64,000 nucleotides of DNA, from NCBI RefSeq assembly GCF_007752535.1, contig NZ_CP036426.1:2356001-2420000 (forward strand). Reading direction: 5' to 3'. Below the pieces are notes generated by a model. That model saw only the letters and a program-made list of their open reading frames with translations. It was not told where the DNA came from and did not search any database. This DNA is from Tautonia plasticadhaerens (lineage in GTDB: Bacteria; Planctomycetota; Planctomycetia; Isosphaerales; Isosphaeraceae). The position numbers and the translations under genes are program-made. Position 1 is the stretch's first letter, and every line of letters begins with the position of its first letter. Of this stretch, positions 1 through 64,000 are shown in pieces.

Positions 1-1248
1 CGCGTCGGCGAGGCGGTCGACCTGGCCCTCGTCGTTGTAGATGTGGGTGGAGAAGCGGAGCCCGTTCCATTCCGCGCCGGGGAGGACCTTGACGACCAGG
101 TCGAACTCGCGGAGCAGCCGGCCGGCGACCTCGGCGTTGTCGCCCCGATCGAGCCTGTAGGAGGCGATGCCCGAGGACAGGGAGGGGGCGGTCGGCGAGA
201 GGGGGGTCAGCCCGGGGATCGGGTCGAGCCGGTCGCGGAGATGGGCGTTGAGGGCCCGGCATCGGGCCTCGACGACGTCCCGGCCGATCGCCTCGAGGAA
301 GGCGAGGGCGGTGCCGTGGCCGAGGATCGTCGCCACGTTCCTCGTCCCCGAGGAGGCGGTATAGGCCAAGTCTCCGGAGTGCAGCGCGGCGGGTCGGATG
401 CGATCCCTCACCTCGGGGCGGAGGTAGAGCAGTCCGCTGCCCTTGGGGGCGAGCGCCCACTTGTGGCTGCTGGAGGCGTAGGTGTCGACGCCGAGGGCCC
501 GGACGTCGACGGCGAGCATGCCGGGGGCCTGGGCGCCGTCGCAACAGAGGAGGATGCCCCGGGGGCGGGTCAGCTCGGCGGCGATCCGGGCCAGGGGGAG
601 CACGAGGCCGGTGATCGTCTCCACGTGGCTGAGGCTGAAGATCCGGGTCGCCGGGCTGAGGTGTTCCGCGATCCGCTGGAGGATCTCCGACTCGTCCCCG
701 GGGGGGGCGGGCAGCGAGCAGGTGGCGACCCGGGCCCCGCGTTGCTCGGCGACGTGCTGCCAGCCGACCACGCCGCCGGGGTGCTCGCGGTCGGTGGTGA
801 GGATCTCGTCACCGGGGCGGAGTTCGTGGGCGATCCCCTCGGCGACCCAGTTCATGCCCTCGGTGGTGTTGCTCGTGAGGATCACCTCCCCGTCGCCGGC
901 GCCGAGGAACGAGGCGGCGAGCGACCGGACGGCCTCCATCTTCGAGCCGACCGGCCCGAAGACCATGTTGGCCGGATTCCCCTCGATCTCGAGCAGGGCC
1001 TCGGAGACGGCCGAGAGCACGACCCGGGGGCAGGCGCCGAGGGTCCCGGTGTTCAGGTAGGCGACGCCGGGGTGCAGGGAGAATTCGCGGCGGACGCGGG
1101 CCCAGCGGTCCCGGTCGTCGGCCGAGGAGCGGAGGTCGTCGGCGAGTGCCCGGAGCCCGTCGCCGATCGGCCCGCCGTCGCCGAGGGCCGACGGGGGGGC
1201 GGCCAGGCCTGCGGAGGCGAGGCTGAGGACGAAGTCGCGTCGTCGCAT
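1..1248 (-). CDS. Class V aminotransferase (isopenicillin-N epimerase / cysteine desulfurase-like), partial
   Basis: This is a fold-type I PLP enzyme of the aminotransferase class V family; the exact substrate cannot be read. The ATG at 1248 is followed by 416 sense codons, and the C-terminus is lost at the window edge. The N-terminus reads MRRRDFVLSLASAGLAA, a twin-arginine-like signal, so the enzyme may be exported. The segment GVAYLNTGTLGACP is the usual start of the fold, and SSHKW carries the likely Schiff-base lysine (about K263) followed by APKGSGLLYL. Other family features visible are the early SNTTEGMNWV turn and DGAQAPG (the Asp that contacts the PLP pyridine nitrogen). It lies upstream of and divergent from nothing obvious; the next gene (DUF1559) is on the same strand, 94 bp away. 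The family is certain; the epimerase label is only the nearest subgroup. Confidence 0.9.
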   Translation of the reverse strand, partial: MRRRDFVLSLASAGLAAPPSALGDGGPIGDGLRALADDLRSSADDRDRWARVRREFSLHPGVAYLNTGTLGACPRVVLSAVSEALLEIEGNPANMVFGPVGSKMEAVRSLAASFLGAGDGEVILTSNTTEGMNWVAEGIAHELRPGDEILTTDREHPGGVVGWQHVAEQRGARVATCSLPAPPGDESEILQRIAEHLSPATRIFSLSHVETITGLVLPLARIAAELTRPRGILLCCDGAQAPGMLAVDVRALGVDTYASSSHKWALAPKGSGLLYLRPEVRDRIRPAALHSGDLAYTASSGTRNVATILGHGTALAFLEAIGRDVVEARCRALNAHLRDRLDPIPGLTPLSPTAPSLSSGIASYRLDRGDNAEVAGRLLREFDLVVKVLPGAEWNGLRFSTHIYNDEGQVDRLADA

Positions 1249-1342
1249 CGGCGCGTGTCCCTCGAGAAGCGTGGGAGGCCCTGAGTCCGACGGTCCCGGT
1301 CCCCCCGGGCGGGAGGGGACCGAGGCCCGGGGGAGTCCGGGG

Positions 1343-2413
1343 TCAGTACTGGTCGGCGCTGAGGACCTCGCCACCCTTGCGGGTCGAGAGGGCCTGATAC
1401 ACGCCGAAGCGGGCGCCGGGGGCGAGGGAGTAGATCGGGGGGTTGCCGGTGGCCACGAGCCCGGCGGGGACGCAGTTGTTGGCGGTGTCGATCGGCCACG
1501 AGTCGATCGTGTTCTTGATGAACCGGACCGAGCCGTCGCAGAAGGCGAAGTTGCAGCCGCCGGGGTGTTCGCTCGTCGCCGACACGATGAACGCCGCGGC
1601 GCCGTTGGGCAGCCGATTGCACGTCTCGAGCGTCTGGTGGGGGTTGGGCGGGTACATGGCGTTCTGCATCGTGTCCCCGTAGTTGCCGGCCACCCACCAA
1701 TGGAAGCAGTCCTTGTCGGCCTGGCTGAGTCGGCCGTAGACCGACTCGCCGAAGGCGAGGGTGTTGCTCGTGCCGTCCCGGATGTCGGACATCTTGGTCG
1801 AGCTCTCGACGTAGATGACTCCCATCGCGTTCTGCTTCAGGGCTCCCCAGTTGGGGATGCTCGCGGGGTTGCCGCCGCGGGGCGGGGTGACCCAGGGGCC
1901 GCAGAGGGCCCGATAGCTGGTCAGCCCGACCTTGAAGGCGGGGCGGGTCGCCGTCCCGAAGTCGCCGACGCCGGACCGGGTCCAGCGGTCGTTCCCCTCG
2001 GAGACCTCCGGGTCGCTCGGGCAGTTCAAGGCCGAGGCCTTGAAGGCCATCGCCGTGTCATTGGCCTGGTACGAATAATAGCGGAGATCCTGGTTATAGG
2101 CGTTATAGATATTCTGCTGCTCGAGGAACGGCATCAGGCCGATAAGGCAGCCGCGCTCCCAGGTCAGATTGCCGGGGCCCCCGGAGGTGTTGAAGTAGCC
2201 GCCGATCGGCATGGCTCCGTTTGTATCCATATAATTATGAATAGCCAGGCCGAGCTGCTTGAGGTTGTTGGTGCACTGGGACCGCCGGGCGGCCTCGCGG
2301 GCGGCCTGGACGGCGGGCAGCAGCAGGGCGATCAACACGCCGATGATGGCGATGACCACCAGCAGCTCGATCAGCGTGAAGCCCCGGGTGGGGGTGTGAT
2401 GCGCGACCTTCAT
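1343..2413 (-). CDS. DUF1559 domain protein with prepilin-type N-terminus
   Basis: This is a pseudopilin-like surface or secretion-associated protein of 356 aa, typical of Planctomycetes, where such proteins occur in large paralogous sets. The start at 2413 is chosen because it puts a prepilin-peptidase site near the N-terminus: HTPTRGFTLIELLVVIAIIG, followed by a hydrophobic helix and AVQAAREAARRSQC. The C-terminus carries the family's H-X9-DG signature (HPGGCNFAFCDGSVRFIK). It should be cleaved after the Gly before FTLIE and anchored by its N-terminal helix. A small lipoprotein gene lies 128 bp upstream on the same strand, a common pairing in this phylum. The biochemical role of the family is unknown. 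Confidence 0.95.
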   Translation of the reverse strand: MKVAHHTPTRGFTLIELLVVIAIIGVLIALLLPAVQAAREAARRSQCTNNLKQLGLAIHNYMDTNGAMPIGGYFNTSGGPGNLTWERGCLIGLMPFLEQQNIYNAYNQDLRYYSYQANDTAMAFKASALNCPSDPEVSEGNDRWTRSGVGDFGTATRPAFKVGLTSYRALCGPWVTPPRGGNPASIPNWGALKQNAMGVIYVESSTKMSDIRDGTSNTLAFGESVYGRLSQADKDCFHWWVAGNYGDTMQNAMYPPNPHQTLETCNRLPNGAAAFIVSATSEHPGGCNFAFCDGSVRFIKNTIDSWPIDTANNCVPAGLVATGNPPIYSLAPGARFGVYQALSTRKGGEVLSADQY

Positions 2414-2541
2414 GGCGGCAACTCCCGGATCGGGATGGGACGGGACACGACCGAAACAGAGGAAAGCGGAATCCGCGAGGATGTGCGTCGAGCGACGAGG
2501 AGTGGGATTTCGGCCGGGGCCGACGGGCCCGAGGGGGAGGC

Positions 2542-2748
2542 TCATTTCGGCGGCTGGGTCTTCTCGAACTCGCCCTGGCCGGGCGTAGCGCCCCCCTCGG
2601 GGGAGCCGAACGGATTCTGGACGTAGGCCCTCGTCTCCTCGGCCGAGGTGCTCTCGGGGACCTCCGCCCGGTCCGAACAGCCGAGGGGGGAGGCCGCGAG
2701 CCCGAGGGCGAGGAGGAGACGACCCCAGAACAAATTACGACTCTTCAT
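2542..2748 (-). CDS. Small lipoprotein
   Basis: This encodes a 68-aa lipoprotein. The start at 2748 gives MKSRNLFWGRLLLALGLAAS followed by a lipobox (SPLGC), so the mature protein would begin at Cys and be only about 46 residues, rich in Glu, Pro and Gly. An upstream in-frame start at 2793 would bury the signal and was rejected. It precedes the DUF1559 gene on the same strand and probably shares its transcript. Similar tiny lipoproteins beside DUF1559 genes are common in Planctomycetes; no function can be given. Confidence 0.8.
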   Translation of the reverse strand: MKSRNLFWGRLLLALGLAASPLGCSDRAEVPESTSAEETRAYVQNPFGSPEGGATPGQGEFEKTQPPK

Positions 2749-3044
2749 ATCTAAGAATCCTTCGCGACGCGACGATCCGGCCGGAGCAACCACACCCGCC
2801 TCGGGGCGGGACGTCGAGCCCGCGACTCAATTTCGTACGACCGCGGGTGTCGGGTGTCAAGCGTATTCCATCCGTCGAGCGGCCCCGATCGGACGCCGGG
2901 CCCCCCGTCGCGTGCCTCGGGCCATCGCCCCCCGCACCGGCCCGGGGCCACACCCACCAAGATAACCACGGATTCCCGCATTGACACACAAATTTTCACG
3001 CATAAATAAGCTCACTAGCCCGGTCGGCCACGTCGGCGGCACGC

Positions 3045-5333
<2,289 letters not shown>

Positions 5334-5720
5334 GCCGCTTGCCCCCCGGGCCGTCGCGTCGTCGGTGGTTCTCGCAGGTCGGATCCCGGGCCGCGCTCGG
5401 CCCCCCTCGGGGCGCGGATGCGCCGGACTCCGGCAGGCGTCATCACGCTCGAATCCGGCTCGCGTCCCGCGTCCGGTCGCCGAGGGTCGCCGGCGGGCTG
5501 GTCGTCGCCCCCGCTGCCTAGACTTCGAAAAAACCGGGTAGGGGGCGAAGTCTCGCCCTCGAGAGGCCCACGGCCCCCCTAGAATATCGGCATCGGCCGT
5601 CGAATCGGGGGAGGCGGGCCCGGCGACGCGACGCGATCGGATGATTCGGATCTTACCAGTCGACGGCGACCGGGGGCCAGCGTCGGCCCCCCTCGCCCGG
5701 ACCCGGGAGCGAGCGAGACC
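5334..5720. promoter_or_regulatory. Divergent intergenic region between kinase and WD40 genes
   Basis: This 387-bp stretch separates two divergently transcribed genes and must hold promoters for both. There is a short AT-richer patch (gacttcgaaaaaaccggg near 5521-5538). I see no convincing coding sequence, RNA gene or clear -35/-10 pair. Confidence 0.4.
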
Positions 5721-8700
5721 ATGGCCGCCCGACGAGCGATCGACCCGAGACCCGGCCCCGGATCCGGCATCGGTGGGAGGGGTGCGGGGCTCGCCTCCTT
5801 CCTGATCGTGGGCCTGCTCGCCGTCGCCTCGGGGGCCCAGGATCCGGGGGCGCCGCCGGACGAGCCGATCCTGAGGACGGAGGCGGGCGGCCCGTCGGGG
5901 CCGGTGATGGGGCTGGCCTTCTCGCCCGACGGCCGGACGCTCTACGAGGGGGGCTGGGACAAGGTCGTCCGGGTCTGGGCCCGGGACCCGGAGGCCGGGC
6001 GATTCGAGGCGGACCCGGCGGCGACCTACCGGGTGCCGGTCGGGCCGGGCTCCGAGGGGGCGATCAACGCGATCGCCCTCTCCGACGACGGCCGGTGGCT
6101 GGCCGCCGCCGGCAGCGCGGTGGTCCGGGGGGGGGCCGGGTTCCGCCGGGCCGGGCTGATGATCCCGGGCGAGGCGATGACCGACGCCATGCGGCTCGAC
6201 CGGGGCACGATCCTCGTCTTCGACACCCGGTCCCGGCCCCGGGCCGCCCGCCAGCTCCGGGGCCACCTCGGGCCGGTCCTCGGCCTCGCCTTCGCCCCGT
6301 CGTCGGCCGACGGGGGGCCGCCCGCGCTCGTCTCGGTCGCCCGGGAGGGGGATCCGGGCGGGGACCTCGGCGCGTTGCGGCTCTGGGACCTGGGATCGGG
6401 GGAGGAACTCGCCTCCGTCGCCGTCGACCCGCTGAACATCCCCGCGCTGGCCGCCTGGCGATCGGGCCCCGGCCCCCGGCAGGTCCGGGCCGCCCTGGCC
6501 TCCGACGACGGGACCCTGCGGATCTGGGATCCCGGCGCGGCCCCCGACCGCCTGGTCGCCGTGGCCGACGGCCGGTTCAACCGGGCGGTCTCCCGGGACG
6601 ACCGGGCCGATCGGCTCGTGACCGGGAGCTTCGACGCGGCCACCAACTCCGGCCGGCTCCGGACCTGGTCCCTCGGGGCCGACGCCAGGCCGGTCGAGGA
6701 CGGCCGCCTCCGGCTCGTGCCGGGGGAGGGGGACCGGGGGGGCTTCCTGATCCCGAGGGCGGTCGCCCCGTGCCCGTCCCGGCCGGGGGGCCCGGCCGAC
6801 CTGGCGGCGGTGGTCGTCCTGCGGGATCCGGGACGGGCCCCGGGGCCCGGCGACCGGATGGAGTACCGGCTCCGGCTCGTCGACCTGGCCCCGACCCCGG
6901 ACGGGGTCGCCCGGGTCCGCAAGGAGGTCCGGCTCTGGGCGTTCTCGGCCGAGCCGCCGAGCCTGGCCGTCTCCCCGGCCGGCGACCGCCTCGCGGTGGC
7001 GGGGAACGCGTCGCGGGCGATCGTCGTCTTCGAGGTCGCCGACCTGCTCCGGGGGGAGACGAGGCCCCAGTTGCTCCGGGGTTCGGGAATGCCGATCGGC
7101 GACGCGGCGTTCGTCCGGCGGGGGGAAGACTGGGGGCTCCGGGTCGACCCGACGCCCCCCGGGGGGATCGGCGAACCGCCCCGGCCCCCCGAAGCAGGCT
7201 CGCTCGTGCTCGACCCGGGCCGACGCCGCCTGGACGCCGGACTCGACGGCTGGGTGCCGAGCGTGCCGGACGTGTCGGGCTGGGAGATCCGCCACGCCGT
7301 CGGCGGCCGGGATGCGCAGGGCGAACGGGTCGGGGGCTGGGTCGAGGTCTCCCGGGCGGGCGATCCCCCCCGCCGGATCGACCTGGAGCCGGGCCACACC
7401 CTGACCGCCCTGGCCCTGCGGCCCCCGACGCCGCCGATCGACGCGCCGATCGTCGCGATCGCCTCGGAGCGGTCGGGGGAGCCGTCGCTGTCGCTCTTCG
7501 AGGGGGGGGCGGGCGAACGGTTCCGCCGGCTCACCGGGCATGCGGGCCGGATCACCGCCCTGCGGTTCTCCGGGGACGGGAGGCTGCTGGCCTCCGCCGC
7601 CGAGGACCGGACCGCCTGCGTCTGGGGCCTGATCGACCTCGACCGGACGATCGGCCGACGCGGGAGGCTGCCGGGCCTGGCCGTCACCGAACGGGACGGC
7701 GGGCTGGTCGTCTCCGGGGTCGAGCCCGGGACCGAGGCCGCCGGCCGGCTGGGGGAGGGGGACGAGGTGCTCGGCCTGGTCCGGGACGGAGGCCTCGACG
7801 CCCAGGGCTCGCTCTTCTCGTTCTTCAACGAGGTGTCGATGATCCGCCCCGGCGACCCGGTCACGCTCCGGGTCCGGCCCGAGGGGGCGGAGGCCCGGGA
7901 CGTGACGCTCGGGGTCGGGCAGGCGGTGGACGAACGCAAGCCGCTCTTTTCGCTGTTCCTGGCGGGGACGGAGGGGCGGGGTGAGCCCGGCTGGATCGCC
8001 TGGAACCCGCTCGGGCCGTACGACTCCAGCGGCCAGGAGGCCGAGCGGCGGCTTGGCTGGCACTTCAACACGGGGGACCCCGCCGCGCCGACCCGGTTCG
8101 CCCAGGCCGACCAGTTCCCGGAATTCCGCCGGGAGGGGCTGGTCGGCGAATTGCTCGAACGGGCCGCGCTGCCCCCCGTGGCCGAGGCGGCCCCGCTGCC
8201 CCGCCCCGGGCTGGCGATCGCGCTCGACGTGCCGGAGCAGGAAGGGGACGACCTGCCGATCGTCCGACTCCGGCCGACGACGCTGCGGCTCGTCCTGCTC
8301 GACGAGGCGGTCGGGCCCGGGCAGGTGGCCCGGGTCGAGTGGTCGATCGACGGGAGTCCCGCTCGCGAGATGGCCCCGGACGGGCCGAGGGGCTGGGTCG
8401 CCGCCCTCGACGGGGCCGGCTGGGGGCGAGGCCCGCACGCGATCCGGGCCGTCCTGCACACCCGGGAGGCCACCCCCCAGGCGTTCGAGGCGATCCGGGA
8501 GGTCCGGTATCTGCCCCCGGCGCCGGTCGTCGCGATCGAAGGCCCGGCGCAGCGGGTCGTCGACCGTCCCGAATACGAGTTCCGGGCCTCGGTCGACCCC
8601 CGGGGGGGCCCGGCGACCGTGCGGCTGGTCCACCGGGTCGGCGACGAGGTGAGGGCGGAGCGGGCCTGGCGATCGGGCGAGCCGATCCCCGTCGAGCAGC

Positions 8701-11267
8701 CGATCACGCTGGCCGAGGGGGTGAACACGATCGAGCTGGTCGCCGTCAACGACGGGGCGATCGAGGGCCTGGAGGGGTTCGAGACGGCCGACCCGGCTCC
8801 CGTGGTGGTCGTCTACGACCGCCGGGAGGTCCCGCCGCCGACGATCACGCTGGACCCCGTCTCGACGGCCGACGGCCCGTCGCCGTCGATCGTCGGGGGA
8901 CGGCCCACGGTCGACCGGTCTCGCATCGTCATCTCGGCATCGATCAGATCGGACGAGCCGATCGATCGGGCCGAGTGGAGCCGGGCGGGGGGGGAGTGGC
9001 GGGGGCTGAACCCGGTCCCGGGCGTGCCGGGCTCCTACCGGCTCGAGGCCGACCTGGAGCCGGGCCCGAACGCGATCCGGGTGCGGGCGAAGTCGGCGGA
9101 CAGCGACTTCTCCGAGGCGAGGGCCGAGGTCGCGTTCGTCCCCCCCGTGCCGGAGGTGGTGGACCTGCTCCTGGATCCCCCCGGGCCGGTCCTGGTCGTC
9201 GCCCCCGACCGGGATCCCCCCCGGATCCGGCTCTCCGGGAGGCTGGTCCTCGGCGCCGACCCGTTCCCCTTCGGGGCGACCGTGATCGTCAACGGCGAGG
9301 CGCTCGCCGAACCGCCCGAGGTCGACGCCGGGGCGGGGACGCTGTCGGCCGAGGTGCCGATCCGGCCGGGGGAGAACGTGATCCGGGTCCGGCTCGGCAA
9401 CGAGTGGGGGGGGGCCTGGTCGGGCGACCCGCTGGTCGTCTCGTGCCGGAGGCCGCCGGAGGTCCGGGGGGTCGCGCACTCCGAGGTCGGCGACGAGCCG
9501 GTCGTCGACGTGACCGCCAAGGTCGCCTCCCCGCCGGGGCTGCCGGTCACCCGGGCCGTGATCCGGGTCGAGGGGGAGGGCCCCGGCCTCCCGGCCCGGA
9601 TGATCGAAGACGTCTCGATCGAGCCCGAGGCGGAAGGCTCGTGGACGATCTCGGCGGCGAGGGTCCCGATCTCGCTCGGGGGGAACGCGATCAGCGTCCT
9701 CGCCTGGAATGCCGACGGCCGGTCCCCCGAGCCCGGCCGGGCGGGGAGGGTCGTCTACGAGGCACCGCCGCCGAGCCCCCCCCGGGTCACGATCCTCCGA
9801 CCGGGACGGGACGCGACCGAGCGGGTGGACCGGGCCCGGGTCACCTTCGAGGTCCGCTCCGACGACCCGATCCGGTCCGCCCGGCTGATCCGGATCCGGA
9901 CCGAGGCCGAGCACGAGACGCTGATCGAGGCCGACCCGGCCGGGGCCGTCCGGGAGGCCGGGGGGGGCGTCTCGCTCCGGGTCGACGGGGAGATCGGCCT
10001 GGGGCCCGGGGCGAACCTGCTCCGGGTCGAGGCGACGACCGACCGGGGCGCGACGGGCTCGGCCGACGTGAGCATCGGCTACATCCCGCCCCCGGCCCGG
10101 GTCGAGGTCGTCGGGATCGAGCCGAAGCGGGGGGGCGGCGAGCCGTTGCGGCCGGCCGCGGGCCCCGACAACCGCGTCTCCTTCCCCGGGCCGATGGCAA
10201 CGGGCCAGGGCTGGCTGGTCGGCCGGGTCTCCTGGGCCGACGAGGAGATGCTCCGGACTCACGAGGCGACCCGGGCCCGGATCTGGGTCAACCGGTTCCC
10301 GCAGTCGCTGGCGACGCTCCGGCCGGTGGAGGGGGAGCCGCTGGTCCGGGAGTTCCGGGCCGAAGTCGTCTTCAGCCGGGAGGAGAACGACGTGTCCGTC
10401 GAGCTGCCCGGGGTGCCGCTGGACGAGGCCGACCGCCCGTCGTTCCGGGTCTCGTGCGAGGTCCCGGAGGAGCGGCAGCGGCTGCACCTGCTGATCGTCG
10501 GCACGGGGCAGGGGGACCGGGAGGCGCTTCGAGGCCGGGCGCTGGAGGCCCTGCACGCCTCGCCTCATCCCGACGCCCCGGGGGACCCGGACCGGTTCCG
10601 GACCCCGGCGTTCCTGGACGGCGTCGTCTACGGCCCGCTGCTCGACGACGTGAGGATCATGGAGCTGGTCTACCAGCTCGACCGGATCCGGAGGGAGGTG
10701 GACCTGGGGCTCGCGCTGGCCGACCGGCCGATCGACGTGGTGGCGGTCTATTTCCAGGGCAACGCCTGGGTGGAGGGGGAGCACGCCTACTTCGGCCTGA
10801 GGCGGGGCAACGGCCGGGGCCGCCCCGAGTCGGTCTCGCTCGACTTCCTGGCCGACCAGTTCGCCGAGAGCCGGGGGTTCCAGCTCTTCCTGATCGACTC
10901 CCGGCGGCCGATCGAGGCCGGGTCGCCGACGATCACCGGGGTGGTGGGGGACTACCCGCCCGACCGGTGGCCCCCCTCGGAGCATGTCCACCACGTCGGC
11001 ATCCTGAACCAGACGTGGTGGCACGAGACCGACGACGGGCCCCCGGCCGAGCCCGGGAACGAGGCCACGCTGACCGCCTCCCTCGAGCAGGCCGTCGCCC
11101 AGGGCGGGCAGCTCGGCGACGTGGCGACCTACCTGCGCCGGGGGCTCGACCAGCTCCGCGAGCGGTTCGAGAACGTCACCCTCGAGGAGCACCTCCCCGA
11201 ACCCCTGGCCGACCTGAACCTCGGCCGGGCGTCGGCGAGCCCCCCAGGGTCGGCGATCGACGACTGA
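5721..11267 (+). CDS. Giant WD40 - PDZ-like - beta-sandwich protein with degenerate caspase-like C-terminus
   Basis: This encodes an 1848-aa protein. An N-terminal signal peptide (LASFLIVGLLAVASGAQ) predicts export. Residues about 50-640 form WD40 blades (VMGLAFSPDGRTLYEGGWDK, TALRFSGDGRLLASAAED). A PDZ-like segment at about 650-745 contains VSGVEPGTEAAGRLGEGDEV. About 860-1560 is a series of beta-sandwich (Ig/FN3-like) repeats. From about 1586 a caspase/peptidase C14-like fold begins with RLHLLIVGTGQGDREALRGR. Where active members have Gly-His-Gly this protein has YFQGNAW (about 1676), and where the catalytic Cys is expected it has LFLIDSRRP (about 1720), so the protease dyad appears lost. 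The gene is divergent from the kinase/FGE gene, which suggests a shared sensing role. It could be a scaffold; no catalytic role can be claimed. Confidence 0.85.
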   Translation: MAARRAIDPRPGPGSGIGGRGAGLASFLIVGLLAVASGAQDPGAPPDEPILRTEAGGPSGPVMGLAFSPDGRTLYEGGWDKVVRVWARDPEAGRFEADPAATYRVPVGPGSEGAINAIALSDDGRWLAAAGSAVVRGGAGFRRAGLMIPGEAMTDAMRLDRGTILVFDTRSRPRAARQLRGHLGPVLGLAFAPSSADGGPPALVSVAREGDPGGDLGALRLWDLGSGEELASVAVDPLNIPALAAWRSGPGPRQVRAALASDDGTLRIWDPGAAPDRLVAVADGRFNRAVSRDDRADRLVTGSFDAATNSGRLRTWSLGADARPVEDGRLRLVPGEGDRGGFLIPRAVAPCPSRPGGPADLAAVVVLRDPGRAPGPGDRMEYRLRLVDLAPTPDGVARVRKEVRLWAFSAEPPSLAVSPAGDRLAVAGNASRAIVVFEVADLLRGETRPQLLRGSGMPIGDAAFVRRGEDWGLRVDPTPPGGIGEPPRPPEAGSLVLDPGRRRLDAGLDGWVPSVPDVSGWEIRHAVGGRDAQGERVGGWVEVSRAGDPPRRIDLEPGHTLTALALRPPTPPIDAPIVAIASERSGEPSLSLFEGGAGERFRRLTGHAGRITALRFSGDGRLLASAAEDRTACVWGLIDLDRTIGRRGRLPGLAVTERDGGLVVSGVEPGTEAAGRLGEGDEVLGLVRDGGLDAQGSLFSFFNEVSMIRPGDPVTLRVRPEGAEARDVTLGVGQAVDERKPLFSLFLAGTEGRGEPGWIAWNPLGPYDSSGQEAERRLGWHFNTGDPAAPTRFAQADQFPEFRREGLVGELLERAALPPVAEAAPLPRPGLAIALDVPEQEGDDLPIVRLRPTTLRLVLLDEAVGPGQVARVEWSIDGSPAREMAPDGPRGWVAALDGAGWGRGPHAIRAVLHTREATPQAFEAIREVRYLPPAPVVAIEGPAQRVVDRPEYEFRASVDPRGGPATVRLVHRVGDEVRAERAWRSGEPIPVEQPITLAEGVNTIELVAVNDGAIEGLEGFETADPAPVVVVYDRREVPPPTITLDPVSTADGPSPSIVGGRPTVDRSRIVISASIRSDEPIDRAEWSRAGGEWRGLNPVPGVPGSYRLEADLEPGPNAIRVRAKSADSDFSEARAEVAFVPPVPEVVDLLLDPPGPVLVVAPDRDPPRIRLSGRLVLGADPFPFGATVIVNGEALAEPPEVDAGAGTLSAEVPIRPGENVIRVRLGNEWGGAWSGDPLVVSCRRPPEVRGVAHSEVGDEPVVDVTAKVASPPGLPVTRAVIRVEGEGPGLPARMIEDVSIEPEAEGSWTISAARVPISLGGNAISVLAWNADGRSPEPGRAGRVVYEAPPPSPPRVTILRPGRDATERVDRARVTFEVRSDDPIRSARLIRIRTEAEHETLIEADPAGAVREAGGGVSLRVDGEIGLGPGANLLRVEATTDRGATGSADVSIGYIPPPARVEVVGIEPKRGGGEPLRPAAGPDNRVSFPGPMATGQGWLVGRVSWADEEMLRTHEATRARIWVNRFPQSLATLRPVEGEPLVREFRAEVVFSREENDVSVELPGVPLDEADRPSFRVSCEVPEERQRLHLLIVGTGQGDREALRGRALEALHASPHPDAPGDPDRFRTPAFLDGVVYGPLLDDVRIMELVYQLDRIRREVDLGLALADRPIDVVAVYFQGNAWVEGEHAYFGLRRGNGRGRPESVSLDFLADQFAESRGFQLFLIDSRRPIEAGSPTITGVVGDYPPDRWPPSEHVHHVGILNQTWWHETDDGPPAEPGNEATLTASLEQAVAQGGQLGDVATYLRRGLDQLRERFENVTLEEHLPEPLADLNLGRASASPPGSAIDD

Positions 11268-11683
11268 TCCCGCATCGCCCGGGACACCTGCCCTCGGGTC
11301 GTCGGGGTGGTCGGAGCCTCGACGGCGAGGCCCCGGCCATCCGAGGCGGGACGATCCCGCTCGACCCGACCGCGGGGCTTGGGGCCGGCGGGGCGTGGGG
11401 CCGGCACGACCCGGGCTTCGGGCACGACCCCGAGAATTCCTCCATTCCGACGCCCGGTGTGCCGATCTCCCCGGTATTCGGTTGTGCTCACTCGTGCGAA
11501 GCCGTGCGGACCGCGTTGGATGCACGCAGGGCCGCCCGAGGGAAGGCCGATCGGTATCCCGGCCCCGGGGCGCGACGCCGGGCAACCGGGAGACGCCGGT
11601 CGGGCCGGCCTCGGGGCCGGTGGCCCCGGTGACCGGGGGCGGATCGGACGGCGGCGAAGCCGCTCGGCTTCAAGGAGGGATCC
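11268..11683. other. Intergenic region before the barrel-protein gene
   Basis: This is 416 bp without a convincing gene. It ends with a good Shine-Dalgarno (AAGGAGG at about 11671-11677) for the gene at 11684. A moderately AT-rich patch at about 11440-11490 may hold a promoter, but no clear consensus pair is visible. Confidence 0.4.
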
Positions 11684-13060
11684 ATGCGAGGACGACGAAT
11701 CCCGATCGCCTTGCTCGTCGCCGTGGCGAGCGTGGCCGGATCGACCGGACCGGCCCGGGCCCAGGTGCCCGCCGGGAAATCCGGGACGCCGCAGTTCCCC
11801 GGCCTCGGGGGGGCCCCGGGGCTGCCGGGGCCGTACGGGCCGACGCCGACAGGGCCGGGCATCCCCGGGGCCGCGATCCCCGTCCCGCCGACGCTCCCGG
11901 GGGGTTCCCTGCCGGGGGCCGGTACGGCGACGGCGGGGGGACCGAGCATGGCGGACCTGGCCGGCCCCGTGCCGGGGCCCGCGACGGGGTTCGACGCCTC
12001 CTCGCCCCCGGCCGGGGCCCCCGTGTTCTCGCCCGAGCTGTTCGCGGCCACCGGGGGCGACGAGTTCGCGATCGCCGACGTGGGCGGCTACATCGACGGC
12101 GCGATCCCGAGGTCCCGGATCCGGGCCCAGTACGACACCGCCTACGGCATGAACGACCCCAGCCGGGCCGAGTTCTTCTACGCCGCCTGCGGCTGCCTCC
12201 GCCTCTTCGGCAACGACTTCTCCGCCAAGGGGCCGACCCAGGGCCTGCCCAACCTCCTCCGCAACGCGAACGGCAGCCTGCAGGTCTACCCGAGGTCGGC
12301 CTTCACCCGGCAGCCGGACGGGTCGCTCGCCCTGCCGGCAGGGACCCGGCTGCTGAACGCGGGACTGGAGCCGAACATCGACTTCCAGGAGTTCACTCCG
12401 TATGTCGAATACGCCGCGACCCCCCGGTTCTCGGCGTTCCTCGACACGCCGATCCGGTGGATCAACGGCACCCTGATCGACAACGCCGGCGGCTTCTCCG
12501 ACATGAGGGTCGGCTTCAAGTACGCCTTCGTCGCCGAGCCCGACCGGTTCCTGACCTTCCAGACCAAGTTCTACCTGCCCACCGGCGACCCCGAGCGGGG
12601 CCTGGGCACCGGCCACCCCAGCATCGAGCCCGGCCTGCTCTACTTCCGGGCCCTCTCCGACCGCACCTTCCTCTTCGGCGAGGTCCGGGACTGGATCCCG
12701 ATCCAGGCCTCCGAGGTCGGCGGCAACGTCCTCCGCTACGGCCTGGGTGCCAGCCACAACCTGATCCAGACGAGCCGGATCCGCATCGCCCCGGTCGTCG
12801 AGTTCGTCGGCTGGACGGTGCTCAGCGGCGAGTCGCTCCAGGCTTCCCCCGCCGGGGGGCTCACCATGCGGGGGGCCGCCGGCGACACCATCATCAACGG
12901 CAAGTACGGCGTGCGGATCGGGCTGGGAGATTATCGCCAGGTGGGCGGGGCCAGCCTCCTGAACGACCGGCACAACGTCTACATCGGCTACGGCAACTCC
13001 TACACCGGCAACCACTGGTACGAGGACATCCTCCGCGTCGAGTACCAGTTCTACTTCTGA
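11684..13060 (+). CDS. Outer-membrane beta-barrel-like exported protein
   Basis: This 458-aa protein has a Sec signal (MRGRRIPIALLVAVASVAGS...ARAQ), a Gly/Pro-rich linker (about 30-120) and then alternating hydrophobic/polar strands to the end. The last residues, RVEYQFYF, end in Phe after an aromatic pattern, as in proteins inserted by the BAM complex. Motifs such as PSIEPGLLYFRALSDRTFLF and DTPIRWINGTLID resemble transporter-type barrels annotated widely in Planctomycetes. The start is supported by AAGGAGG six bases upstream. It stands alone and ends at a strong hairpin. Its ligand is unknown. Confidence 0.8.
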   Translation: MRGRRIPIALLVAVASVAGSTGPARAQVPAGKSGTPQFPGLGGAPGLPGPYGPTPTGPGIPGAAIPVPPTLPGGSLPGAGTATAGGPSMADLAGPVPGPATGFDASSPPAGAPVFSPELFAATGGDEFAIADVGGYIDGAIPRSRIRAQYDTAYGMNDPSRAEFFYAACGCLRLFGNDFSAKGPTQGLPNLLRNANGSLQVYPRSAFTRQPDGSLALPAGTRLLNAGLEPNIDFQEFTPYVEYAATPRFSAFLDTPIRWINGTLIDNAGGFSDMRVGFKYAFVAEPDRFLTFQTKFYLPTGDPERGLGTGHPSIEPGLLYFRALSDRTFLFGEVRDWIPIQASEVGGNVLRYGLGASHNLIQTSRIRIAPVVEFVGWTVLSGESLQASPAGGLTMRGAAGDTIINGKYGVRIGLGDYRQVGGASLLNDRHNVYIGYGNSYTGNHWYEDILRVEYQFYF

Positions 13061-13142
13061 AGTGCCTGCCCTGATGTCGGAGGACGGCCGGTTGAACATG
13101 GCGACGATCCGGTCGCCGTCGAAGTCGGCCGCGACGAGAGGG

Positions 13143-13186
13143 CCCCGGACCCTCGACCCGGCAGCTGCCGGGTCGAGGGTCCGGGG
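13143..13186. terminator. Bidirectional terminator (44-nt perfect palindrome)
   Basis: The two 22-nt arms are exact reverse complements and meet at AGCT. It lies between two convergent coding regions (ends at 13060 and 13213), so it can form a strong hairpin in both transcripts. There is no U-tract, which is usual at this GC content. Confidence 0.85.
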
Positions 13187-13212
13187 CGATCGGCCTCCCG
13201 GGAGCGGGCGGC

Positions 13213-13881
13213 TCAGCTGAAGCGTCGGAAGTACTCCAGGCCGAGATACAGCAACTCGTCGATCACGTCGGCCGAGTCGTACAGGCGGAGCGAGTCGTCA
13301 TCGCCGTTCCCACGGTCCTCGCCGCCGTCGACGGCCAGGCCCCGCGCGACGTTCCCCCCGCCGATGGTCATCGAATCGCTGTCGGCCCCCAGGGCGAAGA
13401 CGGAGACGCTCCTCCCGGTGAAGTCGACCCGGGTGAGGCCCACCGTGTCGTTGCCCGAGCCGGTCCGGACGTCGGCGGTGCCGATCGTGGAGTCCCCGAT
13501 GAGCAGCGTTTCGGCATTGCTGCCCAGGTCGATCGAGAGGAGCCCGCTGACGTCGACGCCGTCGAGGACGACGGCGTCCTCGTGGTTTCCGGTCTCGATG
13601 TCCAGGTCCCGGATGGCGGAGTCGGTGATGGTCACCTCGTCCGGGCCGTAGGTCGAGGACACGACGAGGTCTTCGCCGACGGTCGTGCCCGACACGTCCA
13701 GCAGGAGGCTGCTGCAGGGGTTGTTCGAGTGGCCGTTGACGGTCGGGTCGTCGCCGATGATCGCGCCCCGGATCTCGACCCAGGGGTCGTCGGACGGGTG
13801 GTAGCCGACGTCGATCGTCGCGTCGCGGTGGATGGTCGGGGGGGTGCCGTCGGAGGCCGAGGTGATCCGGCGCCCGTTGCC
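13213..13881 (-). pseudogene. C-terminal fragment of a beta-repeat surface protein
   Basis: The last 223 codons of a secreted beta-rich protein are preserved. The text is a succession of short Asp/Gly-rich strands (TIGTADVRTGSGNDTVGL, DSAIRDLDIETG, GADSDSMTIGGGNVARG), like beta-solenoid or calcium-binding adhesin-type proteins, ending in a Phe/Arg-rich tail. There is no ATG or convincing Shine-Dalgarno upstream; the only start inside is a GTG at 13695 that lacks a ribosome site and would cut into the repeats. Homologous-looking text fades at about 13881, immediately before the kinase relic on the other strand. I infer that a rearrangement joined the 3' part of this gene to a broken kinase gene. 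Confidence 0.6.
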
Positions 13882-13887
13882 CCCGGC

Positions 13888-16400
13888 TCGAAGACTACCT
13901 CTCCGACCTCGCGGTCCGCCGCCCTCCGGGCACTGATGGGACTGGAGCTGGCGCTCCGCCAGGAGGGTGGCGAGGAGCTGTCGGCGGCGGAGTACCTCGA
14001 GCGATTCCCCGGGTTCACCGAGGAGGTGGACTCGGCCTTCGGGGGCTGCCCGGCTACGGCCGGGGCGGGTCCGGGTCGTCGGGATCGGCCGTGGAAACCC
14101 TCGCGGATTCGGTCGTCGGCACCCCGGGCTACATGAGCCCCGAGCAGGCCGACGGCAAGCTCAATCGGATCGGCCCGCCGAGCGACGTCTACAGTCTCGG
14201 CGCGATGCTGCACGCGATCCTCGTCGGCCGGCCTCCGGGGGGGCGTCCGGCCTCGGGCCCGACCTCCTCCGCCGCACGATCCGACCGGGTCGAGACGCCC
14301 CGGACGCTCGACCCGGCCGTCCCCCGGGCGCTGGAGGCGTCCTGCCTCAAGGCGATGGCCGCCCGGCCCGAGGGCCGTTACGAGTCGGCCCGGGCCCTGG
14401 CCGAGGACATGGAGCGTTGGCTCGCCGACGCGCCCGTCTCGGCCTACCGGGATCCGCTCCCGGCCCTTCTCGGCCGCTGGATGAGGAGGCACCGCCCGGT
14501 CGTCGCCGGGGTGGCGTTGGCGCTGGTGGCCGCGCTGGTCGGCCTGACGGGAGTGGTCGCCGTGCAGGCGTCGGTTCGCGGGCGGATCGAGGCCTCGCTG
14601 GCCGCCGAGACAACGGCCCGACGGCTGGCCGACGCACAGTCGGCGCTCGCCGTCGACGCGATCCGGACCTACTACACCGACGTCGGCGAGGAGGTCCTCC
14701 TCAGCCAGCCCGGCCTGGAAGGGCTCCTGGGCCGGATGCTGGAGGCCCCCCGCCGCTTTTTCCAGGAGCTGGCGGCCAATCTGCAAGAAGCCGGACTCGA
14801 CGACCCGGACAACCTGGCCAGGCTCGCCCGGGCCAACCTCGACCTGGCCGAGGTGACGAACCAGGCCGGCTCCCCCGCCGAGGCCCTCGACATCGTCTCT
14901 CAAACCCGTTCCCAGTACGAACGACTCGCCGAGATCCGGCCCGAAGATCCCGGGCCTCGCGAGGGGCTGGCCGAGGCCCTGGAGCTGACCACCGTCCTCC
15001 TCTTCCGCCTGGGGAGGGTCGAAGAGGGCGGCGCGCTGCTGGGGCGATCGCTGGCCCTCCGCCGCGCGGAGGCCGACCGGGAGGGCTCGACGATCGAGAC
15101 CAGGGCCGAGGTCGTCGAGACCTATGCCTCGATCGGCAGCAACGCCCGGCTCATCGGCCGGGCCGACGCGGCCGACGAGGCCCCGGGGGCAGCCGTCTCG
15201 CTGGGCCGATCCCTGGTCGACGAGGCCCCGCTCGCTTCGAGGCCCCGCCGCGGGCTGGCCGTCGCCCTCCGGGAACGAGGCGCCCTGAGCTTCAGCCGGG
15301 GCGAGGTCGACGACTGCATGGACCGCCTCCTGGAGGCGGTCTCCCTCTGCCGGAGCCTCTCGGAGGACGATCCGGAGGACGAGGAGGCCCGCTTCGAGTT
15401 GGCCACGACCCTGAAGTAGCTGGGCCTGTACGAGGTCCGGGCCGGCCACCTCGAACAGGGTGTCGCCCGCTTCCGGGAGGCCGGGCCGATGCTCGAACGC
15501 CTCGCCGAGGATGCCCCGAACCGGGTCGACTACGCCAGGCAGCGGTCGCAGATCCAGGGCTTGCTGAACGTGGCCCTGTTGAGGCTCGGCCGACCCGAGG
15601 AGGCGGCCCCGGTCGGCCAAGCGGAACTGGAGCTGACCCGGTCGCTGGCGGGACGCTATCCCGAGGACCATGCGCTCCAGCACGACTACGCCGTGGTGCT
15701 CGTCAACCGGGGCGCGATGCACGGCATGAGGGGCGACCACGAGCGGGCGGCCGGGTTGTTCGGCCAGGCCGAGCCGATCGCCAGACGGCTCTCGAACGTC
15801 GAGGGCGGGACCGTCCGGGACCGCCTGCTGCTGGGGAACGTGCTCACCATGCAGGCCGCCTCCCTGCACGAACTCGGCCGGGATGAGGACTGCCTGCCCC
15901 TGCTCGACGAGGCGGCGCGGATCTGGGAAGCGCTGAGGTCAAACTCTCCGGGCGACCGGACCGACCGCTACCTCATCAGCAACTCCTACATGCTGGAGGC
16001 GATAGTCGGCCTGGCGCTGGGACTCCCGGGCCGGGCCGCCGAGGCCGCCCGGCGGCGCCGGGCCCTCTGGGACGGCGAGGATCCCGGGCAGTTCGTGGCG
16101 GTCGCCGCCGACCTCTCCCGATCCGCCTCGATGGCCGAATCGGCCGAAGGGCCTCGCCCCGCTTCGGCCCGACATCGGGAGGCACTTGATGCCCTCGATG
16201 CCCTGGGGAAGGCGGTCTCCCTGGGCTATCGGGGCCGCCGGAGGCTCGCCACCGACCCCGCCTTCGACGCCATCCGGCCCCTCCCCGGATTTGACGCCCT
16301 GTTCGACCCGGGCTTCCCGAGCGATCCCTTCGCCCGAGGACCCGACCCCGCTGCCGGAGGCGGGGCAGGGGGGCGAGGGTCGTTCAAGGGGTCGCGGTGA
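13888..16400 (+). pseudogene. Ser/Thr kinase - TPR protein, decayed
   Basis: This is the relic of a large planctomycete kinase with C-terminal TPRs. An N-terminal segment (RALMGLELALRQEGG...SAAEYLERFPGF, about 13910-14035) is recognisable. Next comes a different frame with GTPGYMSPEQADGK...SDVYSLGAMLHAIL (from about 14060), so the glycine loop, ATP-binding Lys, HRD loop and DFG are all missing. A membrane helix (VAGVALALVAALVGLTGVVAV, about 14500-14570) and TPR-like helices follow. The reading frame is broken by TAG at 15417-15419, after which the same frame continues 326 codons (LGLYEVRAGHLEQGVARF...) to 16400. So there is an internal deletion, a frameshift and a nonsense codon. Either half alone could be annotated as a gene, but neither can be an active kinase. 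Confidence 0.85.
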
Positions 16401-16611
16401 CCCCGGGTCGATCGTCGACCGCAATCGATCGTTCCCCGGCCCTCCCCTCGTTGTCGTCATCCGGGAGGGCCTCGGCCGGGGCGGTTTCCCCCGCGAACAG
16501 CGGGAGCGACTTGGCCACGCTCTGCACCACCCCCCACCCCAGGGGGATCAGGACGACCATCCAGGAGAGGGCCAGGACCAGCGGCGAGGTCTTCGCATCG
16601 TCTCGGGCCAT
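16384..16611 (-). CDS. MFS transporter small subunit
   Basis: This 75-aa protein has one transmembrane helix: SPLVLALSWMVVLIPLGWGV followed by VQSVAKSLPLF, the conserved text of the small partner protein found next to oxalate/formate-type MFS transporters. The remaining C-terminus is polar. It lies 29 bp downstream of the MFS gene on the same strand and is surely co-transcribed. Its 3' end overlaps the 3' end of the opposite-strand kinase pseudogene by 17 bp. Confidence 0.85.
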   Translation of the reverse strand: MARDDAKTSPLVLALSWMVVLIPLGWGVVQSVAKSLPLFAGETAPAEALPDDDNEGRAGERSIAVDDRPGVTATP

Positions 16612-16640
16612 GTGTGCCTCAGTTCCGGCCGGGCCGGTTA

Positions 16641-18020
16641 TCAGGTCGAAGGAGGGGGGACGGCGGGGGTGAGGTCGGCCGGGTGGTGGAACCGCTCGTC
16701 GACCGGCCTGACGAGCAGGTTGCAGCCCAGGCCGAGCAGCAGCAGGCCGGCCATCAGGTACATGGTCAGGTTGTAGGCCTCGGCCCTCGGCACGCCCTGC
16801 TCGATCCGATACGTCGAGATGTAATTGACCAGTTGCGGGCCGAGCACCGCCGCCATCGACCACGAGGTGATCAGCCGACCGTGGATCGCCCCCAGGTGCA
16901 TCGTCCCGAACAGGTCCCGCAGGTACGCCGGGATCGTCGCGAAGCCGCCGCCGTACATGGAGATGATCACCGCCGCGATCAGGACGAACAGGGCCACGCT
17001 CCCGGATCCCCGGGTCGCCGGGACGATCGCATAGAGGACCGCCCCCAGCAGGAAGAAGAGGCTGTAGGTCGCCTTCCTCCCCAGGAGGTCCGACGCCGAG
17101 GACCAGAACAGCCGCCCCCCCATGTTCGCCAGGCTCAAGAGGCCGGCGAACCCGCCGCCGACCGCCGCCGAGACCCCGAGCATGTCCTGGCAGATGAGCG
17201 ACGCCTGGCCGAGGATGCCGATCCCCGCCGTGACGTTCAGGCAGAGCACCGCCCAGAGCAGCCAGAACTGCGGTGTCCTCCAGGCCAGGTGCACCGGCAC
17301 GTCGGCATGGGTCACCAGCCTCCTCGGGATCGAGGGCGGGACATATCCCTCGGGTTTCCAGCCGGGGGCCGGGACCCGGATCGCGAACGCCCCGAACATC
17401 ATGAAGGCGAAGTAGGCAATCCCCATCACCAGGAATGCCTGCCCCACCCCGACCGACTCGGCCGAGCGGAACGCCCCCATCAGCTCGACCCCTAGCGGCG
17501 CCCCGATCAGCGCCCCGCCGCCGAAGCCCATGATCGCCAGGCCGGTGGCGAGGCCCGGCCGGTCGGGGAACCACCGGACGAGCGTCGACACCGGGGCGAT
17601 GTACCCGAGCCCCAAACCGACCCCGCCGATCACGCCGTATCCCAGGTAGAGCAGCCAGAGCTGGTGCGTCGCCACGCCGAGGCCCGACAGCCCCAGCCCG
17701 CCGCAGAAGCAGCAGGCGCTGGCGACGATCGTCTTCCTCGGCCCGACCCGCTCGACCCATCGTCCCAGGAAGGCCGCCGAGAGGCCGAGCATCACCAGGG
17801 CGATCGAGTAGATCCAGCCGACCTGGGGGATCGTCCAGTCCCTCCCTCCGAGCGACCGTCCCACGCCGACGACCCGAGTCAGGGGCACGTTGAAGACGCT
17901 GAAGCCGTAGATCTCCCCGATGCACAGGTGCACGGCCATCGCGGCCTGGGGGATCCGCCATCGGTTGAACCCGGGAGGGGCGACGGTCCGCTCCCGGTCG
18001 AGGATGCTGGCGATCGGCAT
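16641..18020 (-). CDS. MFS transporter, oxalate:formate antiporter family
   Basis: This is a 459-aa inner-membrane transporter of the OFA branch of the major facilitator superfamily, with about 12 transmembrane helices. The start at 18020 (MPIASILDRERT) is chosen over an open extension to 18128, which has no signal. Family text includes FNRWRIPQAAMAVHLCIGEI, YGFSVFNVPLTRVVG, GWIYSIALVMLGLSAAFLGR, GLGYIAPVSTLVRWFPDRPG and FGTMHLGAIHGRLITSWSMA. The characteristic loop between helices 2 and 3 (GRWVERVGPRK) is present. The substrate is a carboxylate by family; oxalate or formate is not proven. The small-subunit gene follows directly. Confidence 0.92.
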   Translation of the reverse strand: MPIASILDRERTVAPPGFNRWRIPQAAMAVHLCIGEIYGFSVFNVPLTRVVGVGRSLGGRDWTIPQVGWIYSIALVMLGLSAAFLGRWVERVGPRKTIVASACCFCGGLGLSGLGVATHQLWLLYLGYGVIGGVGLGLGYIAPVSTLVRWFPDRPGLATGLAIMGFGGGALIGAPLGVELMGAFRSAESVGVGQAFLVMGIAYFAFMMFGAFAIRVPAPGWKPEGYVPPSIPRRLVTHADVPVHLAWRTPQFWLLWAVLCLNVTAGIGILGQASLICQDMLGVSAAVGGGFAGLLSLANMGGRLFWSSASDLLGRKATYSLFFLLGAVLYAIVPATRGSGSVALFVLIAAVIISMYGGGFATIPAYLRDLFGTMHLGAIHGRLITSWSMAAVLGPQLVNYISTYRIEQGVPRAEAYNLTMYLMAGLLLLGLGCNLLVRPVDERFHHPADLTPAVPPPST

Positions 18021-18310
18021 GGGGGGATTGAGAAGGACTCGGGAGGAGGGCACGATTCCGGGTCGGGTCGGCCCTCGGCCGGCATCCGACAACGCGGCCA
18101 CGCTAGTCGCCGCAACGGGTTGTGTCAAGGATCGGGACCGGACCTCCCCCGCGGCCCGGCCCGATCGGCCACCGGAGTGGCGTCCCCGCGACTCCGATCG
18201 AATTCGGCTTGATCTCGACCCGGATCCGCACTAGGATGGGCCTTCAGACAGATGTCGGAGAACGACGGCGGGTCGGGACCGACTGCGGAGGCGAGAACGG
18301 AGTCGCGCCG

Positions 18311-20947
18311 ATGCAGGGCCTGCAGGCCGAGGACGCCTCCCGTCGCGGGGGGCCTCTGCTCGGGTGGACCATCGTGGCGTTTGCGACGCTCCTGGCGACC
18401 GGGTGCAGCCGATACCACTACCGCGAGCGGGCGGACCTGGACGTCTACGCGATCCAGGAGCAGCGTCGGCTCGACCCGAGATGGTCGGTGCCCCCCCGCC
18501 CGGTCGAGGCGGCGGCGCTGTCCCGGATGGCGGATCCGGACCCGCCCGACGCCGAGCCGGTCCCGCAGGACGACCCGGCCGCCCGGCTGTTCCAGGTCTC
18601 CCGGGGGCGGCCGTTCGAGTTCTTCGGCTGGAGGTCCCGCGGCTCCTCACCGATCGAGGATCTCTCCTGGCTGGAGGTCCTGCCCCGGCTGCCCGACGGC
18701 TCCGTCCCCCTGGATCAGCGGACGGTGATGCTCCTGGCCCTGGTCAACAGCCGGGACTACCAGTTCGCCGTCGAGGACCTCTACCTCGCCGGGCTGGGCC
18801 TGACCTCGGCCCGCTTCGAGTTCATGGTCCAGCCCTTCATCGGCACCATCCCGGCCTACCTGCGCAGCGGGGGCGGGATCAACGAGGTCGACCGCTTCAC
18901 CTTCGACACCAACGGCCTGGTGCGGAAGCAGTTCTACTCTGGGGCCCAACTGCTGGCGCAGTTCACCAACGCCCTGGCCTTCGAGACCTCGGGCGGGGGG
19001 ATCGTCAACACGGCGACCTCGGTGCTCACGGTCACGGCCTTGCAGCCGCTGCTGCGAGGGGGCCTGACCCGGATCGCCACGCAGGCCCTCTCGCTGGAGG
19101 AGCGCGGGGTGCTCTACGCCCTCCGCGACTTCTCCCGGTTCCGCCGGGCCTTCTACGTCGACACCGTGGCCCAGGGCGGCTACCTCGGCCTGCTCCAGCA
19201 ATTGCAGGGGATCCGCAACGCCCGGGAGAACCTGGAGGCGACGGCCAGGAACCTCGCCGAGACCGAGGCCCTGGTCGCCGCCGGGCAGGCCGCCCCGATC
19301 CAGCGGGAGCAGGTCGCCCAGCAATTCCAGGCGGCCCAGCTCGGGCTGGTCAGCCAGGAGGCGAGCCTAGAGACGGCCCTCGACTTCTACCGGATCGGCC
19401 TCGGCCTGCCCCCCGAGCTGCCGGTCACGCTCGACGACGCGCCGCTGCGGATGTTCGAGCTGTCGGACCCCCGCCTCGAGACGCTCCGGGACCGCAACGA
19501 GGCCCTCTACCTCTCCCTGCTCCAGACCGACGAGGCGCCGCCGACCGGGCAGTTGGCCGAGGCCGCCGGCGCCCTCGCCGCCGAGTTCGATGAGCTGAGG
19601 GCCGTGCTCGGCGACCTGACCCGGGAGTTCGACGCCTGGCGACTCTCCCTCGGGCCCATCGACCCCGAGAGTGGCCGCCTGGTCCCCCCTCCCGAGGGGG
19701 CCGACCCCGAGGCGATCCGCCAGTTCGAGCGCGCCGAGCGGGCCTTCGACGTCCTGTTCGGGAGCGACGCTGATCGGGCCCCGCGCCGGGAGGACCGCCG
19801 GCCGGAGATCCTCGGGGAGATGGCCGGCCTGGTCCAGGGGATCCGGGGGCTCCCCTCCTCGGTCTTCGACGAGCCGGACCTGGGAGAAACCCGGGCGTCC
19901 TCCTTCCTCGACGCGGTCGCCGACCTCGGCGTCCGGCTCCGGGAGCTGGGTGAGCCCCCGCTGGTCGGCGCCCTCGGCGTCGCCCCCCGGCGGGTCGGGG
20001 TCGTGGACGCGATCGAGGGGGACATCCTCGAACTGGCCGCGTTGCGGGAGGCCATCGGGTCGGCCCCCGCCGAGGAAGTCTGGGAGGCGCTCCGGGACCT
20101 CGCCGGAAACGAGTTCCGGGCCCGGTATTCCGACATCTTCATCACCCAGACCCAGGTGAGGGTCTACCGGATCGCCCTCACCCCGGTCGGGCTCTCGGTC
20201 GACCGCGCCATCCAAATCGCCCTGGCCAATCGGCTCGACCTCATGAACGCGAAGGGCCAGGTGACCGACGCCTGGCGCAATGTAGAGGTAGCGGCCAATG
20301 CGCTGAAGGCCGACCTCAACCTCCGATACTCCGGCACCCTGGCCACCGACCCGGGCTTCGACGGGATCTTCCGGTTCGACGCCTCGGCCAGCAATCACCT
20401 GTTCGGCCTGGAATACGACGCGCCGCTGACCCGGAGGCTGGAGCGGAACGCCTACCGGGCCTCTCAGATCACCTACCAGCGGGCCCGGCGCGCCTACATG
20501 CTCACCCGGGACGAGGTCGCCCGGCAGATCCGGCTCGACCTGCGGAACCTGGCCCTGACACGCCGGCAGTTCGACATCGCCCGGGAGAGCCTCTTGATCT
20601 CGGCCCGTCAGCTCGAAGAGGCTGAATACACGCTCCGGACCAGCGACGAGCCGAACGAGAGCGTGACGCTGCTGCTGCTCAACGCCCTGAGCGCGTTGCT
20701 CGATGCGAAGAACGCCCTGATCGGCAACTGGGTCTCCTACGAGACGGCCCGGCTGACGCTGTACCAAGACTTCGACCTGATGGACATCGACGAACGGGGT
20801 GTGTGGACCAATGAGCTCGACCTTCGCACCGCCCTCGCCGCCGGGGGAGACCCCGGCGCCCGATCCGAGGACCGGCTCCTCGGCACCGACGTCGTCCCCC
20901 CCCTCCCGCCGCTCCCGGGGCTGGTGGAGGAGGCTGAAATCCCTTAG
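18311..20947 (+). CDS. TolC-like outer-membrane efflux lipoprotein (long form)
   Basis: This is the first gene of a tripartite efflux operon. The start at 18311 gives an 878-aa protein whose N-terminus is a lipoprotein signal (LLGWTIVAFATLLATGC, lipobox LATGC). The fold is outer-membrane-factor-like: QPLLRGGLTRIATQALSLEE and the helical repeat ESLLISARQLEEAEYTLRTS are typical of TolC/NodT hairpins. At almost twice the usual 450 aa, it contains a large central insertion (about 380-600) between the two TolC halves. The 3' end overlaps the next gene by 137 bp. Confidence 0.88.
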   Translation: MQGLQAEDASRRGGPLLGWTIVAFATLLATGCSRYHYRERADLDVYAIQEQRRLDPRWSVPPRPVEAAALSRMADPDPPDAEPVPQDDPAARLFQVSRGRPFEFFGWRSRGSSPIEDLSWLEVLPRLPDGSVPLDQRTVMLLALVNSRDYQFAVEDLYLAGLGLTSARFEFMVQPFIGTIPAYLRSGGGINEVDRFTFDTNGLVRKQFYSGAQLLAQFTNALAFETSGGGIVNTATSVLTVTALQPLLRGGLTRIATQALSLEERGVLYALRDFSRFRRAFYVDTVAQGGYLGLLQQLQGIRNARENLEATARNLAETEALVAAGQAAPIQREQVAQQFQAAQLGLVSQEASLETALDFYRIGLGLPPELPVTLDDAPLRMFELSDPRLETLRDRNEALYLSLLQTDEAPPTGQLAEAAGALAAEFDELRAVLGDLTREFDAWRLSLGPIDPESGRLVPPPEGADPEAIRQFERAERAFDVLFGSDADRAPRREDRRPEILGEMAGLVQGIRGLPSSVFDEPDLGETRASSFLDAVADLGVRLRELGEPPLVGALGVAPRRVGVVDAIEGDILELAALREAIGSAPAEEVWEALRDLAGNEFRARYSDIFITQTQVRVYRIALTPVGLSVDRAIQIALANRLDLMNAKGQVTDAWRNVEVAANALKADLNLRYSGTLATDPGFDGIFRFDASASNHLFGLEYDAPLTRRLERNAYRASQITYQRARRAYMLTRDEVARQIRLDLRNLALTRRQFDIARESLLISARQLEEAEYTLRTSDEPNESVTLLLLNALSALLDAKNALIGNWVSYETARLTLYQDFDLMDIDERGVWTNELDLRTALAAGGDPGARSEDRLLGTDVVPPLPPLPGLVEEAEIP

Positions 20948-22478
20948 CCGGCTCGTCATGATCCTGGGCGTGGCCGGGTCGGCGGTCGGGTTCGCCTACG
21001 TGAACTCCGAGGCGCTCGACTTCGGCTTCGGCGGCCCGTCGTCCGACCTGCCGATCTCCAGCCTGGTCCGCCGGGGCACGCTCCGGATCGTCGTCACCGA
21101 GCGCGGCAACCTCCAGAGCACCAAGACCGTCGACGGCATCTGCGAGGTCCAGGGCCGGGAGATCAAGATCATCGAGCTGGTGCCCGAGGGCACCGAGGTG
21201 GAGCAGGGGCAGGTCGTCTGCCGGTTCGACACCTCCGAGATCGACCAGAACGTCGCCCAGCAGGAGATCAAGGTCCAGCAGGCCCAGTCCAAGATCGAGA
21301 CGACCGAGCAGGAGCTGGAGATCCAGCGCAACGAGGCCGAGAGCAAGGTGCAGGAGGCCGAGGTCGAGCTGACGCTGGCCCGGATCGACCTGGAGAAGTA
21401 CGTCGAGGGGGACTTCCCGGCCGAGATCAAGGACCTCCGCGGCAACATCGCCCTGGCCCGGATGGAGGTCGAGCGGAGCGCCGAGAAGCTGGAGCAGTTC
21501 CGGGAGCTGGTCCGCAAGGGATTCCGCAGCCCCGAGCAGCTCCGGGCGGTCGAGCAGGAATACGAGCAGTTCAAGAACTACATGGAGCGGGACGTGCTGA
21601 AGCTGGACGTCAAGGAGAATTACGAGCGCCGACGGATGGTGACCGAGCACACCTCGAAGGTCTCCCAGGCCCGCAGCAAGGTCGTCCGCTCGAAGGCCAA
21701 CCGGATCGCCCAGGTCGCCAAGGCCGAGAGCGAGCACAACTCCGCGAAGGCGACCTTCGACGTGGAGCAACGCCAGCTCGACACCTTCCAGGAGATGAAG
21801 GAGAAGTGCACGATCATCGCCGAGCAGTCCGGCGTGGTCGCCTACGCCAACGAGGCCTGGTACGACTCCAGCCGGCAGATCCGGGAGGGGGCGATGGTCT
21901 ACTTCCGGCAGAAGATCTTCAGCCTGCCGGACATGGATAGCATGCAGGTCTCGGTGAACGTGCACGAGTCGATGGTGAAGAAGGTCGAGGCGGGTCAGCC
22001 GGCCGAGGTCCGGCTCGACTCCTTCCCCGGCCTGGTCCTCAAGGGCACCGTCAAGAGCGTGGCCCAGCTCGCCGACTCCAACCGGAGCTGGATGAGCGGC
22101 GGCTCGAAGGAGTACGCCACCGTGGTGGCCATCGACGAGATGCCCGACGAGGAATTGCGCCCGGACATGACGGCCGAGGTCCGGATCCTCGCCAGGACGA
22201 TCCCCGACGCCCTGATCGTGCCCGTCTCGGCCGTCGCCGCCCACAAGGGGGAGCACTACGCCTTCGTCATCGGCGACGGGGACGAGATCGGGCGTCGGCC
22301 GGTCGAGATCGGCGACTCGAACGAGACGCACGTCCAGGTCTCCTCCGGGCTGGACGAGGGGGACCGCGTCACCCACGACGCCCGGACCCGCCTCCAGCTG
22401 GAGTTCGGCGACGACACCGAGGGGGAGGACGAGCCGGCTCCCACGCCGGCCCCCTCGCCGGGCACCTCCCCGGCCTGA
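20811..22478 (+). CDS. HlyD/MacA-type periplasmic adaptor
   Basis: This is a 555-aa membrane-fusion protein. A Pro/Ser-rich cytoplasmic N-terminus (about 1-40) precedes one transmembrane helix (LVMILGVAGSAVGFAYV). The lipoyl half-motifs flank a long coiled coil (about 150-320, Glu/Gln/Lys-rich: QQEIKVQQAQSKIETTEQEL). A beta-barrel segment then contains QPAEVRLDSFPGLVLKGTV, and IVPVSAVAAHKGEHYAFVI lies near the end. The start at 20811 lies within the end of the TolC gene, so the two are translationally coupled. It should link the TolC-like protein with the MacB-like permease 35 bp downstream. Confidence 0.92.
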   Translation: MSSTFAPPSPPGETPAPDPRTGSSAPTSSPPSRRSRGWWRRLKSLSRLVMILGVAGSAVGFAYVNSEALDFGFGGPSSDLPISSLVRRGTLRIVVTERGNLQSTKTVDGICEVQGREIKIIELVPEGTEVEQGQVVCRFDTSEIDQNVAQQEIKVQQAQSKIETTEQELEIQRNEAESKVQEAEVELTLARIDLEKYVEGDFPAEIKDLRGNIALARMEVERSAEKLEQFRELVRKGFRSPEQLRAVEQEYEQFKNYMERDVLKLDVKENYERRRMVTEHTSKVSQARSKVVRSKANRIAQVAKAESEHNSAKATFDVEQRQLDTFQEMKEKCTIIAEQSGVVAYANEAWYDSSRQIREGAMVYFRQKIFSLPDMDSMQVSVNVHESMVKKVEAGQPAEVRLDSFPGLVLKGTVKSVAQLADSNRSWMSGGSKEYATVVAIDEMPDEELRPDMTAEVRILARTIPDALIVPVSAVAAHKGEHYAFVIGDGDEIGRRPVEIGDSNETHVQVSSGLDEGDRVTHDARTRLQLEFGDDTEGEDEPAPTPAPSPGTSPA

Positions 22479-22513
22479 CCGGCCGACCACCGCTCGCATC
22501 GGGGCGACCGACC

Positions 22514-23812
22514 ATGAGACGCATGTGGACCGCCACCACCCTGGCCATCCGCAACCTCGGCCTGCACAAGCTCCGGGCGTTGTTGACGGTGCTCGGGCTG
22601 ATCTTCGGCGTCGCCTCGGTCGTGGCCATGCTCGCCATCGCCGAGGGGGCCAGCCTGGAGGCCCAGCGGCTGATCGCCGAGCTGGGCGCCTCCAACATCA
22701 TCATCCGCAGCGTCAAGCCGATGGACGACGTCAACTCCTCGCGCAACCAGGATGAATTCGTCCTCAGCTACGGATTGACCCACGACGACTTCAAGCGGAT
22801 CACCGAGACCCTGCCCACCGTCGTCGGCGCCACCCCGCTACGGCACTTCCGCCAGAACGTCCGCAACCTGGACAAGGAGCTGGAGGCCCGGGTCGTCGGC
22901 GCCGTGCCGGGCTGCCTGGAACTCTCCGGCCAGGCCATCTCCCAGGGCCGGTTCCTCCAGCAGGTCGACCTCGACCGCTTCGCCAACGTCTGCGTGATCG
23001 GGCCGGACCTCGCCGAGAAGCTCTTCCCCTTCGGCGACACGATCGGCCGGTCGATCCGGATCGGCGAGGCCCACTTCTACCGGATCATCGGCGTCACCGA
23101 CCGCAAGGTCCGCTCCAAGGGGTCGGGCTCGGCCCTCTCCTCGGGCGGCGACTTCGACTCCTCCGAGGACTTCGGCAAGGACGTCTACATCCCCCTGACC
23201 ACCGACCGCGCCCGGTTCGGCGAGCTGATCGTCCACGACTCCCAGGGCAGCTACTCGGCCGAGCGGATCGAGCTGAGCCAGGTGACGGTCGCCGTCGACT
23301 CGATGCAGAACGTCGAGCGGACGGCCGAGGCGCTGGAAAGCATGCTGGAGCAATTCCACGACAAGCGCGATTACGCGATCACCATCCCGCTGAAGCTGCT
23401 GGAGAGCGCCGAGGCCCAGAAGCGGATCTTCAACGTGGTGCTCGGCTCGATCGCCGGCATCTCGCTGCTGGTCGGCGGCATCGGCATCATGAACATCATG
23501 CTGGCCACCGTGACCGAGCGGACCCGGGAGATCGGCATCCGGAGGGCCCTCGGGGCCAAGCGCCGGGACATCGTCTTCCAGTTCCTCGTCGAGACGGCGG
23601 TGATGTCCGGCACCGGGGGCCTGCTCGGGGTGCTGCTCGGGGTGGCGGTGCCGCCGATGGTGTCCAGCATCTCGGGCATGGAGGCGATCGTCCGGCCCTG
23701 GTCGCCGATCCTCGCCTTCCTGATCGCCGTCTCCATCGGCATCGTCTTCGGCGTCTACCCCGCCCGACGGGCGGCGAGCATGGACCCGGTCGAGGCCCTC
23801 CGCGCCGAGTGA
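22514..23812 (+). CDS. MacB/FtsX-type ABC transporter permease
   Basis: This 432-aa protein has a MacB-type topology. There is an N-terminal helix (ALLTVLGLIFGVASVVAMLA), then a periplasmic MacB_PCD domain, then three helices of the FtsX domain at the end (SIAGISLLVGGIGIMNIMLA, TERTREIGIRRALGAKRRDI, YPARRAASMDPVEALRAE). It contains no Walker motifs, and no ATPase gene sits beside it, so the ATP-binding partner must be encoded elsewhere or shared. It is the last gene of the TolC-HlyD-permease operon. A role in exporting a lipid, peptide or macrolide-like substrate is inferred only from the family. Confidence 0.93.
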   Translation: MRRMWTATTLAIRNLGLHKLRALLTVLGLIFGVASVVAMLAIAEGASLEAQRLIAELGASNIIIRSVKPMDDVNSSRNQDEFVLSYGLTHDDFKRITETLPTVVGATPLRHFRQNVRNLDKELEARVVGAVPGCLELSGQAISQGRFLQQVDLDRFANVCVIGPDLAEKLFPFGDTIGRSIRIGEAHFYRIIGVTDRKVRSKGSGSALSSGGDFDSSEDFGKDVYIPLTTDRARFGELIVHDSQGSYSAERIELSQVTVAVDSMQNVERTAEALESMLEQFHDKRDYAITIPLKLLESAEAQKRIFNVVLGSIAGISLLVGGIGIMNIMLATVTERTREIGIRRALGAKRRDIVFQFLVETAVMSGTGGLLGVLLGVAVPPMVSSISGMEAIVRPWSPILAFLIAVSIGIVFGVYPARRAASMDPVEALRAE

Positions 23813-23889
23813 TCCGGGACCCTCCCGGATCGCGGACCGTGGTGGAGGCCGGGGTCAATCGAACGAGGCGAGCCCCCGGCCCGGCGGGC

Positions 23890-26199
23890 CTACCGACCCG
23901 CCCGGGTCAGCGTGTTCAGCAGGTCGACTGCCTCGTCGGCCCCCCTCACGGGGGTCATCGCCGTGGCCGCGATCCCCGAGGCCACCCGGGTGATGTCGTG
24001 GTCGACCCGGCCCTCCTCGGCCCAGGTCGGGCCGGGAGGCGAGGTGATGTAGACGGAGAAGGTGTGGTGGCCGGTGCCAGGCCGCTCCCCGATCACGTGC
24101 AGGATCGCCCGGGGTCCCTCCAGCCCGCCGAAGAGGGCCTCGCCGATCCGGTACCCGGCCCGGACCCGGCCCGAGGTGACGACGATCGTCTCGGGGGCGG
24201 GCCGGTAGCCCTCGGCGTCGAGCCGCTCCCGGAGCCGGTCGAGGAACGGGCCGAGGTGTCCCTCGTCGGTGATCGCCAGCGCGTTCAGGCCGTCGGAGAC
24301 GACGACCTGCACGTCGAATCGCCCCCGGTGTCGCCCCCGGAGCCCCCGGATCGCCTCGGCCCCCCGGGCCGAGAGCCGTTCGCCGGACTCGGGGTGGACG
24401 ATGTAATCCGAACGGTCGGCCGACCTCGTCTCGACGCGAACGACGCCGGGGACCTGCTCGACGAACCCGGGGGGAAGCTCGGCCCAGATGCTCCGCTTGG
24501 CGTCGTCGTAGATGCGTCGGACCGCCTCGCCGAGGCCCGGCTCCGGGTCCCAGGGCCGATCTCCCCGGCCCCGGGCGAGGAAGACGCCGTGGCCCCGGAC
24601 CTGATCGATCCGGGCTTCCCCCTCCGAGGCGATCTCCTCGTCGCTCCTCGGGTCTCCCTTGAGCCGACGGTACTCCCGGTAGACATGGATCGGGTCGCCG
24701 AAGTGCTCGGTCGGCCGCCCCTGCGCGTCGATCACGCCGAGCCGCCGGAAGAACCCCCACATCCGGTCGTCGACCTTGTAGCCGAACCGCTCCCGGAGCC
24801 GGACGTGGTCCTGGAAGCCGGTCGTCAGGTAGCCGAGCATCGGGTCGATCTTCGTGGGAAGGGCCATCAGGTAGGCCGGGTTCGCCGGCAGGATGCGGTC
24901 GAGGCACCAGTCCAGGTCGTCGAGCGAGACGTCCATGTGCAAGGTCGAGCAGACGTCGAGCCCGATGCAGAGGCCGTGCAGCTTGCCCATCACGATGTCT
25001 TCCAGGCAGCACCGGACGAGTTGCTCCCTGGTCCGGAAGACCTCCGGGCCGATGAACCCGGCCACGTCGTTGAGGTGGACCCAGGGCCTCGGGTCGGTCG
25101 CCCCCGCCCCCTCCCTGGCGGCCGCGACGAGCCGGGAGAGCGCCCGGGCGAATCCATACTTGCGCGACTCGTGCAGGACCATGTCGAAGCCATGGCCGTG
25201 GCCGTTGGTGAAGTCGGCTCCCTGCCCGGTCTCGAAGTAGAGGCCGAACGGCCCGGTCCGCGAGGAGGCGTAGGCGCACATCGACTCGGTGTCGACGCCG
25301 AAGGTCCGGTTGGCGGAGTCGCTGCCGGCGATGCTCTGGAACCACAACGCCGTGCTGCCCGGCCGGAGGCGTTCGACCTCCGCCTGGACGTCGATGTGGG
25401 ACAGCACGCAGTGGGGCAGGACGCCGTCGAGCCCGAAGGTGTCGAGCAGGTCCTTCAGCGCCTCCTGGATCGCCAGGACCGACTCGGGGCGACTCGACAC
25501 CGGATTGTTGCCGAGCACCACGTCGCCGACCGCGAACGACCAGCCCGAGAAGACCTGCCAGCGGACGTCGTCCACGTCGTCGGTCGGCGAGTTCGGCTGG
25601 ATCCGGGCGCCGAGGTACCCCTTCGCGCCGATCCGGCTGCCGGGCAGCGGGTTGAAGATCTTGGAGCCGACCGCGACCAGCTCCCGGTCGCTCATCAGCT
25701 TCACCACGCAGCCGATGACTTCGGAGGAGAGCCCGGGCATGATCGCCTTGATCTCGTCCTCGTCGCGTTCGAGCAGGAACCGCTTCAGCGCGCCGAAGGT
25801 CATCCCGGCGGTCGCCCGGGCCGCCTCGTCGTCCACGTCCGTTCGCAGCAGGTCGGTGAGCGAATCCCGCAGCAGGGGGTGGGCGTCGACCTCCCCGGGC
25901 CTCGTGTTGGCCAGCAGGGCCCGGGCATTGCCCCGGGACCGTTCGTCGGCGGCGGCGACGCCGACGATGGCGTCCCCCTCCTTGAAGACGTTGGCAGCGC
26001 CGAGGAGCTGCTTGAAGATCGCCTCGTCGAACCCCCCCGAAACGGAATGGACCCGCTGGACGAGCCCTTCGCCGGCCCGGGCCTCGCCCACGACGACGCC
26101 CGGCCCGGCCCGAGACGCCCGAAGGGCGCGGCCCGCCGGACCGATCGAGAGGACCGAGGCACCTCCCGCCAACACACCCAGGAAGGTCCGCCGTCGCAT
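23890..26199 (-). CDS. eutBC: Ethanolamine ammonia-lyase, EutB-EutC fusion with twin-arginine-like N-terminus
   Basis: This predicted adenosylcobalamin enzyme would split ethanolamine into acetaldehyde and ammonia. In most bacteria EutB (about 450 aa) and EutC (about 290 aa) are separate; here one 769-aa chain holds both. The EutB part (about 50-530) has FGLYFETGQGADFTNGHGHG (the substrate-binding Glu region), NDVAGFIGPEVF and MGKLHGLCIGLDVCSTLHMD (the substrate Asp region). A shortened EutC part (about 545-769) has VVVSDGLNALAITDEGHLGP, RAGYRIGEALFGG and HVIGERPGTGHHTFSVYI. The start at 26199 reads MRRRTFLGVLAGGASVLS, which looks like a Tat signal, so the enzyme may act outside the cytoplasm. 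No other eut genes are nearby. Fusion and family are clear; export is inferred. Confidence 0.9.
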   Translation of the reverse strand: MRRRTFLGVLAGGASVLSIGPAGRALRASRAGPGVVVGEARAGEGLVQRVHSVSGGFDEAIFKQLLGAANVFKEGDAIVGVAAADERSRGNARALLANTRPGEVDAHPLLRDSLTDLLRTDVDDEAARATAGMTFGALKRFLLERDEDEIKAIMPGLSSEVIGCVVKLMSDRELVAVGSKIFNPLPGSRIGAKGYLGARIQPNSPTDDVDDVRWQVFSGWSFAVGDVVLGNNPVSSRPESVLAIQEALKDLLDTFGLDGVLPHCVLSHIDVQAEVERLRPGSTALWFQSIAGSDSANRTFGVDTESMCAYASSRTGPFGLYFETGQGADFTNGHGHGFDMVLHESRKYGFARALSRLVAAAREGAGATDPRPWVHLNDVAGFIGPEVFRTREQLVRCCLEDIVMGKLHGLCIGLDVCSTLHMDVSLDDLDWCLDRILPANPAYLMALPTKIDPMLGYLTTGFQDHVRLRERFGYKVDDRMWGFFRRLGVIDAQGRPTEHFGDPIHVYREYRRLKGDPRSDEEIASEGEARIDQVRGHGVFLARGRGDRPWDPEPGLGEAVRRIYDDAKRSIWAELPPGFVEQVPGVVRVETRSADRSDYIVHPESGERLSARGAEAIRGLRGRHRGRFDVQVVVSDGLNALAITDEGHLGPFLDRLRERLDAEGYRPAPETIVVTSGRVRAGYRIGEALFGGLEGPRAILHVIGERPGTGHHTFSVYITSPPGPTWAEEGRVDHDITRVASGIAATAMTPVRGADEAVDLLNTLTRAGR

Positions 26200-26667
26200 C
26201 ACCGCCGTCACCCCTTCCCGGAGAAGTCGCCCCGGCGATCGTCCCGAGGACGGTCGCCCTCCGCCCGGCGGACCGGGCCAGGCCCCCTCAATCACCTCGT
26301 CCCTACGATACCGGCCGCACCTGGTCCGCTCCAGGACGAATCCGGGCGTCGGCCCCGGGACGTCACGGTCCGGCCGCCGACGGCAACTCGCCGGATCGCC
26401 CGCCGACACCGAAGAAGACACTCGCCGGACGGCCGATGGTCGTCGGGGGTCGAGCGTCATTTGTTCCGTTGATTCGGCTCGGTTTGAAGCGGCGGGCCAC
26501 CCTCGGTTCCCTTTGGAGGTGCCGACGTCCGCAGCGAGCGGGCGTTGAAGTTCGACGTGGCGGAGATGGACGTGCCGGGCGTCTCGACGAGTGAGGTGGC
26601 CACCGTGAACGAGAGAGGGCGCAGTTCAGGCGACCTCGGGCCGTAGAGCGGCCACCCGGGCCGGCCT
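26200..26667. other. Intergenic region with IS relic
   Basis: These 468 bp lie upstream of eutBC and downstream of the 76-aa gene. Apart from the transposase remnant listed separately (26521-26643) I see no gene. The eutBC promoter should lie within roughly 26200-26500, but no consensus is obvious. Confidence 0.4.
26521..26643 (+). mobile_element. IS256-family (mutator-type) transposase remnant
   Basis: One frame reads RSERALKFDVAEMDVPGVST then SEVATVNER. It closely follows the conserved mutator-type transposase core (RSERALxxxxAEMYVQGVSTRKVxxxTE). Only about 40 codons survive and a TAG at 26644-26646 follows. No terminal inverted repeats were recognised. This is a dead fragment, so it records a past insertion upstream of eutBC. 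Confidence 0.6.
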
Positions 26668-26898
26668 TCAGGCCCCCTCCACCAGGGCGTAGGTGCCTCC
26701 CATGTCCCTCCTCAGCTTGCCCCGGGCCACGAGTTCCTCCCAGACGCCGGACGGGTGCCCCGGCGGGGGCGTGATCCCGGTGATCCCCGACTTCCTCCCG
26801 CCGCCCCGGCTGAGCCCCGACTCGTCGTCGAGCCGGGTCAGCTTCAGCCGCTTCTTGAACGCCTTCAACGCCCGCTTGAGTTCGTCATCCGACGCCAT
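26668..26898 (-). CDS. Conserved small protein, function unknown
   Basis: A 76-aa protein from ATG 26898 (MASDDELKRALKAFKKRLKL). The N-terminal half is a charged helix; the C-terminal half (TGITPPPGHPSGVWEELVAR then GKLRRDMGGTYAL) looks like a compact wHTH-like or DNA-end-binding module. An open extension to 26961 lacks a ribosome site. I know of no defined function. Confidence 0.7.
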   Translation of the reverse strand: MASDDELKRALKAFKKRLKLTRLDDESGLSRGGGRKSGITGITPPPGHPSGVWEELVARGKLRRDMGGTYALVEGA

Positions 26899-27341
26899 GG
26901 CGTCCTCTCCTGGGCCTGGGATCGGCACCCGGGCCGGGGCCGAGTCTCGGCCGAGGGCCAATCCGGAGCCTCCACCCGATCAGCAGACCGTTCCGGCCCG
27001 ATCATGCCACCGGCGGGCCCGATCCGCCATCGGGCGGAACCTCGCAGACGATGGGAACCCCGATCCGAGCGCCGATCCGGCCCGGTCGTGTGGTCCGTGG
27101 TTTACCCCCGGAATCGGGGAATTCGGGCGATCTCCCCATCGGGGCGACCCTTTTCGGACACGGCGACGTAAGCCTCCCCAGCTGGGATACGAGAGAGCCG
27201 GCGACGTTGATCCCCCTGGTCTCGGGCCTCGCACCCCTCCCTCGCCTGCCTGCCCGACGGGCCACCGACTCGGCACCGTTGTGCCGGGACCCAGCGCGTG
27301 ATCGTCGGGTCCCGACGTCCCGTTCGAAGAAGCGAATCGCC

Positions 27342-27644
27342 TTGAAGAAAATATACGTCGGGAACCTGCCGTTCCAGGCCACCGGTCCCGACCTCGAAGC
27401 GTTGTTCGCCGGCTTCGGCGAGGTCGTCAGCGCCCAGGTTGTCGAGGACCGCGAGACCGGCCGCAGCCGGGGCTTCGGCTTCGTCGAGATGGGCGACGCC
27501 CATGCCGCCAAGGCGGCCATCGACTCCCTGCATGACCGCAAGTACGGGGGCCGTCGGCTGACGGTCAACGAGGCCAAGCCCCGCGAGGCCCGCGTCGGCG
27601 GCGGCGGCCTGGGCGATGGCGGCGGTCATGGTCGGGGCGATTGA
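27342..27644 (+). CDS. RRM-domain RNA-binding protein (TTG start)
   Basis: This 100-aa glycine-tailed single-RRM protein resembles cyanobacterial Rbp and plant glycine-rich RNA-binding proteins. RNP2 is KIYVGNLPF (about 3-11) and RNP1 is RGFGFVEM (about 43-50). After about residue 80 the chain becomes Gly-rich (RVGGGGLGDGGGHGRG). There is no ATG or GTG at the domain edge; TTG at 27342 directly before KKIYVGN is the best start, with a weak GAAG ribosome site upstream. Such proteins bind single-stranded RNA and often respond to cold in other bacteria; that role is inferred here. Confidence 0.85.
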   Translation: MKKIYVGNLPFQATGPDLEALFAGFGEVVSAQVVEDRETGRSRGFGFVEMGDAHAAKAAIDSLHDRKYGGRRLTVNEAKPREARVGGGGLGDGGGHGRGD

Positions 27645-28156
27645 CCGATCCCGACATCGCCGAGACGAATGAGGGGAGGGCCGACGAATGGCTCCCCCTT
27701 ACCGATCGACCTGGGACGCCGGGCGATCTCCCGCATCCCCCGCCTCGCCCTCATCCCATCCTCGACCAAGAACCGGAGGATGCGCCCTTCCTCACCCTCG
27801 GGCAGGGCCGCGCTTCGGGCGAGGGCCACGGGCACCGCCCGATCCGACCTCGGTCAGCGAGTCGTCCTTGTCGGCGACGACGGCGGCGTCGGCCCGGATC
27901 AGGAGCGACGGGTCGGAGGCGGCCCAGACCGGGGCGGACAGGGCATTCCCCCGCCCGGCGTGCGGAGCTCGGTGCCCCGGACCCGAAGGGCGTCGAGGTA
28001 GAGCCCCAGGGAGGGGATGTGGGGCGAGCGATTTCCCCCCCGAATCACGAAAAACCAGGGCGGGTCGGTGCCTCGTGGAACATGCGGCGTCACATGCACA
28101 CCGACGAGCCGCACGCAGGCTTTCCGCAACGGGTTGCGGACGAGCGACTTGGAAAG
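27645..28156. other. Region without a convincing gene at the prophage border (possible decayed CDS)
   Basis: Minus-strand fragments here look partly coding but sit in different frames. One has WFFVIRGGNRSPHIPSLGLY (about 28040), another VWAASDPSLLIRADAAVVAD (about 27900), and a third ALARSAALPEGEEGRILRF (about 27810). They do not join into one frame. The likeliest reading is a frameshifted relic; I cannot name the family. Confidence 0.35.
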
Positions 28157-28198
28157 AGCCACCGAAGAGAGTCGAACTCTTAACCCCCGCTTTACGAA
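28157..28198 (-). other. tRNA-Thr(CGT) 3' half: left attachment site of the prophage
   Basis: Read on the minus strand, the sequence has exact tRNA spacing: anticodon loop TTCGTAA (anticodon CGT at 28194-28196), 3' anticodon strand AGCGG, 5-nt variable loop, T-arm AAGAG-TTCGACT-CTCTT, acceptor strand CGGTGGC (28158-28164) and one discriminator base. The 5' partner of the anticodon stem should be CCGCT but is GACGT, and no acceptor 5' strand or D-arm follows. The tRNA is therefore cut at the anticodon arm. An integrase gene begins 168 bp away. This is what remains on one side when a phage integrates into a tRNA gene; the intact copy would be at the right end, outside the window. Confidence 0.8.
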
Positions 28199-28365
28199 AC
28201 GTCTGCGGCCTGCGGGGACCCTGATCGGAAGGTGGGTCGCGCGAGTCGGATCGGTCCTCCGGGCGCGTCGCCCGATTGATGCGATGCGTGGCGGAGCCGC
28301 CTCGCGGTCCGCGGCGTACCTTCGGCTCGGGGCCAATGACGGCCCCGACACGGAGGACGCCAACG

Positions 28366-29415
28366 ATGGCACCGACGACGACGGACATGGCCGCGCTCCC
28401 GCCGATCGAGCAGATCCTGGCCCGGTTGGTCGGGATGTACGGGGGGACCGACCCGAGCCCGCCGATCGCCCCGATGCAGGTCGGGCCGAGCTGGGACGAC
28501 TTCCAGGCCGAGCTGCTCTCGCTGTACGACGCATCCCGGGCCCGATCCACCTGGGTGAAGATGCGGCAGGCGCTCCGGGAGTTCGGGCAGGAGCCCTCGG
28601 TCTCGACGGTGCGCGACCTCACCCCCGCCTCCATCGCCGGGTATCGGCAGCGGTGCGGGGCCGAGGGGCGGTCGCCGGCGACGACGGCCGGCCTGCTCTC
28701 CTACCTCCGCTCGGCCTCGGCCTACGCGGTCGCCCGGGGCTACCTGGCCCGCAGCCCCTTCGCCGCCTGGCGGGACTGGGGGACGACCAGCGAGCCGATC
28801 GGCGACGACGAGGAGGAGGGGGGTCGCGTCCGGCACCATCCGCTCGGGTCGATCGCCCGGGTCCTGGATCACCTCTCGGGCCACGCCGACACGTGGAAGG
28901 GGGGCCGGCTCTATGCCCTGGTCGGCACGGTCGCCTACACGGGCCTGAGGCGGACCGAGGCCCTGACGCTGAAGCGCCGGGACGTCGACCTGGGGGGGCG
29001 GGTGGTCCACGTCCGTCGTCGCCGCCGGCTGAAGCGGCCCTCGGCCGCAGCCCCGGTGCCGATGCCCGAGGCCCTGGCGTCGATCCTGGCCGATTGGGTC
29101 GATCGGGCGGGGTCGGACTGGCTTTTCCCCCGGGTCGACCGGCTCGGCCCCTGGCTCAACGGGTCGACGGCCTCCCGGCCGATCGGCGCCCTGAAGGCGG
29201 CCGGCGAGGAGGCCGGCGTCCCGGGCCTGACGTTCGCCTCGCTGCGGCACTCCTGGGCCACCCACGCGGAGAGCGCCTGGGGCCTCTCCGAGCTGGTGGT
29301 GCAGCGCGTCCTGAGGCACACCAGGCCGGCGACGCAGCGGCACTACCGCCACGCCGACCTGTCCAACCTCGCCGCCGCCGTCCGGTCGATCGACTTCACG
29401 CCGCCCGCGGCCTAG
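28366..29415 (+). CDS. int: Tyrosine-recombinase phage integrase
   Basis: This 349-aa integrase has an N-terminal SAM-like core-binding domain (about 40-135: STWVKMRQALREFG, TTAGLLSYLRSASAYAVARG) and a catalytic domain (about 155-340). Catalytic residues visible are R195 (TGLRRTEAL), a hairpin Lys near 223 (RRLKRP), R294 in LRHSWATH, H318 (VLRHTRP) and nucleophile Y327 (RHYRHADL). The first His of the HxxR box is Ala (ASLR), a variation seen in some integrases. The start at 28366 follows GGAGG by nine bases. It lies next to the tRNA half-site and points into the prophage. Its 3' end overlaps the convergent gene by 4 bp. Confidence 0.93.
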   Translation: MAPTTTDMAALPPIEQILARLVGMYGGTDPSPPIAPMQVGPSWDDFQAELLSLYDASRARSTWVKMRQALREFGQEPSVSTVRDLTPASIAGYRQRCGAEGRSPATTAGLLSYLRSASAYAVARGYLARSPFAAWRDWGTTSEPIGDDEEEGGRVRHHPLGSIARVLDHLSGHADTWKGGRLYALVGTVAYTGLRRTEALTLKRRDVDLGGRVVHVRRRRRLKRPSAAAPVPMPEALASILADWVDRAGSDWLFPRVDRLGPWLNGSTASRPIGALKAAGEEAGVPGLTFASLRHSWATHAESAWGLSELVVQRVLRHTRPATQRHYRHADLSNLAAAVRSIDFTPPAA

Positions 29416-29675
29416 GCCACGACGTTCAGCGGCGTGGGGCCCTCCCCCCCGCCCCGGTCGTCCTCCCGGCGGTCCCGGTCCGGGCCGCCGCGGTCGGCGA
29501 CGACGAAGCGGGTGAGGTGGCGGTCGACCAGCTCGGCGAGCACGTCGTTGCGGTCCCGCCGCGTCTCGACGCAGTAGTGCTCCAGGCGCTTCAGCGTCGC
29601 CTCGTCCCAGGTGATCGACGTGCGGACGCGACGTCGCGCCTGCGCACCCTTGCGTCTGCGTCGCTCTCGCTCCAT
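29412..29675 (-). CDS. Ribbon-helix-helix-like DNA-binding protein
   Basis: An 87-aa basic protein. A strongly Arg-rich N-terminus is followed by VRTSITWDEATLKRLEHYCV and ETRRDRNDVLAELVDRHLTR, the strand-helix-helix pattern of MetJ/Arc-like repressors or plasmid proteins. It converges on int and overlaps it by 4 bp, so the two may influence each other by antisense. It could be an excisionase-like or repressor factor; this is inference. Confidence 0.6.
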   Translation of the reverse strand: MERERRRRKGAQARRRVRTSITWDEATLKRLEHYCVETRRDRNDVLAELVDRHLTRFVVADRGGPDRDRREDDRGGGEGPTPLNVVA

Positions 29676-29780
29676 CGTGCCCTCCGGCGCCCGTGCCCTG
29701 TCGCGGTCGCGCGGCCCGGACGCCGGTACCGACGCGACCCCGCGCAGCCGCACCAGGGACACGATCGGATCGACGCGCCG

Positions 29781-29966
29781 ATGCGCGTGAGTGAAAGTGC
29801 CCCGCTCGGCCGCTCGTGCCGGGCCTGCGGCTGCACCTGTCGGTCGGCCTGCTGGCACGACGGCTGGGGCACCTGCTGGTGGGTCGGGCCCGACCTCTGC
29901 TCGCACTGCGCGATGGGGTTGGCCGACGTCGAGCGTCCCGACCGGGGCAGGGGAGGGGACCGATGA
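29781..29966 (+). CDS. Small Cys-rich phage protein
   Basis: A 61-aa protein with a compact zinc-ribbon-like pattern: CRACGCTCRSACWHDGWGTC then WWVGPDLCSHC. This Cys-Cys-Trp-Trp-Val-Asp-Leu-Cys text recurs in small early proteins of phages. It opens a rightward operon; its TGA overlaps the next ATG (ATGA). Confidence 0.65.
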   Translation: MRVSESAPLGRSCRACGCTCRSACWHDGWGTCWWVGPDLCSHCAMGLADVERPDRGRGGDR

Positions 29967-30451
29967 CGACCCTCCCCTTCCCAGGGCCCGATCCCGGGTG
30001 CCCGATCCCGGCGCCGACGGTCGGCCAGTTCGTCGCCCTGTACCACAAGCACCGGCTCGTGCCGGTCGTCGGCGAGGCCTTCGCCCGCGACGAGTCGGGG
30101 CGATGGGGGGCCGACCTGCTCGGCCTGCTGCTGGTCGAGGCCATCGGCCTCGGCGCGGCCCTGGACCTCGACGACGCCGAGCGGCCCGGGGTGACCGACC
30201 CGGCCACCGGCACCGACCGCTCGGCCTACGACGCGATGGTCGCCGAGCTGCCCTGGCCCGAGCCCTGGCTGGAGAGCCTGCTCGTCGGCTGGGCCTGGGA
30301 GTGGTGCGGGACGCCCGCGCAGGACCTGGTCCCGGCCGGGGCGGTCGCCCCGGCCTACCGGCTGGGCCGGGAGGCGTCCCGGATCCTGATCGGCGCCACG
30401 CCGATCGTCCGCTCGCTGCGCACCGTCCGGACGCGGGAGGACTCGCGATGA
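29963..30451 (+). CDS. Phage protein, function unknown (162 aa)
   Basis: Start ATG 29963 overlaps the previous stop and follows GGGGAGGGG. Mostly helical, with a Trp-rich centre (ELPWPEPWLESLLVGWAWEW). There is no recognisable catalytic motif. Second gene of the early operon. Confidence 0.6.
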   Translation: MTTLPFPGPDPGCPIPAPTVGQFVALYHKHRLVPVVGEAFARDESGRWGADLLGLLLVEAIGLGAALDLDDAERPGVTDPATGTDRSAYDAMVAELPWPEPWLESLLVGWAWEWCGTPAQDLVPAGAVAPAYRLGREASRILIGATPIVRSLRTVRTREDSR

Positions 30452-30669
30452 ACGGCACCCCCCTGTACGCGCTGGCGATCACCGACGCCGGCCGGCTGCT
30501 GGGCTACGTCGGCAGCCGGCCCGACGAGTACTCGGCGATCACCCCCGAGTCCGCCCGGAAGTTCGTGGCCGACGGCGACGCCTGGAGCTGGATCGCCGGC
30601 TGGGACGGGCCGTCGTGCCCGATCCGGCTGGAGCTGCTCGGCCTGGTCGGCCGGGGAGGCGGCCGGTGA
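30448..30669 (+). CDS. Phage protein, function unknown (73 aa)
   Basis: Starts at an ATGA overlap with the previous gene and has GGGAGG upstream. The text (YALAITDAGRLLGYVGSRPD, WSWIAGWDGPSCP) suggests a small alpha/beta domain. No family recognised. Confidence 0.6.
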   Translation: MNGTPLYALAITDAGRLLGYVGSRPDEYSAITPESARKFVADGDAWSWIAGWDGPSCPIRLELLGLVGRGGGR

Positions 30670-30725
30670 ACGCCAACCGCACCCTCGATCTCTACCGCGA
30701 CGGCTACCTGGTCGACCGGCTGTGA
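30666..30725 (+). CDS. Possible 19-aa leader peptide
   Basis: A GTG overlapping the previous TGA opens a 19-codon frame (MNANRTLDLYRDGYLVDRL) ending 14 bp before the next ATG. It may be a translated spacer that couples its neighbours. Too short for certainty. Confidence 0.3.
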   Translation: MNANRTLDLYRDGYLVDRL

Positions 30726-30739
30726 GGGGGGCCGACGCG

Positions 30740-31507
30740 ATGACGACCGACGCCGAATCCGCCCTCGACGACCCCGAGGTCGCCTACCGGCTGGAGACGT
30801 CCCGGCGGCTGCTGCGGTCGGCCGGGGCCTGCGCGCGGGGCGCGACCCTGCACCGCTCGCTCGGCCGCCTCGACCCCTGGCCGATCCCGGGGACCAAGCA
30901 ACACCACCCCGGCGCGCGGTGGCTGGAGGGCGAGGCCCTCCGGCTCCGGGCCCTGCATCACGCCGCCGTCGAGGACGTGGCCGGGCGGTTCGGCCGCCCG
31001 GCGGCGGATGCGTTCGACCGCGCGGCGAGGAGCGACCCCGATGCTGCGTCCCGACGAGCGGATCGTGCTGGAGTACCTTGCGGCGGGGCCGGGGCCGGCC
31101 GACCCGATGGCCGCGGCCGGCCACCTGCGGGGCCGTCGGCCGGCCCTGGGGCTCTTCGAGGCGGCCCGGGTGCTCTACGACCTGGAAGACCTGGGCCTGG
31201 TCCGCCGGGAGGGGGGCCGGGCGGAGCGGGTCGCGATCACGCCGGCGGGCCGGGTGGCCCTGGGGCGCCCGGACGCCCCGACCCCGTGACGGCACCCGGC
31301 CCCTTGCCGGTCCCCTCCGAGGGCCGGGAGCACCGCATCCACGCCGGCTGCGGCGGGTCCGGGTGTCCCGGATGCCGCCACACCGGCTACGCCACGATGG
31401 GCCCGGTGGCGATCGCCCGCGTGGCCGCCCGCGTCGGCCCGGGGGAGGCGCCGGGCGTCGGCCCGCCGCCCCCGAGCCCGGCCCAACTCTCACTCATGTT
31501 CGACTGA
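30740..31507 (+). CDS. Phage protein with no stop before an embedded gene (255 aa)
   Basis: The frame from ATG 30740 begins with a good helical protein of about 100 residues (LETSRRLLRSAGACARGATL, HHAAVEDVAGRFGRPAADAF). At about 31041 codon character switches to another frame (the winged-helix gene), yet this frame stays open and at 31286 merges in phase with the small Cys-protein gene. So either a real 255-aa fusion exists with a low-complexity Gly/Pro/Arg middle, or the first gene lost its stop. I favour the second reading. Confidence 0.4.
   Translation: MTTDAESALDDPEVAYRLETSRRLLRSAGACARGATLHRSLGRLDPWPIPGTKQHHPGARWLEGEALRLRALHHAAVEDVAGRFGRPAADAFDRAARSDPDAASRRADRAGVPCGGAGAGRPDGRGRPPAGPSAGPGALRGGPGALRPGRPGPGPPGGGPGGAGRDHAGGPGGPGAPGRPDPVTAPGPLPVPSEGREHRIHAGCGGSGCPGCRHTGYATMGPVAIARVAARVGPGEAPGVGPPPPSPAQLSLMFD
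31041..31289 (+). CDS. Small winged-helix-like phage protein
   Basis: An 82-aa protein with the pattern of a MarR/wHTH module: LRPDERIVLEYLAAGPGP, LFEAARVLYDLEDLGLVRRE then RVAITPAGRVAL (recognition helix followed by a wing). GAGGAG precedes ATG 31041. Its stop overlaps the next start (GTGA). Probably a phage regulator; unproven. Confidence 0.6.
   Translation: MLRPDERIVLEYLAAGPGPADPMAAAGHLRGRRPALGLFEAARVLYDLEDLGLVRREGGRAERVAITPAGRVALGRPDAPTP
31286..31507 (+). CDS. Small Cys-motif phage protein (GTG start)
   Basis: A 73-aa protein beginning at a GTGA overlap. It contains HAGCGGSGCPGCRHTGY, a DnaJ-like Cys-Gly zinc knuckle, and ends PSPAQLSLMFD. It is the last gene of the early operon, followed 24 bp later by a terminator hairpin. 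Confidence 0.55.
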   Translation: MTAPGPLPVPSEGREHRIHAGCGGSGCPGCRHTGYATMGPVAIARVAARVGPGEAPGVGPPPPSPAQLSLMFD

Positions 31508-31530
31508 CGATGTGTCCCTGGAAATGCGAA

Positions 31531-31563
31531 GACGCCCCCTCCCGAGGTGCGGGAGGGGGCGTC
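31531..31563. terminator. Bidirectional hairpin between early and late operons
   Basis: GACGCCCCCTCCC and GGGAGGGGGCGTC form a perfect 13-bp stem with a 7-nt loop. It sits between the ends of two convergent operons (31507 and 31577), so it can stop both. Confidence 0.8.
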
Positions 31564-31576
31564 GAGGGGGATCGAG

Positions 31577-31831
31577 TCAAGCCGTATCGCTGCCAGGCGT
31601 GCGGGCAGGGCCGGCCGACGCGGGGCGGGGTTCGGGCGGGAGCCAGCGGTCCTTGATCCGGCAGTCGAGGCAGTCGCGGGCGGGGCGGCGTCGGCCCCAG
31701 AAGGCGCACTCGACGTGGTTGCAGCCACACCGACTACGCATGGGGCAGAGGTGGGCCCTCCAGGCGTGCCGGACGCCGGGCGAGCCGGCCCCGGAGAGGT
31801 AGGGGGCCCAGGGTCGCGGGTCGGCGCTCAC
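31577..31831 (-). CDS. Cys-rich phage protein (84 aa, GTG start)
   Basis: GTG 31831 overlaps the stop of the preceding late gene (GTGA). Seven Cys occur in the centre (HLCPMRSRCGCNHVECAFWG, ARDCLDCRIKDRW), suggesting a metal-binding fold. It is the last gene of the late operon. Confidence 0.55.
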   Translation of the reverse strand: MSADPRPWAPYLSGAGSPGVRHAWRAHLCPMRSRCGCNHVECAFWGRRRPARDCLDCRIKDRWLPPEPRPASAGPARTPGSDTA

Positions 31832-32259
31832 GGGCGGGTCACCACGCAATACCCGGTCAGCCCCGTCGTCGGGTTGGTGAAGCGGTAGCGGACGAAGCCG
31901 CCCGACCCGCCGAGGAGGCATTCGCCGCCGCCGACGACGTGGGTGCTGTTGCCGTTCCAGGTGTAGGGGTTGCCGAATCCGCCGGAGATGCCCCGGACCT
32001 GGATCGTGTAGATCCCGTTGCGCGTCTTGCAGGGGTCGAACCAGCCGTCGTGGCTCGCGTTTGCCGCCCACTCCCAGCGGTCGAGCCCGTTCCAGGTCAT
32101 CGCGAAGGTCTGGCCGGAGAGCACCGCCCCCCAGAAGAGCGCGGCGGGCTCGAAGGTGATCTCCAGCGTCCCGTCCAGCGTGCCGGCGCAGCAGGGGAGG
32201 GAGATCCCCCCCCCCGCCCCGCCGCAGCCGCAGCACCCGGCGATGAATTTGATGGGCAT
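31828..32259 (-). CDS. Phage protein, likely tail-tip or fibre-associated (143 aa)
   Basis: ATG 32259 gives MPIKFIAGCCGCGGAGGG, an unusual Cys/Gly-rich N-terminus, followed by a beta-rich domain (TLEITFEPAALFWGAVL, GLTGYCVVTRP). It lies downstream of the tail genes. Its position, not its sequence, suggests a tail-tip role. Confidence 0.55.
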   Translation of the reverse strand: MPIKFIAGCCGCGGAGGGISLPCCAGTLDGTLEITFEPAALFWGAVLSGQTFAMTWNGLDRWEWAANASHDGWFDPCKTRNGIYTIQVRGISGGFGNPYTWNGNSTHVVGGGECLLGGSGGFVRYRFTNPTTGLTGYCVVTRP

Positions 32260-32264
32260 GGGGA

Positions 32265-32624
32265 TCAGGCGGTGCAGTACCAGCCGACGACGATGAGGGC
32301 CCCGCCCCACGGCGCGACCCAGCAGAAGGTGCCCGTCGCCATCTCGTCCTCGACCGGGTTGATGGCGCCGTAGGTGCTCCCGATCAGGTCCATGTCCGCG
32401 CCGTCGATGCCGTAGAGCTGCACCGAGCCGGCGCCGTAGGTGATCGTGGTGCCCGAGACGCTGGCCGCGGTGACCGTGGTGGTGCTCCGGGCGGGCATCA
32501 GCAGGCCGCCCCCCTGCCAGCGCCCCCGACGCCCGGGCTGGAGGCCCCGCAGCTGGTGCTGGACGTGGCGGGTGGCCTCGGCCACCTGCCGGGCCCCGTC
32601 CCTGGTGAAGCCGACGCCGGCCAT
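32265..32624 (-). CDS. Phage tail-region protein, unknown (119 aa)
   Basis: ATG 32624 (MAGVGFTRDGARQVAEATRH). A basic helical N-terminus is followed by a beta-rich C-terminus (STTTVTAASVSGTTITYGAG). It ends 5 bp before the next late gene. No family recognised. Confidence 0.55.
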   Translation of the reverse strand: MAGVGFTRDGARQVAEATRHVQHQLRGLQPGRRGRWQGGGLLMPARSTTTVTAASVSGTTITYGAGSVQLYGIDGADMDLIGSTYGAINPVEDEMATGTFCWVAPWGGALIVVGWYCTA

Positions 32625-32638
32625 CCGCTCGCCCCCGA

Positions 32639-33523
32639 TCAGGTGAAGAAGGTGAAGCCGGCCTGGAACGACCGGGGCTCGTAGAGGTCGAACTCCAGCG
32701 CGACGGGGTCGCCCCCGGCGGCGAGCTGGGCCCCCGAGCCGTCGAGCAGCACCGGCGAGCTGGCCGGCTGGCCGTCGGAGGAGAGCGCCTGCTTGAACGA
32801 CCCGGAGTCGAGGTAGCGGAAGCCGTTGTCGAGCTGCTGGTGGACCCAGGTCTCCTCGTTGATCTCGAACTCGTAGTCGATCCGCCAGTAGAAGCCGCCG
32901 GCGACGTTGGGGGACCACTGCCGCCGGGCCTTGGGCGCGGCCGCCTTGAGGGTCTTGGCGGCGAAGGTGTGGCCGCCGATCGAGACGTCGGCGTCGTTGA
33001 CCGTGTCGCGGTAGAGCCCGGCCAGGGCGATCGGGTAGCTCGGCTCGTTGGTGCTGATCCGGAGGATGGGCCTCGAATCGTCCCGGACCACAGGCGGGTC
33101 GAAGACGTCGCCGGCGGAGTTGGTGATGACGCCGGTCAGGCCCCAGGAGCCGCCGTCCTCGGCCCAGGCCCGCTCGACCACGCGCTCGCGGGGGGCCCAG
33201 TCGATCGCCACCTCGGCCGGCTCCTCCAGCGGCGACTCCTCCATCGGCTCCCAGGGGCCGTACTCGACCTCGGCACTCCAGGAGCAGCCGTCCTCGGCCT
33301 CCTCCTGGACCCGGATCGACCGGATGAAGGCGCCGTCGTCGCCGGGGTGCGCGGCGCCGATGGTGCCGACCTGCCCCTCGACGAAGGCGAGGACCTCGGC
33401 CTCGGTGCCGGCCGGGTCGTCGCTCTCGACCTGGTAGGGGACGGAGTAGGACCGCTGCCGCTGGGCGTCCTTGGACCCGGAGCGGCCCTTGCCGGGGGGC
33501 TGGATGAGGGAGAAGTTGGCCAT
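32639..33523 (-). CDS. Phage tail protein downstream of tape measure (294 aa)
   Basis: Directly follows the tape-measure gene, the place of the distal tail or minor tail protein in siphophages. Beta-rich text with many aromatic residues (GGFYWRIDYEFEINEETWV, FDLYEPRSFQAGFTFFT) fits a tail-hub or tip component. I do not recognise a named family, so the role rests on synteny. Confidence 0.6.
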   Translation of the reverse strand: MANFSLIQPPGKGRSGSKDAQRQRSYSVPYQVESDDPAGTEAEVLAFVEGQVGTIGAAHPGDDGAFIRSIRVQEEAEDGCSWSAEVEYGPWEPMEESPLEEPAEVAIDWAPRERVVERAWAEDGGSWGLTGVITNSAGDVFDPPVVRDDSRPILRISTNEPSYPIALAGLYRDTVNDADVSIGGHTFAAKTLKAAAPKARRQWSPNVAGGFYWRIDYEFEINEETWVHQQLDNGFRYLDSGSFKQALSSDGQPASSPVLLDGSGAQLAAGGDPVALEFDLYEPRSFQAGFTFFT

Positions 33524-33524
33524 G

Positions 33525-35444
33525 TCAGACCGCCTGGACCTCCAGCTGGGACCCGGCCATGCGATCGATCCCGCGGTCGATCCGCTGGAGCGTCGAGAGC
33601 TGTCGGGTGTTGACGTTGAGCAGCCGGTCCTGCCCGCCCCCGTTGCGGAAGGCGGCGATGGCCGAGTACGCCTCCTTGCTGCCGAGCTCCAGGTTGGCGG
33701 CCGAGGCCTTCGCCTCGCCGCCCTGGTCGCCGAGCAGGTCGGGCCGGGCGATGCCCTGCTCGACGGCCCCCGCCACGGCGCCGGGCATCACGCCGGCCCC
33801 GGCCTCGACGGCCGACTCGACCGACTTGGCCGCGCGGGCCGCCTCGTTGGCGGCGATCCGGTCGGCCACCTCGTCGATCGACGATTGCAGGCTGATGAAC
33901 TCCGGCTCGGCCAGCGCGGGCAGCTCGGACACGGTGGAGGTGAACCCCTCCAGCATCGGGGTCCAGTTGAACTGGAAGCCCTGGGTGGGATCCCGGAGGA
34001 AGGCGACCAGCGCCGAGCCGAGGTTGTAGAGGTTGGTGCCGAGGTTCTGGATCCCGAAGCCGATCGCGTTGAAGGCGTCGAGGGCCAGCTCCCGCCAGTT
34101 CTCGAAGGCCCAGCCGGCGATGATGCCGATGTTGGTACCGAGCGTCTGGAACCACGCGCCGACGTTCAGGAGCCGCTCCTGCAGCTTGATGGCGGCCATC
34201 TCGAAGAGGTCGGGCAGGTTCCGGAAGGCGAAGCCGATGGTGTCGACGATCCCCGAGACGCTGATGCCCAGGCCCTGCACGGCCCCCTCGGAGCGGCCGA
34301 AGGCCTCGCCGACGCCGGTGGCCAGGTCGCCGAGCAGGGTGCTGCCGATCAGCAGGGCGGGGGCCAGGCCGGTGCCGACCTGGTCCTTGAGGATCGTCAT
34401 CCGGTTGCCGACCTGGGCGAGGGTGGCCCCGCTGGTGCCGGCGGTGATGTTGTAGCTCTTCTGGATCTGCTCCAGGGTGGCGAACTCGTGCGAGGACAGG
34501 CCGAGGTAGCGGTCGAGGGTGTCGACCTGGGCGGCGAGCTTCTGGATCTCGCCGGTCGCCTGGATCGAGTCGCGGCCGAGGACGGACGCGATGGCGACCT
34601 GCTGGCTCTGGGCGTCCAGGGTGTTGAGCGTCCCGAGGAAGGCCTGCAGCGCCCGGACGGGGGAGTCCTCGACCATCCGGGCGAACTGCCCGGCCTCGAC
34701 GCCGAGGACCTTCGCGAAGCCGGCCCGGGACTCGACGTTGTTGAGCCCCATGATCAGGCGTTGGAGCGAGGTCGCCCCCAGCTCGGCCTGGGTGCCGGTG
34801 TCGAGCAGGGCGCCGGCCAGGGCGACGGCCTCGTCGGCCCCGATCTTCGCCGCGGCGGCCGAGCCGCTGATCCGCTGGACGACGTTGAGGATGTCGCTGG
34901 AGGCCGAGACGCCCGAGTCGGCCACCTTGTCGATCGCCGAGCCGAGCTGCATCGCGCCCCGGGTGCTGCTCAGCTTGAAGACGCTGTTGACCTTGCCGAC
35001 CTGGTCGGCGATCTCCGAGGCGGGGATGTCGTCCATCGCGGTCGAGAGCATCGCGATGCCGCGGGTGTACTCGACCAGGTCGCCGGCGGCGATGCCGAGC
35101 TTGCCGCCGGTGATGGCGATGTCGAGCAGGTCCTCGACCGGCACGCCGGCCAGCTCGGTCGAGAGGCCGAACAGCTCCTGCTTGAGCCCCTCCAGCGCCG
35201 CCCCCTCCAGGTCGGTCGCCTTGGCCAGGCCGGCCATCTGCTTGCCGATCGAGAGGTGGGTCCGGAAGCTGGCCCCGGCGGCGGCGACGCCGCCCATCGC
35301 GGCCCCCATCGCGGCCAGGCCCCGGCCGCCGAAGGCCGTCGCCCCGGCGAAGGCGTTGATCGAGCCGCGCATGGCCCCGAGCCCCTTCTGCAGGGGCGCG
35401 GTGCTCATGGTGCCCATCACGCGGAGGTAGCCGACCGTCGCCAT
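33525..35444 (-). CDS. Phage tail tape measure protein
   Basis: This 639-aa protein sets tail length in siphophages and is packed in the tail tube. The N-terminal part carries the conserved TMP core (LSTELAGVPVEDLLDIAITG, DQVGKVNSVFKLSS, ALAGALLDTGTQAELGATSL, IASVLGRDSIQATGEIQKLA). Amphipathic and hydrophobic helices follow (residues about 300-450). It is short for a tape measure, predicting a tail of roughly 95 nm at about 0.15 nm per residue. It lies downstream of the G/GT chaperone genes as expected, although an HK97-gp10-like gene intervenes. Confidence 0.9.
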   Translation of the reverse strand: MATVGYLRVMGTMSTAPLQKGLGAMRGSINAFAGATAFGGRGLAAMGAAMGGVAAAGASFRTHLSIGKQMAGLAKATDLEGAALEGLKQELFGLSTELAGVPVEDLLDIAITGGKLGIAAGDLVEYTRGIAMLSTAMDDIPASEIADQVGKVNSVFKLSSTRGAMQLGSAIDKVADSGVSASSDILNVVQRISGSAAAAKIGADEAVALAGALLDTGTQAELGATSLQRLIMGLNNVESRAGFAKVLGVEAGQFARMVEDSPVRALQAFLGTLNTLDAQSQQVAIASVLGRDSIQATGEIQKLAAQVDTLDRYLGLSSHEFATLEQIQKSYNITAGTSGATLAQVGNRMTILKDQVGTGLAPALLIGSTLLGDLATGVGEAFGRSEGAVQGLGISVSGIVDTIGFAFRNLPDLFEMAAIKLQERLLNVGAWFQTLGTNIGIIAGWAFENWRELALDAFNAIGFGIQNLGTNLYNLGSALVAFLRDPTQGFQFNWTPMLEGFTSTVSELPALAEPEFISLQSSIDEVADRIAANEAARAAKSVESAVEAGAGVMPGAVAGAVEQGIARPDLLGDQGGEAKASAANLELGSKEAYSAIAAFRNGGGQDRLLNVNTRQLSTLQRIDRGIDRMAGSQLEVQAV

Positions 35445-35457
35445 GTCGCGAGGCTCC

Positions 35458-35991
35458 CTAGATGAAGCGGCCCGTCGTCGGGTCGCGGCGCGGGCCGCCC
35501 GAGCCGCCGGAAGGCTTGCGGACGCCGCGGGACGCCTCGCGCTCGATCGCGCCCCAGAGCTCGTCGATCATGGTCTGGCGGCCCTTGCCCTGGAGCCGCT
35601 CGAAGGCGCGGCGGACCCAGGGGTCCGGGGGGCGGTCGCGCGACCCGTATTCGATGATCGAGGGGTAGAAGTAGGTGGTCTTCGATCCATTGGCCTTCGG
35701 CGTCTTGGAGTCGCCGAAGGCGGCCTTGAAGGGGATCGAGGGGATGATCACGTGCAGGGCGATCTCCCCCCGCCGCTTCTTGCGGACGGCGCGGAGCTTG
35801 ACGTGGTCGCGCAGGAACCCGGTATCCTCGGGGGCAGACGCGATCACCTCGTCGAGGATGGGGCGCAGCCCCTCCCGGGTCGCCTTGCGGGCGAGCTTCC
35901 GCTGGATCTTGGGCTCCAGCTTCCGGAGCTTGCGGTCGATCGCCTTGTGGCCGGTGACGACCACGCGGACGGACCGACGTCGGCTGGCCAA
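35458..35991 (-). CDS. HK97-gp10-like phage protein
   Basis: A 177-aa protein matching the HK97 gp10 / tail-completion family pattern: GHKAIDRKLRKLEPKIQRKL, ASAPEDTGFLRDHVKLRAV and YGSRDRPPDPWVRRAF. The family normally helps join head and tail. Here it sits between the tail chaperone and tape-measure genes rather than before the tail tube, an unusual order. Confidence 0.8.
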   Translation of the reverse strand: MASRRRSVRVVVTGHKAIDRKLRKLEPKIQRKLARKATREGLRPILDEVIASAPEDTGFLRDHVKLRAVRKKRRGEIALHVIIPSIPFKAAFGDSKTPKANGSKTTYFYPSIIEYGSRDRPPDPWVRRAFERLQGKGRQTMIDELWGAIEREASRGVRKPSGGSGGPRRDPTTGRFI

Positions 35992-36004
35992 GCCTCACCT
36001 CGCG

Positions 36005-36313
36005 TCATCTCGGGTCGGGGGATTGCAGGCGGGCGAACGCCGCCAGGGCGGCCCGCATCGCCCCGGGGGCCTGCGGCGCCCGGCGTCGGGGCCGGGGGAT
36101 GAAGGAGTCGGGGGTGATCCGCCGCGCCGCCTTGCCGGTGCCCAGGACCCGGACCAGGGTGTCGCAGGTGATCCCGGTCTGGAGCCAGGGGTCGGGCAGC
36201 GGGTGCAATCTGAAGAAGGCCAGCCACTCCGAGAGGAGCGGGGAGCTGATCCGCTCGGCCAGGGCGTCCGGGTCCGGCTCGCCGAAGTGCAGGGCGAGCC
36301 GGAAGAGGAGCAC
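36005..36313 (-). CDS. Tail assembly chaperone T-like extension (made as GT fusion by -1 frameshift)
   Basis: This frame (LLFRLALHFGEPDPDALAER, LLSEWLAFFRLHPLPDPWL) resembles the T part of lambda-like GT chaperones. Its only nearby start is a GTG at 36313 without a ribosome site. It follows the G-like gene in the -1 frame, entered at the GGGAAAC heptamer at 36334-36340. The fusion product would be 234 aa (complement 36005-36708). It probably coats the tape-measure protein and recruits tail-tube subunits, as in lambda. Confidence 0.75.
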   Translation of the reverse strand: MLLFRLALHFGEPDPDALAERISSPLLSEWLAFFRLHPLPDPWLQTGITCDTLVRVLGTGKAARRITPDSFIPRPRRRAPQAPGAMRAALAAFARLQSPDPR

Positions 36314-36330
36314 CCGGAGCGGCTGGCGTC

Positions 36331-36708
36331 TCAGTTTCCCTCAAGCTCATCCACATCCGCTTGCGAGATGCGCGAGAGCTTCAGGGCCCGGGCGAAGATC
36401 GCGTCGACCACGGCCGAGTCCAGCCCGGCCAGGGCGGCGAGGTCCTCCGGGGTGAAGAGCGGCGTGCCGGCCGCGTCGCAGGCGGTGAGGACGACCAGCA
36501 GCTCGCGGGTGGCCTTGCGGTCCCGGGTCACGGCCAGCTCCCACTCGGCCCGCTCCCGGGCGGTGAGGGCCCGGACGTGGACGACCCCCAATCCCCGGGG
36601 CAGCTTCAGCGGCTCGGGGGCGGGCGGCTTCGCGGCGAGCAGCCGCTCGCGGGTCGCGGCGGGGGAAGGGGCGGGGACGGCGGCGGCGGCGACGGCGTCG
36701 GCACTCAT
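36331..36708 (-). CDS. Tail assembly chaperone G-like protein
   Basis: A 125-aa protein between the tail-tube and tape-measure genes. Text includes LTARERAEWELAVTRDRKAT and FTPEDLAALAGLDSAVVDAI with acidic C-terminus DVDELEGN. It ends exactly at the slippery site, stop TGA at 36331-36333. By analogy with lambda gpG it acts in tail assembly and is absent from the virion. Confidence 0.75.
   Translation of the reverse strand: MSADAVAAAAVPAPSPAATRERLLAAKPPAPEPLKLPRGLGVVHVRALTARERAEWELAVTRDRKATRELLVVLTACDAAGTPLFTPEDLAALAGLDSAVVDAIFARALKLSRISQADVDELEGN
36334..36340 (-). promoter_or_regulatory. Programmed -1 frameshift site GGGAAAC
   Basis: In the G frame the codons read G GGA AAC TGA, a textbook X XXY YYZ heptamer immediately before the stop. 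Shifting back one base gives GGG AAA CTG AGA, which continues in frame into the T-like extension. Lambda uses GGGAAAG at the same place. Confidence 0.8.
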
Positions 36709-36787
36709 GGGATCTCGGGTCCTCGGGGCCTGCGGGGCGGGTCGGGAGGGGGGCGACGGCGGGGCCGGGGGCGGCCGGCCCCGGCGC

Positions 36788-37228
36788 TCAGGAGCTGGTG
36801 CCGGGGGTGAGGGTGATCGCGCCGGTGACCTTGACGGTCAGGGTCGCGGTCACGTTGTCCTCGTCGTCCCGGTTGACCTCGTCGACCTCGAAGCCGGTGA
36901 CGAAGCCGGAGAACTTGGCGATCGTCGCGGTGGTGTCCATGTCGTTGAGCGTGATCCGCCAGTAGATCGTGTTGCCGCTGGTGCGCAGGCCTTCGAGCGT
37001 GGCGTGGCTGGCGAGCTTGGGGTCGTAGGTGATCGCCAGCTCCAGCTCGCCGGCGTCGTATTTCTTGGAGCCGCGGAAGGTCTTGGCCCCGGCGGCCAGG
37101 TCGCTCGTCTCGACGGCCTCCCGCTCGGTGCCGGGCGGGGTGATCGAGATGAGCTGGGCGACGGCGGTGTAGGTGGTGTCGTCGGGGGAGGTCTCGAGCG
37201 TGGTCCCGGCGTGGGGGATGGCGGACAT
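36788..37228 (-). CDS. Major tail tube protein
   Basis: This 146-aa protein has the beta-barrel signature of lambda gpV-type tail-tube proteins: LETSPDDTTYTAVAQLISIT near the start, the central KKYDAGELELAITYDP, and C-terminal DEDNVTATLTVKVTGAITL. It sits between the tail-terminator gene and the G/GT genes as in lambda. It should form the hexameric rings of the tail. Confidence 0.85.
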   Translation of the reverse strand: MSAIPHAGTTLETSPDDTTYTAVAQLISITPPGTEREAVETSDLAAGAKTFRGSKKYDAGELELAITYDPKLASHATLEGLRTSGNTIYWRITLNDMDTTATIAKFSGFVTGFEVDEVNRDDEDNVTATLTVKVTGAITLTPGTSS

Positions 37229-37252
37229 CGGCGGTGGCCCTCGGCGGTTCGG

Positions 37253-37648
37253 TTAGCGGTGGAGGAAGGAGAAGTCGAGGCTGATGCGGCCGGACCAGGC
37301 GCCGCCGCCGCCGGCGGGCGGCTCGGGCAGGTCCTGCTCGTCGAGCTGCCGGGCCGAGAGGGACCCGCCCCGGTGGCCGTGCCAGAGGTCGGCCAGGGCG
37401 GCGGCCAGGGCCGCGGCGTCGGCCGGGTCGTCGGCCCAGCAGTCGAACTGGACCCGGGCCCGGCCCCAGTCGCCGGCGCCGTCCAGGTGCCGGCCCCGGG
37501 CGTGGCCGATGACGGTGAAGGTCACCGCGGGGGTGCTCGCCCCCTGGGGGATCCAGCCCGGGTAGACCCGGGAGGCGGCCCGGGCGGCGACCGCGGCGTC
37601 GGCGGCGGTCCGCGCGCGGACCGCCTCGATCAGCTCGGCGAGGGTCAC
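37253..37648 (-). CDS. DUF3168 tail terminator/completion protein
   Basis: A 131-aa protein of the DUF3168 (HK97 gp10/lambda gpU-like) family. Diagnostic text: ASRVYPGWIPQGASTPAVTF, RARVQFDCWADDPADAAALA and DEQDLPEPPAG. It caps the tail tube. Its closest relative in the window is the C-terminal domain of the giant gene immediately upstream, which shows the same WADDPADAAA and DEQDLPE text; the two are clear paralogues. Confidence 0.88.
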   Translation of the reverse strand: MTLAELIEAVRARTAADAAVAARAASRVYPGWIPQGASTPAVTFTVIGHARGRHLDGAGDWGRARVQFDCWADDPADAAALAAALADLWHGHRGGSLSARQLDEQDLPEPPAGGGGAWSGRISLDFSFLHR

Positions 37649-37649
37649 G

Positions 37650-40600
37650 TCAGCGGTCCGGCCGGGGGATGCGGTAGTGGATCGCGTAGTCGGCGACGAT
37701 CCGCTCGGTCCAGTCGCCGGAGCCGTCGGCGGGGGCCTCGGGCAGGTCCTGCTCGTCGACCTGGTAGGAGGAGTGCACCAGCACGCCCCCGGAGGCCGTG
37801 CCCCGGTAGCCGTGCCAGAGGTCGGAGAGGGCGTCGACGACGGCCGCGGCGTCGGCCGGGTCGTCGGCCCAGGCGTCGAACCGGACCCGGGCCCGGGCCG
37901 AGCCGTCGAAGCCGTCCTCGGCGAGGACCCGGCCCCGGGCGTTGGAGACGACCGTGAAGGTCAGGGCCGGCCGGGCCGCCACCCCCTGGGGGACCCAGTT
38001 GGGGTAGATCCGGGTGCCGACCAGGGCGGCCAGCGCGGCCGAGCCGGAGAGCCGCTCGAAGACGATCTGCCGCAGGTCGACCCGGGCGATCCAGGCCAGC
38101 CCGAGGGCGGCGGTCGCGTCGGCCGTCGTCGCCGAGAGCGAGAACGGGGCCGTGCCGGCCGGCGGGCTGGCGTCGAGCACCAGGGCGGCCGAGGCGTCCG
38201 CCGCGGCGGCGAGGATCGAGGCGGCGGCGGGGGCCGGGATCGCGGCGTCGAGGGCGAGGCTCGCGGTCGCGTCGCCGGCGGCGGCCAGCAGGGCGATCGT
38301 CGAGGCCGGCGGGGGCCCGGCGTCGAGGGCGAGGCTCGCCGTCGCGTCGCCGGCGGTCGCCGAGAGGGCCAGCCCGGCGGCGCCCGGGGCCGAGGCGTCG
38401 AGCGCGAGCGTGGCGGAGGCGTCGGCCGTCGAGGCCGAGAGGGCGAGCGCGGCCGGCGGGGGCGCCCCGGCGTCGAGCGCGAGCGTGGCGGAGGCGTCGG
38501 CGGCGGTCGCGGCGAGGGCGGCGGCCGACTCGCCGGGGGCCGCCGCGTCGAGGACCAGGGCGGCGGTCGCGTCGGCGGCGGTGGCCGAGAGGGCGGAGGC
38601 CGAGGGGGCCTCGGAGAGCTGGCGGACCTGCGCGTCGGCGTAGGCCAGCGCCGCCCCGAAGACGGCGTAGACCCGGCCGTCGAGCCGGGCGAAGCCGGAG
38701 GAGGCGACCGGGGCCCCGACCCGGGGCGTGGCCCCGGCCAGCGAGGTCCCGGCGTCGATCGTCGCCGACGGGCCCGAGGGGGACCCGGCCACGAAGGCCT
38801 GCAGCGCCGTCCCGTCCCGGACCAGGCCGATCGTGACCGGGGCCCCGCCGGCCGGGAGGGTGGCCGAGCTGGTCGCCGAGGCGAGGGTCCCCCCGGACGG
38901 CCGGTAGCTCCCGACCACGTGGCCCGAACTGTCGACCGCCAGCCGGCAGGCGACGGCGCCCGAGGCGTCGGCCTCCTCGTAGATCACCGCCGGGTCGGTC
39001 GCCGGCAGGGCGTCGAGCCGGACCTTGGCCAGCAGCGTGAAGGCGGATCGGTCGCCGACCAGGCCGCCGGGGGTGCCGTGGGAGAGCTGGTCGTCGGTGC
39101 CGTCGAAGTCGACGTAGGGGGTGCCGGGGCCCGACCGCCAGGCCGGCCGGGCGGGGACGGAGGCCTGCTCGAAGGCCAGGCCGCCGACCCGGTCGTCCCA
39201 GGAGGAGACCGGGTCGAGGTCGTCGGCCGGGCCCTCGACGACGCCGTGGGCCCCGCCCGGGGCGCCGACGGCCGTCATCGCGCGGCCGTTGCCGGTGGCG
39301 TCGAGCCGGTCGCCGGAGGCCTCGTCCAGCTCGTGGAAGAGGACCAGGCCGGACTTCTGGCCCGAGGTCATGCCGCCGAAGGTGAGCCCGGCCCCGGCGT
39401 TGAAGAGGCCCGTCACGTCGGACTGGGTCAGGGCCCGGTTGCCCCAGAGGCCGACCTGGTCGATCCGGCCGTCGAGCAGCTGGACCCGGGAGGCGGAGCC
39501 GCCGAAGTTGGAGCCGTAGTCGAGGTGCGTCGGCGTGATCGTGCCGCCGAAGGAGCCGGTGGCGTCGGTCCCCTTGACGCCGTCGACGTAGATCGAGAGC
39601 GTGTTGCCGCTGCGGACCCCGACGACGTGGTGCCACTGGCCGGCGGAGAGGGCGGAGCCGACCGCGGTGGAGAACGCCGCCCCGTCGGCCCCGACGATGA
39701 AGTCGACCACGTCGTCCGAGCCGACCCCGAGGAAGAGCGGGATCCGGGACGAGGACGCCGTCGAGCGGTGGCAGACGATCCCCCGGCTGGCCCCCGTCGC
39801 GTCGAGGTAGACCCAGGCCTGGACGCTGTAGCTGGTCCCCAGCACGCCCATCAGCGAGCCGGACCGGGTCAGGTACTGGGTCGAGCCGTCGAGCTCGACG
39901 GCCCCCCGGGCGTTGACCCCGTCGCCGGCGTCGAGCCAGAGGACGCGGGCCGGGGCGGTGTCGAAGCCGATCGGCCCGCCGCCGGCGGCCCAGAGGGCGG
40001 CGGTGGCGTCGGCGGCGGTCGCCGAGAGGGCGATCGCGGTGCCGGTCGGGGCCCCGGCGTCGAGGGCGAGCGAGGCGGTGGCGTCCGCCGCCGTCGCCGA
40101 GAGGGCGATCGCGGTGCCGGTCGGGGCCCCGGCGTCGAGGGCGAGCGAGGCGGTGGCGTCGGCGGCGGTCGCCGAGAGGGCGATCGCCGAGCTGCCCGGC
40201 AGCCCCGCGTCGAGGGCGAGGCTCGCGGAGGCGTCGCCGGCCGTCGCGGCGAGGGCGGCGGCCGAGCCCGGCGGCGCCCCCGCGTCGAGGGCGAGCGAGG
40301 CGGAGGCGTCGGCGGCGGTCGCCGAGAGGGCGGCGGCGGCCGGGGACGGCGACGACGTCCCCAGCACCTCGATCCCGGCGATCGAATACTTCTGGCCGCT
40401 CGGGCTCGACAATCCGAGCGTCTTGGACCCGGCCGCCCCCGCGTCCGGCCAGCGGGCGGCGTAGACGGTGTAGCGCGAGGCGTCCCGGAAGTAGACCGCC
40501 TCGTACCCGTTGCCGGCGCTCGGGGCGGTGCCGTTGATCGTCCGCCAGGTGCGGGAGGAGCCGTCCCCGGCGTTCCAGTCGTTGTTGATCGCGACGAGCG

Positions 40601-41024
40601 CCGAGTTGGCGCCGGTCGTCGTCAGCGAGAGGCTCGGTGCCCCGGACGAGACGTTGGCCTTGGCGGAGTTGCCGAGCCCGTCGGAGCCGCGATACTGGAG
40701 GACCGACCCGCCGAAGTAGAGGCCCGAGGACAGGGAGCCCGTGCGCGTGAACGTGACGGCGAACGAGGCGGACCCCGAGGCGACCGCCGTCCAGATCGCG
40801 ACCTTGCCGTAGTCGTTGCCCTGGACGACCTGCCGGCTGGTCCAGGTCAGGCCGCCGCCGCTGGGCGTGATCGTGGGCTCCTGGAAGCCCGTGTTGTAGG
40901 TCTCGACGGCCGAGACCGCGACCAGCACGTCCCCGGCCTGGACGGTGATCGCGGCCGTCGACTTGGGCGAGGTGGCGGAGTCCCACGCCGTCTCATATTC
41001 GCCGATGAAGTTGGGTGCGGCCAC
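37650..41024 (-). CDS. Giant LamG/repeat protein fused to a DUF3168 tail-terminator domain
   Basis: This 1124-aa chain has an unusual architecture. Residues 1-225 are a beta-domain (VQAGDVLVAVSAVETYNTGF). About 226-350 is a 25-residue repeat array (SATAADATASLALDAGAPTG). About 370-540 is a LamG/concanavalin-type domain (YSVQAWVYLDATGASRGIVC, GQWHHVVGVRSGNTLSIYVD), and a second LamG-like domain follows at about 620-800 (RSAFTLLAKVRLDALPATDP). A second 25-residue array lies at about 805-980. The C-terminus (about 983-1124) is a DUF3168 domain (GTRIYPNWVPQGVAARPALT, RFDAWADDPADAAAVVDAL). No signal peptide. It lies 1 bp from the free DUF3168 gene. The sugar-binding-type modules suggest a decoration projecting from the tail or neck. 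Function unproven. Confidence 0.85.
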   Translation of the reverse strand: MAAPNFIGEYETAWDSATSPKSTAAITVQAGDVLVAVSAVETYNTGFQEPTITPSGGGLTWTSRQVVQGNDYGKVAIWTAVASGSASFAVTFTRTGSLSSGLYFGGSVLQYRGSDGLGNSAKANVSSGAPSLSLTTTGANSALVAINNDWNAGDGSSRTWRTINGTAPSAGNGYEAVYFRDASRYTVYAARWPDAGAAGSKTLGLSSPSGQKYSIAGIEVLGTSSPSPAAAALSATAADASASLALDAGAPPGSAAALAATAGDASASLALDAGLPGSSAIALSATAADATASLALDAGAPTGTAIALSATAADATASLALDAGAPTGTAIALSATAADATAALWAAGGGPIGFDTAPARVLWLDAGDGVNARGAVELDGSTQYLTRSGSLMGVLGTSYSVQAWVYLDATGASRGIVCHRSTASSSRIPLFLGVGSDDVVDFIVGADGAAFSTAVGSALSAGQWHHVVGVRSGNTLSIYVDGVKGTDATGSFGGTITPTHLDYGSNFGGSASRVQLLDGRIDQVGLWGNRALTQSDVTGLFNAGAGLTFGGMTSGQKSGLVLFHELDEASGDRLDATGNGRAMTAVGAPGGAHGVVEGPADDLDPVSSWDDRVGGLAFEQASVPARPAWRSGPGTPYVDFDGTDDQLSHGTPGGLVGDRSAFTLLAKVRLDALPATDPAVIYEEADASGAVACRLAVDSSGHVVGSYRPSGGTLASATSSATLPAGGAPVTIGLVRDGTALQAFVAGSPSGPSATIDAGTSLAGATPRVGAPVASSGFARLDGRVYAVFGAALAYADAQVRQLSEAPSASALSATAADATAALVLDAAAPGESAAALAATAADASATLALDAGAPPPAALALSASTADASATLALDASAPGAAGLALSATAGDATASLALDAGPPPASTIALLAAAGDATASLALDAAIPAPAAASILAAAADASAALVLDASPPAGTAPFSLSATTADATAALGLAWIARVDLRQIVFERLSGSAALAALVGTRIYPNWVPQGVAARPALTFTVVSNARGRVLAEDGFDGSARARVRFDAWADDPADAAAVVDALSDLWHGYRGTASGGVLVHSSYQVDEQDLPEAPADGSGDWTERIVADYAIHYRIPRPDR
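38095..38610 (-). repeat. 75-bp coding repeats, second array
   Basis: About seven imperfect 25-codon units (ALSATAxDAxAxLxLDAxxP) link the second LamG-like domain to the DUF3168 domain. Units differ mostly at the Pro/Gly linker. Confidence 0.8.
39985..40345 (-). repeat. 75-bp coding repeats, first array
   Basis: About five 25-codon units; two adjacent units encode the identical ALSATAADATASLALDAGAP followed by TGTAI and are nearly identical in DNA, suggesting recent duplication by slippage or recombination. Confidence 0.85.
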
Positions 41025-41036
41025 GGGGGCTCCGCG

Positions 41037-41351
41037 TCAGGGGGCGACGAGCTCGGCGAAGCCGGCGACGGGCGCGGCGGCGGACCCGCCCGACACCGTC
41101 ACCCGGCACCGCTCGCCGGGGGCGAAGCGGGGGAGCAGGTGGTCGATGGTGGCGCCGGCGTAGGTCGTGCTCGACCGGCCGGCGGCGGACCACCGCTCCA
41201 GGGTGACGGCCACCTCCGCGTCGAACCGGACGCGGAGGGTGGGGCGGGCGGCCGTGCCGACGCCCGGCCGGGCCACGGCCGAGCGGGCGAGCCCGGCCAC
41301 CGGGCCGGAGAGCAGCAGCAGCCGCCGGGGGGCCCGGGGGGGCAGGCTCAT
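41037..41351 (-). CDS. Phage protein, unknown (104 aa)
   Basis: Beta-rich small protein (RVRFDAEVAVTLERWSAAG, RCRVTVSGGSAAAPVAGFAE). Its ATG overlaps the end of the preceding gene by 4 bp. It lies between the head-tail connector genes and the giant LamG gene. Confidence 0.6.
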   Translation of the reverse strand: MSLPPRAPRRLLLLSGPVAGLARSAVARPGVGTAARPTLRVRFDAEVAVTLERWSAAGRSSTTYAGATIDHLLPRFAPGERCRVTVSGGSAAAPVAGFAELVAP

Positions 41352-41668
41352 TGGCGGATCTGGGCGCAGAGCTGCTTGATCGCCGCCGCCGCCGTGTTGA
41401 CCGCGTAGTCGATCTCGACGAACGCGGCCAGGGTGACGGACGCGCTCACCGCGCCCCCGGGGGCGTCCAGGAAGCGGAGCAGCAGCGCATTGGTCGCGTG
41501 GTCGGAGGCGACGGCGGGCGAGGAGGCGGCGTCCCTGGCCTCGCGCATCGCGTCCCGGATCGACTCCAGCTCGGCGATGTCCTGGCCGAGCCGGCGCAGC
41601 ACGTCGAGCAGGTCGCGCCCCATCGTGGTCTGCACGGCCGAGTCGTCGACGTGGAAGTGGTTGGGCAC
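41348..41668 (-). CDS. Phage protein, unknown (106 aa)
   Basis: Helical protein (TTMGRDLLDVLRRLGQDIAE, SIRDAMREARDAA), with a second helix near the end (AVNTAAAAIKQLCAQIRQ). Translationally coupled to the next gene. No family recognised. Confidence 0.6.
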   Translation of the reverse strand: MPNHFHVDDSAVQTTMGRDLLDVLRRLGQDIAELESIRDAMREARDAASSPAVASDHATNALLLRFLDAPGGAVSASVTLAAFVEIDYAVNTAAAAIKQLCAQIRQ

Positions 41669-41713
41669 GGTCGGGGCTCCGGGGGGGGGTGTCCGGCGTG
41701 GATGGGAGGGGGG

Positions 41714-42010
41714 TCAGGCGTCGAAGACGCCGGCCTTGGTGGCGTAGTCGAGGGCCTCCTCGACGGCCCCGACGTTGGGGGCCTCCTCGGGCGTGCCGGC
41801 GTGGACGACCAGGCCGAGGTCCCGGGCGACCTGCTCGGGGGACCGGCCGGCCTTGCGCTCGGCGACGACCCGGGCCACGGTGACCGTCGGGTCGGCGGCC
41901 AGGCGGATGCCCTCGCCGAGCCGGGGGACGTAGGTGAGCCGGGGGAAGCCGTCGAGCCGGACGGACCCGGGCGTGTGGAGGACCTTGAATCCGGCGGAGT
42001 TGGCGGGCAT
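41714..42010 (-). CDS. Phage protein, unknown (98 aa)
   Basis: Starts MPANSAGFKVLHTPG. The C-terminal half (RSPEQVARDLGLVVHAGTPE then VGAVEEALDYA) is helical and wHTH-like. Located in the connector region; no function assigned. Confidence 0.6.
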   Translation of the reverse strand: MPANSAGFKVLHTPGSVRLDGFPRLTYVPRLGEGIRLAADPTVTVARVVAERKAGRSPEQVARDLGLVVHAGTPEEAPNVGAVEEALDYATKAGVFDA

Positions 42011-42066
42011 GGCGGTCGGGTCTCCCTGCGGTGGCCTCGGGCCAATCGGGTGTGAGGGGGGGCGGG

Positions 42067-42465
42067 TCAGGCGTTCCCGTCGGTGAGCGTGCCGGAGGTG
42101 AGGGACACCGCCCCGTTGGCGGTGATCGTCGAGTCGAAGCTGGCCTCGCCGGAGCCGACGCCGGCGGTGAGCTGGATCCGGTCGGAGTCGGTGCTGTTGG
42201 TGATCCGGACGTAGTCGGGGGTGCCGGTGGCGTCGGCCGAGCTGTCGGCGGTGGCCGAGATCGTCAGCGTGCCGTCGGAGTTGTTGGTGATCGTGACGGC
42301 GGTGAGCGTGGCCAGCAGGGTGCCCAGCGAGGTCGTGGCCGAGGCGGCCGGGGGCGAGCCGCCCGAGGCGTAGACCTTGAGCAGGCCGGTGTTGGCGCCG
42401 CCGGCGTCGACGATCGTCTTGATGGCGCCGACCCGCGCGCTGCGGACGGTGACGGTGAACTGCAT
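42067..42465 (-). CDS. Beta-rich phage protein, possible decoration (132 aa)
   Basis: Ser/Thr/Gly-rich beta text (LATLTAVTITNNSDGTLTIS, DSTITANGAVSLTSGTL). Such proteins in the head-tail region may be decoration or fibre proteins. A similar style appears in the 168-aa gene at 47080. Confidence 0.6.
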   Translation of the reverse strand: MQFTVTVRSARVGAIKTIVDAGGANTGLLKVYASGGSPPAASATTSLGTLLATLTAVTITNNSDGTLTISATADSSADATGTPDYVRITNSTDSDRIQLTAGVGSGEASFDSTITANGAVSLTSGTLTDGNA

Positions 42466-42498
42466 GGGGGTGGCCTCGGCGTCGAGGGGGTGATGGGG

Positions 42499-42822
42499 TC
42501 AGACCGACTCGCGGCAGGTGAGCATGAGCTGGCGGGTCCGGCCGCCGACGTCGGTGTCCCGGACCTCCAGGATCTCCAGCGTCCGGCCCCCCCAGTCGAG
42601 GCGGTCGGCCGGGGTGACGGCGGCGACGGCCCGCATCAGGACCCGGTGGCTGGCCAGGGCGTGGACCTGCCGGGCGTGCTCCAGCTCCCGGCCGGCCAGG
42701 GGGCGGACCTCGGCCCAGCAGGAGGCCAGGTCGGTCCAGGCCTCGACCGGCTGGCCGAAGCTCCCCTGCGTGGTCGTCGCCCGGCGGATCGCGACGCGGT
42801 GGCGGAGTCGTCCGGCGCGCAT
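42499..42822 (-). CDS. Head closure / head-tail adaptor protein
   Basis: This 107-aa protein matches the phage head-tail adaptor family (SPP1 gp16-like): AGRLRHRVAIRRATTTQGSF, TDLASCWAEVRPLAGREL and DRLDWGGRTLEILEVRDTD. Its ATG overlaps the previous stop (TGATG). It should plug the connector after packaging. Confidence 0.85.
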   Translation of the reverse strand: MRAGRLRHRVAIRRATTTQGSFGQPVEAWTDLASCWAEVRPLAGRELEHARQVHALASHRVLMRAVAAVTPADRLDWGGRTLEILEVRDTDVGGRTRQLMLTCRESV

Positions 42823-43475
42823 CAGGCGTAGTGCCCCCAGCTCTCGGCGGCCAGCAGGGCCCCGACGCCGTAGGGCAGGTCGACCGGGCCGTTGCCGATC
42901 AGCGGGTCGATCGCCGCCTCGCGGTGCTCGTACCAGTGGGAGACGAGCAGGAGCACGGCCAGCTTGAGGGTCTGCGGGACGTCGGCCGCGTCGCCGTAGC
43001 CGGCCGTGAAGCGGATCGTCACCGCCTCGGGCCGGGACCGGGTCGCCGGCCAGCTCGTGCCGTAGGCGGGCACGACCAGGCCGGGCGAGCCGGCGACGAC
43101 CTGGTAGCCGGAGGGGTCGAGCGTCTGCTCCTCGCCGGCGGCGTCGACGTAGGTGATCGAGGAGACCGAGGCCAGCGGGGCGAGCGGCACCGTGAGCGTG
43201 CCGTAGTACGACCAGGACCGCTCCCACGACCCGGGCCGCTGGGTGCAGGCCCGGGGGAAGCCGTCGAGCGTCAGGTCCCAGGCCTGGGAGACCAGGGCCC
43301 GGGCCAGTCGGGCCTCGACGAGGCGGCGGGCGGCGACGACCAGGGCGGCGATGAGCGTGTCGTCGTCGTCGACCTCGACGCGCAGGTGGGCCTTGGCCTC
43401 GGCGGTCGTCACCGGCTCCTCGGCCGGGGGGGTGGCCGGGGTGAGGCGGCCGTCGGGCTGGAGCATCGGGGTCAC
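42822..43475 (-). CDS. Head-tail connector (gp6-like) protein
   Basis: This 217-aa protein has the gp6/phiE125-gp8 connector pattern: PVTTAEAKAHLRVEVDDDDT, LIAALVVAARRLVEARLARA and C-terminal KLAVLLLVSHWYEHREA. The family forms the ring beneath the portal. It overlaps the gene downstream by one base and the one upstream by 4. Confidence 0.88.
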   Translation of the reverse strand: MTPMLQPDGRLTPATPPAEEPVTTAEAKAHLRVEVDDDDTLIAALVVAARRLVEARLARALVSQAWDLTLDGFPRACTQRPGSWERSWSYYGTLTVPLAPLASVSSITYVDAAGEEQTLDPSGYQVVAGSPGLVVPAYGTSWPATRSRPEAVTIRFTAGYGDAADVPQTLKLAVLLLVSHWYEHREAAIDPLIGNGPVDLPYGVGALLAAESWGHYA

Positions 43476-43693
43476 TTGCCCTTCCGCTTCGGGGTCGCGG
43501 GCCGGGGGGCCTCGGTCGTCTCGGGCTCGGGGCCGGGGTCGGTCTCTGCCGACTCGGGAGTGGCGTCGGCGTCGATCGGGACGGCATAGCCGCCGGCGAC
43601 CAGGGCACGGGCGAAGGCCTCGGCCAGGTCGTGCTCGCCGGGCTGGAGCACGCCGTCGGGCCCGGCGGCCAGGGAGTGGAGTCGGACGCGCAT
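43472..43693 (-). CDS. Small phage protein between capsid and connector (73 aa)
   Basis: ATG 43693 gives MRVRLHSLAAGPDGVLQPG then EHDLAEAFARALVAGGYAV and an acidic, Pro/Thr-rich, lysine-ended tail. A common small gene at this location; function unknown. Confidence 0.55.
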   Translation of the reverse strand: MRVRLHSLAAGPDGVLQPGEHDLAEAFARALVAGGYAVPIDADATPESAETDPGPEPETTEAPRPATPKRKGK

Positions 43694-43775
43694 CGGTTCC
43701 TCGGTGGGGGGCCGGGGCGCCAGGGTGCGACCCTGTGCGTTCCTCGCCGGTGGTGCGACCTCGGCCGAGGAGACA

Positions 43776-43800
43776 ACGCCCCGATCGGGTGGAGGGGCGT
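43776..43800. terminator. Hairpin after the major capsid gene
   Basis: ACGCCCC and GGGGCGT can pair across an 11-nt loop, 43 bp beyond the capsid stop. It may attenuate read-through or stabilise the capsid mRNA, as often seen after major capsid genes. Confidence 0.5.
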
Positions 43801-43842
43801 CGGGGCCGGGGCCAGCATCGCCCCGCCCCGCCACCCCCCGGC

Positions 43843-45126
43843 TCAGGACGCGGCGAGCTTCATCCGCGCGAAGGCGGATTCGAGCACCGGGGCGCCGTCG
43901 ACCCAGATCCGGCCGATGAAGCCGACCTCGTTGGTGGCGGCGTACAGCTCGGTCAGGCGCTGGATCGCGAAGGCGTTGACCTCGGCGATGTGGTAGTAGC
44001 TGAAGTTGCCGAACAGGCCGACGTAGAGGCCGGCGGTGAAGGTGTTCGGCGCGTGCTCGGACTGGTAGACGGGGAAGCGGAGCAGCTGGTCGGGCTGGCC
44101 GGCCTGGAGCCCCGGCTGCCAGAGGTACTGGTTGTCCGAGTCCTTGAGCTTGCGGATGGCCTTCACCGCGTCGCGGTGGAAGATCCAGCCGACCTTGTCG
44201 CCGACGAGGTAGCCGGGGTTCACGGCGTAGACGACGTCGAAGAGCGTGTCGGCGACGATCGCCGTGGTCGTGTTCGAGCCGGCGACGTCCCGGCCGGTCG
44301 AGATGCCCGAGGCGCTGGCGGTGAAGACGCCCAGCGGCTTCGACGAGCCGTCGGCGGTGAGGAAGGCCTTTTCCTGGGTCAGGCCGAACTTGTACCCCAG
44401 CTCCTGGCGGACGATCGACTCGGCGTCGCTCGACAGGGCCAGGGTCCGCAGCGACACCTTGGAGAGCTTGGAGAGCAGGTAGGGCTCCAGGTCCCGGCGG
44501 CCGAAGGCCATCGTGGTGTCCTCGGTGACCGCGGCCACCTCGGTCGTCCAGCTGGCGTCGGCCATGTGGGTCGGCAGCGTCCGGATGCCGAGCTTCTTGG
44601 CGTCGTTGACGGTGTGGACGGTGGCCAGCCGGCGCATGAAGACCATGTCGTCGACGACCTTGACCAGCTGCTGGGTCACCCGGGTCGGGGTGATCAGGTA
44701 GCCGCCCTTGGCGTCGGTGCCGATGATGGTGTCGCGGACCTCGGCCATCAGCCCGGCGTGCCGCTCCTCGCCGGCCCGCAGCGACTGGCGGACCTCGCCG
44801 GTGCGGAGGAAGTGGGCGAAGGCGGCCCGCTCCTCGGCCTCGCGGGCCTCGGCCCGCTGCTCGCCGCGGCGGTGCTCGCGGCGCTCCGAATCGATGCCCT
44901 CGGCCTGGCGCTCGACGGGCCGGTCGAGGTCGGACTCGACGGCCTCCAGCTTCTCCATCCGGTCGACCTGGGAACGCATGGCGTCGACGTCGGCCATGAC
45001 GCGGTCGAACTGCTCGGTCTCCTCGGCGGAGAGGTCGCGGCCCTCGGCGTCGGCGGCGGCCTGGAGGTCGCGGGCCTGCTTGACCAGGCCCGCCCGCTCC
45101 TCGCGAAGCTCAACGGAAGTCGGCAT
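43843..45126 (-). CDS. HK97-fold major capsid protein
   Basis: This 427-aa protein is the HK97-type major capsid subunit. Residues 1-110 are a charged coiled coil, the delta/scaffold domain removed by the protease (KQARDLQAAADAEGRDLSAE, HRRGEQRAEAREAEERAAFA). The mature fold then begins, with GTDAKGGYLITPTRVTQQLV, ASWTTEVAAVTEDTTMAFGR, the spine helix RQELGYKFGLTQEKAFLTAD, GSSKPLGVFTA and IGRIWVDGAPVLESAFARMK. It directly follows the prohead protease gene. Confidence 0.95.
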   Translation of the reverse strand: MPTSVELREERAGLVKQARDLQAAADAEGRDLSAEETEQFDRVMADVDAMRSQVDRMEKLEAVESDLDRPVERQAEGIDSERREHRRGEQRAEAREAEERAAFAHFLRTGEVRQSLRAGEERHAGLMAEVRDTIIGTDAKGGYLITPTRVTQQLVKVVDDMVFMRRLATVHTVNDAKKLGIRTLPTHMADASWTTEVAAVTEDTTMAFGRRDLEPYLLSKLSKVSLRTLALSSDAESIVRQELGYKFGLTQEKAFLTADGSSKPLGVFTASASGISTGRDVAGSNTTTAIVADTLFDVVYAVNPGYLVGDKVGWIFHRDAVKAIRKLKDSDNQYLWQPGLQAGQPDQLLRFPVYQSEHAPNTFTAGLYVGLFGNFSYYHIAEVNAFAIQRLTELYAATNEVGFIGRIWVDGAPVLESAFARMKLAAS

Positions 45127-45168
45127 GAGTGTGCCTCGGTGGGGTTGCAGGGTGGGGGATCGGGCCGG

Positions 45169-45774
45169 TCAGGAATCGGCCTCGGCCAGCCGCGTCAGTC
45201 GGGCTGCGCGGGCGCGCAGGGGCGTTCCGGCGGGCTGGCTCCGGCGGAACTCGTCGAGGCTCCGCAGCGCGGCGGAGGTGTCCTCGTAGGCGGGGTAGGT
45301 GACGATCGAGACGTCGTCGATGGCGGCCTCGGTCACCGTGCGGATCTCCACCCCGTCGGCGGGGTCGCGCTCCCAGTCGTCGCGCCGCTTGTAGAAGCGG
45401 AAGGAGACGCCGCCCATGTCGCCCCGGGCGATCGACACCAGGTAGTCCCGCGACCAGGTCGTGTCGGGGGGGTCGATCTCGAACCGCAGCTCGTCGGGGT
45501 CGTCGAAGAGCCGGAGCGTGCCGGCCACGTTGCGGCCCATGACGAGGTTCTTGTCGTGGTTGATCAGGGCCCGGACGTCGGCCCCGGATTGCAGGCTCCG
45601 CGTGAACGCCCCCGGGGCGAACCGCTCCCGGAACCGGCCGCGGTCGCTGCGCAGCTCCCTCGAGAGCGACCCGTAGCGGATCGCCCGGCCGACGATCATC
45701 GGCCGGCCGTCGCGCTCGGCCATGCGGACCTCGGCGTCGGGCAGGACGAGGCAGCGGGTCTCGACGTCGCTCAT
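45169..45774 (-). CDS. Prohead protease (HK97 family)
   Basis: This 201-aa serine protease of the HK97 prohead family matures the capsid. Family features: VGRAIRYGSLSRELRSDRGR, FAPGAFTRSL, ALINHDKN (catalytic His) and MGGVSFRF (catalytic Ser), followed by AAIDDVSIVTYPAYEDTSAA. ATG 45774 overlaps the portal stop by 4 bp. Confidence 0.92.
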   Translation of the reverse strand: MSDVETRCLVLPDAEVRMAERDGRPMIVGRAIRYGSLSRELRSDRGRFRERFAPGAFTRSLQSGADVRALINHDKNLVMGRNVAGTLRLFDDPDELRFEIDPPDTTWSRDYLVSIARGDMGGVSFRFYKRRDDWERDPADGVEIRTVTEAAIDDVSIVTYPAYEDTSAALRSLDEFRRSQPAGTPLRARAARLTRLAEADS

Positions 45775-47078
45775 GGCCGGGCGGGCTCCGTTGCGGGCGA
45801 GCCCGGCCCGCCGCCGGGGAAGGCGATGCCGGCCTTCTCGATCGGGACGTTCTGGGCCTGGGTGAGGTGCTGTTCGCCGCCCTTGACCGGGTTGAGGTTC
45901 TCGGCCCGGCGGCACTCGTTGATCGAGCGCATCCCGGTGCGGATGGCGATCTCGTAGGACTGGTAGCGCTTCAGCAGGTCGCCGCGCAGCAGCGCGTCGA
46001 CGTCGTGCTCGACGAAGTAGCCGCCCTGCCACTCGGACCGGGTGAACAGCTTGAGGTTGATCTCCTGCTCGATCGCCTCCAGCCAGCCGGTCAGCGCCGT
46101 GTTCAGGTAGTCGAGGTTGGAGGCCTCGATGTTGGCCAGGTGGGCCTCGGAGAGGTCGCCGTACTTGTTGGGGGGGACCCGCCAGGGGCGGGCGACGTCG
46201 AGCGACTGGAACTTGCGGCCCTCGACGAGCTGCGACTGCTGGGGGTTGGAGCTGGTGCCCTTCCAGGTCGCGCCCTGCTCCAGCACGGCCGGGCGGTGCC
46301 GCTTGCCGGGGCCGCGGTGGAGGTCGTCCCAGCCGGTGCGGAGGTTCGCGATGGCCTGCGGGTTGAGCTTCTGCGGCGTCTCGATCACGCCGCCGGGGTC
46401 GGCCCCGTTGGCGAAGTAGTCGGCCGCGTAGGACTCCATCGCGATCCCCAGCCCCAGGCCCTGGCGGAGCAGGGCCACGAAGTTCAGGCCGCGGATGCCG
46501 TCGAGCCCCAGGCCGGCCAGGTGGAGCACGTTCTCGGGCCGGAGGTGCCGGGTGCCGCCGCGGACCCCCTGGACCTCGTAGCGGAGCACGCCGTCGGGGT
46601 CGGCCAGCTCGACCTCGACGCCGTCGAGCAGCCGGACGGGGCGGGTCGTCTCCGGGTCGAGCAGGTGCAGCGAGTAGGGGGTGCCGCGGCCGGTCCGGCG
46701 GATCTCGTTGTAGCCGTTGCCCCAGAGCAGGGCGTGCAGGACCCAGGACTGCCGCCAGCGGATCGGCGTCGTCTCCGGGCGGTCCGGGCCGGCGGGCGAC
46801 CGGGAGAGCAGCTCGTGATTGGGGTGCCGGCGGTCGCGGACGCGGCCCTCGTCGCCCTCGCCCCGGAAGACGTCGATCGGCATGCAGGCCAGGTCGGTGG
46901 CCAGGGTGTTGGCCGTGGCCAGCAGCGTCGGGAACGCCAGCGCCGTCTCCTCGGTGACGGCGACGCCGGCGGAGCCGGTGCCGGGCGGCCACCAGAGCTC
47001 CTCGCCGGCGACGGCGCGGGACTCCGGGGCCGTCGCCGAGGGGCGGGCCTTCAGGATGGAGGGCAGTCGCTTCGGCAC
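45771..47078 (-). CDS. Portal protein (HK97 family)
   Basis: This 435-aa protein would form the dodecameric portal through which DNA enters the head. Recognisable text: LALFPTLLATANTLATDLAC-like start (TLATDLACMPIDVFR), SWVLHALLWGNGYNEIRRTG, GIRGLNFVALLRQGLGLGIA, YAADYFANGADPGGVIETP and EIAIRTGMRSINECRRAENL. The frame is open further upstream, but GTG 47078, just after the previous stop and behind GGGG, is the best start. Coupled to the protease gene. Confidence 0.92.
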   Translation of the reverse strand: MPKRLPSILKARPSATAPESRAVAGEELWWPPGTGSAGVAVTEETALAFPTLLATANTLATDLACMPIDVFRGEGDEGRVRDRRHPNHELLSRSPAGPDRPETTPIRWRQSWVLHALLWGNGYNEIRRTGRGTPYSLHLLDPETTRPVRLLDGVEVELADPDGVLRYEVQGVRGGTRHLRPENVLHLAGLGLDGIRGLNFVALLRQGLGLGIAMESYAADYFANGADPGGVIETPQKLNPQAIANLRTGWDDLHRGPGKRHRPAVLEQGATWKGTSSNPQQSQLVEGRKFQSLDVARPWRVPPNKYGDLSEAHLANIEASNLDYLNTALTGWLEAIEQEINLKLFTRSEWQGGYFVEHDVDALLRGDLLKRYQSYEIAIRTGMRSINECRRAENLNPVKGGEQHLTQAQNVPIEKAGIAFPGGGPGSPATEPARP

Positions 47079-47079
47079 G

Positions 47080-47586
47080 TCAATCCCCGGCGATCGTGAC
47101 GGTGACGCTGATCGCGTTGGCGCCCGGGTCGAGCTTGAGGTTGTTGGCCCCGGCGGTGCTCCAGCCGGCCGACGCGCGGGTGTAGAGCGTCCGGGCACAG
47201 CCCGGGTCGACCTTGAGCGTGTCGTCGGCCGCCCCGAGGAAGCCGAGGAAGGGCGTCGAGGCCGCGCCGCCGACGGCGAGGACCTCGCCCGAGTCGGCCG
47301 CCTCGTTGTTGCGGACGTCGACGAGCTTGACGGCCGAGAACGACGTGTCGCCCTTGCCGCCCGTCAGGGCGGTCAGGTCCAGCGTCTCGGGGGTCGAGCT
47401 CGCCAGGCTGATGACCCGGGTCCAGAGCTTGGTGCAGGTGATCGCGACCGCCCCGCCGGCCCGGGTCTGGCTGCCGACGGTGCTCGACGGCAGCGCGATG
47501 GAGACGTTCCCGCCCGAGACGCCGGCGATCAGCGACTCGGTGCGGGTGGCCTCCAGCTTCGGGGTGATCGAGACGGTGACGCTCAC
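47080..47586 (-). CDS. Beta-rich phage protein (168 aa), possible decoration protein
   Basis: The sequence consists of alternating beta strands with small residues (SGGNVSIALPSSTVGSQTRA, DPGANAISVTVTIAGD). It sits between terminase-associated and portal genes, unusual for a structural decoration. No family recognised. Confidence 0.6.
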   Translation of the reverse strand: MSVTVSITPKLEATRTESLIAGVSGGNVSIALPSSTVGSQTRAGGAVAITCTKLWTRVISLASSTPETLDLTALTGGKGDTSFSAVKLVDVRNNEAADSGEVLAVGGAASTPFLGFLGAADDTLKVDPGCARTLYTRASAGWSTAGANNLKLDPGANAISVTVTIAGD

Positions 47587-47589
47587 GGG

Positions 47590-47967
47590 TTACTCGACCT
47601 CGGCCAGGATGGTGTTGCCGCAGGCGTTGCAGATGTCGACGCGACGGACACCGTCGGCCACGTAGCCAGGGGAGAAGTTCCGGCTGCCGCAGATCGGGCA
47701 GCAGGAGGGCGGACGCTTGGCGACGAGGGCGGCCTTCGGTGCCGGCCGATCCAGGACGACGGCCATTTCGAATGGAGGATCGCCGGCCAGGCAGACGTGG
47801 GACCCGAAGATCATCATGAGCCGCCAGAGCTGGATTCGGGTCCAGCCGTCGGCGTCGATCTGCGGCACGCACCGGAACTCGTAGTGCTCGCAGTAGAGAC
47901 GGATCCCGTCGGGCTTCAGCCGGACCCTCACCTCTTCGTTCAGGTTGATCGTGATGGAGTCGCTCAC
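47590..47967 (-). CDS. Zinc-ribbon phage protein (125 aa, GTG start)
   Basis: GTG 47967 overlaps the terminase stop (GTGA). N-terminal half: SITINLNEEVRVRLKPDGIR, beta-rich. C-terminal half carries a zinc ribbon, CCPICGSRNFSPGYVADG then DICNACGN, with two CxxC pairs. It may contact DNA or the terminase. Confidence 0.65.
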   Translation of the reverse strand: MSDSITINLNEEVRVRLKPDGIRLYCEHYEFRCVPQIDADGWTRIQLWRLMMIFGSHVCLAGDPPFEMAVVLDRPAPKAALVAKRPPSCCPICGSRNFSPGYVADGVRRVDICNACGNTILAEVE

Positions 47968-49565
47968 AGGACCAGGGGCCCCCTCTCCTCGTAGACCGAA
48001 CGCTCGTCGCCGCCCTCGCCCATCCAGGCCCCGAGGGCCATCACCAGGGCGACCACGCCGTCGATCCGCTCGGTGGACTTGCCCTTGCTGGGGCGGATCA
48101 GCTCCTCGCGCTGGTCGATCGCGGCGTTGGCGACGCACCAGCGGAGCACCGGCTGGCCGTCGTGCCGGAGGTTGCCGTCGATGATCAGGCCCTCCAACCG
48201 CTTGGCCGGGGCGTTCATCCAGAAATGGGTCTGCTTGAACGGCAGCATCGTCAGCCCGGCGCCGTCGCGGTCCAGCCGGGTGGCGACGTAGCCGGCGTGG
48301 GCCGGGTCGAAGGCGAGGGCCTGGATCGGGAAGCGTTGGGCGATCGCCTCGATCTCCGAGGCCACCCGCTCGTGGTCGAGCGTCTCGGCGTCGGTGAAGG
48401 TGACGTGCCCCTCGCGCTTCCAGGCGGGATACGGCACCCGGTCTCGCCGCTCGCGCTCGATCGCCGATTCGCCGGGGACCCAGAAGAAGGGGAGCACGAC
48501 GATCGGGTCGCCCTCGGCCTCGCCCGGGAAGACGAGCACCAGGGCGGTGAGGTCGTGGATCGTGCTCATGTCCAGGCCCGCGTAGCAGGCCCGGCCCTCG
48601 AAGGCCGACCAGTCGACCTCGGCCGTGCAGCGGTCCCAGGCGTCGAGCGACAGCCAGCGCTCGGCCTGCTCGGTCCACTGGTTCAGGTAGAGCTGGCGGA
48701 ACGTGTTCTCGAAGCGGGGCCGCTCGCGGGCCTTGTGGAACTCCTCGCGGATGAAGTCGAGCGAGCAGAAGTCGCCCAGCGCGGGCATCGCCTTGTGCCA
48801 GGTGGCCTCGTCGGTCCAGTCGTCGCCGGCCCCGGCGGCGTGGATCACCGGCAGGTAGGTCGGGTCCTCGCGGACCCCGTCGCGGACGTCGACGGCATAC
48901 TGCCACTCGTCGAAGCAGAGCGAGTGCCGGTCCCAGCCGGCCGTCGTGATCATCCAGGTCAGCGGGTCGAGCCTCGCGGCGAAGCCGGTGGTGAGGACGT
49001 TGACCAGCTCCTCGTCGACGACGTGGTACTCGTCGATCAGGACGGCGGTCGGGCCGAGGCCGTGCTTGGACTTCGGGACCGAGGAGAGCACCTCCAGCGT
49101 CGAGTTGCCGGCGGGGTACTCGATCCGCCTGTAGCCGTCGTAGATGACGAACCGGGAGTCGAGGGCCGGGTCGTTGCGGATCATCTCGCTCATGGCGGAG
49201 AAGATCAGCGCGGCCTGCTTGGTGTCGCCGCTGGCGGTGTAGACCCGCTGGTTCGCCTTGCCCTGGCCCTCGCCGGTGAGCAGGAACAGCCCGCCGCCGG
49301 CCACCACCTCGGTCTTGCCCTGCTTGCGGGGCAGGCCCCAGAAGGTCTTGCGGTACTGGCGTCGGCCGTCGGGGCGTCGGGTGCCGAAGAGCCTCCGCAG
49401 CGGGTCGGCCTGCCAGGGGCGGAGGTCGAAGGGCTCGCCCGAGAAGTCGCCGGTGTGGGTGAGCTGGTTGAAGAAGCGGACCGCCCGCTCGCCGTGGTCA
49501 GCCGACGACGCCGAGCAGGTCGCCCCACCTGTCCGGGCCGGTCGCGTCCGTCGGGGTCGCGGCAT
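47964..49565 (-). CDS. terL: Terminase large subunit
   Basis: This 533-aa ATPase/nuclease packages phage DNA. ATPase motifs: Walker A GLPRKQGKT (about 77-85), Walker B AVLIDEYH (about 174-181) and coupling motif TTAGWDRHS. Nuclease part: YAGLDMSTIHDLTALVLVF (first acidic residue), ALAFDPAHAG (second) and a C-terminal DGVVALVMALGAW. The ATG at 49565 overlaps the small-subunit gene by 68 bp. There is no later start before the conserved RAVRFFNQLTHTGDF text, so this is kept although long for an overlap. Confidence 0.93.
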   Translation of the reverse strand: MPRPRRTRPARTGGATCSASSADHGERAVRFFNQLTHTGDFSGEPFDLRPWQADPLRRLFGTRRPDGRRQYRKTFWGLPRKQGKTEVVAGGGLFLLTGEGQGKANQRVYTASGDTKQAALIFSAMSEMIRNDPALDSRFVIYDGYRRIEYPAGNSTLEVLSSVPKSKHGLGPTAVLIDEYHVVDEELVNVLTTGFAARLDPLTWMITTAGWDRHSLCFDEWQYAVDVRDGVREDPTYLPVIHAAGAGDDWTDEATWHKAMPALGDFCSLDFIREEFHKARERPRFENTFRQLYLNQWTEQAERWLSLDAWDRCTAEVDWSAFEGRACYAGLDMSTIHDLTALVLVFPGEAEGDPIVVLPFFWVPGESAIERERRDRVPYPAWKREGHVTFTDAETLDHERVASEIEAIAQRFPIQALAFDPAHAGYVATRLDRDGAGLTMLPFKQTHFWMNAPAKRLEGLIIDGNLRHDGQPVLRWCVANAAIDQREELIRPSKGKSTERIDGVVALVMALGAWMGEGGDERSVYEERGPLVL

Positions 49566-49953
49566 ACTTGCTCGTCGCGGGCACCAGGCCGAGGTCGTAG
49601 CAGATCGACTTGAGCCGCATCGTCGCGGCGTTGATCATCGCCGCGGCCGGGTGCGGCACCGGGCAGTTGGCGGCGTTGAGCGTGATCGGGCCGTCCCGGG
49701 CCACCGCCTCGTGGCAGGTCCGGAGCATCGACACGTTGATCGCGTAGGCCTCGACGATCGTCGGATCGGTCCGCTCCAGGTTGCCGGCCTCGGACAGCAG
49801 GGCCGTCAGGTGCCGCCAGGCGTCGGCGGCGTGCTCGTCGTCGGCGAGGTGCCCGGGCGGCTCGGTGCCCCGCGGGGGGGCCTTGGAGGCCCGCCTCGCG
49901 GCGGCCTTGGCCTTGGTCTTGGGGCCTCGGGTCGGCATCGCTCGGGGACGCAT
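49498..49953 (-). CDS. terS: Terminase small subunit (P27 family)
   Basis: A 151-aa protein recognising phage DNA for packaging. A basic N-terminus (RGPKTKAKAAARRASKAPPR) is followed by the P27-type helical body: DAWRHLTALLSEAGNLERTD, IVEAYAINVSMLRTCHEAV, MINAATMRLKSICYDLGLVP. The start may be 49953 or the internal ATG at 49938. It overlaps terL. Confidence 0.85.
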   Translation of the reverse strand: MRPRAMPTRGPKTKAKAAARRASKAPPRGTEPPGHLADDEHAADAWRHLTALLSEAGNLERTDPTIVEAYAINVSMLRTCHEAVARDGPITLNAANCPVPHPAAAMINAATMRLKSICYDLGLVPATSKYAATPTDATGPDRWGDLLGVVG

Positions 49954-50007
49954 CAGCGCCCCACCCCCAAAGGGTCCGTCGAAAAATGTGCGCGCTTGGG
50001 CAGGCGT

Positions 50008-50367
50008 TCAGGGAGAAACGGGCCCGGGGGGCGGACCTCCCCCCCTCCCGTCCTCGGCGGCGCGGACCCGGTTGTGGCAGCTCCGGCAGAGCGGCCTCAG
50101 GTTGGACCGGTCCAGCGCCAGGTCCGGCCGCTCCTTCCGCGGCCGGATGTGGTCGACGTGGCTGGCCACGGTCAGTCGGCCGTGCTCGCGGCAGAGGCGG
50201 CAGAGCGGCTCCTCGGCCAGCACCAGCGCCCGCAGCGACCGCCACGGCTTCGCCATGTACCAGCGGCGATCGGCCTTGCGGTCCTCGGTCCGCTCGATGG
50301 GCCGCTCGTGCGGCTTGCGGGGTGCCGGCGACCAGGGCGGCCGATAGCTGGGGATCCGCCGGGGCAT
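50008..50367 (-). CDS. HNH endonuclease
   Basis: This 119-aa protein has a complete HNH motif: CRLCREHGRLTVASHVDHI (first CxxC and His), RSNLRPLCRSCHNR (Asn, second CxxC and His). HNH enzymes beside terminase genes stimulate terminase cutting at cos sites in many siphophages, so the element is probably a cos-type packager. An early arm is rich in Arg/Pro. Confidence 0.92.
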   Translation of the reverse strand: MPRRIPSYRPPWSPAPRKPHERPIERTEDRKADRRWYMAKPWRSLRALVLAEEPLCRLCREHGRLTVASHVDHIRPRKERPDLALDRSNLRPLCRSCHNRVRAAEDGRGGGPPPGPVSP

Positions 50368-50373
50368 GGGGGG

Positions 50374-50565
50374 TCAGGCCGTCCGGGCCAGGCGGCGGCG
50401 GATCGCCCGACCCGAGGGGGCGACCCGCGGCGAGCCGAAGCGGTCCGGGTCGGCCCGGCCGACGCCCAGCCGTCGGCGGTCGGATCGGGACAGCGCCCCG
50501 GGCTGGTGTCCCAGCGAGGCGGCGGCGAAGAGGGCGGCGAAGGCGGCCAGGATGCGGCGGTGCAT
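50374..50565 (-). CDS. Small phage protein with hydrophobic N-terminus (63 aa)
   Basis: MHRRILAAFAALFAAASLGH looks like a short signal or membrane anchor; the rest is Arg-rich. It ends 6 bp before the HNH gene start. Weak evidence beyond position and start signal. Confidence 0.45.
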   Translation of the reverse strand: MHRRILAAFAALFAAASLGHQPGALSRSDRRRLGVGRADPDRFGSPRVAPSGRAIRRRLARTA

Positions 50566-50629
50566 CGGCGGTGCTCCTCGGGGTGTGCGTCGAGGCTCGG
50601 CGTCGAGCGGGGGATCGGCGGCGATCGGC

Positions 50630-51001
50630 TCAGGAGACGGCGCAGTCTCCCGGGTCGGGGAGGTCGTCGTCGGCCGGGCAGGGGAAACCCGTGCCGTCGT
50701 CCGGGCAGGGGAAGCCCCGGGACTGGAGGCAGAAGGTGAAGGGGTCGAAGGGGGCCAGCTCGGCCGACGCGGCCGGCTCGAAGCCGGCGTCGGCCTCGGG
50801 GCCGGGGGCGTTGACGGGCGTCAACGGCCGCCGCTCCGGCCGGCGGATCTCGAAGTTGCGGGCCTCGTCGTCGAAGGCGAGGTTGGCCCGGCCCGGTTGG
50901 CCGCGGCGGGCCTCGATCCCGTAGACCTTGACCCGGATCACGTCGCCGGAGCGGTGGACCAGCTCGACCCACTGGCCGTCGTTGCGCTTCAGGACCAGCA
51001 T
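50630..51001 (-). CDS. CsrA-like translational regulator with C-terminal extension
   Basis: The first 55 residues resemble CsrA/RsmA, the homodimeric mRNA-binding regulator: MLVLKRNDGQWVELV (compare MLVLTRK), then GDVIRVKVYGI, GRANLAFDDEARNFEIRRPE (the last strand with basic residues that contact GGA motifs). The remaining 68 residues are an acidic, Cys-containing, Pro-rich tail not found in cellular CsrA (SRGFPCPDDGTGFPCPADDD). Carried in the late operon, it may redirect host or phage translation. The core assignment is fairly good; the function of the tail is unknown. Confidence 0.7.
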   Translation of the reverse strand: MLVLKRNDGQWVELVHRSGDVIRVKVYGIEARRGQPGRANLAFDDEARNFEIRRPERRPLTPVNAPGPEADAGFEPAASAELAPFDPFTFCLQSRGFPCPDDGTGFPCPADDDLPDPGDCAVS

Positions 51002-51153
51002 CGGTTGCGTCGTTCCATCGGGTGTGAGGGGGGGCGGCCGGCCCGGTCGCGCGGCGTCGTGTCGGGGTCGTCTCGGGAGGGCCGGGCCGGCCGCGGTCGG
51101 GAGTGCGGCGGATTCAGGCGGCGAGCTTCAACGGAGGACTTCAGTGGGGTCGA

Positions 51154-51354
51154 TCAGCCGCCGGGGCTGAGCTTCGCCCGGACGGCGGCATCCTTGGCCT
51201 CGAGCAGCTTGCGGAGGGCGACGGTCCGCTCGGGGCCCGGCTCGACCAGGACGCAGAGGTCCAGGGCGAGCGAATGGAAGTGGAAGGAGACCTCCTTGAG
51301 GTGCCCAGGCAGGTGCTCGAAGGCGAACCACTTGAGCAGGCGTTCCTCGGGCAT
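51154..51354 (-). CDS. Acb2/Tad1-hairpin-like small phage protein
   Basis: A 66-aa helical protein: KWFAFEHLPGHLKEVSFHFH, SLALDLCVLVEPGPERTVAL then RKLLEAKDAAVRAKL. The helix-turn-helix with Phe/Leu/Ala, a GPER turn and an ALxxLxEAxxAA second helix matches small late-gene phage proteins of the Acb2 (anti-CBASS sponge) type. Those proteins bind cyclic nucleotides; that activity is only inferred here. Confidence 0.5.
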   Translation of the reverse strand: MPEERLLKWFAFEHLPGHLKEVSFHFHSLALDLCVLVEPGPERTVALRKLLEAKDAAVRAKLSPGG

Positions 51355-51380
51355 CGCGATCCTCTCGGTCGGGTCGGGGT

Positions 51381-51479
51381 TCAGCCCAGCCGCCAGCAGA
51401 GCCAGGCGGCCAGGGCCAGGAGCAGATTCGCGGCGAGCTGGGCCCGCCGGCCGGGGCGGTCAGGGCGTCGGCGGCACAT
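51381..51479 (-). CDS. Small membrane peptide, possible lysis accessory (32 aa)
   Basis: ATG 51479 opens MCRRRPDRPGRRAQLAANL then LLALAAWLCWRLG, a basic end followed by one short membrane helix. Its start overlaps the holin-like gene by 20 bp. Overlapping single-helix peptides are common beside holins. Confidence 0.4.
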   Translation of the reverse strand: MCRRRPDRPGRRAQLAANLLLALAAWLCWRLG

Positions 51480-51756
51480 CGCCGGCGGCCTCGCGTCGGG
51501 CCAGCTCGGTCTTGAGCTGGGCGACCAGCGCCTCGGAGGCGGCCAGCGAGGCCTTCAGCGAGACCTCCTGGAACCGCTTGTCGATCCAGCGGTTCACGGC
51601 CGAGATCAGCAGCGGGGCGAGCACGGCCACCACGGCCCCGGCCAGCATCTGGATCGGCTCGGCCGAGGCCACGGCGAGCAGGGTGGAGGCGGTGGCCGAG
51701 GTGCCGGCGGAGATCCGGGAGACCGGGTCGTCGAGGTGGGCGAGCAGCGGGATCAT
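51460..51756 (-). CDS. Holin-like membrane protein (98 aa)
   Basis: One clear transmembrane segment (MLAGAVVAVLAPLLISAVNR) preceded by a weaker hydrophobic stretch (ATASTLLAVASAEPIQ), then a helical, charged C-terminus (LAASEALVAQLKTELARREA). Size, topology and location fit a phage holin; no endolysin is obvious next to it. Confidence 0.55.
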   Translation of the reverse strand: MIPLLAHLDDPVSRISAGTSATASTLLAVASAEPIQMLAGAVVAVLAPLLISAVNRWIDKRFQEVSLKASLAASEALVAQLKTELARREAAGDVPPTP

Positions 51757-51792
51757 CGGGGCCTCGTCATCGAGGGGGGGGGCGGGGGTCGA

Positions 51793-52299
51793 TCAGTAGC
51801 CGACGACGGCGACGGACCAGCCGCGGGATCGGGCCGTGCCGAGGGCGACGGCGGCGGGGTCGAGCAGCTGCTCCCGGTGCGGGTCGGAGTGCAGCCAGAG
51901 GGCCCAGGCGGTCGCCGGGTCGTCGACGGGGGCGACCGTCTCGCCGGCGACCCAGCCCGAGGGCCGGGAGGGCCGGTACCCGGCGTCGGCCACCCGCTCG
52001 GGGAGGCCCGGGCCGCCGGGGAGCCGGTGCCAGTGGCGGGGGTCGGCCGGGCGGACCAGGGCCAGGTCGCCGGCGTGGCGGCGGGCGGCCGACTCCAGCC
52101 GGGCGTCGTGCCGCAGCGGGCGTCGGCCCAGCGCGGCCCGGCGGTGGTTGACCAGGTCGGCCAGGGCCGGGGCCCCGGGAGAGACCGGGGCCGGCGCCGG
52201 GGCCTCGGGTGCGGGCGGCCGGCAGCCGGGTCCGGCGCCGGGGCCCGCGGCGAGGACGACCAGGGCGAGGACGGCCAGGGCCGGGAGGCGTCGCGGCAT
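51793..52299 (-). CDS. Exported CAP/SCP-domain protein
   Basis: This 168-aa protein has a signal with Cys (LAVLALVVLAAGPGAGPGC, possible lipoprotein) followed by a CAP domain: LADLVNHRRAALGRRPLRHD, LESAARRHAGDLALV, HWHRLPG, GWVAGETVA, ALWLHSDPHREQLLDP and GWSVAVVGY. The four CAP residues (His, Glu, His, plus HREQ) are visible. CAP domains in bacterial genomes are often spore, cell-wall or secreted proteins. In the lysis region it may act on the host envelope; this is inference. Confidence 0.75.
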   Translation of the reverse strand: MPRRLPALAVLALVVLAAGPGAGPGCRPPAPEAPAPAPVSPGAPALADLVNHRRAALGRRPLRHDARLESAARRHAGDLALVRPADPRHWHRLPGGPGLPERVADAGYRPSRPSGWVAGETVAPVDDPATAWALWLHSDPHREQLLDPAAVALGTARSRGWSVAVVGY

Positions 52300-52324
52300 G
52301 GGGGGAACCTCGGGGGCCGGCCGA

Positions 52325-52756
52325 TCAGCCGGCCGGGGTGACGACCAGGTCGCCCAGCAGGTTGAAGCGGCCGGGCGGCGGCGGCGGGTCGAACAGCTCG
52401 CCGTCCGAGTCGCGGCGGCCGGTCGGGTCGTGGTAGAAGACGCTCAGGCCGACCGAGACGTTGGAGCCGGTCGCCGGGTAGGGGCGGGGGGTGCCGTCGG
52501 GGGCCAGCTCGTGGAGGCTGATCGAGTACCAGCCCTCGGGGCCGTCGACCGGGACCTCCGACCGCCAGATCCCCAGCCGAGGGGCCGGGTACTCGGTGAT
52601 CGGGTGGAGGTGCCTGGCCGGGTCGAAGTCGCCGGGGCCGGCCGCGCCGTCGCGGGCGACGAGGTGGCCGGAGTCGCGGTGCCAGCAGATCATGGCCCAG
52701 GCCCGGCCGTCGCCGGTGCCCAGGTGCTGGTCGGTCAGGTAGCGGCGGGCGGGCAT
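52325..52756 (-). CDS. Phage protein, unknown (143 aa)
   Basis: Starts MPARRYLTDQHLGTGDGRA. Contains WAMICWHRDSGHLVARDGAA and GWYSISLHELAPDG, a beta-rich text with conserved aromatic residues. It overlaps the sigma-factor gene by 22 bp. No family recognised. Confidence 0.6.
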   Translation of the reverse strand: MPARRYLTDQHLGTGDGRAWAMICWHRDSGHLVARDGAAGPGDFDPARHLHPITEYPAPRLGIWRSEVPVDGPEGWYSISLHELAPDGTPRPYPATGSNVSVGLSVFYHDPTGRRDSDGELFDPPPPPGRFNLLGDLVVTPAG

Positions 52757-53343
52757 GGGGCGAGATCCTTGCGGGGGCGGCCCCGGGGCCGGCGGGGGGC
52801 GGCGGCGGGGGCGGGTCCGTCGCCGGCGAACATCGCCAGCGCCTCGGCGTGGAGCCGGCAGACCGAGGCACGCGAGCGGTAGCCGAGGGCCCGGGCGGCC
52901 TCGGCGTCGGTCAGGCCGTCGCGGTAGATCAGCCGGCAGGCGGCGGCGTGGCCGGGGGGGAGCGTGCGGAGCCGGGCCTCGATCGCCTCGGCCGCGTCCA
53001 GGGCCGATCCGACCGGCGGGGCGTCGGCGGCCCGCAGCTCGACCAGGGCGAGGCCCTCGGGCTCGATGTCCGTCGCGGGCCGCTCCATCGCGCGGCGGGA
53101 CAGGTGGTCGCGCCGGGCGTCCCGCAAGGCCCCCCAGACCCGTTGACGGGCGTAGGTGCCGAACGTCGCCCGCTCGGGATCGTAGCGGGCGGCGGCCAGG
53201 ACCAGGGCGGCCAGGGCGGCCGACTCGAACTCCTCCCAGATCTCCGGCAGCTGCGCCTGGAAGGGGCGGGCCAGCGCCCGGGCCAGCGGCACATAGCGGG
53301 CGGCCAGGTCGCGCTGCGCGTCGGTCAGTTTCAGTTGGGGCAT
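52735..53343 (-). CDS. Phage-encoded sigma-70-family RNA polymerase sigma factor
   Basis: A 202-aa protein with sigma regions 2 and 4. Region 2: DLAARYVPLARALARPFQ, ESAALAALVLAAARYDPERA then FGTYARQRVWGALRDARRDH (the -10-binding helix). Region 4: LPPGHAAACRLIYRDGLTDA, EAARALGYRSRASVCRLHAE. ATG 53343 is preferred over GTG 53361. It is near the promoter-proximal end of the late operon and may direct RNA polymerase to phage late promoters. Confidence 0.85.
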   Translation of the reverse strand: MPQLKLTDAQRDLAARYVPLARALARPFQAQLPEIWEEFESAALAALVLAAARYDPERATFGTYARQRVWGALRDARRDHLSRRAMERPATDIEPEGLALVELRAADAPPVGSALDAAEAIEARLRTLPPGHAAACRLIYRDGLTDAEAARALGYRSRASVCRLHAEALAMFAGDGPAPAAAPRRPRGRPRKDLAPCPPAAT

Positions 53344-53615
53344 GGGGGGCACGGCTCGCACTCCAGCGGGCGTCGGGCCGGGATGCCCAGGGCCAGGGCG
53401 ACCCGCTCGGCCAGCTCCTCCAGCGCGATCAGGAGCTCCCGCCGTCGGGCGAGCTGCCGGGCGACCACGCCGTAGATGAGCGGCACGTTGGGGGCGGGGC
53501 GGCCGAGGGCGCGGTAGGCCTCGTCGCGGACCCGCTCCACGCGGCGCAGCTCGGCCAGCAGGCGGCCCTGCGCGTCGGAGAGCGTGACCAGCCGGTCGAA
53601 GTCGACGGCGGGCAT
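53331..53615 (-). CDS. Phage protein, unknown (94 aa)
   Basis: Helical (LSDAQGRLLAELRRVERVRD, RRRELLIALEELAERVALAL) with a Cys/Pro-rich end (CEPCPPCPN). It precedes the sigma-factor gene and overlaps it by 13 bp. Confidence 0.6.
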   Translation of the reverse strand: MPAVDFDRLVTLSDAQGRLLAELRRVERVRDEAYRALGRPAPNVPLIYGVVARQLARRRELLIALEELAERVALALGIPARRPLECEPCPPCPN

Positions 53616-53625
53616 GCAGGGCCTC

Positions 53626-54309
53626 CTAGGCCGTCTGGCGGGGCGGCCGGCGCGGGCGCCCCCGGTCTCTCGGGTCGACGCCGGGCTCGGTCCCGGCCCG
53701 GTCGTGCAGCTCGGCCAGGGTGATCAGGCCCGAGCGGTGCAGGGCGAAGGCCCGCTCGATCGCACTGGCGGCCTCGGCCTCGCCGGCGTCGCGGGCGTCG
53801 CAGAGGGCGAGGCAGGGGGGCCCCTCGGGCTTGCGGGCCAGGGCGGCCCGCTCCTTCGCCGCCAGGCGGGTGCGGCCCCGGGGCGTCCGGGACGGCTGGC
53901 GGGGGCGGGGGCGGGTGCCGCGGCGGATCGCCCCGGCGTTGCCCGGCGAGGCGCACTGGCAGCCGAGGCAGACGAACGGGTCGCCGGGGCGGACCCCGGT
54001 GCCCGGCAGGACCTCGCCGTCGGCGTCGCGCCGGGACTCGCAGATCGAGCAGGCCGGCACCGGGCGGGGCACGCCCAGGTCGTGGTCGACCAGGGCCCGG
54101 CCGATCGGGGCCGAGGCCTGGCCCTCGAGGGCCGGCGTCCAGCAGCAGTCGGCCCCCATCAGCGGGTGGACCCTCGGGTCGACCGGCCGGCGGCGGAGGT
54201 CCCAGGCGGCCTCGTCGGCCAGCTCGACCCCCACCAGCGACCGGAGCAGGTCCCCCGTCGTCTCCCGGGCCCGGGCCTGGGGGCGTGCGGGTGCGGGTGC
54301 GGCGGCCAT
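53626..54309 (-). CDS. Phage protein with Cys-pair ribbon (227 aa)
   Basis: ATG 54309 (MAAAPAPARPQARARETTG). Two Cys pairs (CSICESRRDADGEV, CLGCQCASPGNAG) about 30 residues apart resemble a zinc ribbon, and a C-terminal helical segment ends in a basic tail (RDRGRPRRPPRQTA). Adjacent to DNA-binding genes; likely a nucleic-acid-binding protein. Confidence 0.55.
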   Translation of the reverse strand: MAAAPAPARPQARARETTGDLLRSLVGVELADEAAWDLRRRPVDPRVHPLMGADCCWTPALEGQASAPIGRALVDHDLGVPRPVPACSICESRRDADGEVLPGTGVRPGDPFVCLGCQCASPGNAGAIRRGTRPRPRQPSRTPRGRTRLAAKERAALARKPEGPPCLALCDARDAGEAEAASAIERAFALHRSGLITLAELHDRAGTEPGVDPRDRGRPRRPPRQTA

Positions 54310-54575
54310 CAGCCGGCCCCCCCGGCCCCCCCAAGCACCCGGAGGATCCGGGCCTTGATGCGGGAGCGGCTCTTGAAGATCGCCCGGACGGAGAGGTCCA
54401 TCGCGGCGGCCAGCTCGTCGGCGGTCATCCCCTCCCGGGTGCACACCGCCACCACGCGGTCGCGCAGGTCGCGGAGGTCCTCCTGGGAGAATGTCCGTCG
54501 GCCCGGCCCGCCGAGGGCGAGCCGGGAGGGACGCTCGTCGAGGTCCCCGTCGTAGCGGATCCGGGCGGCGATCAT
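54309..54575 (-). CDS. HTH DNA-binding protein (88 aa), first late gene
   Basis: ATG 54575 gives MIAARIRYDGDLDERPSRL; the core CTREGMTADELAAAMDLSVR then AIFKSRSRIKARILRVL is a helix-turn-helix similar to sigma region 4 or an XRE-like module. It is the first gene of the leftward late operon. It overlaps the next ATG by a base. Confidence 0.65.
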   Translation of the reverse strand: MIAARIRYDGDLDERPSRLALGGPGRRTFSQEDLRDLRDRVVAVCTREGMTADELAAAMDLSVRAIFKSRSRIKARILRVLGGAGGAG

Positions 54576-55105
54576 CCTGGTGCGTCCTCGTCGATCGGGG
54601 TGCCTCGGCGTCGAGGCCTTGCTCCGCGGCTCGCTCTCGCTTGCGTACGTAAGGGAGACGGCGCCTCCACTGAACGGGCCACCCGCCGAATCCGCCTTAA
54701 ATGTCGGGCCACCATGGCCCTGCGAATTCCTGATGACCTGAACGTGAGCATACGGCGCCCGGCCGCCCGGTCGCAATCTCCCGGGGATCCGGCCCCGAAT
54801 GTCGGATCGACCGGCCGACCCTGAACGCGCGTCGCCCCGAAATTCACGCAACTCCTCATGCGGTTTAATCTTGCCGCCGGGCGGTGACGGCCCGGGTGCG
54901 GTCGGGGCGCCGACGCGGGAATGGGGGAGATCGATCCGGGGGCGGATCCCGGGCGAAATCGGCCCGCGACGTTCGCCGAGGGCCGGCCCCCGGCACCGGG
55001 GGACGGCCGGGGGACCGATCGCCCGACCCCCCGGGATCGATCTCCCCGGATCGATCTCCCGACGAATCGGCGGGCGCGGCGACGGGGCCGCGGGGAAGGC
55101 ACGCG
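54576..55105. promoter_or_regulatory. Divergent control region of the late operon and recombinase operon
   Basis: This 530-bp region separates leftward late genes from rightward serine recombinase and XRE genes. It holds three copies of a GGATCGATCTCC motif: 54923-54940 (inverse orientation, reading GGGGGAGATCGATCC), 55031-55047 and 55046-55061. I infer operator sites for the XRE or HTH protein. No gene longer than a few codons is convincing. Confidence 0.6.
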
Positions 55106-55789
55106 ATGCGAGCGGTCGGATACGTCCGCGTCTCCACCCAGGAGCAGTCCCAGGACGGCGTCTCGCTGGCCAGCCAGCGCGAGAAGGTCGTCGGCTACGC
55201 CGCCCTCTACGGCCTCGAACTGGTCGCCGTCGAGGAGGACGCCGGCGCCTCGGCCAAGACCCTCGACCGGCCGGCCCTCGCCCGGGCCCTCGCCCTCATC
55301 GACCGGGGCGAGGCCGACGGCCTGCTGGTCGCCAAGCTCGACCGGCTCACCCGGTCGGTCGCCGACCTCGACACGCTGATCCGCCGCTACTTCGGCGAGC
55401 CCGCCGGCAAGCAGCTCTGGTCGGTCGCCGACGCGATCGACACCCGGACCGCCGCCGGCCGGCTCGTGCTCAACGTCCTCATGTCGGTCGCCCAGTGGGA
55501 GCGGGAGACGATCGGCGAGCGGACCCGGGACGCCCTGGCCTACAAGCGATCGCAGGGGGAGCGGACCGGCCAGATCCCCTACGGCCGTCGCCTGTCGGCC
55601 GACGGCGTCCACCTCGAGGCCGACGACGGGGAGCTGGCCCTGCTCGACTGGATCCGATCGCGGAAGGCGGACGGCCACTCCCTCCGGGCGATCGCCCGGG
55701 AGCTGGGCCGCATGGGGGCCCCCACCAAGAACGGCGGCGCCTGGTCCAAGACGACCGTCGGCCGCCTCCTCCAATCGAAAGCGACGTGA
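55106..55789 (+). CDS. Serine recombinase (resolvase/invertase family)
   Basis: A 227-aa serine recombinase. Catalytic Ser in YVRVSTQEQSQDGVSLASQR (S10), followed by DRPALARALALIDRGEADGL and AKLDRLTRSVADLDTLIRRY. Catalytic Arg residues R-x-R appear as KLDRLTR and WERETIGERT. The C-terminus has a helical DNA-binding part (IRSRKADGHSLRAIARELGR then KTTVGRLLQSKAT). It lacks the long recombinase zinc domain of large serine integrases. Start at ATG 55106 behind GGGGAAGG. It could be a resolvase or invertase for this element. Confidence 0.9.
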   Translation: MRAVGYVRVSTQEQSQDGVSLASQREKVVGYAALYGLELVAVEEDAGASAKTLDRPALARALALIDRGEADGLLVAKLDRLTRSVADLDTLIRRYFGEPAGKQLWSVADAIDTRTAAGRLVLNVLMSVAQWERETIGERTRDALAYKRSQGERTGQIPYGRRLSADGVHLEADDGELALLDWIRSRKADGHSLRAIARELGRMGAPTKNGGAWSKTTVGRLLQSKAT

Positions 55790-55793
55790 ACCG

Positions 55794-55994
55794 ATGGCGA
55801 AGAAGAAGCCGCCGACGAAGCTCGGCGAGCAGCTCCGGGCGGCGATCGAGGCCCGGGGCCTCTCGGGGGGGGCGGTGGCCCGCATGGCCGGCGTCGACCC
55901 CCGGTCGATCGGCCGATGGCTGGCCGGCACCCAGGGCCTGAACCTCGACACCGCCGAGAAGGTCGCCGAGGCCCTCGGCCTCCGGCTCCGGTGA
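55794..55994 (+). CDS. XRE-family HTH regulator (66 aa)
   Basis: MAKKKPPTKLGEQLRAAIEA then RGLSGGAVARMAGVDPRSIG, a classic XRE/Cro-type helix-turn-helix, followed by AEKVAEALGLRLR. It follows the recombinase gene by 4 bp. Likely regulator of the divergent control region. Confidence 0.88.
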   Translation: MAKKKPPTKLGEQLRAAIEARGLSGGAVARMAGVDPRSIGRWLAGTQGLNLDTAEKVAEALGLRLR

Positions 55995-56000
55995 CCCTGG

Positions 56001-56020
56001 CGCCCCGGGTGCCCGGGGCG
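56001..56020 (+). terminator. Terminator after XRE gene
   Basis: CGCCCCGGG and CCCGGGGCG flank a 2-nt centre seven bases after the XRE stop. In RNA a shortened stem with a tetraloop could form. No U-run. Confidence 0.5.
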
Positions 56021-56090
56021 GTAGGATGGTCCCCGTCGGGCGACGTGCCCGGCGTCCCGGCACCGGCCATGCAATCGGTCCGGGATCAGA

Positions 56091-56109
56091 CATCGACGAA
56101 TCGTCGATG
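56091..56109. promoter_or_regulatory. Operator-like palindrome
   Basis: CATCGACGA and TCGTCGATG are perfect 9-bp inverted halves around one base. The lower GC content than its surroundings suggests a protein-binding site, possibly for XRE or the recombinase. Confidence 0.5.
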
Positions 56110-56130
56110 GTCGAGATGGATTGAGCGTTC

Positions 56131-56174
56131 CGCGTCGAGGGCCCGGGGGGGCGACCCCCCGGGCCCTCGACGCG
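56131..56174. terminator. Strong bidirectional terminator
   Basis: Two exact 20-nt inverted arms around loop GCGA. It separates the rightward recombinase/XRE operon from the leftward genes at 56332-56987. Confidence 0.8.
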
Positions 56175-56180
56175 CAAAGA

Positions 56181-56213
56181 GACGCCCCGGGACCACGGAT
56201 GGCCCGGGGCGTC
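56181..56213. terminator. Second hairpin next to the terminator
   Basis: GACGCCCCGGG and CCCGGGGCGTC pair over an 11-nt loop, 6 bp from the previous hairpin. Acts as a tandem terminator for the convergent transcripts. Confidence 0.6.
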
Positions 56214-56331
56214 GACTGGCCCCGACGGGCGGGCGAGGTGGCCGCCGGGGACGGGGGCCGGCCGGCCGGCCGGCCGGCCCGGGTCCATCCTGGCGCATCC
56301 GCCCCCATGGGTCAACGCGGACCGATCCCCC

Positions 56332-56604
56332 TCACCTCCCGACCTCCCGCAGCGCGACCCGGGCGTGCATCAGCAGGAGCTCCCCCGCCCGGATCGCCCC
56401 CGACCGGTCGCCGGCCCCCCGGCAGAGCGAGCACGTCGCCGGCCCCGGCCGGCCCGGCCCCGAGCCCCGCAGCCGGCCGGCCGAGTAGAAGCCGCACTCC
56501 GACTCCCATCCCCCCCGACGCCGCCGGAACCGGTGCGACACCCCGCCCACCTTCCGCCACCGGCGGCGGGCCCCGATCGGCAAGGCCGAGGGTGTCCGAT
56601 GCAT
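56332..56604 (-). CDS. Small phage protein with Cys pair (90 aa)
   Basis: ATG 56604 (MHRTPSALPIGARRRWRKVG). Arg-rich centre (VSHRFRRRRGGWESECGFYS) and a CSLC pair; C-terminus helical. It follows the 125-aa gene by 5 bp. Function unknown. Confidence 0.5.
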   Translation of the reverse strand: MHRTPSALPIGARRRWRKVGGVSHRFRRRRGGWESECGFYSAGRLRGSGPGRPGPATCSLCRGAGDRSGAIRAGELLLMHARVALREVGR

Positions 56605-56609
56605 CGTGG

Positions 56610-56987
56610 TCACTCCCGACCCGGGCCCGGCCCGGCCCGGCAGCCGGCCGCGGCGTCCCGGAATGCGGCCTCCCGGTCGGCCGGGTCGAACCGCGATGCC
56701 CGGCCGATCGAGGTCATGAGCTGGTCGCCGGTCGGCAGCCCGGCCAGCAGCTCCAGGGCCGTGCCCCGCTCCCCCGCGTCCCCGGTCGTCAGGATCGACC
56801 CGAGCAGGACGAAGGCCAGGGCCCCGTCCGGGTCCCCCGCCGCCTCGACCGCTTCGACCAGGTCGTCCAGCCGCCGGGCCGGCTCCCCCGCCTCGTCGCC
56901 GGCGGCCTCCAGGTGGGCCGCGCTCGCCTGCCGATAGATCCGCAGGCAGTCGGCCGCCTCCAGCGTGATCGTCACCGCGTCGGCCAT
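56610..56987 (-). CDS. Phage protein, unknown (125 aa)
   Basis: MADAVTITLEAADCLRIYRQ followed by helices (RRLDDLVEAVEAAGDPDGAL, AGERGTALELLAGLP). Acidic. An inverted repeat (GGATG-7 nt-CATCC) lies upstream at about 57015-57031 and may be its operator. Confidence 0.55.
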   Translation of the reverse strand: MADAVTITLEAADCLRIYRQASAAHLEAAGDEAGEPARRLDDLVEAVEAAGDPDGALAFVLLGSILTTGDAGERGTALELLAGLPTGDQLMTSIGRASRFDPADREAAFRDAAAGCRAGPGPGRE

Positions 56988-57178
56988 GGCGAAGCCCTCC
57001 GTTCATGTCGGGATCGGATGCTGTTCACATCCTATCCGACCGCCGGGGGAGGGCGCCAGTCACGTACGATGACATCGAGCCAGGGGACGGGACGACTCGC
57101 CCTGCCGGGCCTATCGGGGCAAGGACGGCCCGGGGTATCACGTGGAGGCGGAGGGCGATCGATCGCCCGCGACCCGGC

Positions 57179-57637
57179 TCAGCTCACGTAGTCCCAGGGC
57201 TGCGCCTCGACGCCCGGGAATCGACACAGGTGGTCGACGTTCGTCGTCGCGATGATGACGCGATCCTCCGGGAGCGTGGCCGTCACGGCCTGGGCGGCGA
57301 GGATGGTGTCGCAATCGAGCGCCTTGTCGTCGGCCGTCTGCCTCCCCTCGTTCCTCAGCAGCGCCCAGAATTCGGCGGCCTTGAGGATCGCGGCACGGCT
57401 GAGCGGCAGGAGGGCGGCCGAGGACAAGGCGTCGAGGTTCGCCAGGAGGTCGTCGGCGGGCGCCCCCTGACGCAGGAACTCCCGGCGGGCTTCGTAATCC
57501 GCGATCTCGGGCACCATCACGAAGTAGCCCTTCCCCCGCAGGCCGGCAAGCCACTCACGACACCGCTGCGACCGATCCGACCGGCTCTTGCATGCCAGGC
57601 ATAACGGGCCGGTATCCAAAAATACATAAGTTGACAC
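57179..57637 (-). CDS. PIN-domain ribonuclease (toxin-like)
   Basis: A 152-aa PIN-domain protein. The acidic active site is visible: D8 in VFLDTGPL, E44 in MVPEIADYEARREF, D108/D110 in ADDKALDCDTILAAQ and D135 in TTNVDHL. These residues bind metal and cut RNA in VapC-type toxins. It lies 12 bp downstream of the ImmA-type gene on the same strand. In this pairing the PIN protein is probably a toxin or restriction effector and the upstream protein its regulator. Confidence 0.88.
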   Translation of the reverse strand: MSTYVFLDTGPLCLACKSRSDRSQRCREWLAGLRGKGYFVMVPEIADYEARREFLRQGAPADDLLANLDALSSAALLPLSRAAILKAAEFWALLRNEGRQTADDKALDCDTILAAQAVTATLPEDRVIIATTNVDHLCRFPGVEAQPWDYVS

Positions 57638-57649
57638 CCGTGTGTGCCC

Positions 57650-58513
57650 TCATTTGTCGCCGAAGAGCTTCCGGTGCGGACGCCGCTCGTCGATCCCGCG
57701 CTCGATCGCCTCCATGAGGCCGGGCGGATCGACGCGTTCCTGCCGGTCGATGGCCTTGAGCGCCCTCTCGAAGGCGTCCTGCCTGGCGTCCCGGTCGTCC
57801 TCGACCATGGGGAGGATTCGCCCCTGGTCATCCAGGGCGATCGGCGGGAATGCCGGGATCGGGCCCCGCTCGTCGGCGAGGCGGCGGCCCTCGGGCGTTG
57901 TCCGCGATTCATGCAACGAGGCGAGGTCGACGTACTGGAAGCCTTCGACGGACGGGACGATGAGCCCCAGCTCCTTCAACCGGTAGAGCATGGCCGACCT
58001 GGAAACCTTGAAGAGCGGCACGAGATAGTTCGGGGACTTCAGCAAGTTCCAATTCTCTCGCACCTGGCCCTCGGGCATGAGCAAGGCGGTCGCGAACGCA
58101 TTGGCCTGGGCCTCGGCCCGTCGCCGCATCAGCTCCTCGCGATCCGGGGCCTGGACGACCTCCGGGTCGTTCACCCCCCAGAAGTCATGCCGGTACATGG
58201 TGACCTCCGTGTCCTCCCATTCGTTGGCCGGGTGGAGCAGGCGGTGGCCGATCTCGTGGGCGATCGTGAAGTTCTGCCGGGCCGGCGGATCCGACTCCCG
58301 GACGCGGATCTCGACCTGGCCCCCGCGGCTGACGAGCTGGCCCGCGACGTCGCCCTCATCGAACTCCAAGTACGTCACGCCCAGGCCCAGGTGGCTGGCC
58401 AGCCGGTCGGCCTCGAAGGGCGGAGTCGCCAGGCCGGCCTCGCGTGCGTAACGCTCGGCGATCCGCTCGATCGATTGGCGATCGCGGTAGGGGATCTCGA
58501 TCGCCGTGGACAT
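57650..58513 (-). CDS. ImmA/IrrE-family metallopeptidase with regulator-like C-terminus
   Basis: This 287-aa protein has HEIGH at about 86-90 (IAHEIGHRLLHP) and the third ligand Glu near 134 (AEAQANAFATALLMP), the zinc-peptidase signature of ImmA/IrrE. The N-terminus matches the family (RIAERYAREAGLATPPFEAD). The C-terminal part (SRSAMLYRLKELGLI) is helical, HTH-like. In ICEBs1, ImmA cleaves a repressor to trigger excision. No repressor gene sits next to it; the partner here is a PIN nuclease downstream. So it may be a toxin regulator or an induction switch. Confidence 0.9.
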   Translation of the reverse strand: MSTAIEIPYRDRQSIERIAERYAREAGLATPPFEADRLASHLGLGVTYLEFDEGDVAGQLVSRGGQVEIRVRESDPPARQNFTIAHEIGHRLLHPANEWEDTEVTMYRHDFWGVNDPEVVQAPDREELMRRRAEAQANAFATALLMPEGQVRENWNLLKSPNYLVPLFKVSRSAMLYRLKELGLIVPSVEGFQYVDLASLHESRTTPEGRRLADERGPIPAFPPIALDDQGRILPMVEDDRDARQDAFERALKAIDRQERVDPPGLMEAIERGIDERRPHRKLFGDK

Positions 58514-58569
58514 GGCTTACCTCACTCGCTCGGGAAGCAGTGCCGGGCGGTTCGTGGCAGGTCCCCTCC

Positions 58570-58600
58570 ATTGTATCCAGGATACTGATTTCCTGTACAC
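58570..58600 (-). promoter_or_regulatory. Promoter with overlapping palindromic operator of ImmA-PIN operon
   Basis: GTATCC-A-GGATAC (58573-58585) is a perfect palindrome overlapping a -10-like TACAAT (58570-58575 on the minus strand). The region is AT-rich compared with its surroundings. A repressor here would block polymerase; the -35 is unclear. Confidence 0.55.
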
Positions 58601-58805
58601 ATGGGATGCCACGATCCCCGCAGGTCACCCAAACGCCCGGGTCAACTTAATCAGTCTTGCCTCCTTGGTCCGCACAGTCAAAGGTTCGCGTTGAAGGCAG
58701 GTCGGCGTGCCTCATCGTCGTAGCGATCGTGCCGGTTTCGAGTGCGACCTTCGAGGCCCCTCCGGTGGGCTAGATGCCCGGAGACGTGGCCAAGGGGAAG
58801 GGGCG

Positions 58806-59003
58806 ATGATCGACGTGCTGGTTCACTTCGATCGCTACGGTACGCGAGGCGGCTCTCGCGGCTGTTGGCGGGCCTGGCTGCGGGCCGACCGTCGGATCCA
58901 CGACGCGGGGGCGACCCCCGACGAGGCGTTCCGCCAGTGCGTCACGACCGCGATCAGTAACGGCTGGGAGACGAACCGGGAGGCGTATCGGATGGTGGAG
59001 TGA
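58806..59003 (+). CDS. Small conserved protein (65 aa)
   Basis: ATG 58806 preceded by AAGGGG. MIDVLVHFDRYGTRGGSRG, RAWLRADRRIHDAGATPDEA and NGWETNREAYRMVE form a mixed alpha/beta text. Probably a small phage accessory protein; function unknown. Confidence 0.55.
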   Translation: MIDVLVHFDRYGTRGGSRGCWRAWLRADRRIHDAGATPDEAFRQCVTTAISNGWETNREAYRMVE

Positions 59004-59031
59004 CCGGGCCGGTAGGCTTGTCGCCCCTCGC

Positions 59032-59508
59032 TCACCCCTGCTCGGGTGGGAACTTCGTCGGCGCCATCACGGTCAGGACCAGGACGAGGTAAATCCTCAG
59101 GGTGAGGATCGCCGCGGCTACGGTCGGCAGCAGGAAGACCCAGGCCACCAGCGGATGCCCCAGCGGCATCCCCTCGCAGGTCATGGGCATGAAGACGAGG
59201 CAGGCCGCGATCGTGCAGGCGGTCCATTTGAGCGATCGCGGCAGCCCTTCCCTGGCCGAGGACAACTTGCGTTCCTCGGTCTCCAGGTATTCCTGAATCT
59301 GTTGATTCAGTCGTTGGGCCCGCTCGGGGTCGTGGTGGGAGGAGTCGTTGGCCTTCATCCTCGCATCGCCGAACCCGCGGAACATGCTCTCCCGCTTCGA
59401 GAGCAAATACTGCATCTGGAAGAGCACCAGAGCCGCCAAGAAGCCGAATGCCCCGGCGAGCGTCTGGGAGATCGTCGAGTAGGTGTAGTAGAAGACCGTA
59501 TAGTCCAC
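59032..59508 (-). CDS. Membrane protein, unknown (158 aa)
   Basis: Three transmembrane segments: near 10-32 (QTLAGAFGFLAALVLFQMQY), about 90-112 (WTACTIAACLVFMPMTC) and about 120-148 (PLVAWVFLLPTVAAAILTLR). A charged loop of about 45 residues lies between the first two. Accessory (moron-like) gene; no function recognised. Confidence 0.65.
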   Translation of the reverse strand: MDYTVFYYTYSTISQTLAGAFGFLAALVLFQMQYLLSKRESMFRGFGDARMKANDSSHHDPERAQRLNQQIQEYLETEERKLSSAREGLPRSLKWTACTIAACLVFMPMTCEGMPLGHPLVAWVFLLPTVAAAILTLRIYLVLVLTVMAPTKFPPEQG

Positions 59509-59610
59509 GATGAGTCACCTCGTCGTTGCGAAAGCCGCCCCGGATCACTTCAGCCCCAGTTCCTGGAGGGACGGTGCGCTGGGAGGAGCTGAAGCGGGAG
59601 GAGACGGACG

Positions 59611-59882
59611 ATGATCGAGTGCGATTAGCTGAGCTACGTCCGGGGCACGCGGCGGGAGCTGCCCGACGGCCGGATCGCCGCGGTGATGCCGCTGCTGGGG
59701 GGGCCGGGGGCGGATCGTCGCCGGCCCGGCCCAGCACTGGCACCAGGGCTATTCCGACGGCTGGTGATTCGAGTCGCTGCGGGCGGCGGTCGTCGCCCTG
59801 CACGACTGGGACCCGGCGGCCGAGCCCGAGCCGGTCGGCTGGGTGCGGCACGTCCCCTCGGGCCGGCGGCGGCCGGCCGAGG
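59611..59882 (+). pseudogene. Disrupted small phage gene
   Basis: ATG 59611 opens MIECD then TAG at about 59626-59628; the frame goes on YVRGTRRELPDGRIAAVMPL to about 59703. There the frame shifts, continues RIVAGPAQHWHQGYSDGW, meets TGA, and continues FESLRAAVVALHDWDPAAE. The three pieces make one plausible protein of about 90 residues. So the gene carries two stop codons and a frameshift. Confidence 0.65.
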
Positions 59883-59903
59883 GCATCCCATCGACTTCAG
59901 GGC

Positions 59904-60332
59904 TCAACCGCCACCCGATGCTCCGGGATGGTCCACCTTGTACGCGACCGCGGCCAGCGCCGCCGCCTCGGCGAACGTGACCCCCGGGAAGGGGTGCCGC
60001 CCCATGTATTCGAGCAGCAGGATCTCGGGGATGCCCGACTCCTCGCGTAGCGCGATGAGCACGCTGCCGACCCGGAGGCGATGCTCCTCGTCTTCGGGCA
60101 GGTCATAGGCCGCCAGCACCGGCGTCATCGCCAACTCGATCCGATCCGAGGGCGGGTTGCCGGCGAACCGCCCCGAGAGGACCCCGACGGCCGTCGGGGA
60201 GGGCGCGGCCGGCGGGGGTGCCGGCCGCCCGGCATCCCGACCGGCCGGGCCCTCGAACGCGGAGATGATGACACCCAGCAGGACCACCCCGAGGAGACCG
60301 AGACAACCGACCTTCGCACATCCCTTCATCAC
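59904..60332 (-). CDS. Membrane-anchored small protein (142 aa)
   Basis: MMKGCAKVGCLGLLGVVLLG then VIISAF is a membrane anchor; a Pro/Ala linker and a helical domain (LAMTPVLAAYDLPEDEEHRL, VGSVLIALREESG) follow, with EAAALAAVAYKVDHP near the end. Start 60332 or 60329. Unknown function. Confidence 0.6.
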   Translation of the reverse strand: MMKGCAKVGCLGLLGVVLLGVIISAFEGPAGRDAGRPAPPPAAPSPTAVGVLSGRFAGNPPSDRIELAMTPVLAAYDLPEDEEHRLRVGSVLIALREESGIPEILLLEYMGRHPFPGVTFAEAAALAAVAYKVDHPGASGGG

Positions 60333-60435
60333 ACCCTCCCCGTCCCTCGGGACACTCCGCCCATCGCTTCGGCTGCAATCCGAGCTCCAGCACCTTCGCG
60401 GAGCGCGTCAGCGCGTGGTCGAACCGCTCGGCACG

Positions 60436-61326
60436 TCATCGTCGCGACTGCTCGGCGGGAGGGTCCAGCGGGAAGCGGATCCGAAACGGAGGCACGTCCG
60501 CCGGCACCGCGTGTCCTGCGGCGATCAGGCCGCGATTGACGAAGAGGCCGTCGGGCGAGCGGAACAGGTAGGCGAGGTATCGGCCGTCGTCGTCCTTGCC
60601 GTCGCGGACCGGGTCGTGGTCGACGTGGACCTTCCGTCCCGTGAGCAGCGAGCCCAGGAATGCCCGGGCTGCGGGGGATTCCCCCTCGACCGGGTCGACG
60701 CCCGCCAGCCTGACCGGGACCTCCTGGTCGTCGACCCGGACGACCACCGTCAGGCCGTCCTCGACCCGGACGACCTCCCGGGCCCGGCCGATCTTCTCCT
60801 GGCGATCCGCGGCGGTGGTGGCTTGCTCGGACTCCGGGTGGCTGGCGAGGAGCTTGCGGTAATTGGACAGCGCACCGCTGACCTTGCCGTCGTCCTCCAG
60901 CGACTGCCCGAAACGGAGGAGCGACGTCGCTCGGGCGGCGGAGGCACGTGCCGCCTCGGCCCGGGCCGCGGCCGCGGCCCGAGCGGCAGACTCGGCACTC
61001 GATGCGGCCTCAGCCCTGGCCTGCTCCTGGCGTCTCCGCTCCTCGGCCGCCTTGCGGGCCTCCTGCTCGCGTCTCCGCTGCTCGGCGGAGGGGCCGGTGA
61101 CCACCGGCGCCGGGCGGGAGCAGGTGCCGCAGCTCCCGCCGGAGTTGCAATGGCCGCACGAGCTGCAATTCTTGCAGGCCCGGCAGAAGGAGGAGCCGGT
61201 GCACTTGGCCAGCGGCCCGGCACAGCAGCTCGGGGCGGACAGGGGCCACAAGCCCCATCCCGCCAGGGCGGCGGCAACGCCGATCGCCGGCGCGAGTCGG
61301 ACGAACCATCGTCGAGCGTGCATCAC
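60436..61326 (-). CDS. Exported thermonuclease-like (SNase) protein with Cys-rich region
   Basis: This 296-aa protein has a signal (RLAPAIGVAAALAGWGLWPL), a Cys-rich segment (CRACKNCSSCGHCNSGG then SCGTC, about 48-69), a coiled Ala/Arg/Glu-rich linker (about 85-140), a helical repeat-like piece (NYRKLLASHPESEQATTAAD) and a C-terminal staphylococcal-nuclease-like domain (about 195-290: VRLAGVDPVEGESPAARAFL, DDDGRYLAYLF, NRGLIAAGHAVP). Catalytic Arg35-, Glu43- and Arg87-like residues correspond to the Arg in VRLAGVD, Glu in VEGES and Arg in DGRYL. Secreted nuclease or regulator; a moron-type gene. Confidence 0.8.
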   Translation of the reverse strand: MMHARRWFVRLAPAIGVAAALAGWGLWPLSAPSCCAGPLAKCTGSSFCRACKNCSSCGHCNSGGSCGTCSRPAPVVTGPSAEQRRREQEARKAAEERRRQEQARAEAASSAESAARAAAAARAEAARASAARATSLLRFGQSLEDDGKVSGALSNYRKLLASHPESEQATTAADRQEKIGRAREVVRVEDGLTVVVRVDDQEVPVRLAGVDPVEGESPAARAFLGSLLTGRKVHVDHDPVRDGKDDDGRYLAYLFRSPDGLFVNRGLIAAGHAVPADVPPFRIRFPLDPPAEQSRR

Positions 61327-61344
61327 GATTAACCCATCACAGGC

Positions 61345-61548
61345 TCAGCATCGCCTGGGGGGCGGCTCGTCGAAGCCGACGTCGCGGGCGTACTTGGCCA
61401 GGGCCTGGTCGATCACCGTCGCGCCGGTGGTGCGGCAGTGGTCGGAGAGGCGGCGCAGCCAGTCGCGCCACTCCCTCGTGCCCCGCAAGCTGATGGCGTT
61501 CTCCGTCGCGGAGCCCGCCCGACCGCCTTCGGTCTCAGACCTCGCCAT
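61345..61548 (-). CDS. Ribbon-helix-helix-like small protein (67 aa)
   Basis: ATG 61548. RGTREWRDWLRRLSDHCRTT then GATVIDQALAKYARDVGF resembles RHH-type DNA-binding proteins of plasmids. It is divergent from the winged-helix gene at 61719, suggesting control of replication genes. Confidence 0.55.
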   Translation of the reverse strand: MARSETEGGRAGSATENAISLRGTREWRDWLRRLSDHCRTTGATVIDQALAKYARDVGFDEPPPRRC

Positions 61549-61718
61549 GGGTCCTAACCCCCCGGCCCCGACGCCGGGGCCAAACCCATTGTGACATGAT
61601 AAGGACCATGCGCCTAGTCCCCGCATAGGCCGACGTTTGACCACCAGGCCCATGCGGGGTACGGTGCATCCGGACACCGGCAATTGCGCCCGGCCCATCA
61701 TCGCGCGTAACCGAGGCC
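61549..61718. promoter_or_regulatory. Divergent promoter region with sigma-70-like promoter
   Basis: TTGACC (61637-61642), a 17-nt spacer and TACGGT (61660-61665) form a good rightward promoter for the gene at 61719. A GGCCCCG/CGGGGCC hairpin lies at about 61564-61581, close to the leftward start at 61548. Confidence 0.55.
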
Positions 61719-62267
61719 ATGACGATGAATCATGATGAGGCGTTCCGGGCCGGGACGCCCACCTTCGCCGACCCCGTCCCCGGCTGCAATGGCGGGCTGG
61801 AGCTGGTCGCCCGGGACCGGCCCGTGCTGGCCGGCGGCGGCTGGGCCTCGGCCCGGCAGGAAGTCTATCGCTGCCGGTCCTGCGGCTGCCGCCTCGGCCT
61901 GCTCGACGGCCGGGTCGCCTGGGTCGAGCGCCGCCTGCCGGCCGCGGCCCCCGACGAAAACGGGAAGCACTCCGGCCCGACGGCGACGCGGAGCACCGGC
62001 CGGGCCGGCCCGGGCTCCCCTTCCATCCCCAAGGTCCTGGAGGCGATCCGCCGGCTGGCCGGCGCCGACGGCGCCTGCACCGCCGGCAACGTCGAGATCG
62101 AGCGGGAGGCCGGCATCACCCGCCGCACCGCCCAGTACGCCCTGGCCCACCTGGCGCGCTCCGGTGCGATCCGGATCGAGGGCGGCACGCGGGCCCTCGA
62201 CGGCCGGCGGATCATCCCCACCGACCCGGGCGGCGACGGCCCGACGCCCGGCCCCGGCACAAGTTAG
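61719..62267 (+). CDS. Winged-helix protein with Cys knuckle (182 aa)
   Basis: The N-terminus has VYRCRSCGCRLGLLDGRVAW, a CxxCxC zinc ribbon. The C-terminal half is a winged helix: IPKVLEAIRRLAGADGACTA, GITRRTAQYALAHLARSGAI then RIEGGTRALDG (wing). Such ribbon-wHTH proteins often act in phage or plasmid replication or transcription. Start ATG 61719 or 61725. It begins a rightward replication-region operon. Confidence 0.65.
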   Translation: MTMNHDEAFRAGTPTFADPVPGCNGGLELVARDRPVLAGGGWASARQEVYRCRSCGCRLGLLDGRVAWVERRLPAAAPDENGKHSGPTATRSTGRAGPGSPSIPKVLEAIRRLAGADGACTAGNVEIEREAGITRRTAQYALAHLARSGAIRIEGGTRALDGRRIIPTDPGGDGPTPGPGTS

Positions 62268-62352
62268 GCGGGCCGACTTAGGCGGGCCTCGAGTTGCGCC
62301 CTTGAGCGCAGCGGCGTGGCGGGGTAAAGTTGCCCGTTGCCGGCCCTGCGCG

Positions 62353-62453
62353 GATGCATCGCGTGGCCGGTATCGCCCGAGGGCGGGGTCGTCAGCCCCG
62401 CCCGACTGGCATCCTTGTGATCCGGCCGGGTGGTCCGGCCGGTGCGATGCGTC
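62353..62453 (+). ncRNA. Candidate branched structured RNA
   Basis: A long-range stem is possible between GATGCATCGC (62353-62362) and GCGATGCGTC (62444-62453): nine Watson-Crick pairs and one G-U. Inside are a perfect 8-bp hairpin GGGCGGGG/CCCCGCCC with loop TCGTCAG (62381-62403) and a perfect 8-bp hairpin CCGGCCGG/CCGGCCGG with loop GTGGT (62422-62442). A second TCGTCA loop follows outside. The whole could be a three-way-junction RNA or a leader. In high-GC DNA chance pairing is easy, so this is only a candidate. Confidence 0.4.
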
Positions 62454-62559
62454 GGGGTCGTCAATCCCGCCGCGTCCGTCGATCCGCCTTGGTAGTTCCG
62501 GCCGGCCGCCCTTCTCAGCCAAAGAGCACGGGTGGTGGCCGACGCACGGGAGTGATCGA

Positions 62560-63159
62560 GTGTCCGCCTCAACCCGATCCGCCTCCGGGGCCCTCGGCCC
62601 CGACGTTCGCCGTCCGTACGACGCTGGACATCTTACCACCCCTCGACCCGCGATCAAGCGGAAAAGTCCGCCCGGCCATCCCGACCTGGGGCCCGACGAG
62701 CGGCTCGGCCCGCTGTTCGAAGAACCCGCCCCGGCCCCCCGCCCGATGGCCCGCCCGTCGCAGCACCCCGACCTCGGCCCGGCGCTGGCCGCCTCGGCCC
62801 TGGCCGACGTGCTGGGCGACGCCATGGCCCGGCACCTCCGCCGCTTCGACTCCGTCTTCCGCCTCGACGTCCAGGGGGCCGCCTGCACCGTCCACCTGGT
62901 CGTCGGCTCCGACCCCAACCGGGCCCCCTCGCCGACGGTCCTGGCCTGGGAGGTCGACGAGCCCCGGCCCGACGGCCTGTCCCAGACCTTCGTCGTTTCC
63001 GCCCGCCCCGGCCTCTGCCCCCGGTGCTCCTGCGCCGAGTACGAGCGGGACTGGGACTGCCGGCACATCCGGGCCTTGCAGGACCTCGGCATCCTCGGCA
63101 GCCCCGTCGACGCCGAGACAGGTCCCGCCTCCCCCTGCGACGAGTGGGGGGGCGTGTAG
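62560..63159 (+). CDS. SWIM zinc-finger protein (199 aa, GTG start)
   Basis: The C-terminus holds a SWIM motif (CxCxnCxH): CSCAEYERDWDCRHIRALQD. A preceding domain (DVQGAACTVHLVVGSDPNRA, VLAWEVDEPRPDGL) is beta-rich. GTG 62560 is preceded by GGGAG; an internal ATG at 62746 (MARPSQHPDLGP) is an alternative. SWIM fingers bind DNA or protein; probable replication or recombination accessory. Confidence 0.65.
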   Translation: MSASTRSASGALGPDVRRPYDAGHLTTPRPAIKRKSPPGHPDLGPDERLGPLFEEPAPAPRPMARPSQHPDLGPALAASALADVLGDAMARHLRRFDSVFRLDVQGAACTVHLVVGSDPNRAPSPTVLAWEVDEPRPDGLSQTFVVSARPGLCPRCSCAEYERDWDCRHIRALQDLGILGSPVDAETGPASPCDEWGGV

Positions 63160-63161
63160 TC

Positions 63162-64000
63162 ATGACATGCCTCAGACCGCTCCCGGTCCCAGGCCCCGAC
63201 CCCGAGGGTCCCGACCTCCGATCGTTGCCCGGCGGGCCCGACTCGCCGTTCCTGACCTGGGACATGGTCCGCGACGACCCCAGGATCAAGGACGCCCTGC
63301 AAACCCTCGTCGAGAAGCTCAACAGCGAGACCTACTCGGGGAGCGTCGACTGCTGGCCGAGCAACCAGCGGCTCGCGGAGAAGATCCGACGGCACCCGAA
63401 GTACGTCGGCTCGCTGCTGCTCCGCCTGGAGCAGTGGGGCTACATCACCCGGATCGTCAAGGACTGCGACGACGACGACGCGAGGTTCGAGGAGCTGGTC
63501 CGCCGCGGCTACCGGCCGGGCTGGAAGGCCAAGGGCCGGATCCGCCCCCCACGGGTGATCATCCTCAACTGGAGGTTCCCGATGCACCCCTCCCGGGAAC
63601 AACACGAGGCTACCCCCCAATCCGGGCCGGGGGGTCCGCGCCCACAGGGAGGGGGGGTCCATACCGGCGCGGAGGGGGGGTCCGCGCCGGCGCGGGGGGG
63701 GGTCCGCGCCCACAGGGAGGGGGGGTCCATACCGGCGCGGAGGGGGGGTCCGCGCCGGCGCGGACCCGATCTTAAGAGATCCGATCTCTTAAAGGACGAA
63801 GTTGAAACTCACCATGGGGGAGGTGGTGACGTTTCACCGATCGATCGGGGGACGGGGGAACCCACCGATCCGGGCAGACCCCCCGGCGTCGAGTCCCGCT
63901 GCCTCGACGCCCTGGCCGTCGCCGACGGCGACCCCTCCGGCCCGAGGGGGCCGCTGGCGGTCCGGGCGGTCCGTGGCGCCGTGGCGGCACTGGCGGGGCC
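63162..64000 (+). CDS. Replication initiator-like winged-helix protein, partial
   Basis: The open frame runs to the window edge (about 279 codons). The N-terminal domain is a winged helix: ALQTLVEKLNSETYSGSVDC, PSNQRLAEKIRRHPKYVGSL, LLRLEQWGYITRIVKDCDDD, and GYRPGWKAKGRIRPPRVIIL, as in phage replisome organisers (lambda O-like). A Gly/Arg-rich segment follows, encoded by DNA repeats (63629-63764). The C-terminus continues beyond the window. The position of the iterons in the gene supports an initiator role. Confidence 0.65.
   Translation, partial: MTCLRPLPVPGPDPEGPDLRSLPGGPDSPFLTWDMVRDDPRIKDALQTLVEKLNSETYSGSVDCWPSNQRLAEKIRRHPKYVGSLLLRLEQWGYITRIVKDCDDDDARFEELVRRGYRPGWKAKGRIRPPRVIILNWRFPMHPSREQHEATPQSGPGGPRPQGGGVHTGAEGGSAPARGGVRAHREGGSIPARRGGPRRRGPDLKRSDLLKDEVETHHGGGGDVSPIDRGTGEPTDPGRPPGVESRCLDALAVADGDPSGPRGPLAVRAVRGAVAALAG
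63629..63764. repeat. Six 23-bp iterons (origin candidate)
   Basis: Six units each contain a run of six to eight G followed by TCC and a GC-rich tail ending GG or GGA. Units start at 63629, 63651, 63674, 63696, 63719 and 63742. They form two nearly identical triplets about 67-68 bp apart. Since that is not a multiple of three, the repeats are conserved as DNA rather than as protein. Confidence 0.8.
63772..63792. repeat. AT-rich inverted repeat next to the iterons
   Basis: TTAAGAGATC and GATCTCTTAA form a perfect 10-bp palindrome with one central base, eight bases after the last iteron. It opens an AT-rich stretch (to about 63815) in otherwise extremely GC-rich DNA, a candidate unwinding element. 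Confidence 0.75.

Follow-up and report, generated by a model that had tools for sequence, protein, structure and literature searches.

Organization of the prophage and the fused gene

The window, i.e., the whole stretch of 64,000 nucleotides analysed, contains a prophage in which the gene of a tail-terminator domain has been joined to a long N-terminal arm. The genes and features were located as follows:

28366–29415, plus strand: integrase, at one side of the prophage
32639–33523, minus strand: 294-residue protein whose gene follows that of the tape measure; relatives occur in many sister prophages; the largest gene of the tail-tip end
33525–35444, minus strand: tape measure protein, 639 residues
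35458–35964, minus strand: tail completion/Neck1 protein
36331–36708, minus strand: tail assembly chaperone
36788–37228, minus strand: major tail (tube) protein
37253–37648, minus strand: D2, the free DUF3168 gene P0005, 131 residues, with a GTG start one base after the P0002 stop codon
37650–41024, minus strand: fused protein P0002 (arm plus terminator domain D1), 1124 residues, GTG start
37650–38072, minus strand: D1, the DUF3168/tail-terminator domain of P0002, residues 985–1124
38070–38597, minus strand: repeat block 2, seven units of 25 residues, approximately residues 810–985, abutting D1
38607–39962, minus strand: pair of LamG (Laminin_G_3) domains, residues 355–806
39978–40334, minus strand: repeat block 1, five units of 25 residues, approximately residues 231–349
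40335–41024, minus strand: β-rich N-terminal head without a family match, residues 1–230
41037–42465, minus strand: four small genes between head completion and the fusion (104, 106, 98, and 132 residues; the last is phrog_3758)
42499–42822, minus strand: head-completion/head closure Hc1 protein, with a modelled start inside a longer open reading frame
42822–43466, minus strand: head-tail adaptor
43843–45126, minus strand: major capsid protein
45169–45774, minus strand: prohead protease
45771–47078, minus strand: portal protein
47964–49565, minus strand: terminase large subunit

The 294-residue gene is followed within 4.5 kb on the same strand by genes for proteins of 119, 143, and 87 residues. 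Two other open reading frames, those of the head-completion protein (42499–43818) and the protease (45169–46992), were also examined as fusions; their extensions are rich in arginine and proline in a frame that is merely open in high-GC DNA, and both were judged spurious.

P0002 consists, from the N-terminus, of the β-rich head, five repeats, two LamG domains, seven repeats, and the tail-terminator domain. The sequence-only reading of this DNA had described such a fusion, and the analysis confirmed that it is real: the codon periodicity is continuous, the Laminin_G_3 family is matched, 12 repeats are present, and D1 is 57% identical to D2 over 127 residues. The third-position GC content was 0.96–1.0 in all 15 blocks of 75 codons, including the junction, and because of this constancy P0002 reads as one continuous gene. 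The arginine plus proline content before D1 was 0.09.

The Laminin_G_3 profile (PF13385) matched two stretches of the arm (E 5.5e-23; 82.2 bits against a curated cut-off of 27.6), and the best PDB matches of the LamG pair included laminin LG, neurexin, and pentraxin chains. In the host genus, the pair is also encoded on the chromosome as a gene of its own. Sugar binding is not a necessary property of LamG folds; in P0002, the two domains would be of the sugar-binding type, with a putative glycan ligand. The repeat units are spaced by 25 residues, in one case by 26, and were modelled with moderate confidence as two short strands per unit without a long helix. DNA identity between units reaches 96%, which makes rapid changes in the length of the arm plausible. 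The structure model of the N-terminal head was mostly of low confidence.

D1 was identified as a terminator domain because of its identity to D2, a weak match to PHROG 123 (tail terminator, E 0.025), and a confidently predicted fold. D2 matched the Pfam family PF11367 (Tail_completion_gp17), which we take to be the former DUF3168, with an E value of 1.6e-9; D1 gave no match to it at E ≤ 1. Structure prediction of the parts, which the sequence-only reading had proposed, returned a terminator fold for D1 (pLDDT 94.4) that starts with a helix immediately after the repeats. The D1 model had 33 PDB matches at E ≤ 0.001, headed by the gene transfer agent particle chain 4A, phage phiXa, and T5 p142, and including lambda gpU. 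Judging by their titles, all but two of them were tail, neck, cap, connector, or collar entries from phages, phage-related systems, or tailocins; the two exceptions, 2gjv and 4acv, are counted as terminators in the excerpted T5 paper (PMC11784142).

In the phylogenetic tree, D1 and D2 grouped together with 98/84 support, in agreement with the tandem duplication in this lineage that had been suggested earlier. The accompanying view, in which the fused gene was derived from the free one, was not upheld. D1 has the shorter branch (0.29 vs. 0.57 for D2), outscores D2 against 10 of 11 terminator domains of the same family and in 17 of 26 comparisons overall, and retains a C-terminal end shared with most of the six sisters compared and lacking in D2. 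Judged by these sequence measures, the fused copy is better conserved than the free one. Both lie between the head-completion and tube protein genes, D2 being placed between D1 and the tube gene. A candidate internal start was found in P0002, 36 codons before D1. A joining of D1 to D2 by read-through or a +1 shift seems unlikely; D2 is in the +1 frame after the stop codon, but the last codon was judged not slippery.

Armed terminators in sister prophages

No full-length relative of P0002 was found in the phage, viral-contig, and genome collections searched. A tblastn search of 50,697 phage records yielded three cyanophage matches to the LamG part of P0002, and D1 alone had no match in the phage records at E ≤ 0.01; the phage database search suggested earlier thus found relatives of the LamG part and none of the DUF3168–LamG protein at full length. 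Scans of contigs, which are seeded with exact short peptides and can detect only close relatives, found two loci in IMG/VR and nine in genome contigs, all matching the LamG part, and the IMG/VR scans with the fusions of loci L071 and L095 gave no match. Among the matches listed in the open-access literature, none described a terminator–lectin fusion.

The sequence-only reading knew of no phage protein of this build, but six other armed terminators were found in prophages of the same class (L070–L072 and L094–L096). An N-terminal arm was thus present in 7 of 65 same-class DUF3168 loci, the window included, and C-terminal additions occurred in four others of the 65. Each of the six open reading frames lies downstream of a head-completion gene, and the gene that follows encodes a tube protein in five of them; the gene after the armed one in L094 was not recognized as such. 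Repeats of 20–25 residues precede the terminator domain in six of the seven armed proteins, with a period of 25 in the window and 20 in five of the others, and are weaker in the seventh, L070 (10, 42, 20). The L070 fusion matched PF11367 at 1.5e-15, that of L071 fell just below the cut-off, and those of L072, L095, and L096 had no match at 0.01. The L070 fusion was also recovered at 100% identity in an IMG/VR contig, which may not be an independent sample.

The L071 and L072 loci yielded no DUF3168 besides the fusion, and no in-frame ATG, GTG, or TTG occurs within 80 codons upstream of the domain; the armed protein is therefore most likely the terminator itself. L070 has a candidate internal start 41 codons before the domain. 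In L094–L096, the arm is joined to both DUF3168 copies, the second domain being part of the same chain. Doubled terminators were detected in 4 of 78 loci, namely the window and L094–L096, and all four are armed. Their arms are 510–984 residues long, vs. 258–417 residues in the three loci with a single terminator.

The arginine plus proline content was 0.04–0.11 in the seven arms, in contrast to 0.19–0.42 in the comparison set, i.e., the other loci with a frame of at least 55 residues before the domain. Several candidates were rejected. The N-terminal extensions of L104, L155, L171, and L173–L181, whose sequences were inspected, are open frames in high-GC DNA and not real, and those of L044, L051, L106, and L185 were dismissed on composition and gene model or on composition only. 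Repeated frames of 339 residues, first taken as possible fusions, were likewise judged to be high-GC open frames. L097, with a low coding score in the gene model, was retained solely as a case of a collagen-like C-terminus. L094 was initially read as a two-domain protein of 296 residues; its full open frame instead shows a repeat arm of 510 residues.

Free proteins related to the arms are encoded in the same position in sister prophages. Thus, L042 has a free arm-type protein between the head-completion and terminator genes, which the L070 arm matched at E 1.5e-83, and the L071 arm matched a free L046 protein at E 3.4e-8. The slot between adaptor or head completion and the terminator holds a GDSL esterase in L048 and a collagen-like protein in L046, and matches below the curated cut-offs indicated LamG in L043 and a β-helix in L073. 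At the tail-tip end, some unarmed sisters encode larger proteins after the gene of the 294-residue type (590 residues in L101, 574 in L105, 706 in L107, and 428 in L073); armed L094 also has a large one (347 residues), so that armed phages only tend to lack a tail-tip fibre.

Possible role of the armed terminator

Taking together the anatomy of P0002, its recurrence, the gene order, the relation of D1 to D2, and the confidently predicted fold of D1, we consider that P0002 probably serves a long-tailed temperate phage as an armed tail terminator, in which an adsorption arm is covalently anchored to the terminator ring. D1 would take its place in the ring that caps the tail tube at the head-tail joint. 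The arm, with its short β repeats, two LamG domains, further repeats, and β-rich head, would reach out from the neck to glycans on the host surface and bind them; the phage would then adsorb, or gain an initial reversible hold, by way of its neck and not its tail tip. In an ancestor, two neighbouring genes may have encoded the arm protein and the terminator before merging into one, and the free gene D2 would be a later duplicate able to fill ring positions without an arm. The similar fusions with other arms in some sister viruses also suggest host contact from the neck.

It is unlikely that D1 has ceased to be a terminator, with D2 alone capping the tail and P0002 serving as an adhesin plugged in elsewhere, e.g., at the tail tip. 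D2 is an intact free copy matching PF11367, and the terminator fold is related to that of the tail tube domain. Gene position may also mislead: in the excerpted T5 paper, p143 is encoded in this very slot, between the head-completion and terminator genes, and the authors propose that it sits at the tail tip (PMC11784142). However, conservation is greater in D1 than in D2, D1 has not lost the C-terminal end, L071 and L072 yielded no DUF3168 other than the armed protein, and L094–L096 have the arm joined to both copies. We give still less credence to a purely structural arm that clamps or decorates the neck or stabilizes head-tail joining. Such a function would agree with the separate stopper and terminator decoration proteins of phage 812, thought to reinforce the neck interfaces (PMC12886913, excerpts), and with the non-essential neck fibres of TP901-1 (PMC4493119, excerpts), but the arm modules are swapped with free slot proteins, and the GDSL-type enzyme and collagen-like protein in the sister slots are expected of host-contact proteins.

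It is highly improbable that P0002 owes its fusion to faulty assembly or to a frame that stayed open by chance in high-GC DNA. Long spurious frames do arise here, and many apparent extensions in the relatives are of this kind; nevertheless, the codon periodicity is constant over all 1124 codons, the arginine and proline content of all seven arms is far from that of the comparison set, and there are six further armed frames, one of them, L070, with an identical copy in a viral contig. A frame error at about residue 980, named earlier as a possible objection, is likewise unlikely in view of the constant third-position GC across the junction and the recurrence of the fusions.

For the armed terminator, the fact that all four loci with doubled terminators are armed speculatively suggests a ring of alternating armed and unarmed units. 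Doubling might then be a device for spacing the arms, a trimer of pairs that carries three arms and not six, although we hold this only tentatively. The unarmed unit would be supplied by a separate neighbouring gene in the window, by the second domain of the same chain in L094–L096, and perhaps by the internal start in L070. The doubled terminators bear on the question of how a ring of six-fold symmetry accommodates arms that are fewer but longer. If the armed-terminator reading is true, host-contact arms have repeatedly come to be borne by the terminal ring of the tail tube itself, with arm modules that differ, and the receptor-binding proteins of such prophages should be sought between the head-completion and terminator genes and not only after the tape measure.

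Comparison with known terminators and neck appendages

In our reading, most of the known neck appendages come from dairy phages and T4, and they are generally regarded as accessory structures that have anchor proteins of their own. Tail terminators characteristically form a hexameric ring on the tail tube, and their loss leads to polytails or to tails that are not joined to heads. The predicted fold of D1 resembles that of the siphophage terminators (lambda gpU, SPP1 gp17, T5 p142, and R4C gp18; PF11367, phrog_123, and phrog_347), which are likewise encoded between the head-completion and tube proteins. However, the siphophage terminators among the best D1 matches are small, approximately 120–170 residues, whereas P0002 has an arm of 984 residues and is followed by a second copy. 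In the excerpted T5 paper, some terminators are larger and have additional domains, e.g., those contacting a sheath, and the PVC16 terminator has a second terminator-like domain in one chain, comparable to L094–L096; these excerpts mention no lectin arm for PVC16 (PMC11784142). The terminator decoration proteins of Staphylococcus phage 812 also decorate the terminator ring from outside, but according to the excerpts they are separate proteins of a contractile phage, with a small globular domain and not fused to the terminator (PMC12886913). For Alteromonas phage R7M, hairy fibres at the head-tail interface were described and ORF28 of the head-tail module was proposed as their gene, with no whisker–terminator fusion reported in the excerpts (PMC8265664).

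A further parallel would be the neck passage structure (collar/whisker) of the lactococcal 936 and P335 phages, in which neck arms bear carbohydrate-binding modules with exchanged distal domains. As described in the excerpted sources, this structure is made of a protein of its own that combines a BppU-like ring domain with a coiled-coil shaft, and an 18-mer collar was proposed for it (PMC6669499, PMC10684548); the TP901-1 version is associated with the portal vertex, and its gene follows those of the baseplate (PMC4493119, excerpts). In P0002, by contrast, the anchor is the C-terminal terminator domain, and an N-terminal BppU-like ring domain was not recognizable in the head, whose fold is of low confidence; the shaft is modelled, with moderate confidence, as short β repeats and not as a helical coiled coil. 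P0002 is known here from genes, and we infer its neck location from the terminator domain only. The arm had been suggested earlier to form a collar or whisker at the neck; the predicted terminator fold of its anchor makes a neck appendage the most economical reading. If this reading is right, the armed terminator is a variant of the known neck collar or whisker, and its new part is that the arm is carried by the terminator itself.

Prophage setting and anatomy of the fusion

Gene calls in the window were made with a codon-usage gene model and family searches. By its gene content, the element looks like an intact long-tailed prophage, with an integrase gene at one side. The gene order on the minus strand, in the direction of transcription, is terminase, portal, protease, capsid protein, adaptor, head completion, four small genes, the fusion of an arm with a terminator-type domain, the free DUF3168 gene, tube protein, chaperone, Neck1-type protein, and tape measure, after which a 294-aa protein is encoded. 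On the same strand, the 4.5 kb 3' of the 294-aa gene held just three genes of 119, 143, and 87 aa in the gene model, and a tail-tip fibre of the usual type was not evident in the operon, judged by protein size alone.

Genes of the window
28366-29415: integrase, at one side of the prophage
37253-37648, minus strand: D2, the free DUF3168 gene (131 aa), with its GTG one base past the stop codon of the fusion
37650-41024, minus strand: the fusion, GTG start, product of 1124 residues

Three further genes were observed. After the tail-tip gene, 31828-32259 encodes a small protein whose first residues are rich in cysteine and glycine, and a sigma-factor-like gene (52735-53352; phrog_351, E 9e-5) lies upstream of the terminase region. 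A second recombinase, additional to the integrase and with PHROG integrase/DNA invertase matches, is located at 55106-55789 (plus strand), either within the prophage or next to it.

The fusion ORF is composed like a real gene over its whole length: third-position GC was 0.96-1.0 in 15 of 15 blocks of 75 codons, the junction block included. The N-terminal head gave no Pfam or PHROGs match at E<=1. In the predicted model, each 25-residue unit of the arm formed two short strands, with moderate confidence.

Parts of the fusion, from the N-terminus
Residues 1-230: beta-rich head
Between head and LamG pair: repeat block 1, five units of 25 residues
Residues 355-806: pair of LamG domains
Between LamG pair and D1: repeat block 2, seven units
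Residues 985-1124: D1, terminator-type domain

The terminator domain and its free paralogue

The predicted fold of D1 is that of a terminator. The model, built from 28 related domains, had a mean pLDDT of 94.4, and its top PDB matches were phage phiXa, T5 p142, and, first in rank, chain 4A of a gene transfer agent particle. Lambda gpU was within the 33 matches at E<=0.001, and T4 gp15 (1.2e-3) and R4C (2e-3) ranked directly below them. The sequence profile was weak, with PHROG 123 at 0.025 and PF11367 unmatched at E<=1.

D1 and D2 were 57% identical over 127 residues. D1 scored higher than D2 against 10 of 11 domains of the same bacterial family (17 of 26 overall), and the branch lengths were 0.29 for D1 and 0.57 for D2, in a tree whose deeper forks are mostly weak. 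The better scores of D1 and the twice longer branch of D2 suggest that the resident terminator became fused and that the free D2 is the derived copy, which would reverse the order in the sequence-only reading, a tandem duplication followed by fusion.

The armed protein is probably the working terminator. In three armed loci of related genomes (L070, L071, and L072), the fused DUF3168 was the only one found in the locus; the genome of L071, G030, has another in a separate locus, L048. Within 80 codons 5' of the domain, L071 and L072 had no in-frame ATG, GTG, or TTG. In L070, an ATG preceded by a purine-rich stretch lies 41 codons before the domain, and the window has a GTG at -36 from D1 without such a stretch; thus, an internal start may exist in L070 and the window.

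Armed terminators and the slot before the terminator

DUF3168 alignments were searched against whole genomes of the same order, class, and phylum, and matches were obtained in 12 of 45 (E<=0.001), 46 of 397, and 18 of 392 (E<=1e-5) genomes, respectively. The class search, with at most nine candidates scored per genome, found at least 67 places and gave 65 loci including the window, all of which were examined. The phylum search added 13 examined loci, for a total of 78, with six more places left outside the set. Seven ORFs among the 78 loci were judged to bear a real N-terminal arm, all of them in the 65 same-class loci and from six genomes.

Arm lengths (residues)
Window: 984
L070: 258
L071: 271
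L072: 417
L094: 510
L095: 559
L096: 654

Arginine plus proline content was 0.04-0.11 in the seven arms. Other frames of at least 55 residues before the domain had values of 0.19-0.42; those inspected read as spurious, with the exception of L048, a possible short leader.

The armed-terminator architecture is real and recurrent. The short repeats before DUF3168 recur every 25 residues in the window and every 20 residues in L071, L072, and L094-L096; those of L070 are weaker (periods 10, 42, then 20). L072 resembles the window in carrying LamG, here at its head (E 4e-8). In the six other armed loci, a head-completion gene was always upstream of the fusion, and a tube protein gene followed directly in five, the next gene of L094 being unrecognised. 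The L070 fusion was also found in an IMG/VR contig (L186), with 100% identity over all 405 residues.

Additions at the C-terminus of terminator domains were also observed: a collagen-like arm (L097:8303-9901), a short segment matching PHROGs of unknown function (L170:5504-6211), and short segments in L138:6332-6961 and L139:3984-4706.

Two DUF3168 domains occurred in four of the 78 loci (the window and L094-L096), all four armed and with the longest arms. Fisher's exact test of doubling against arm gave 2.5e-5, or 2.7e-4 with L095 and L096 (one genome) counted once; both values are rough, since rows share ancestry and some stretches are 3-7 kb. Both domains lie in one chain in L094-L096 and in adjacent genes in the window, where the one-base gap would suit coupled translation. 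An alternating ring of armed and unarmed units with three arms is a natural model, put forward here tentatively.

Arms also occur as free proteins. Residues 1-180 of the L070 fusion matched a free 197-aa protein of the sister prophage L042 (E 1.5e-83), whose gene is two genes before the terminator, and in L046 a free protein of 181 aa was matched by the L071 arm (E 3.4e-8). The slot between the adaptor or head-completion gene and the terminator gene held a collagen-like protein in L046 and a GDSL esterase with Ig/fn3-type domains in L048, where an adaptor was called and head completion was not. Matches under the curated cut-off were obtained in L043 (LamG, E 0.004) and L073 (beta-helix, E 1e-4), and an 868-aa protein immediately 5' of the L051 terminator had no Pfam match. 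From these pairs and contents, the slot looks like a site of host-contact proteins, and the terminator fusion like one of its states. The variable slot of L042-L051 and L073 is likely a receptor-binding locus of these prophages.

Origin of the LamG pair and comparison with known systems

A stand-alone two-LamG gene was found in the host chromosome at L006, a place syntenic with L039, L040, and L041 in three other genomes of the genus, and a second host copy at L007.

Stand-alone two-LamG genes
L006:10036-11397, host
L007:10338-11753, host
L039:7352-8740, other genome
L040:8115-9326, other genome
L041:7777-9219, other genome

The L006 gene was approximately 42-45% identical to its counterparts, and matched neighbour genes about 62-92% between species, so that the LamG gene diverges much more than its surroundings. 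The phage LamG pair grouped with the L006 copy (60% identity, 100/100 support), which suggests a transfer between phage and host, in one direction or the other.

Among the matches listed, a terminator-lectin arm fusion was undescribed in the open-access literature by title and abstract start. According to excerpts of one report (PMC11784142), some terminators carry extra domains, the PVC16 terminator has a duplicated fold, and a T5 gene in the head-completion/terminator slot may encode a tail-tip protein. The window fusion is best read, with fair probability, as a neck-anchored adsorption arm; the unrecognised gene next to the L094 fusion and the two slot matches under their cut-offs slightly reduce this probability. 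The anchor domain and the helical shaft of the lactococcal neck passage structure were both not recognised in it, and we therefore keep it out of that class. This structure is nevertheless the nearest parallel in function: in excerpts of two reports (PMC6669499, PMC10684548), a CBM of one lactococcal neck passage protein bound host cells with low affinity, and the distal domains of such proteins are shuffled among phages.
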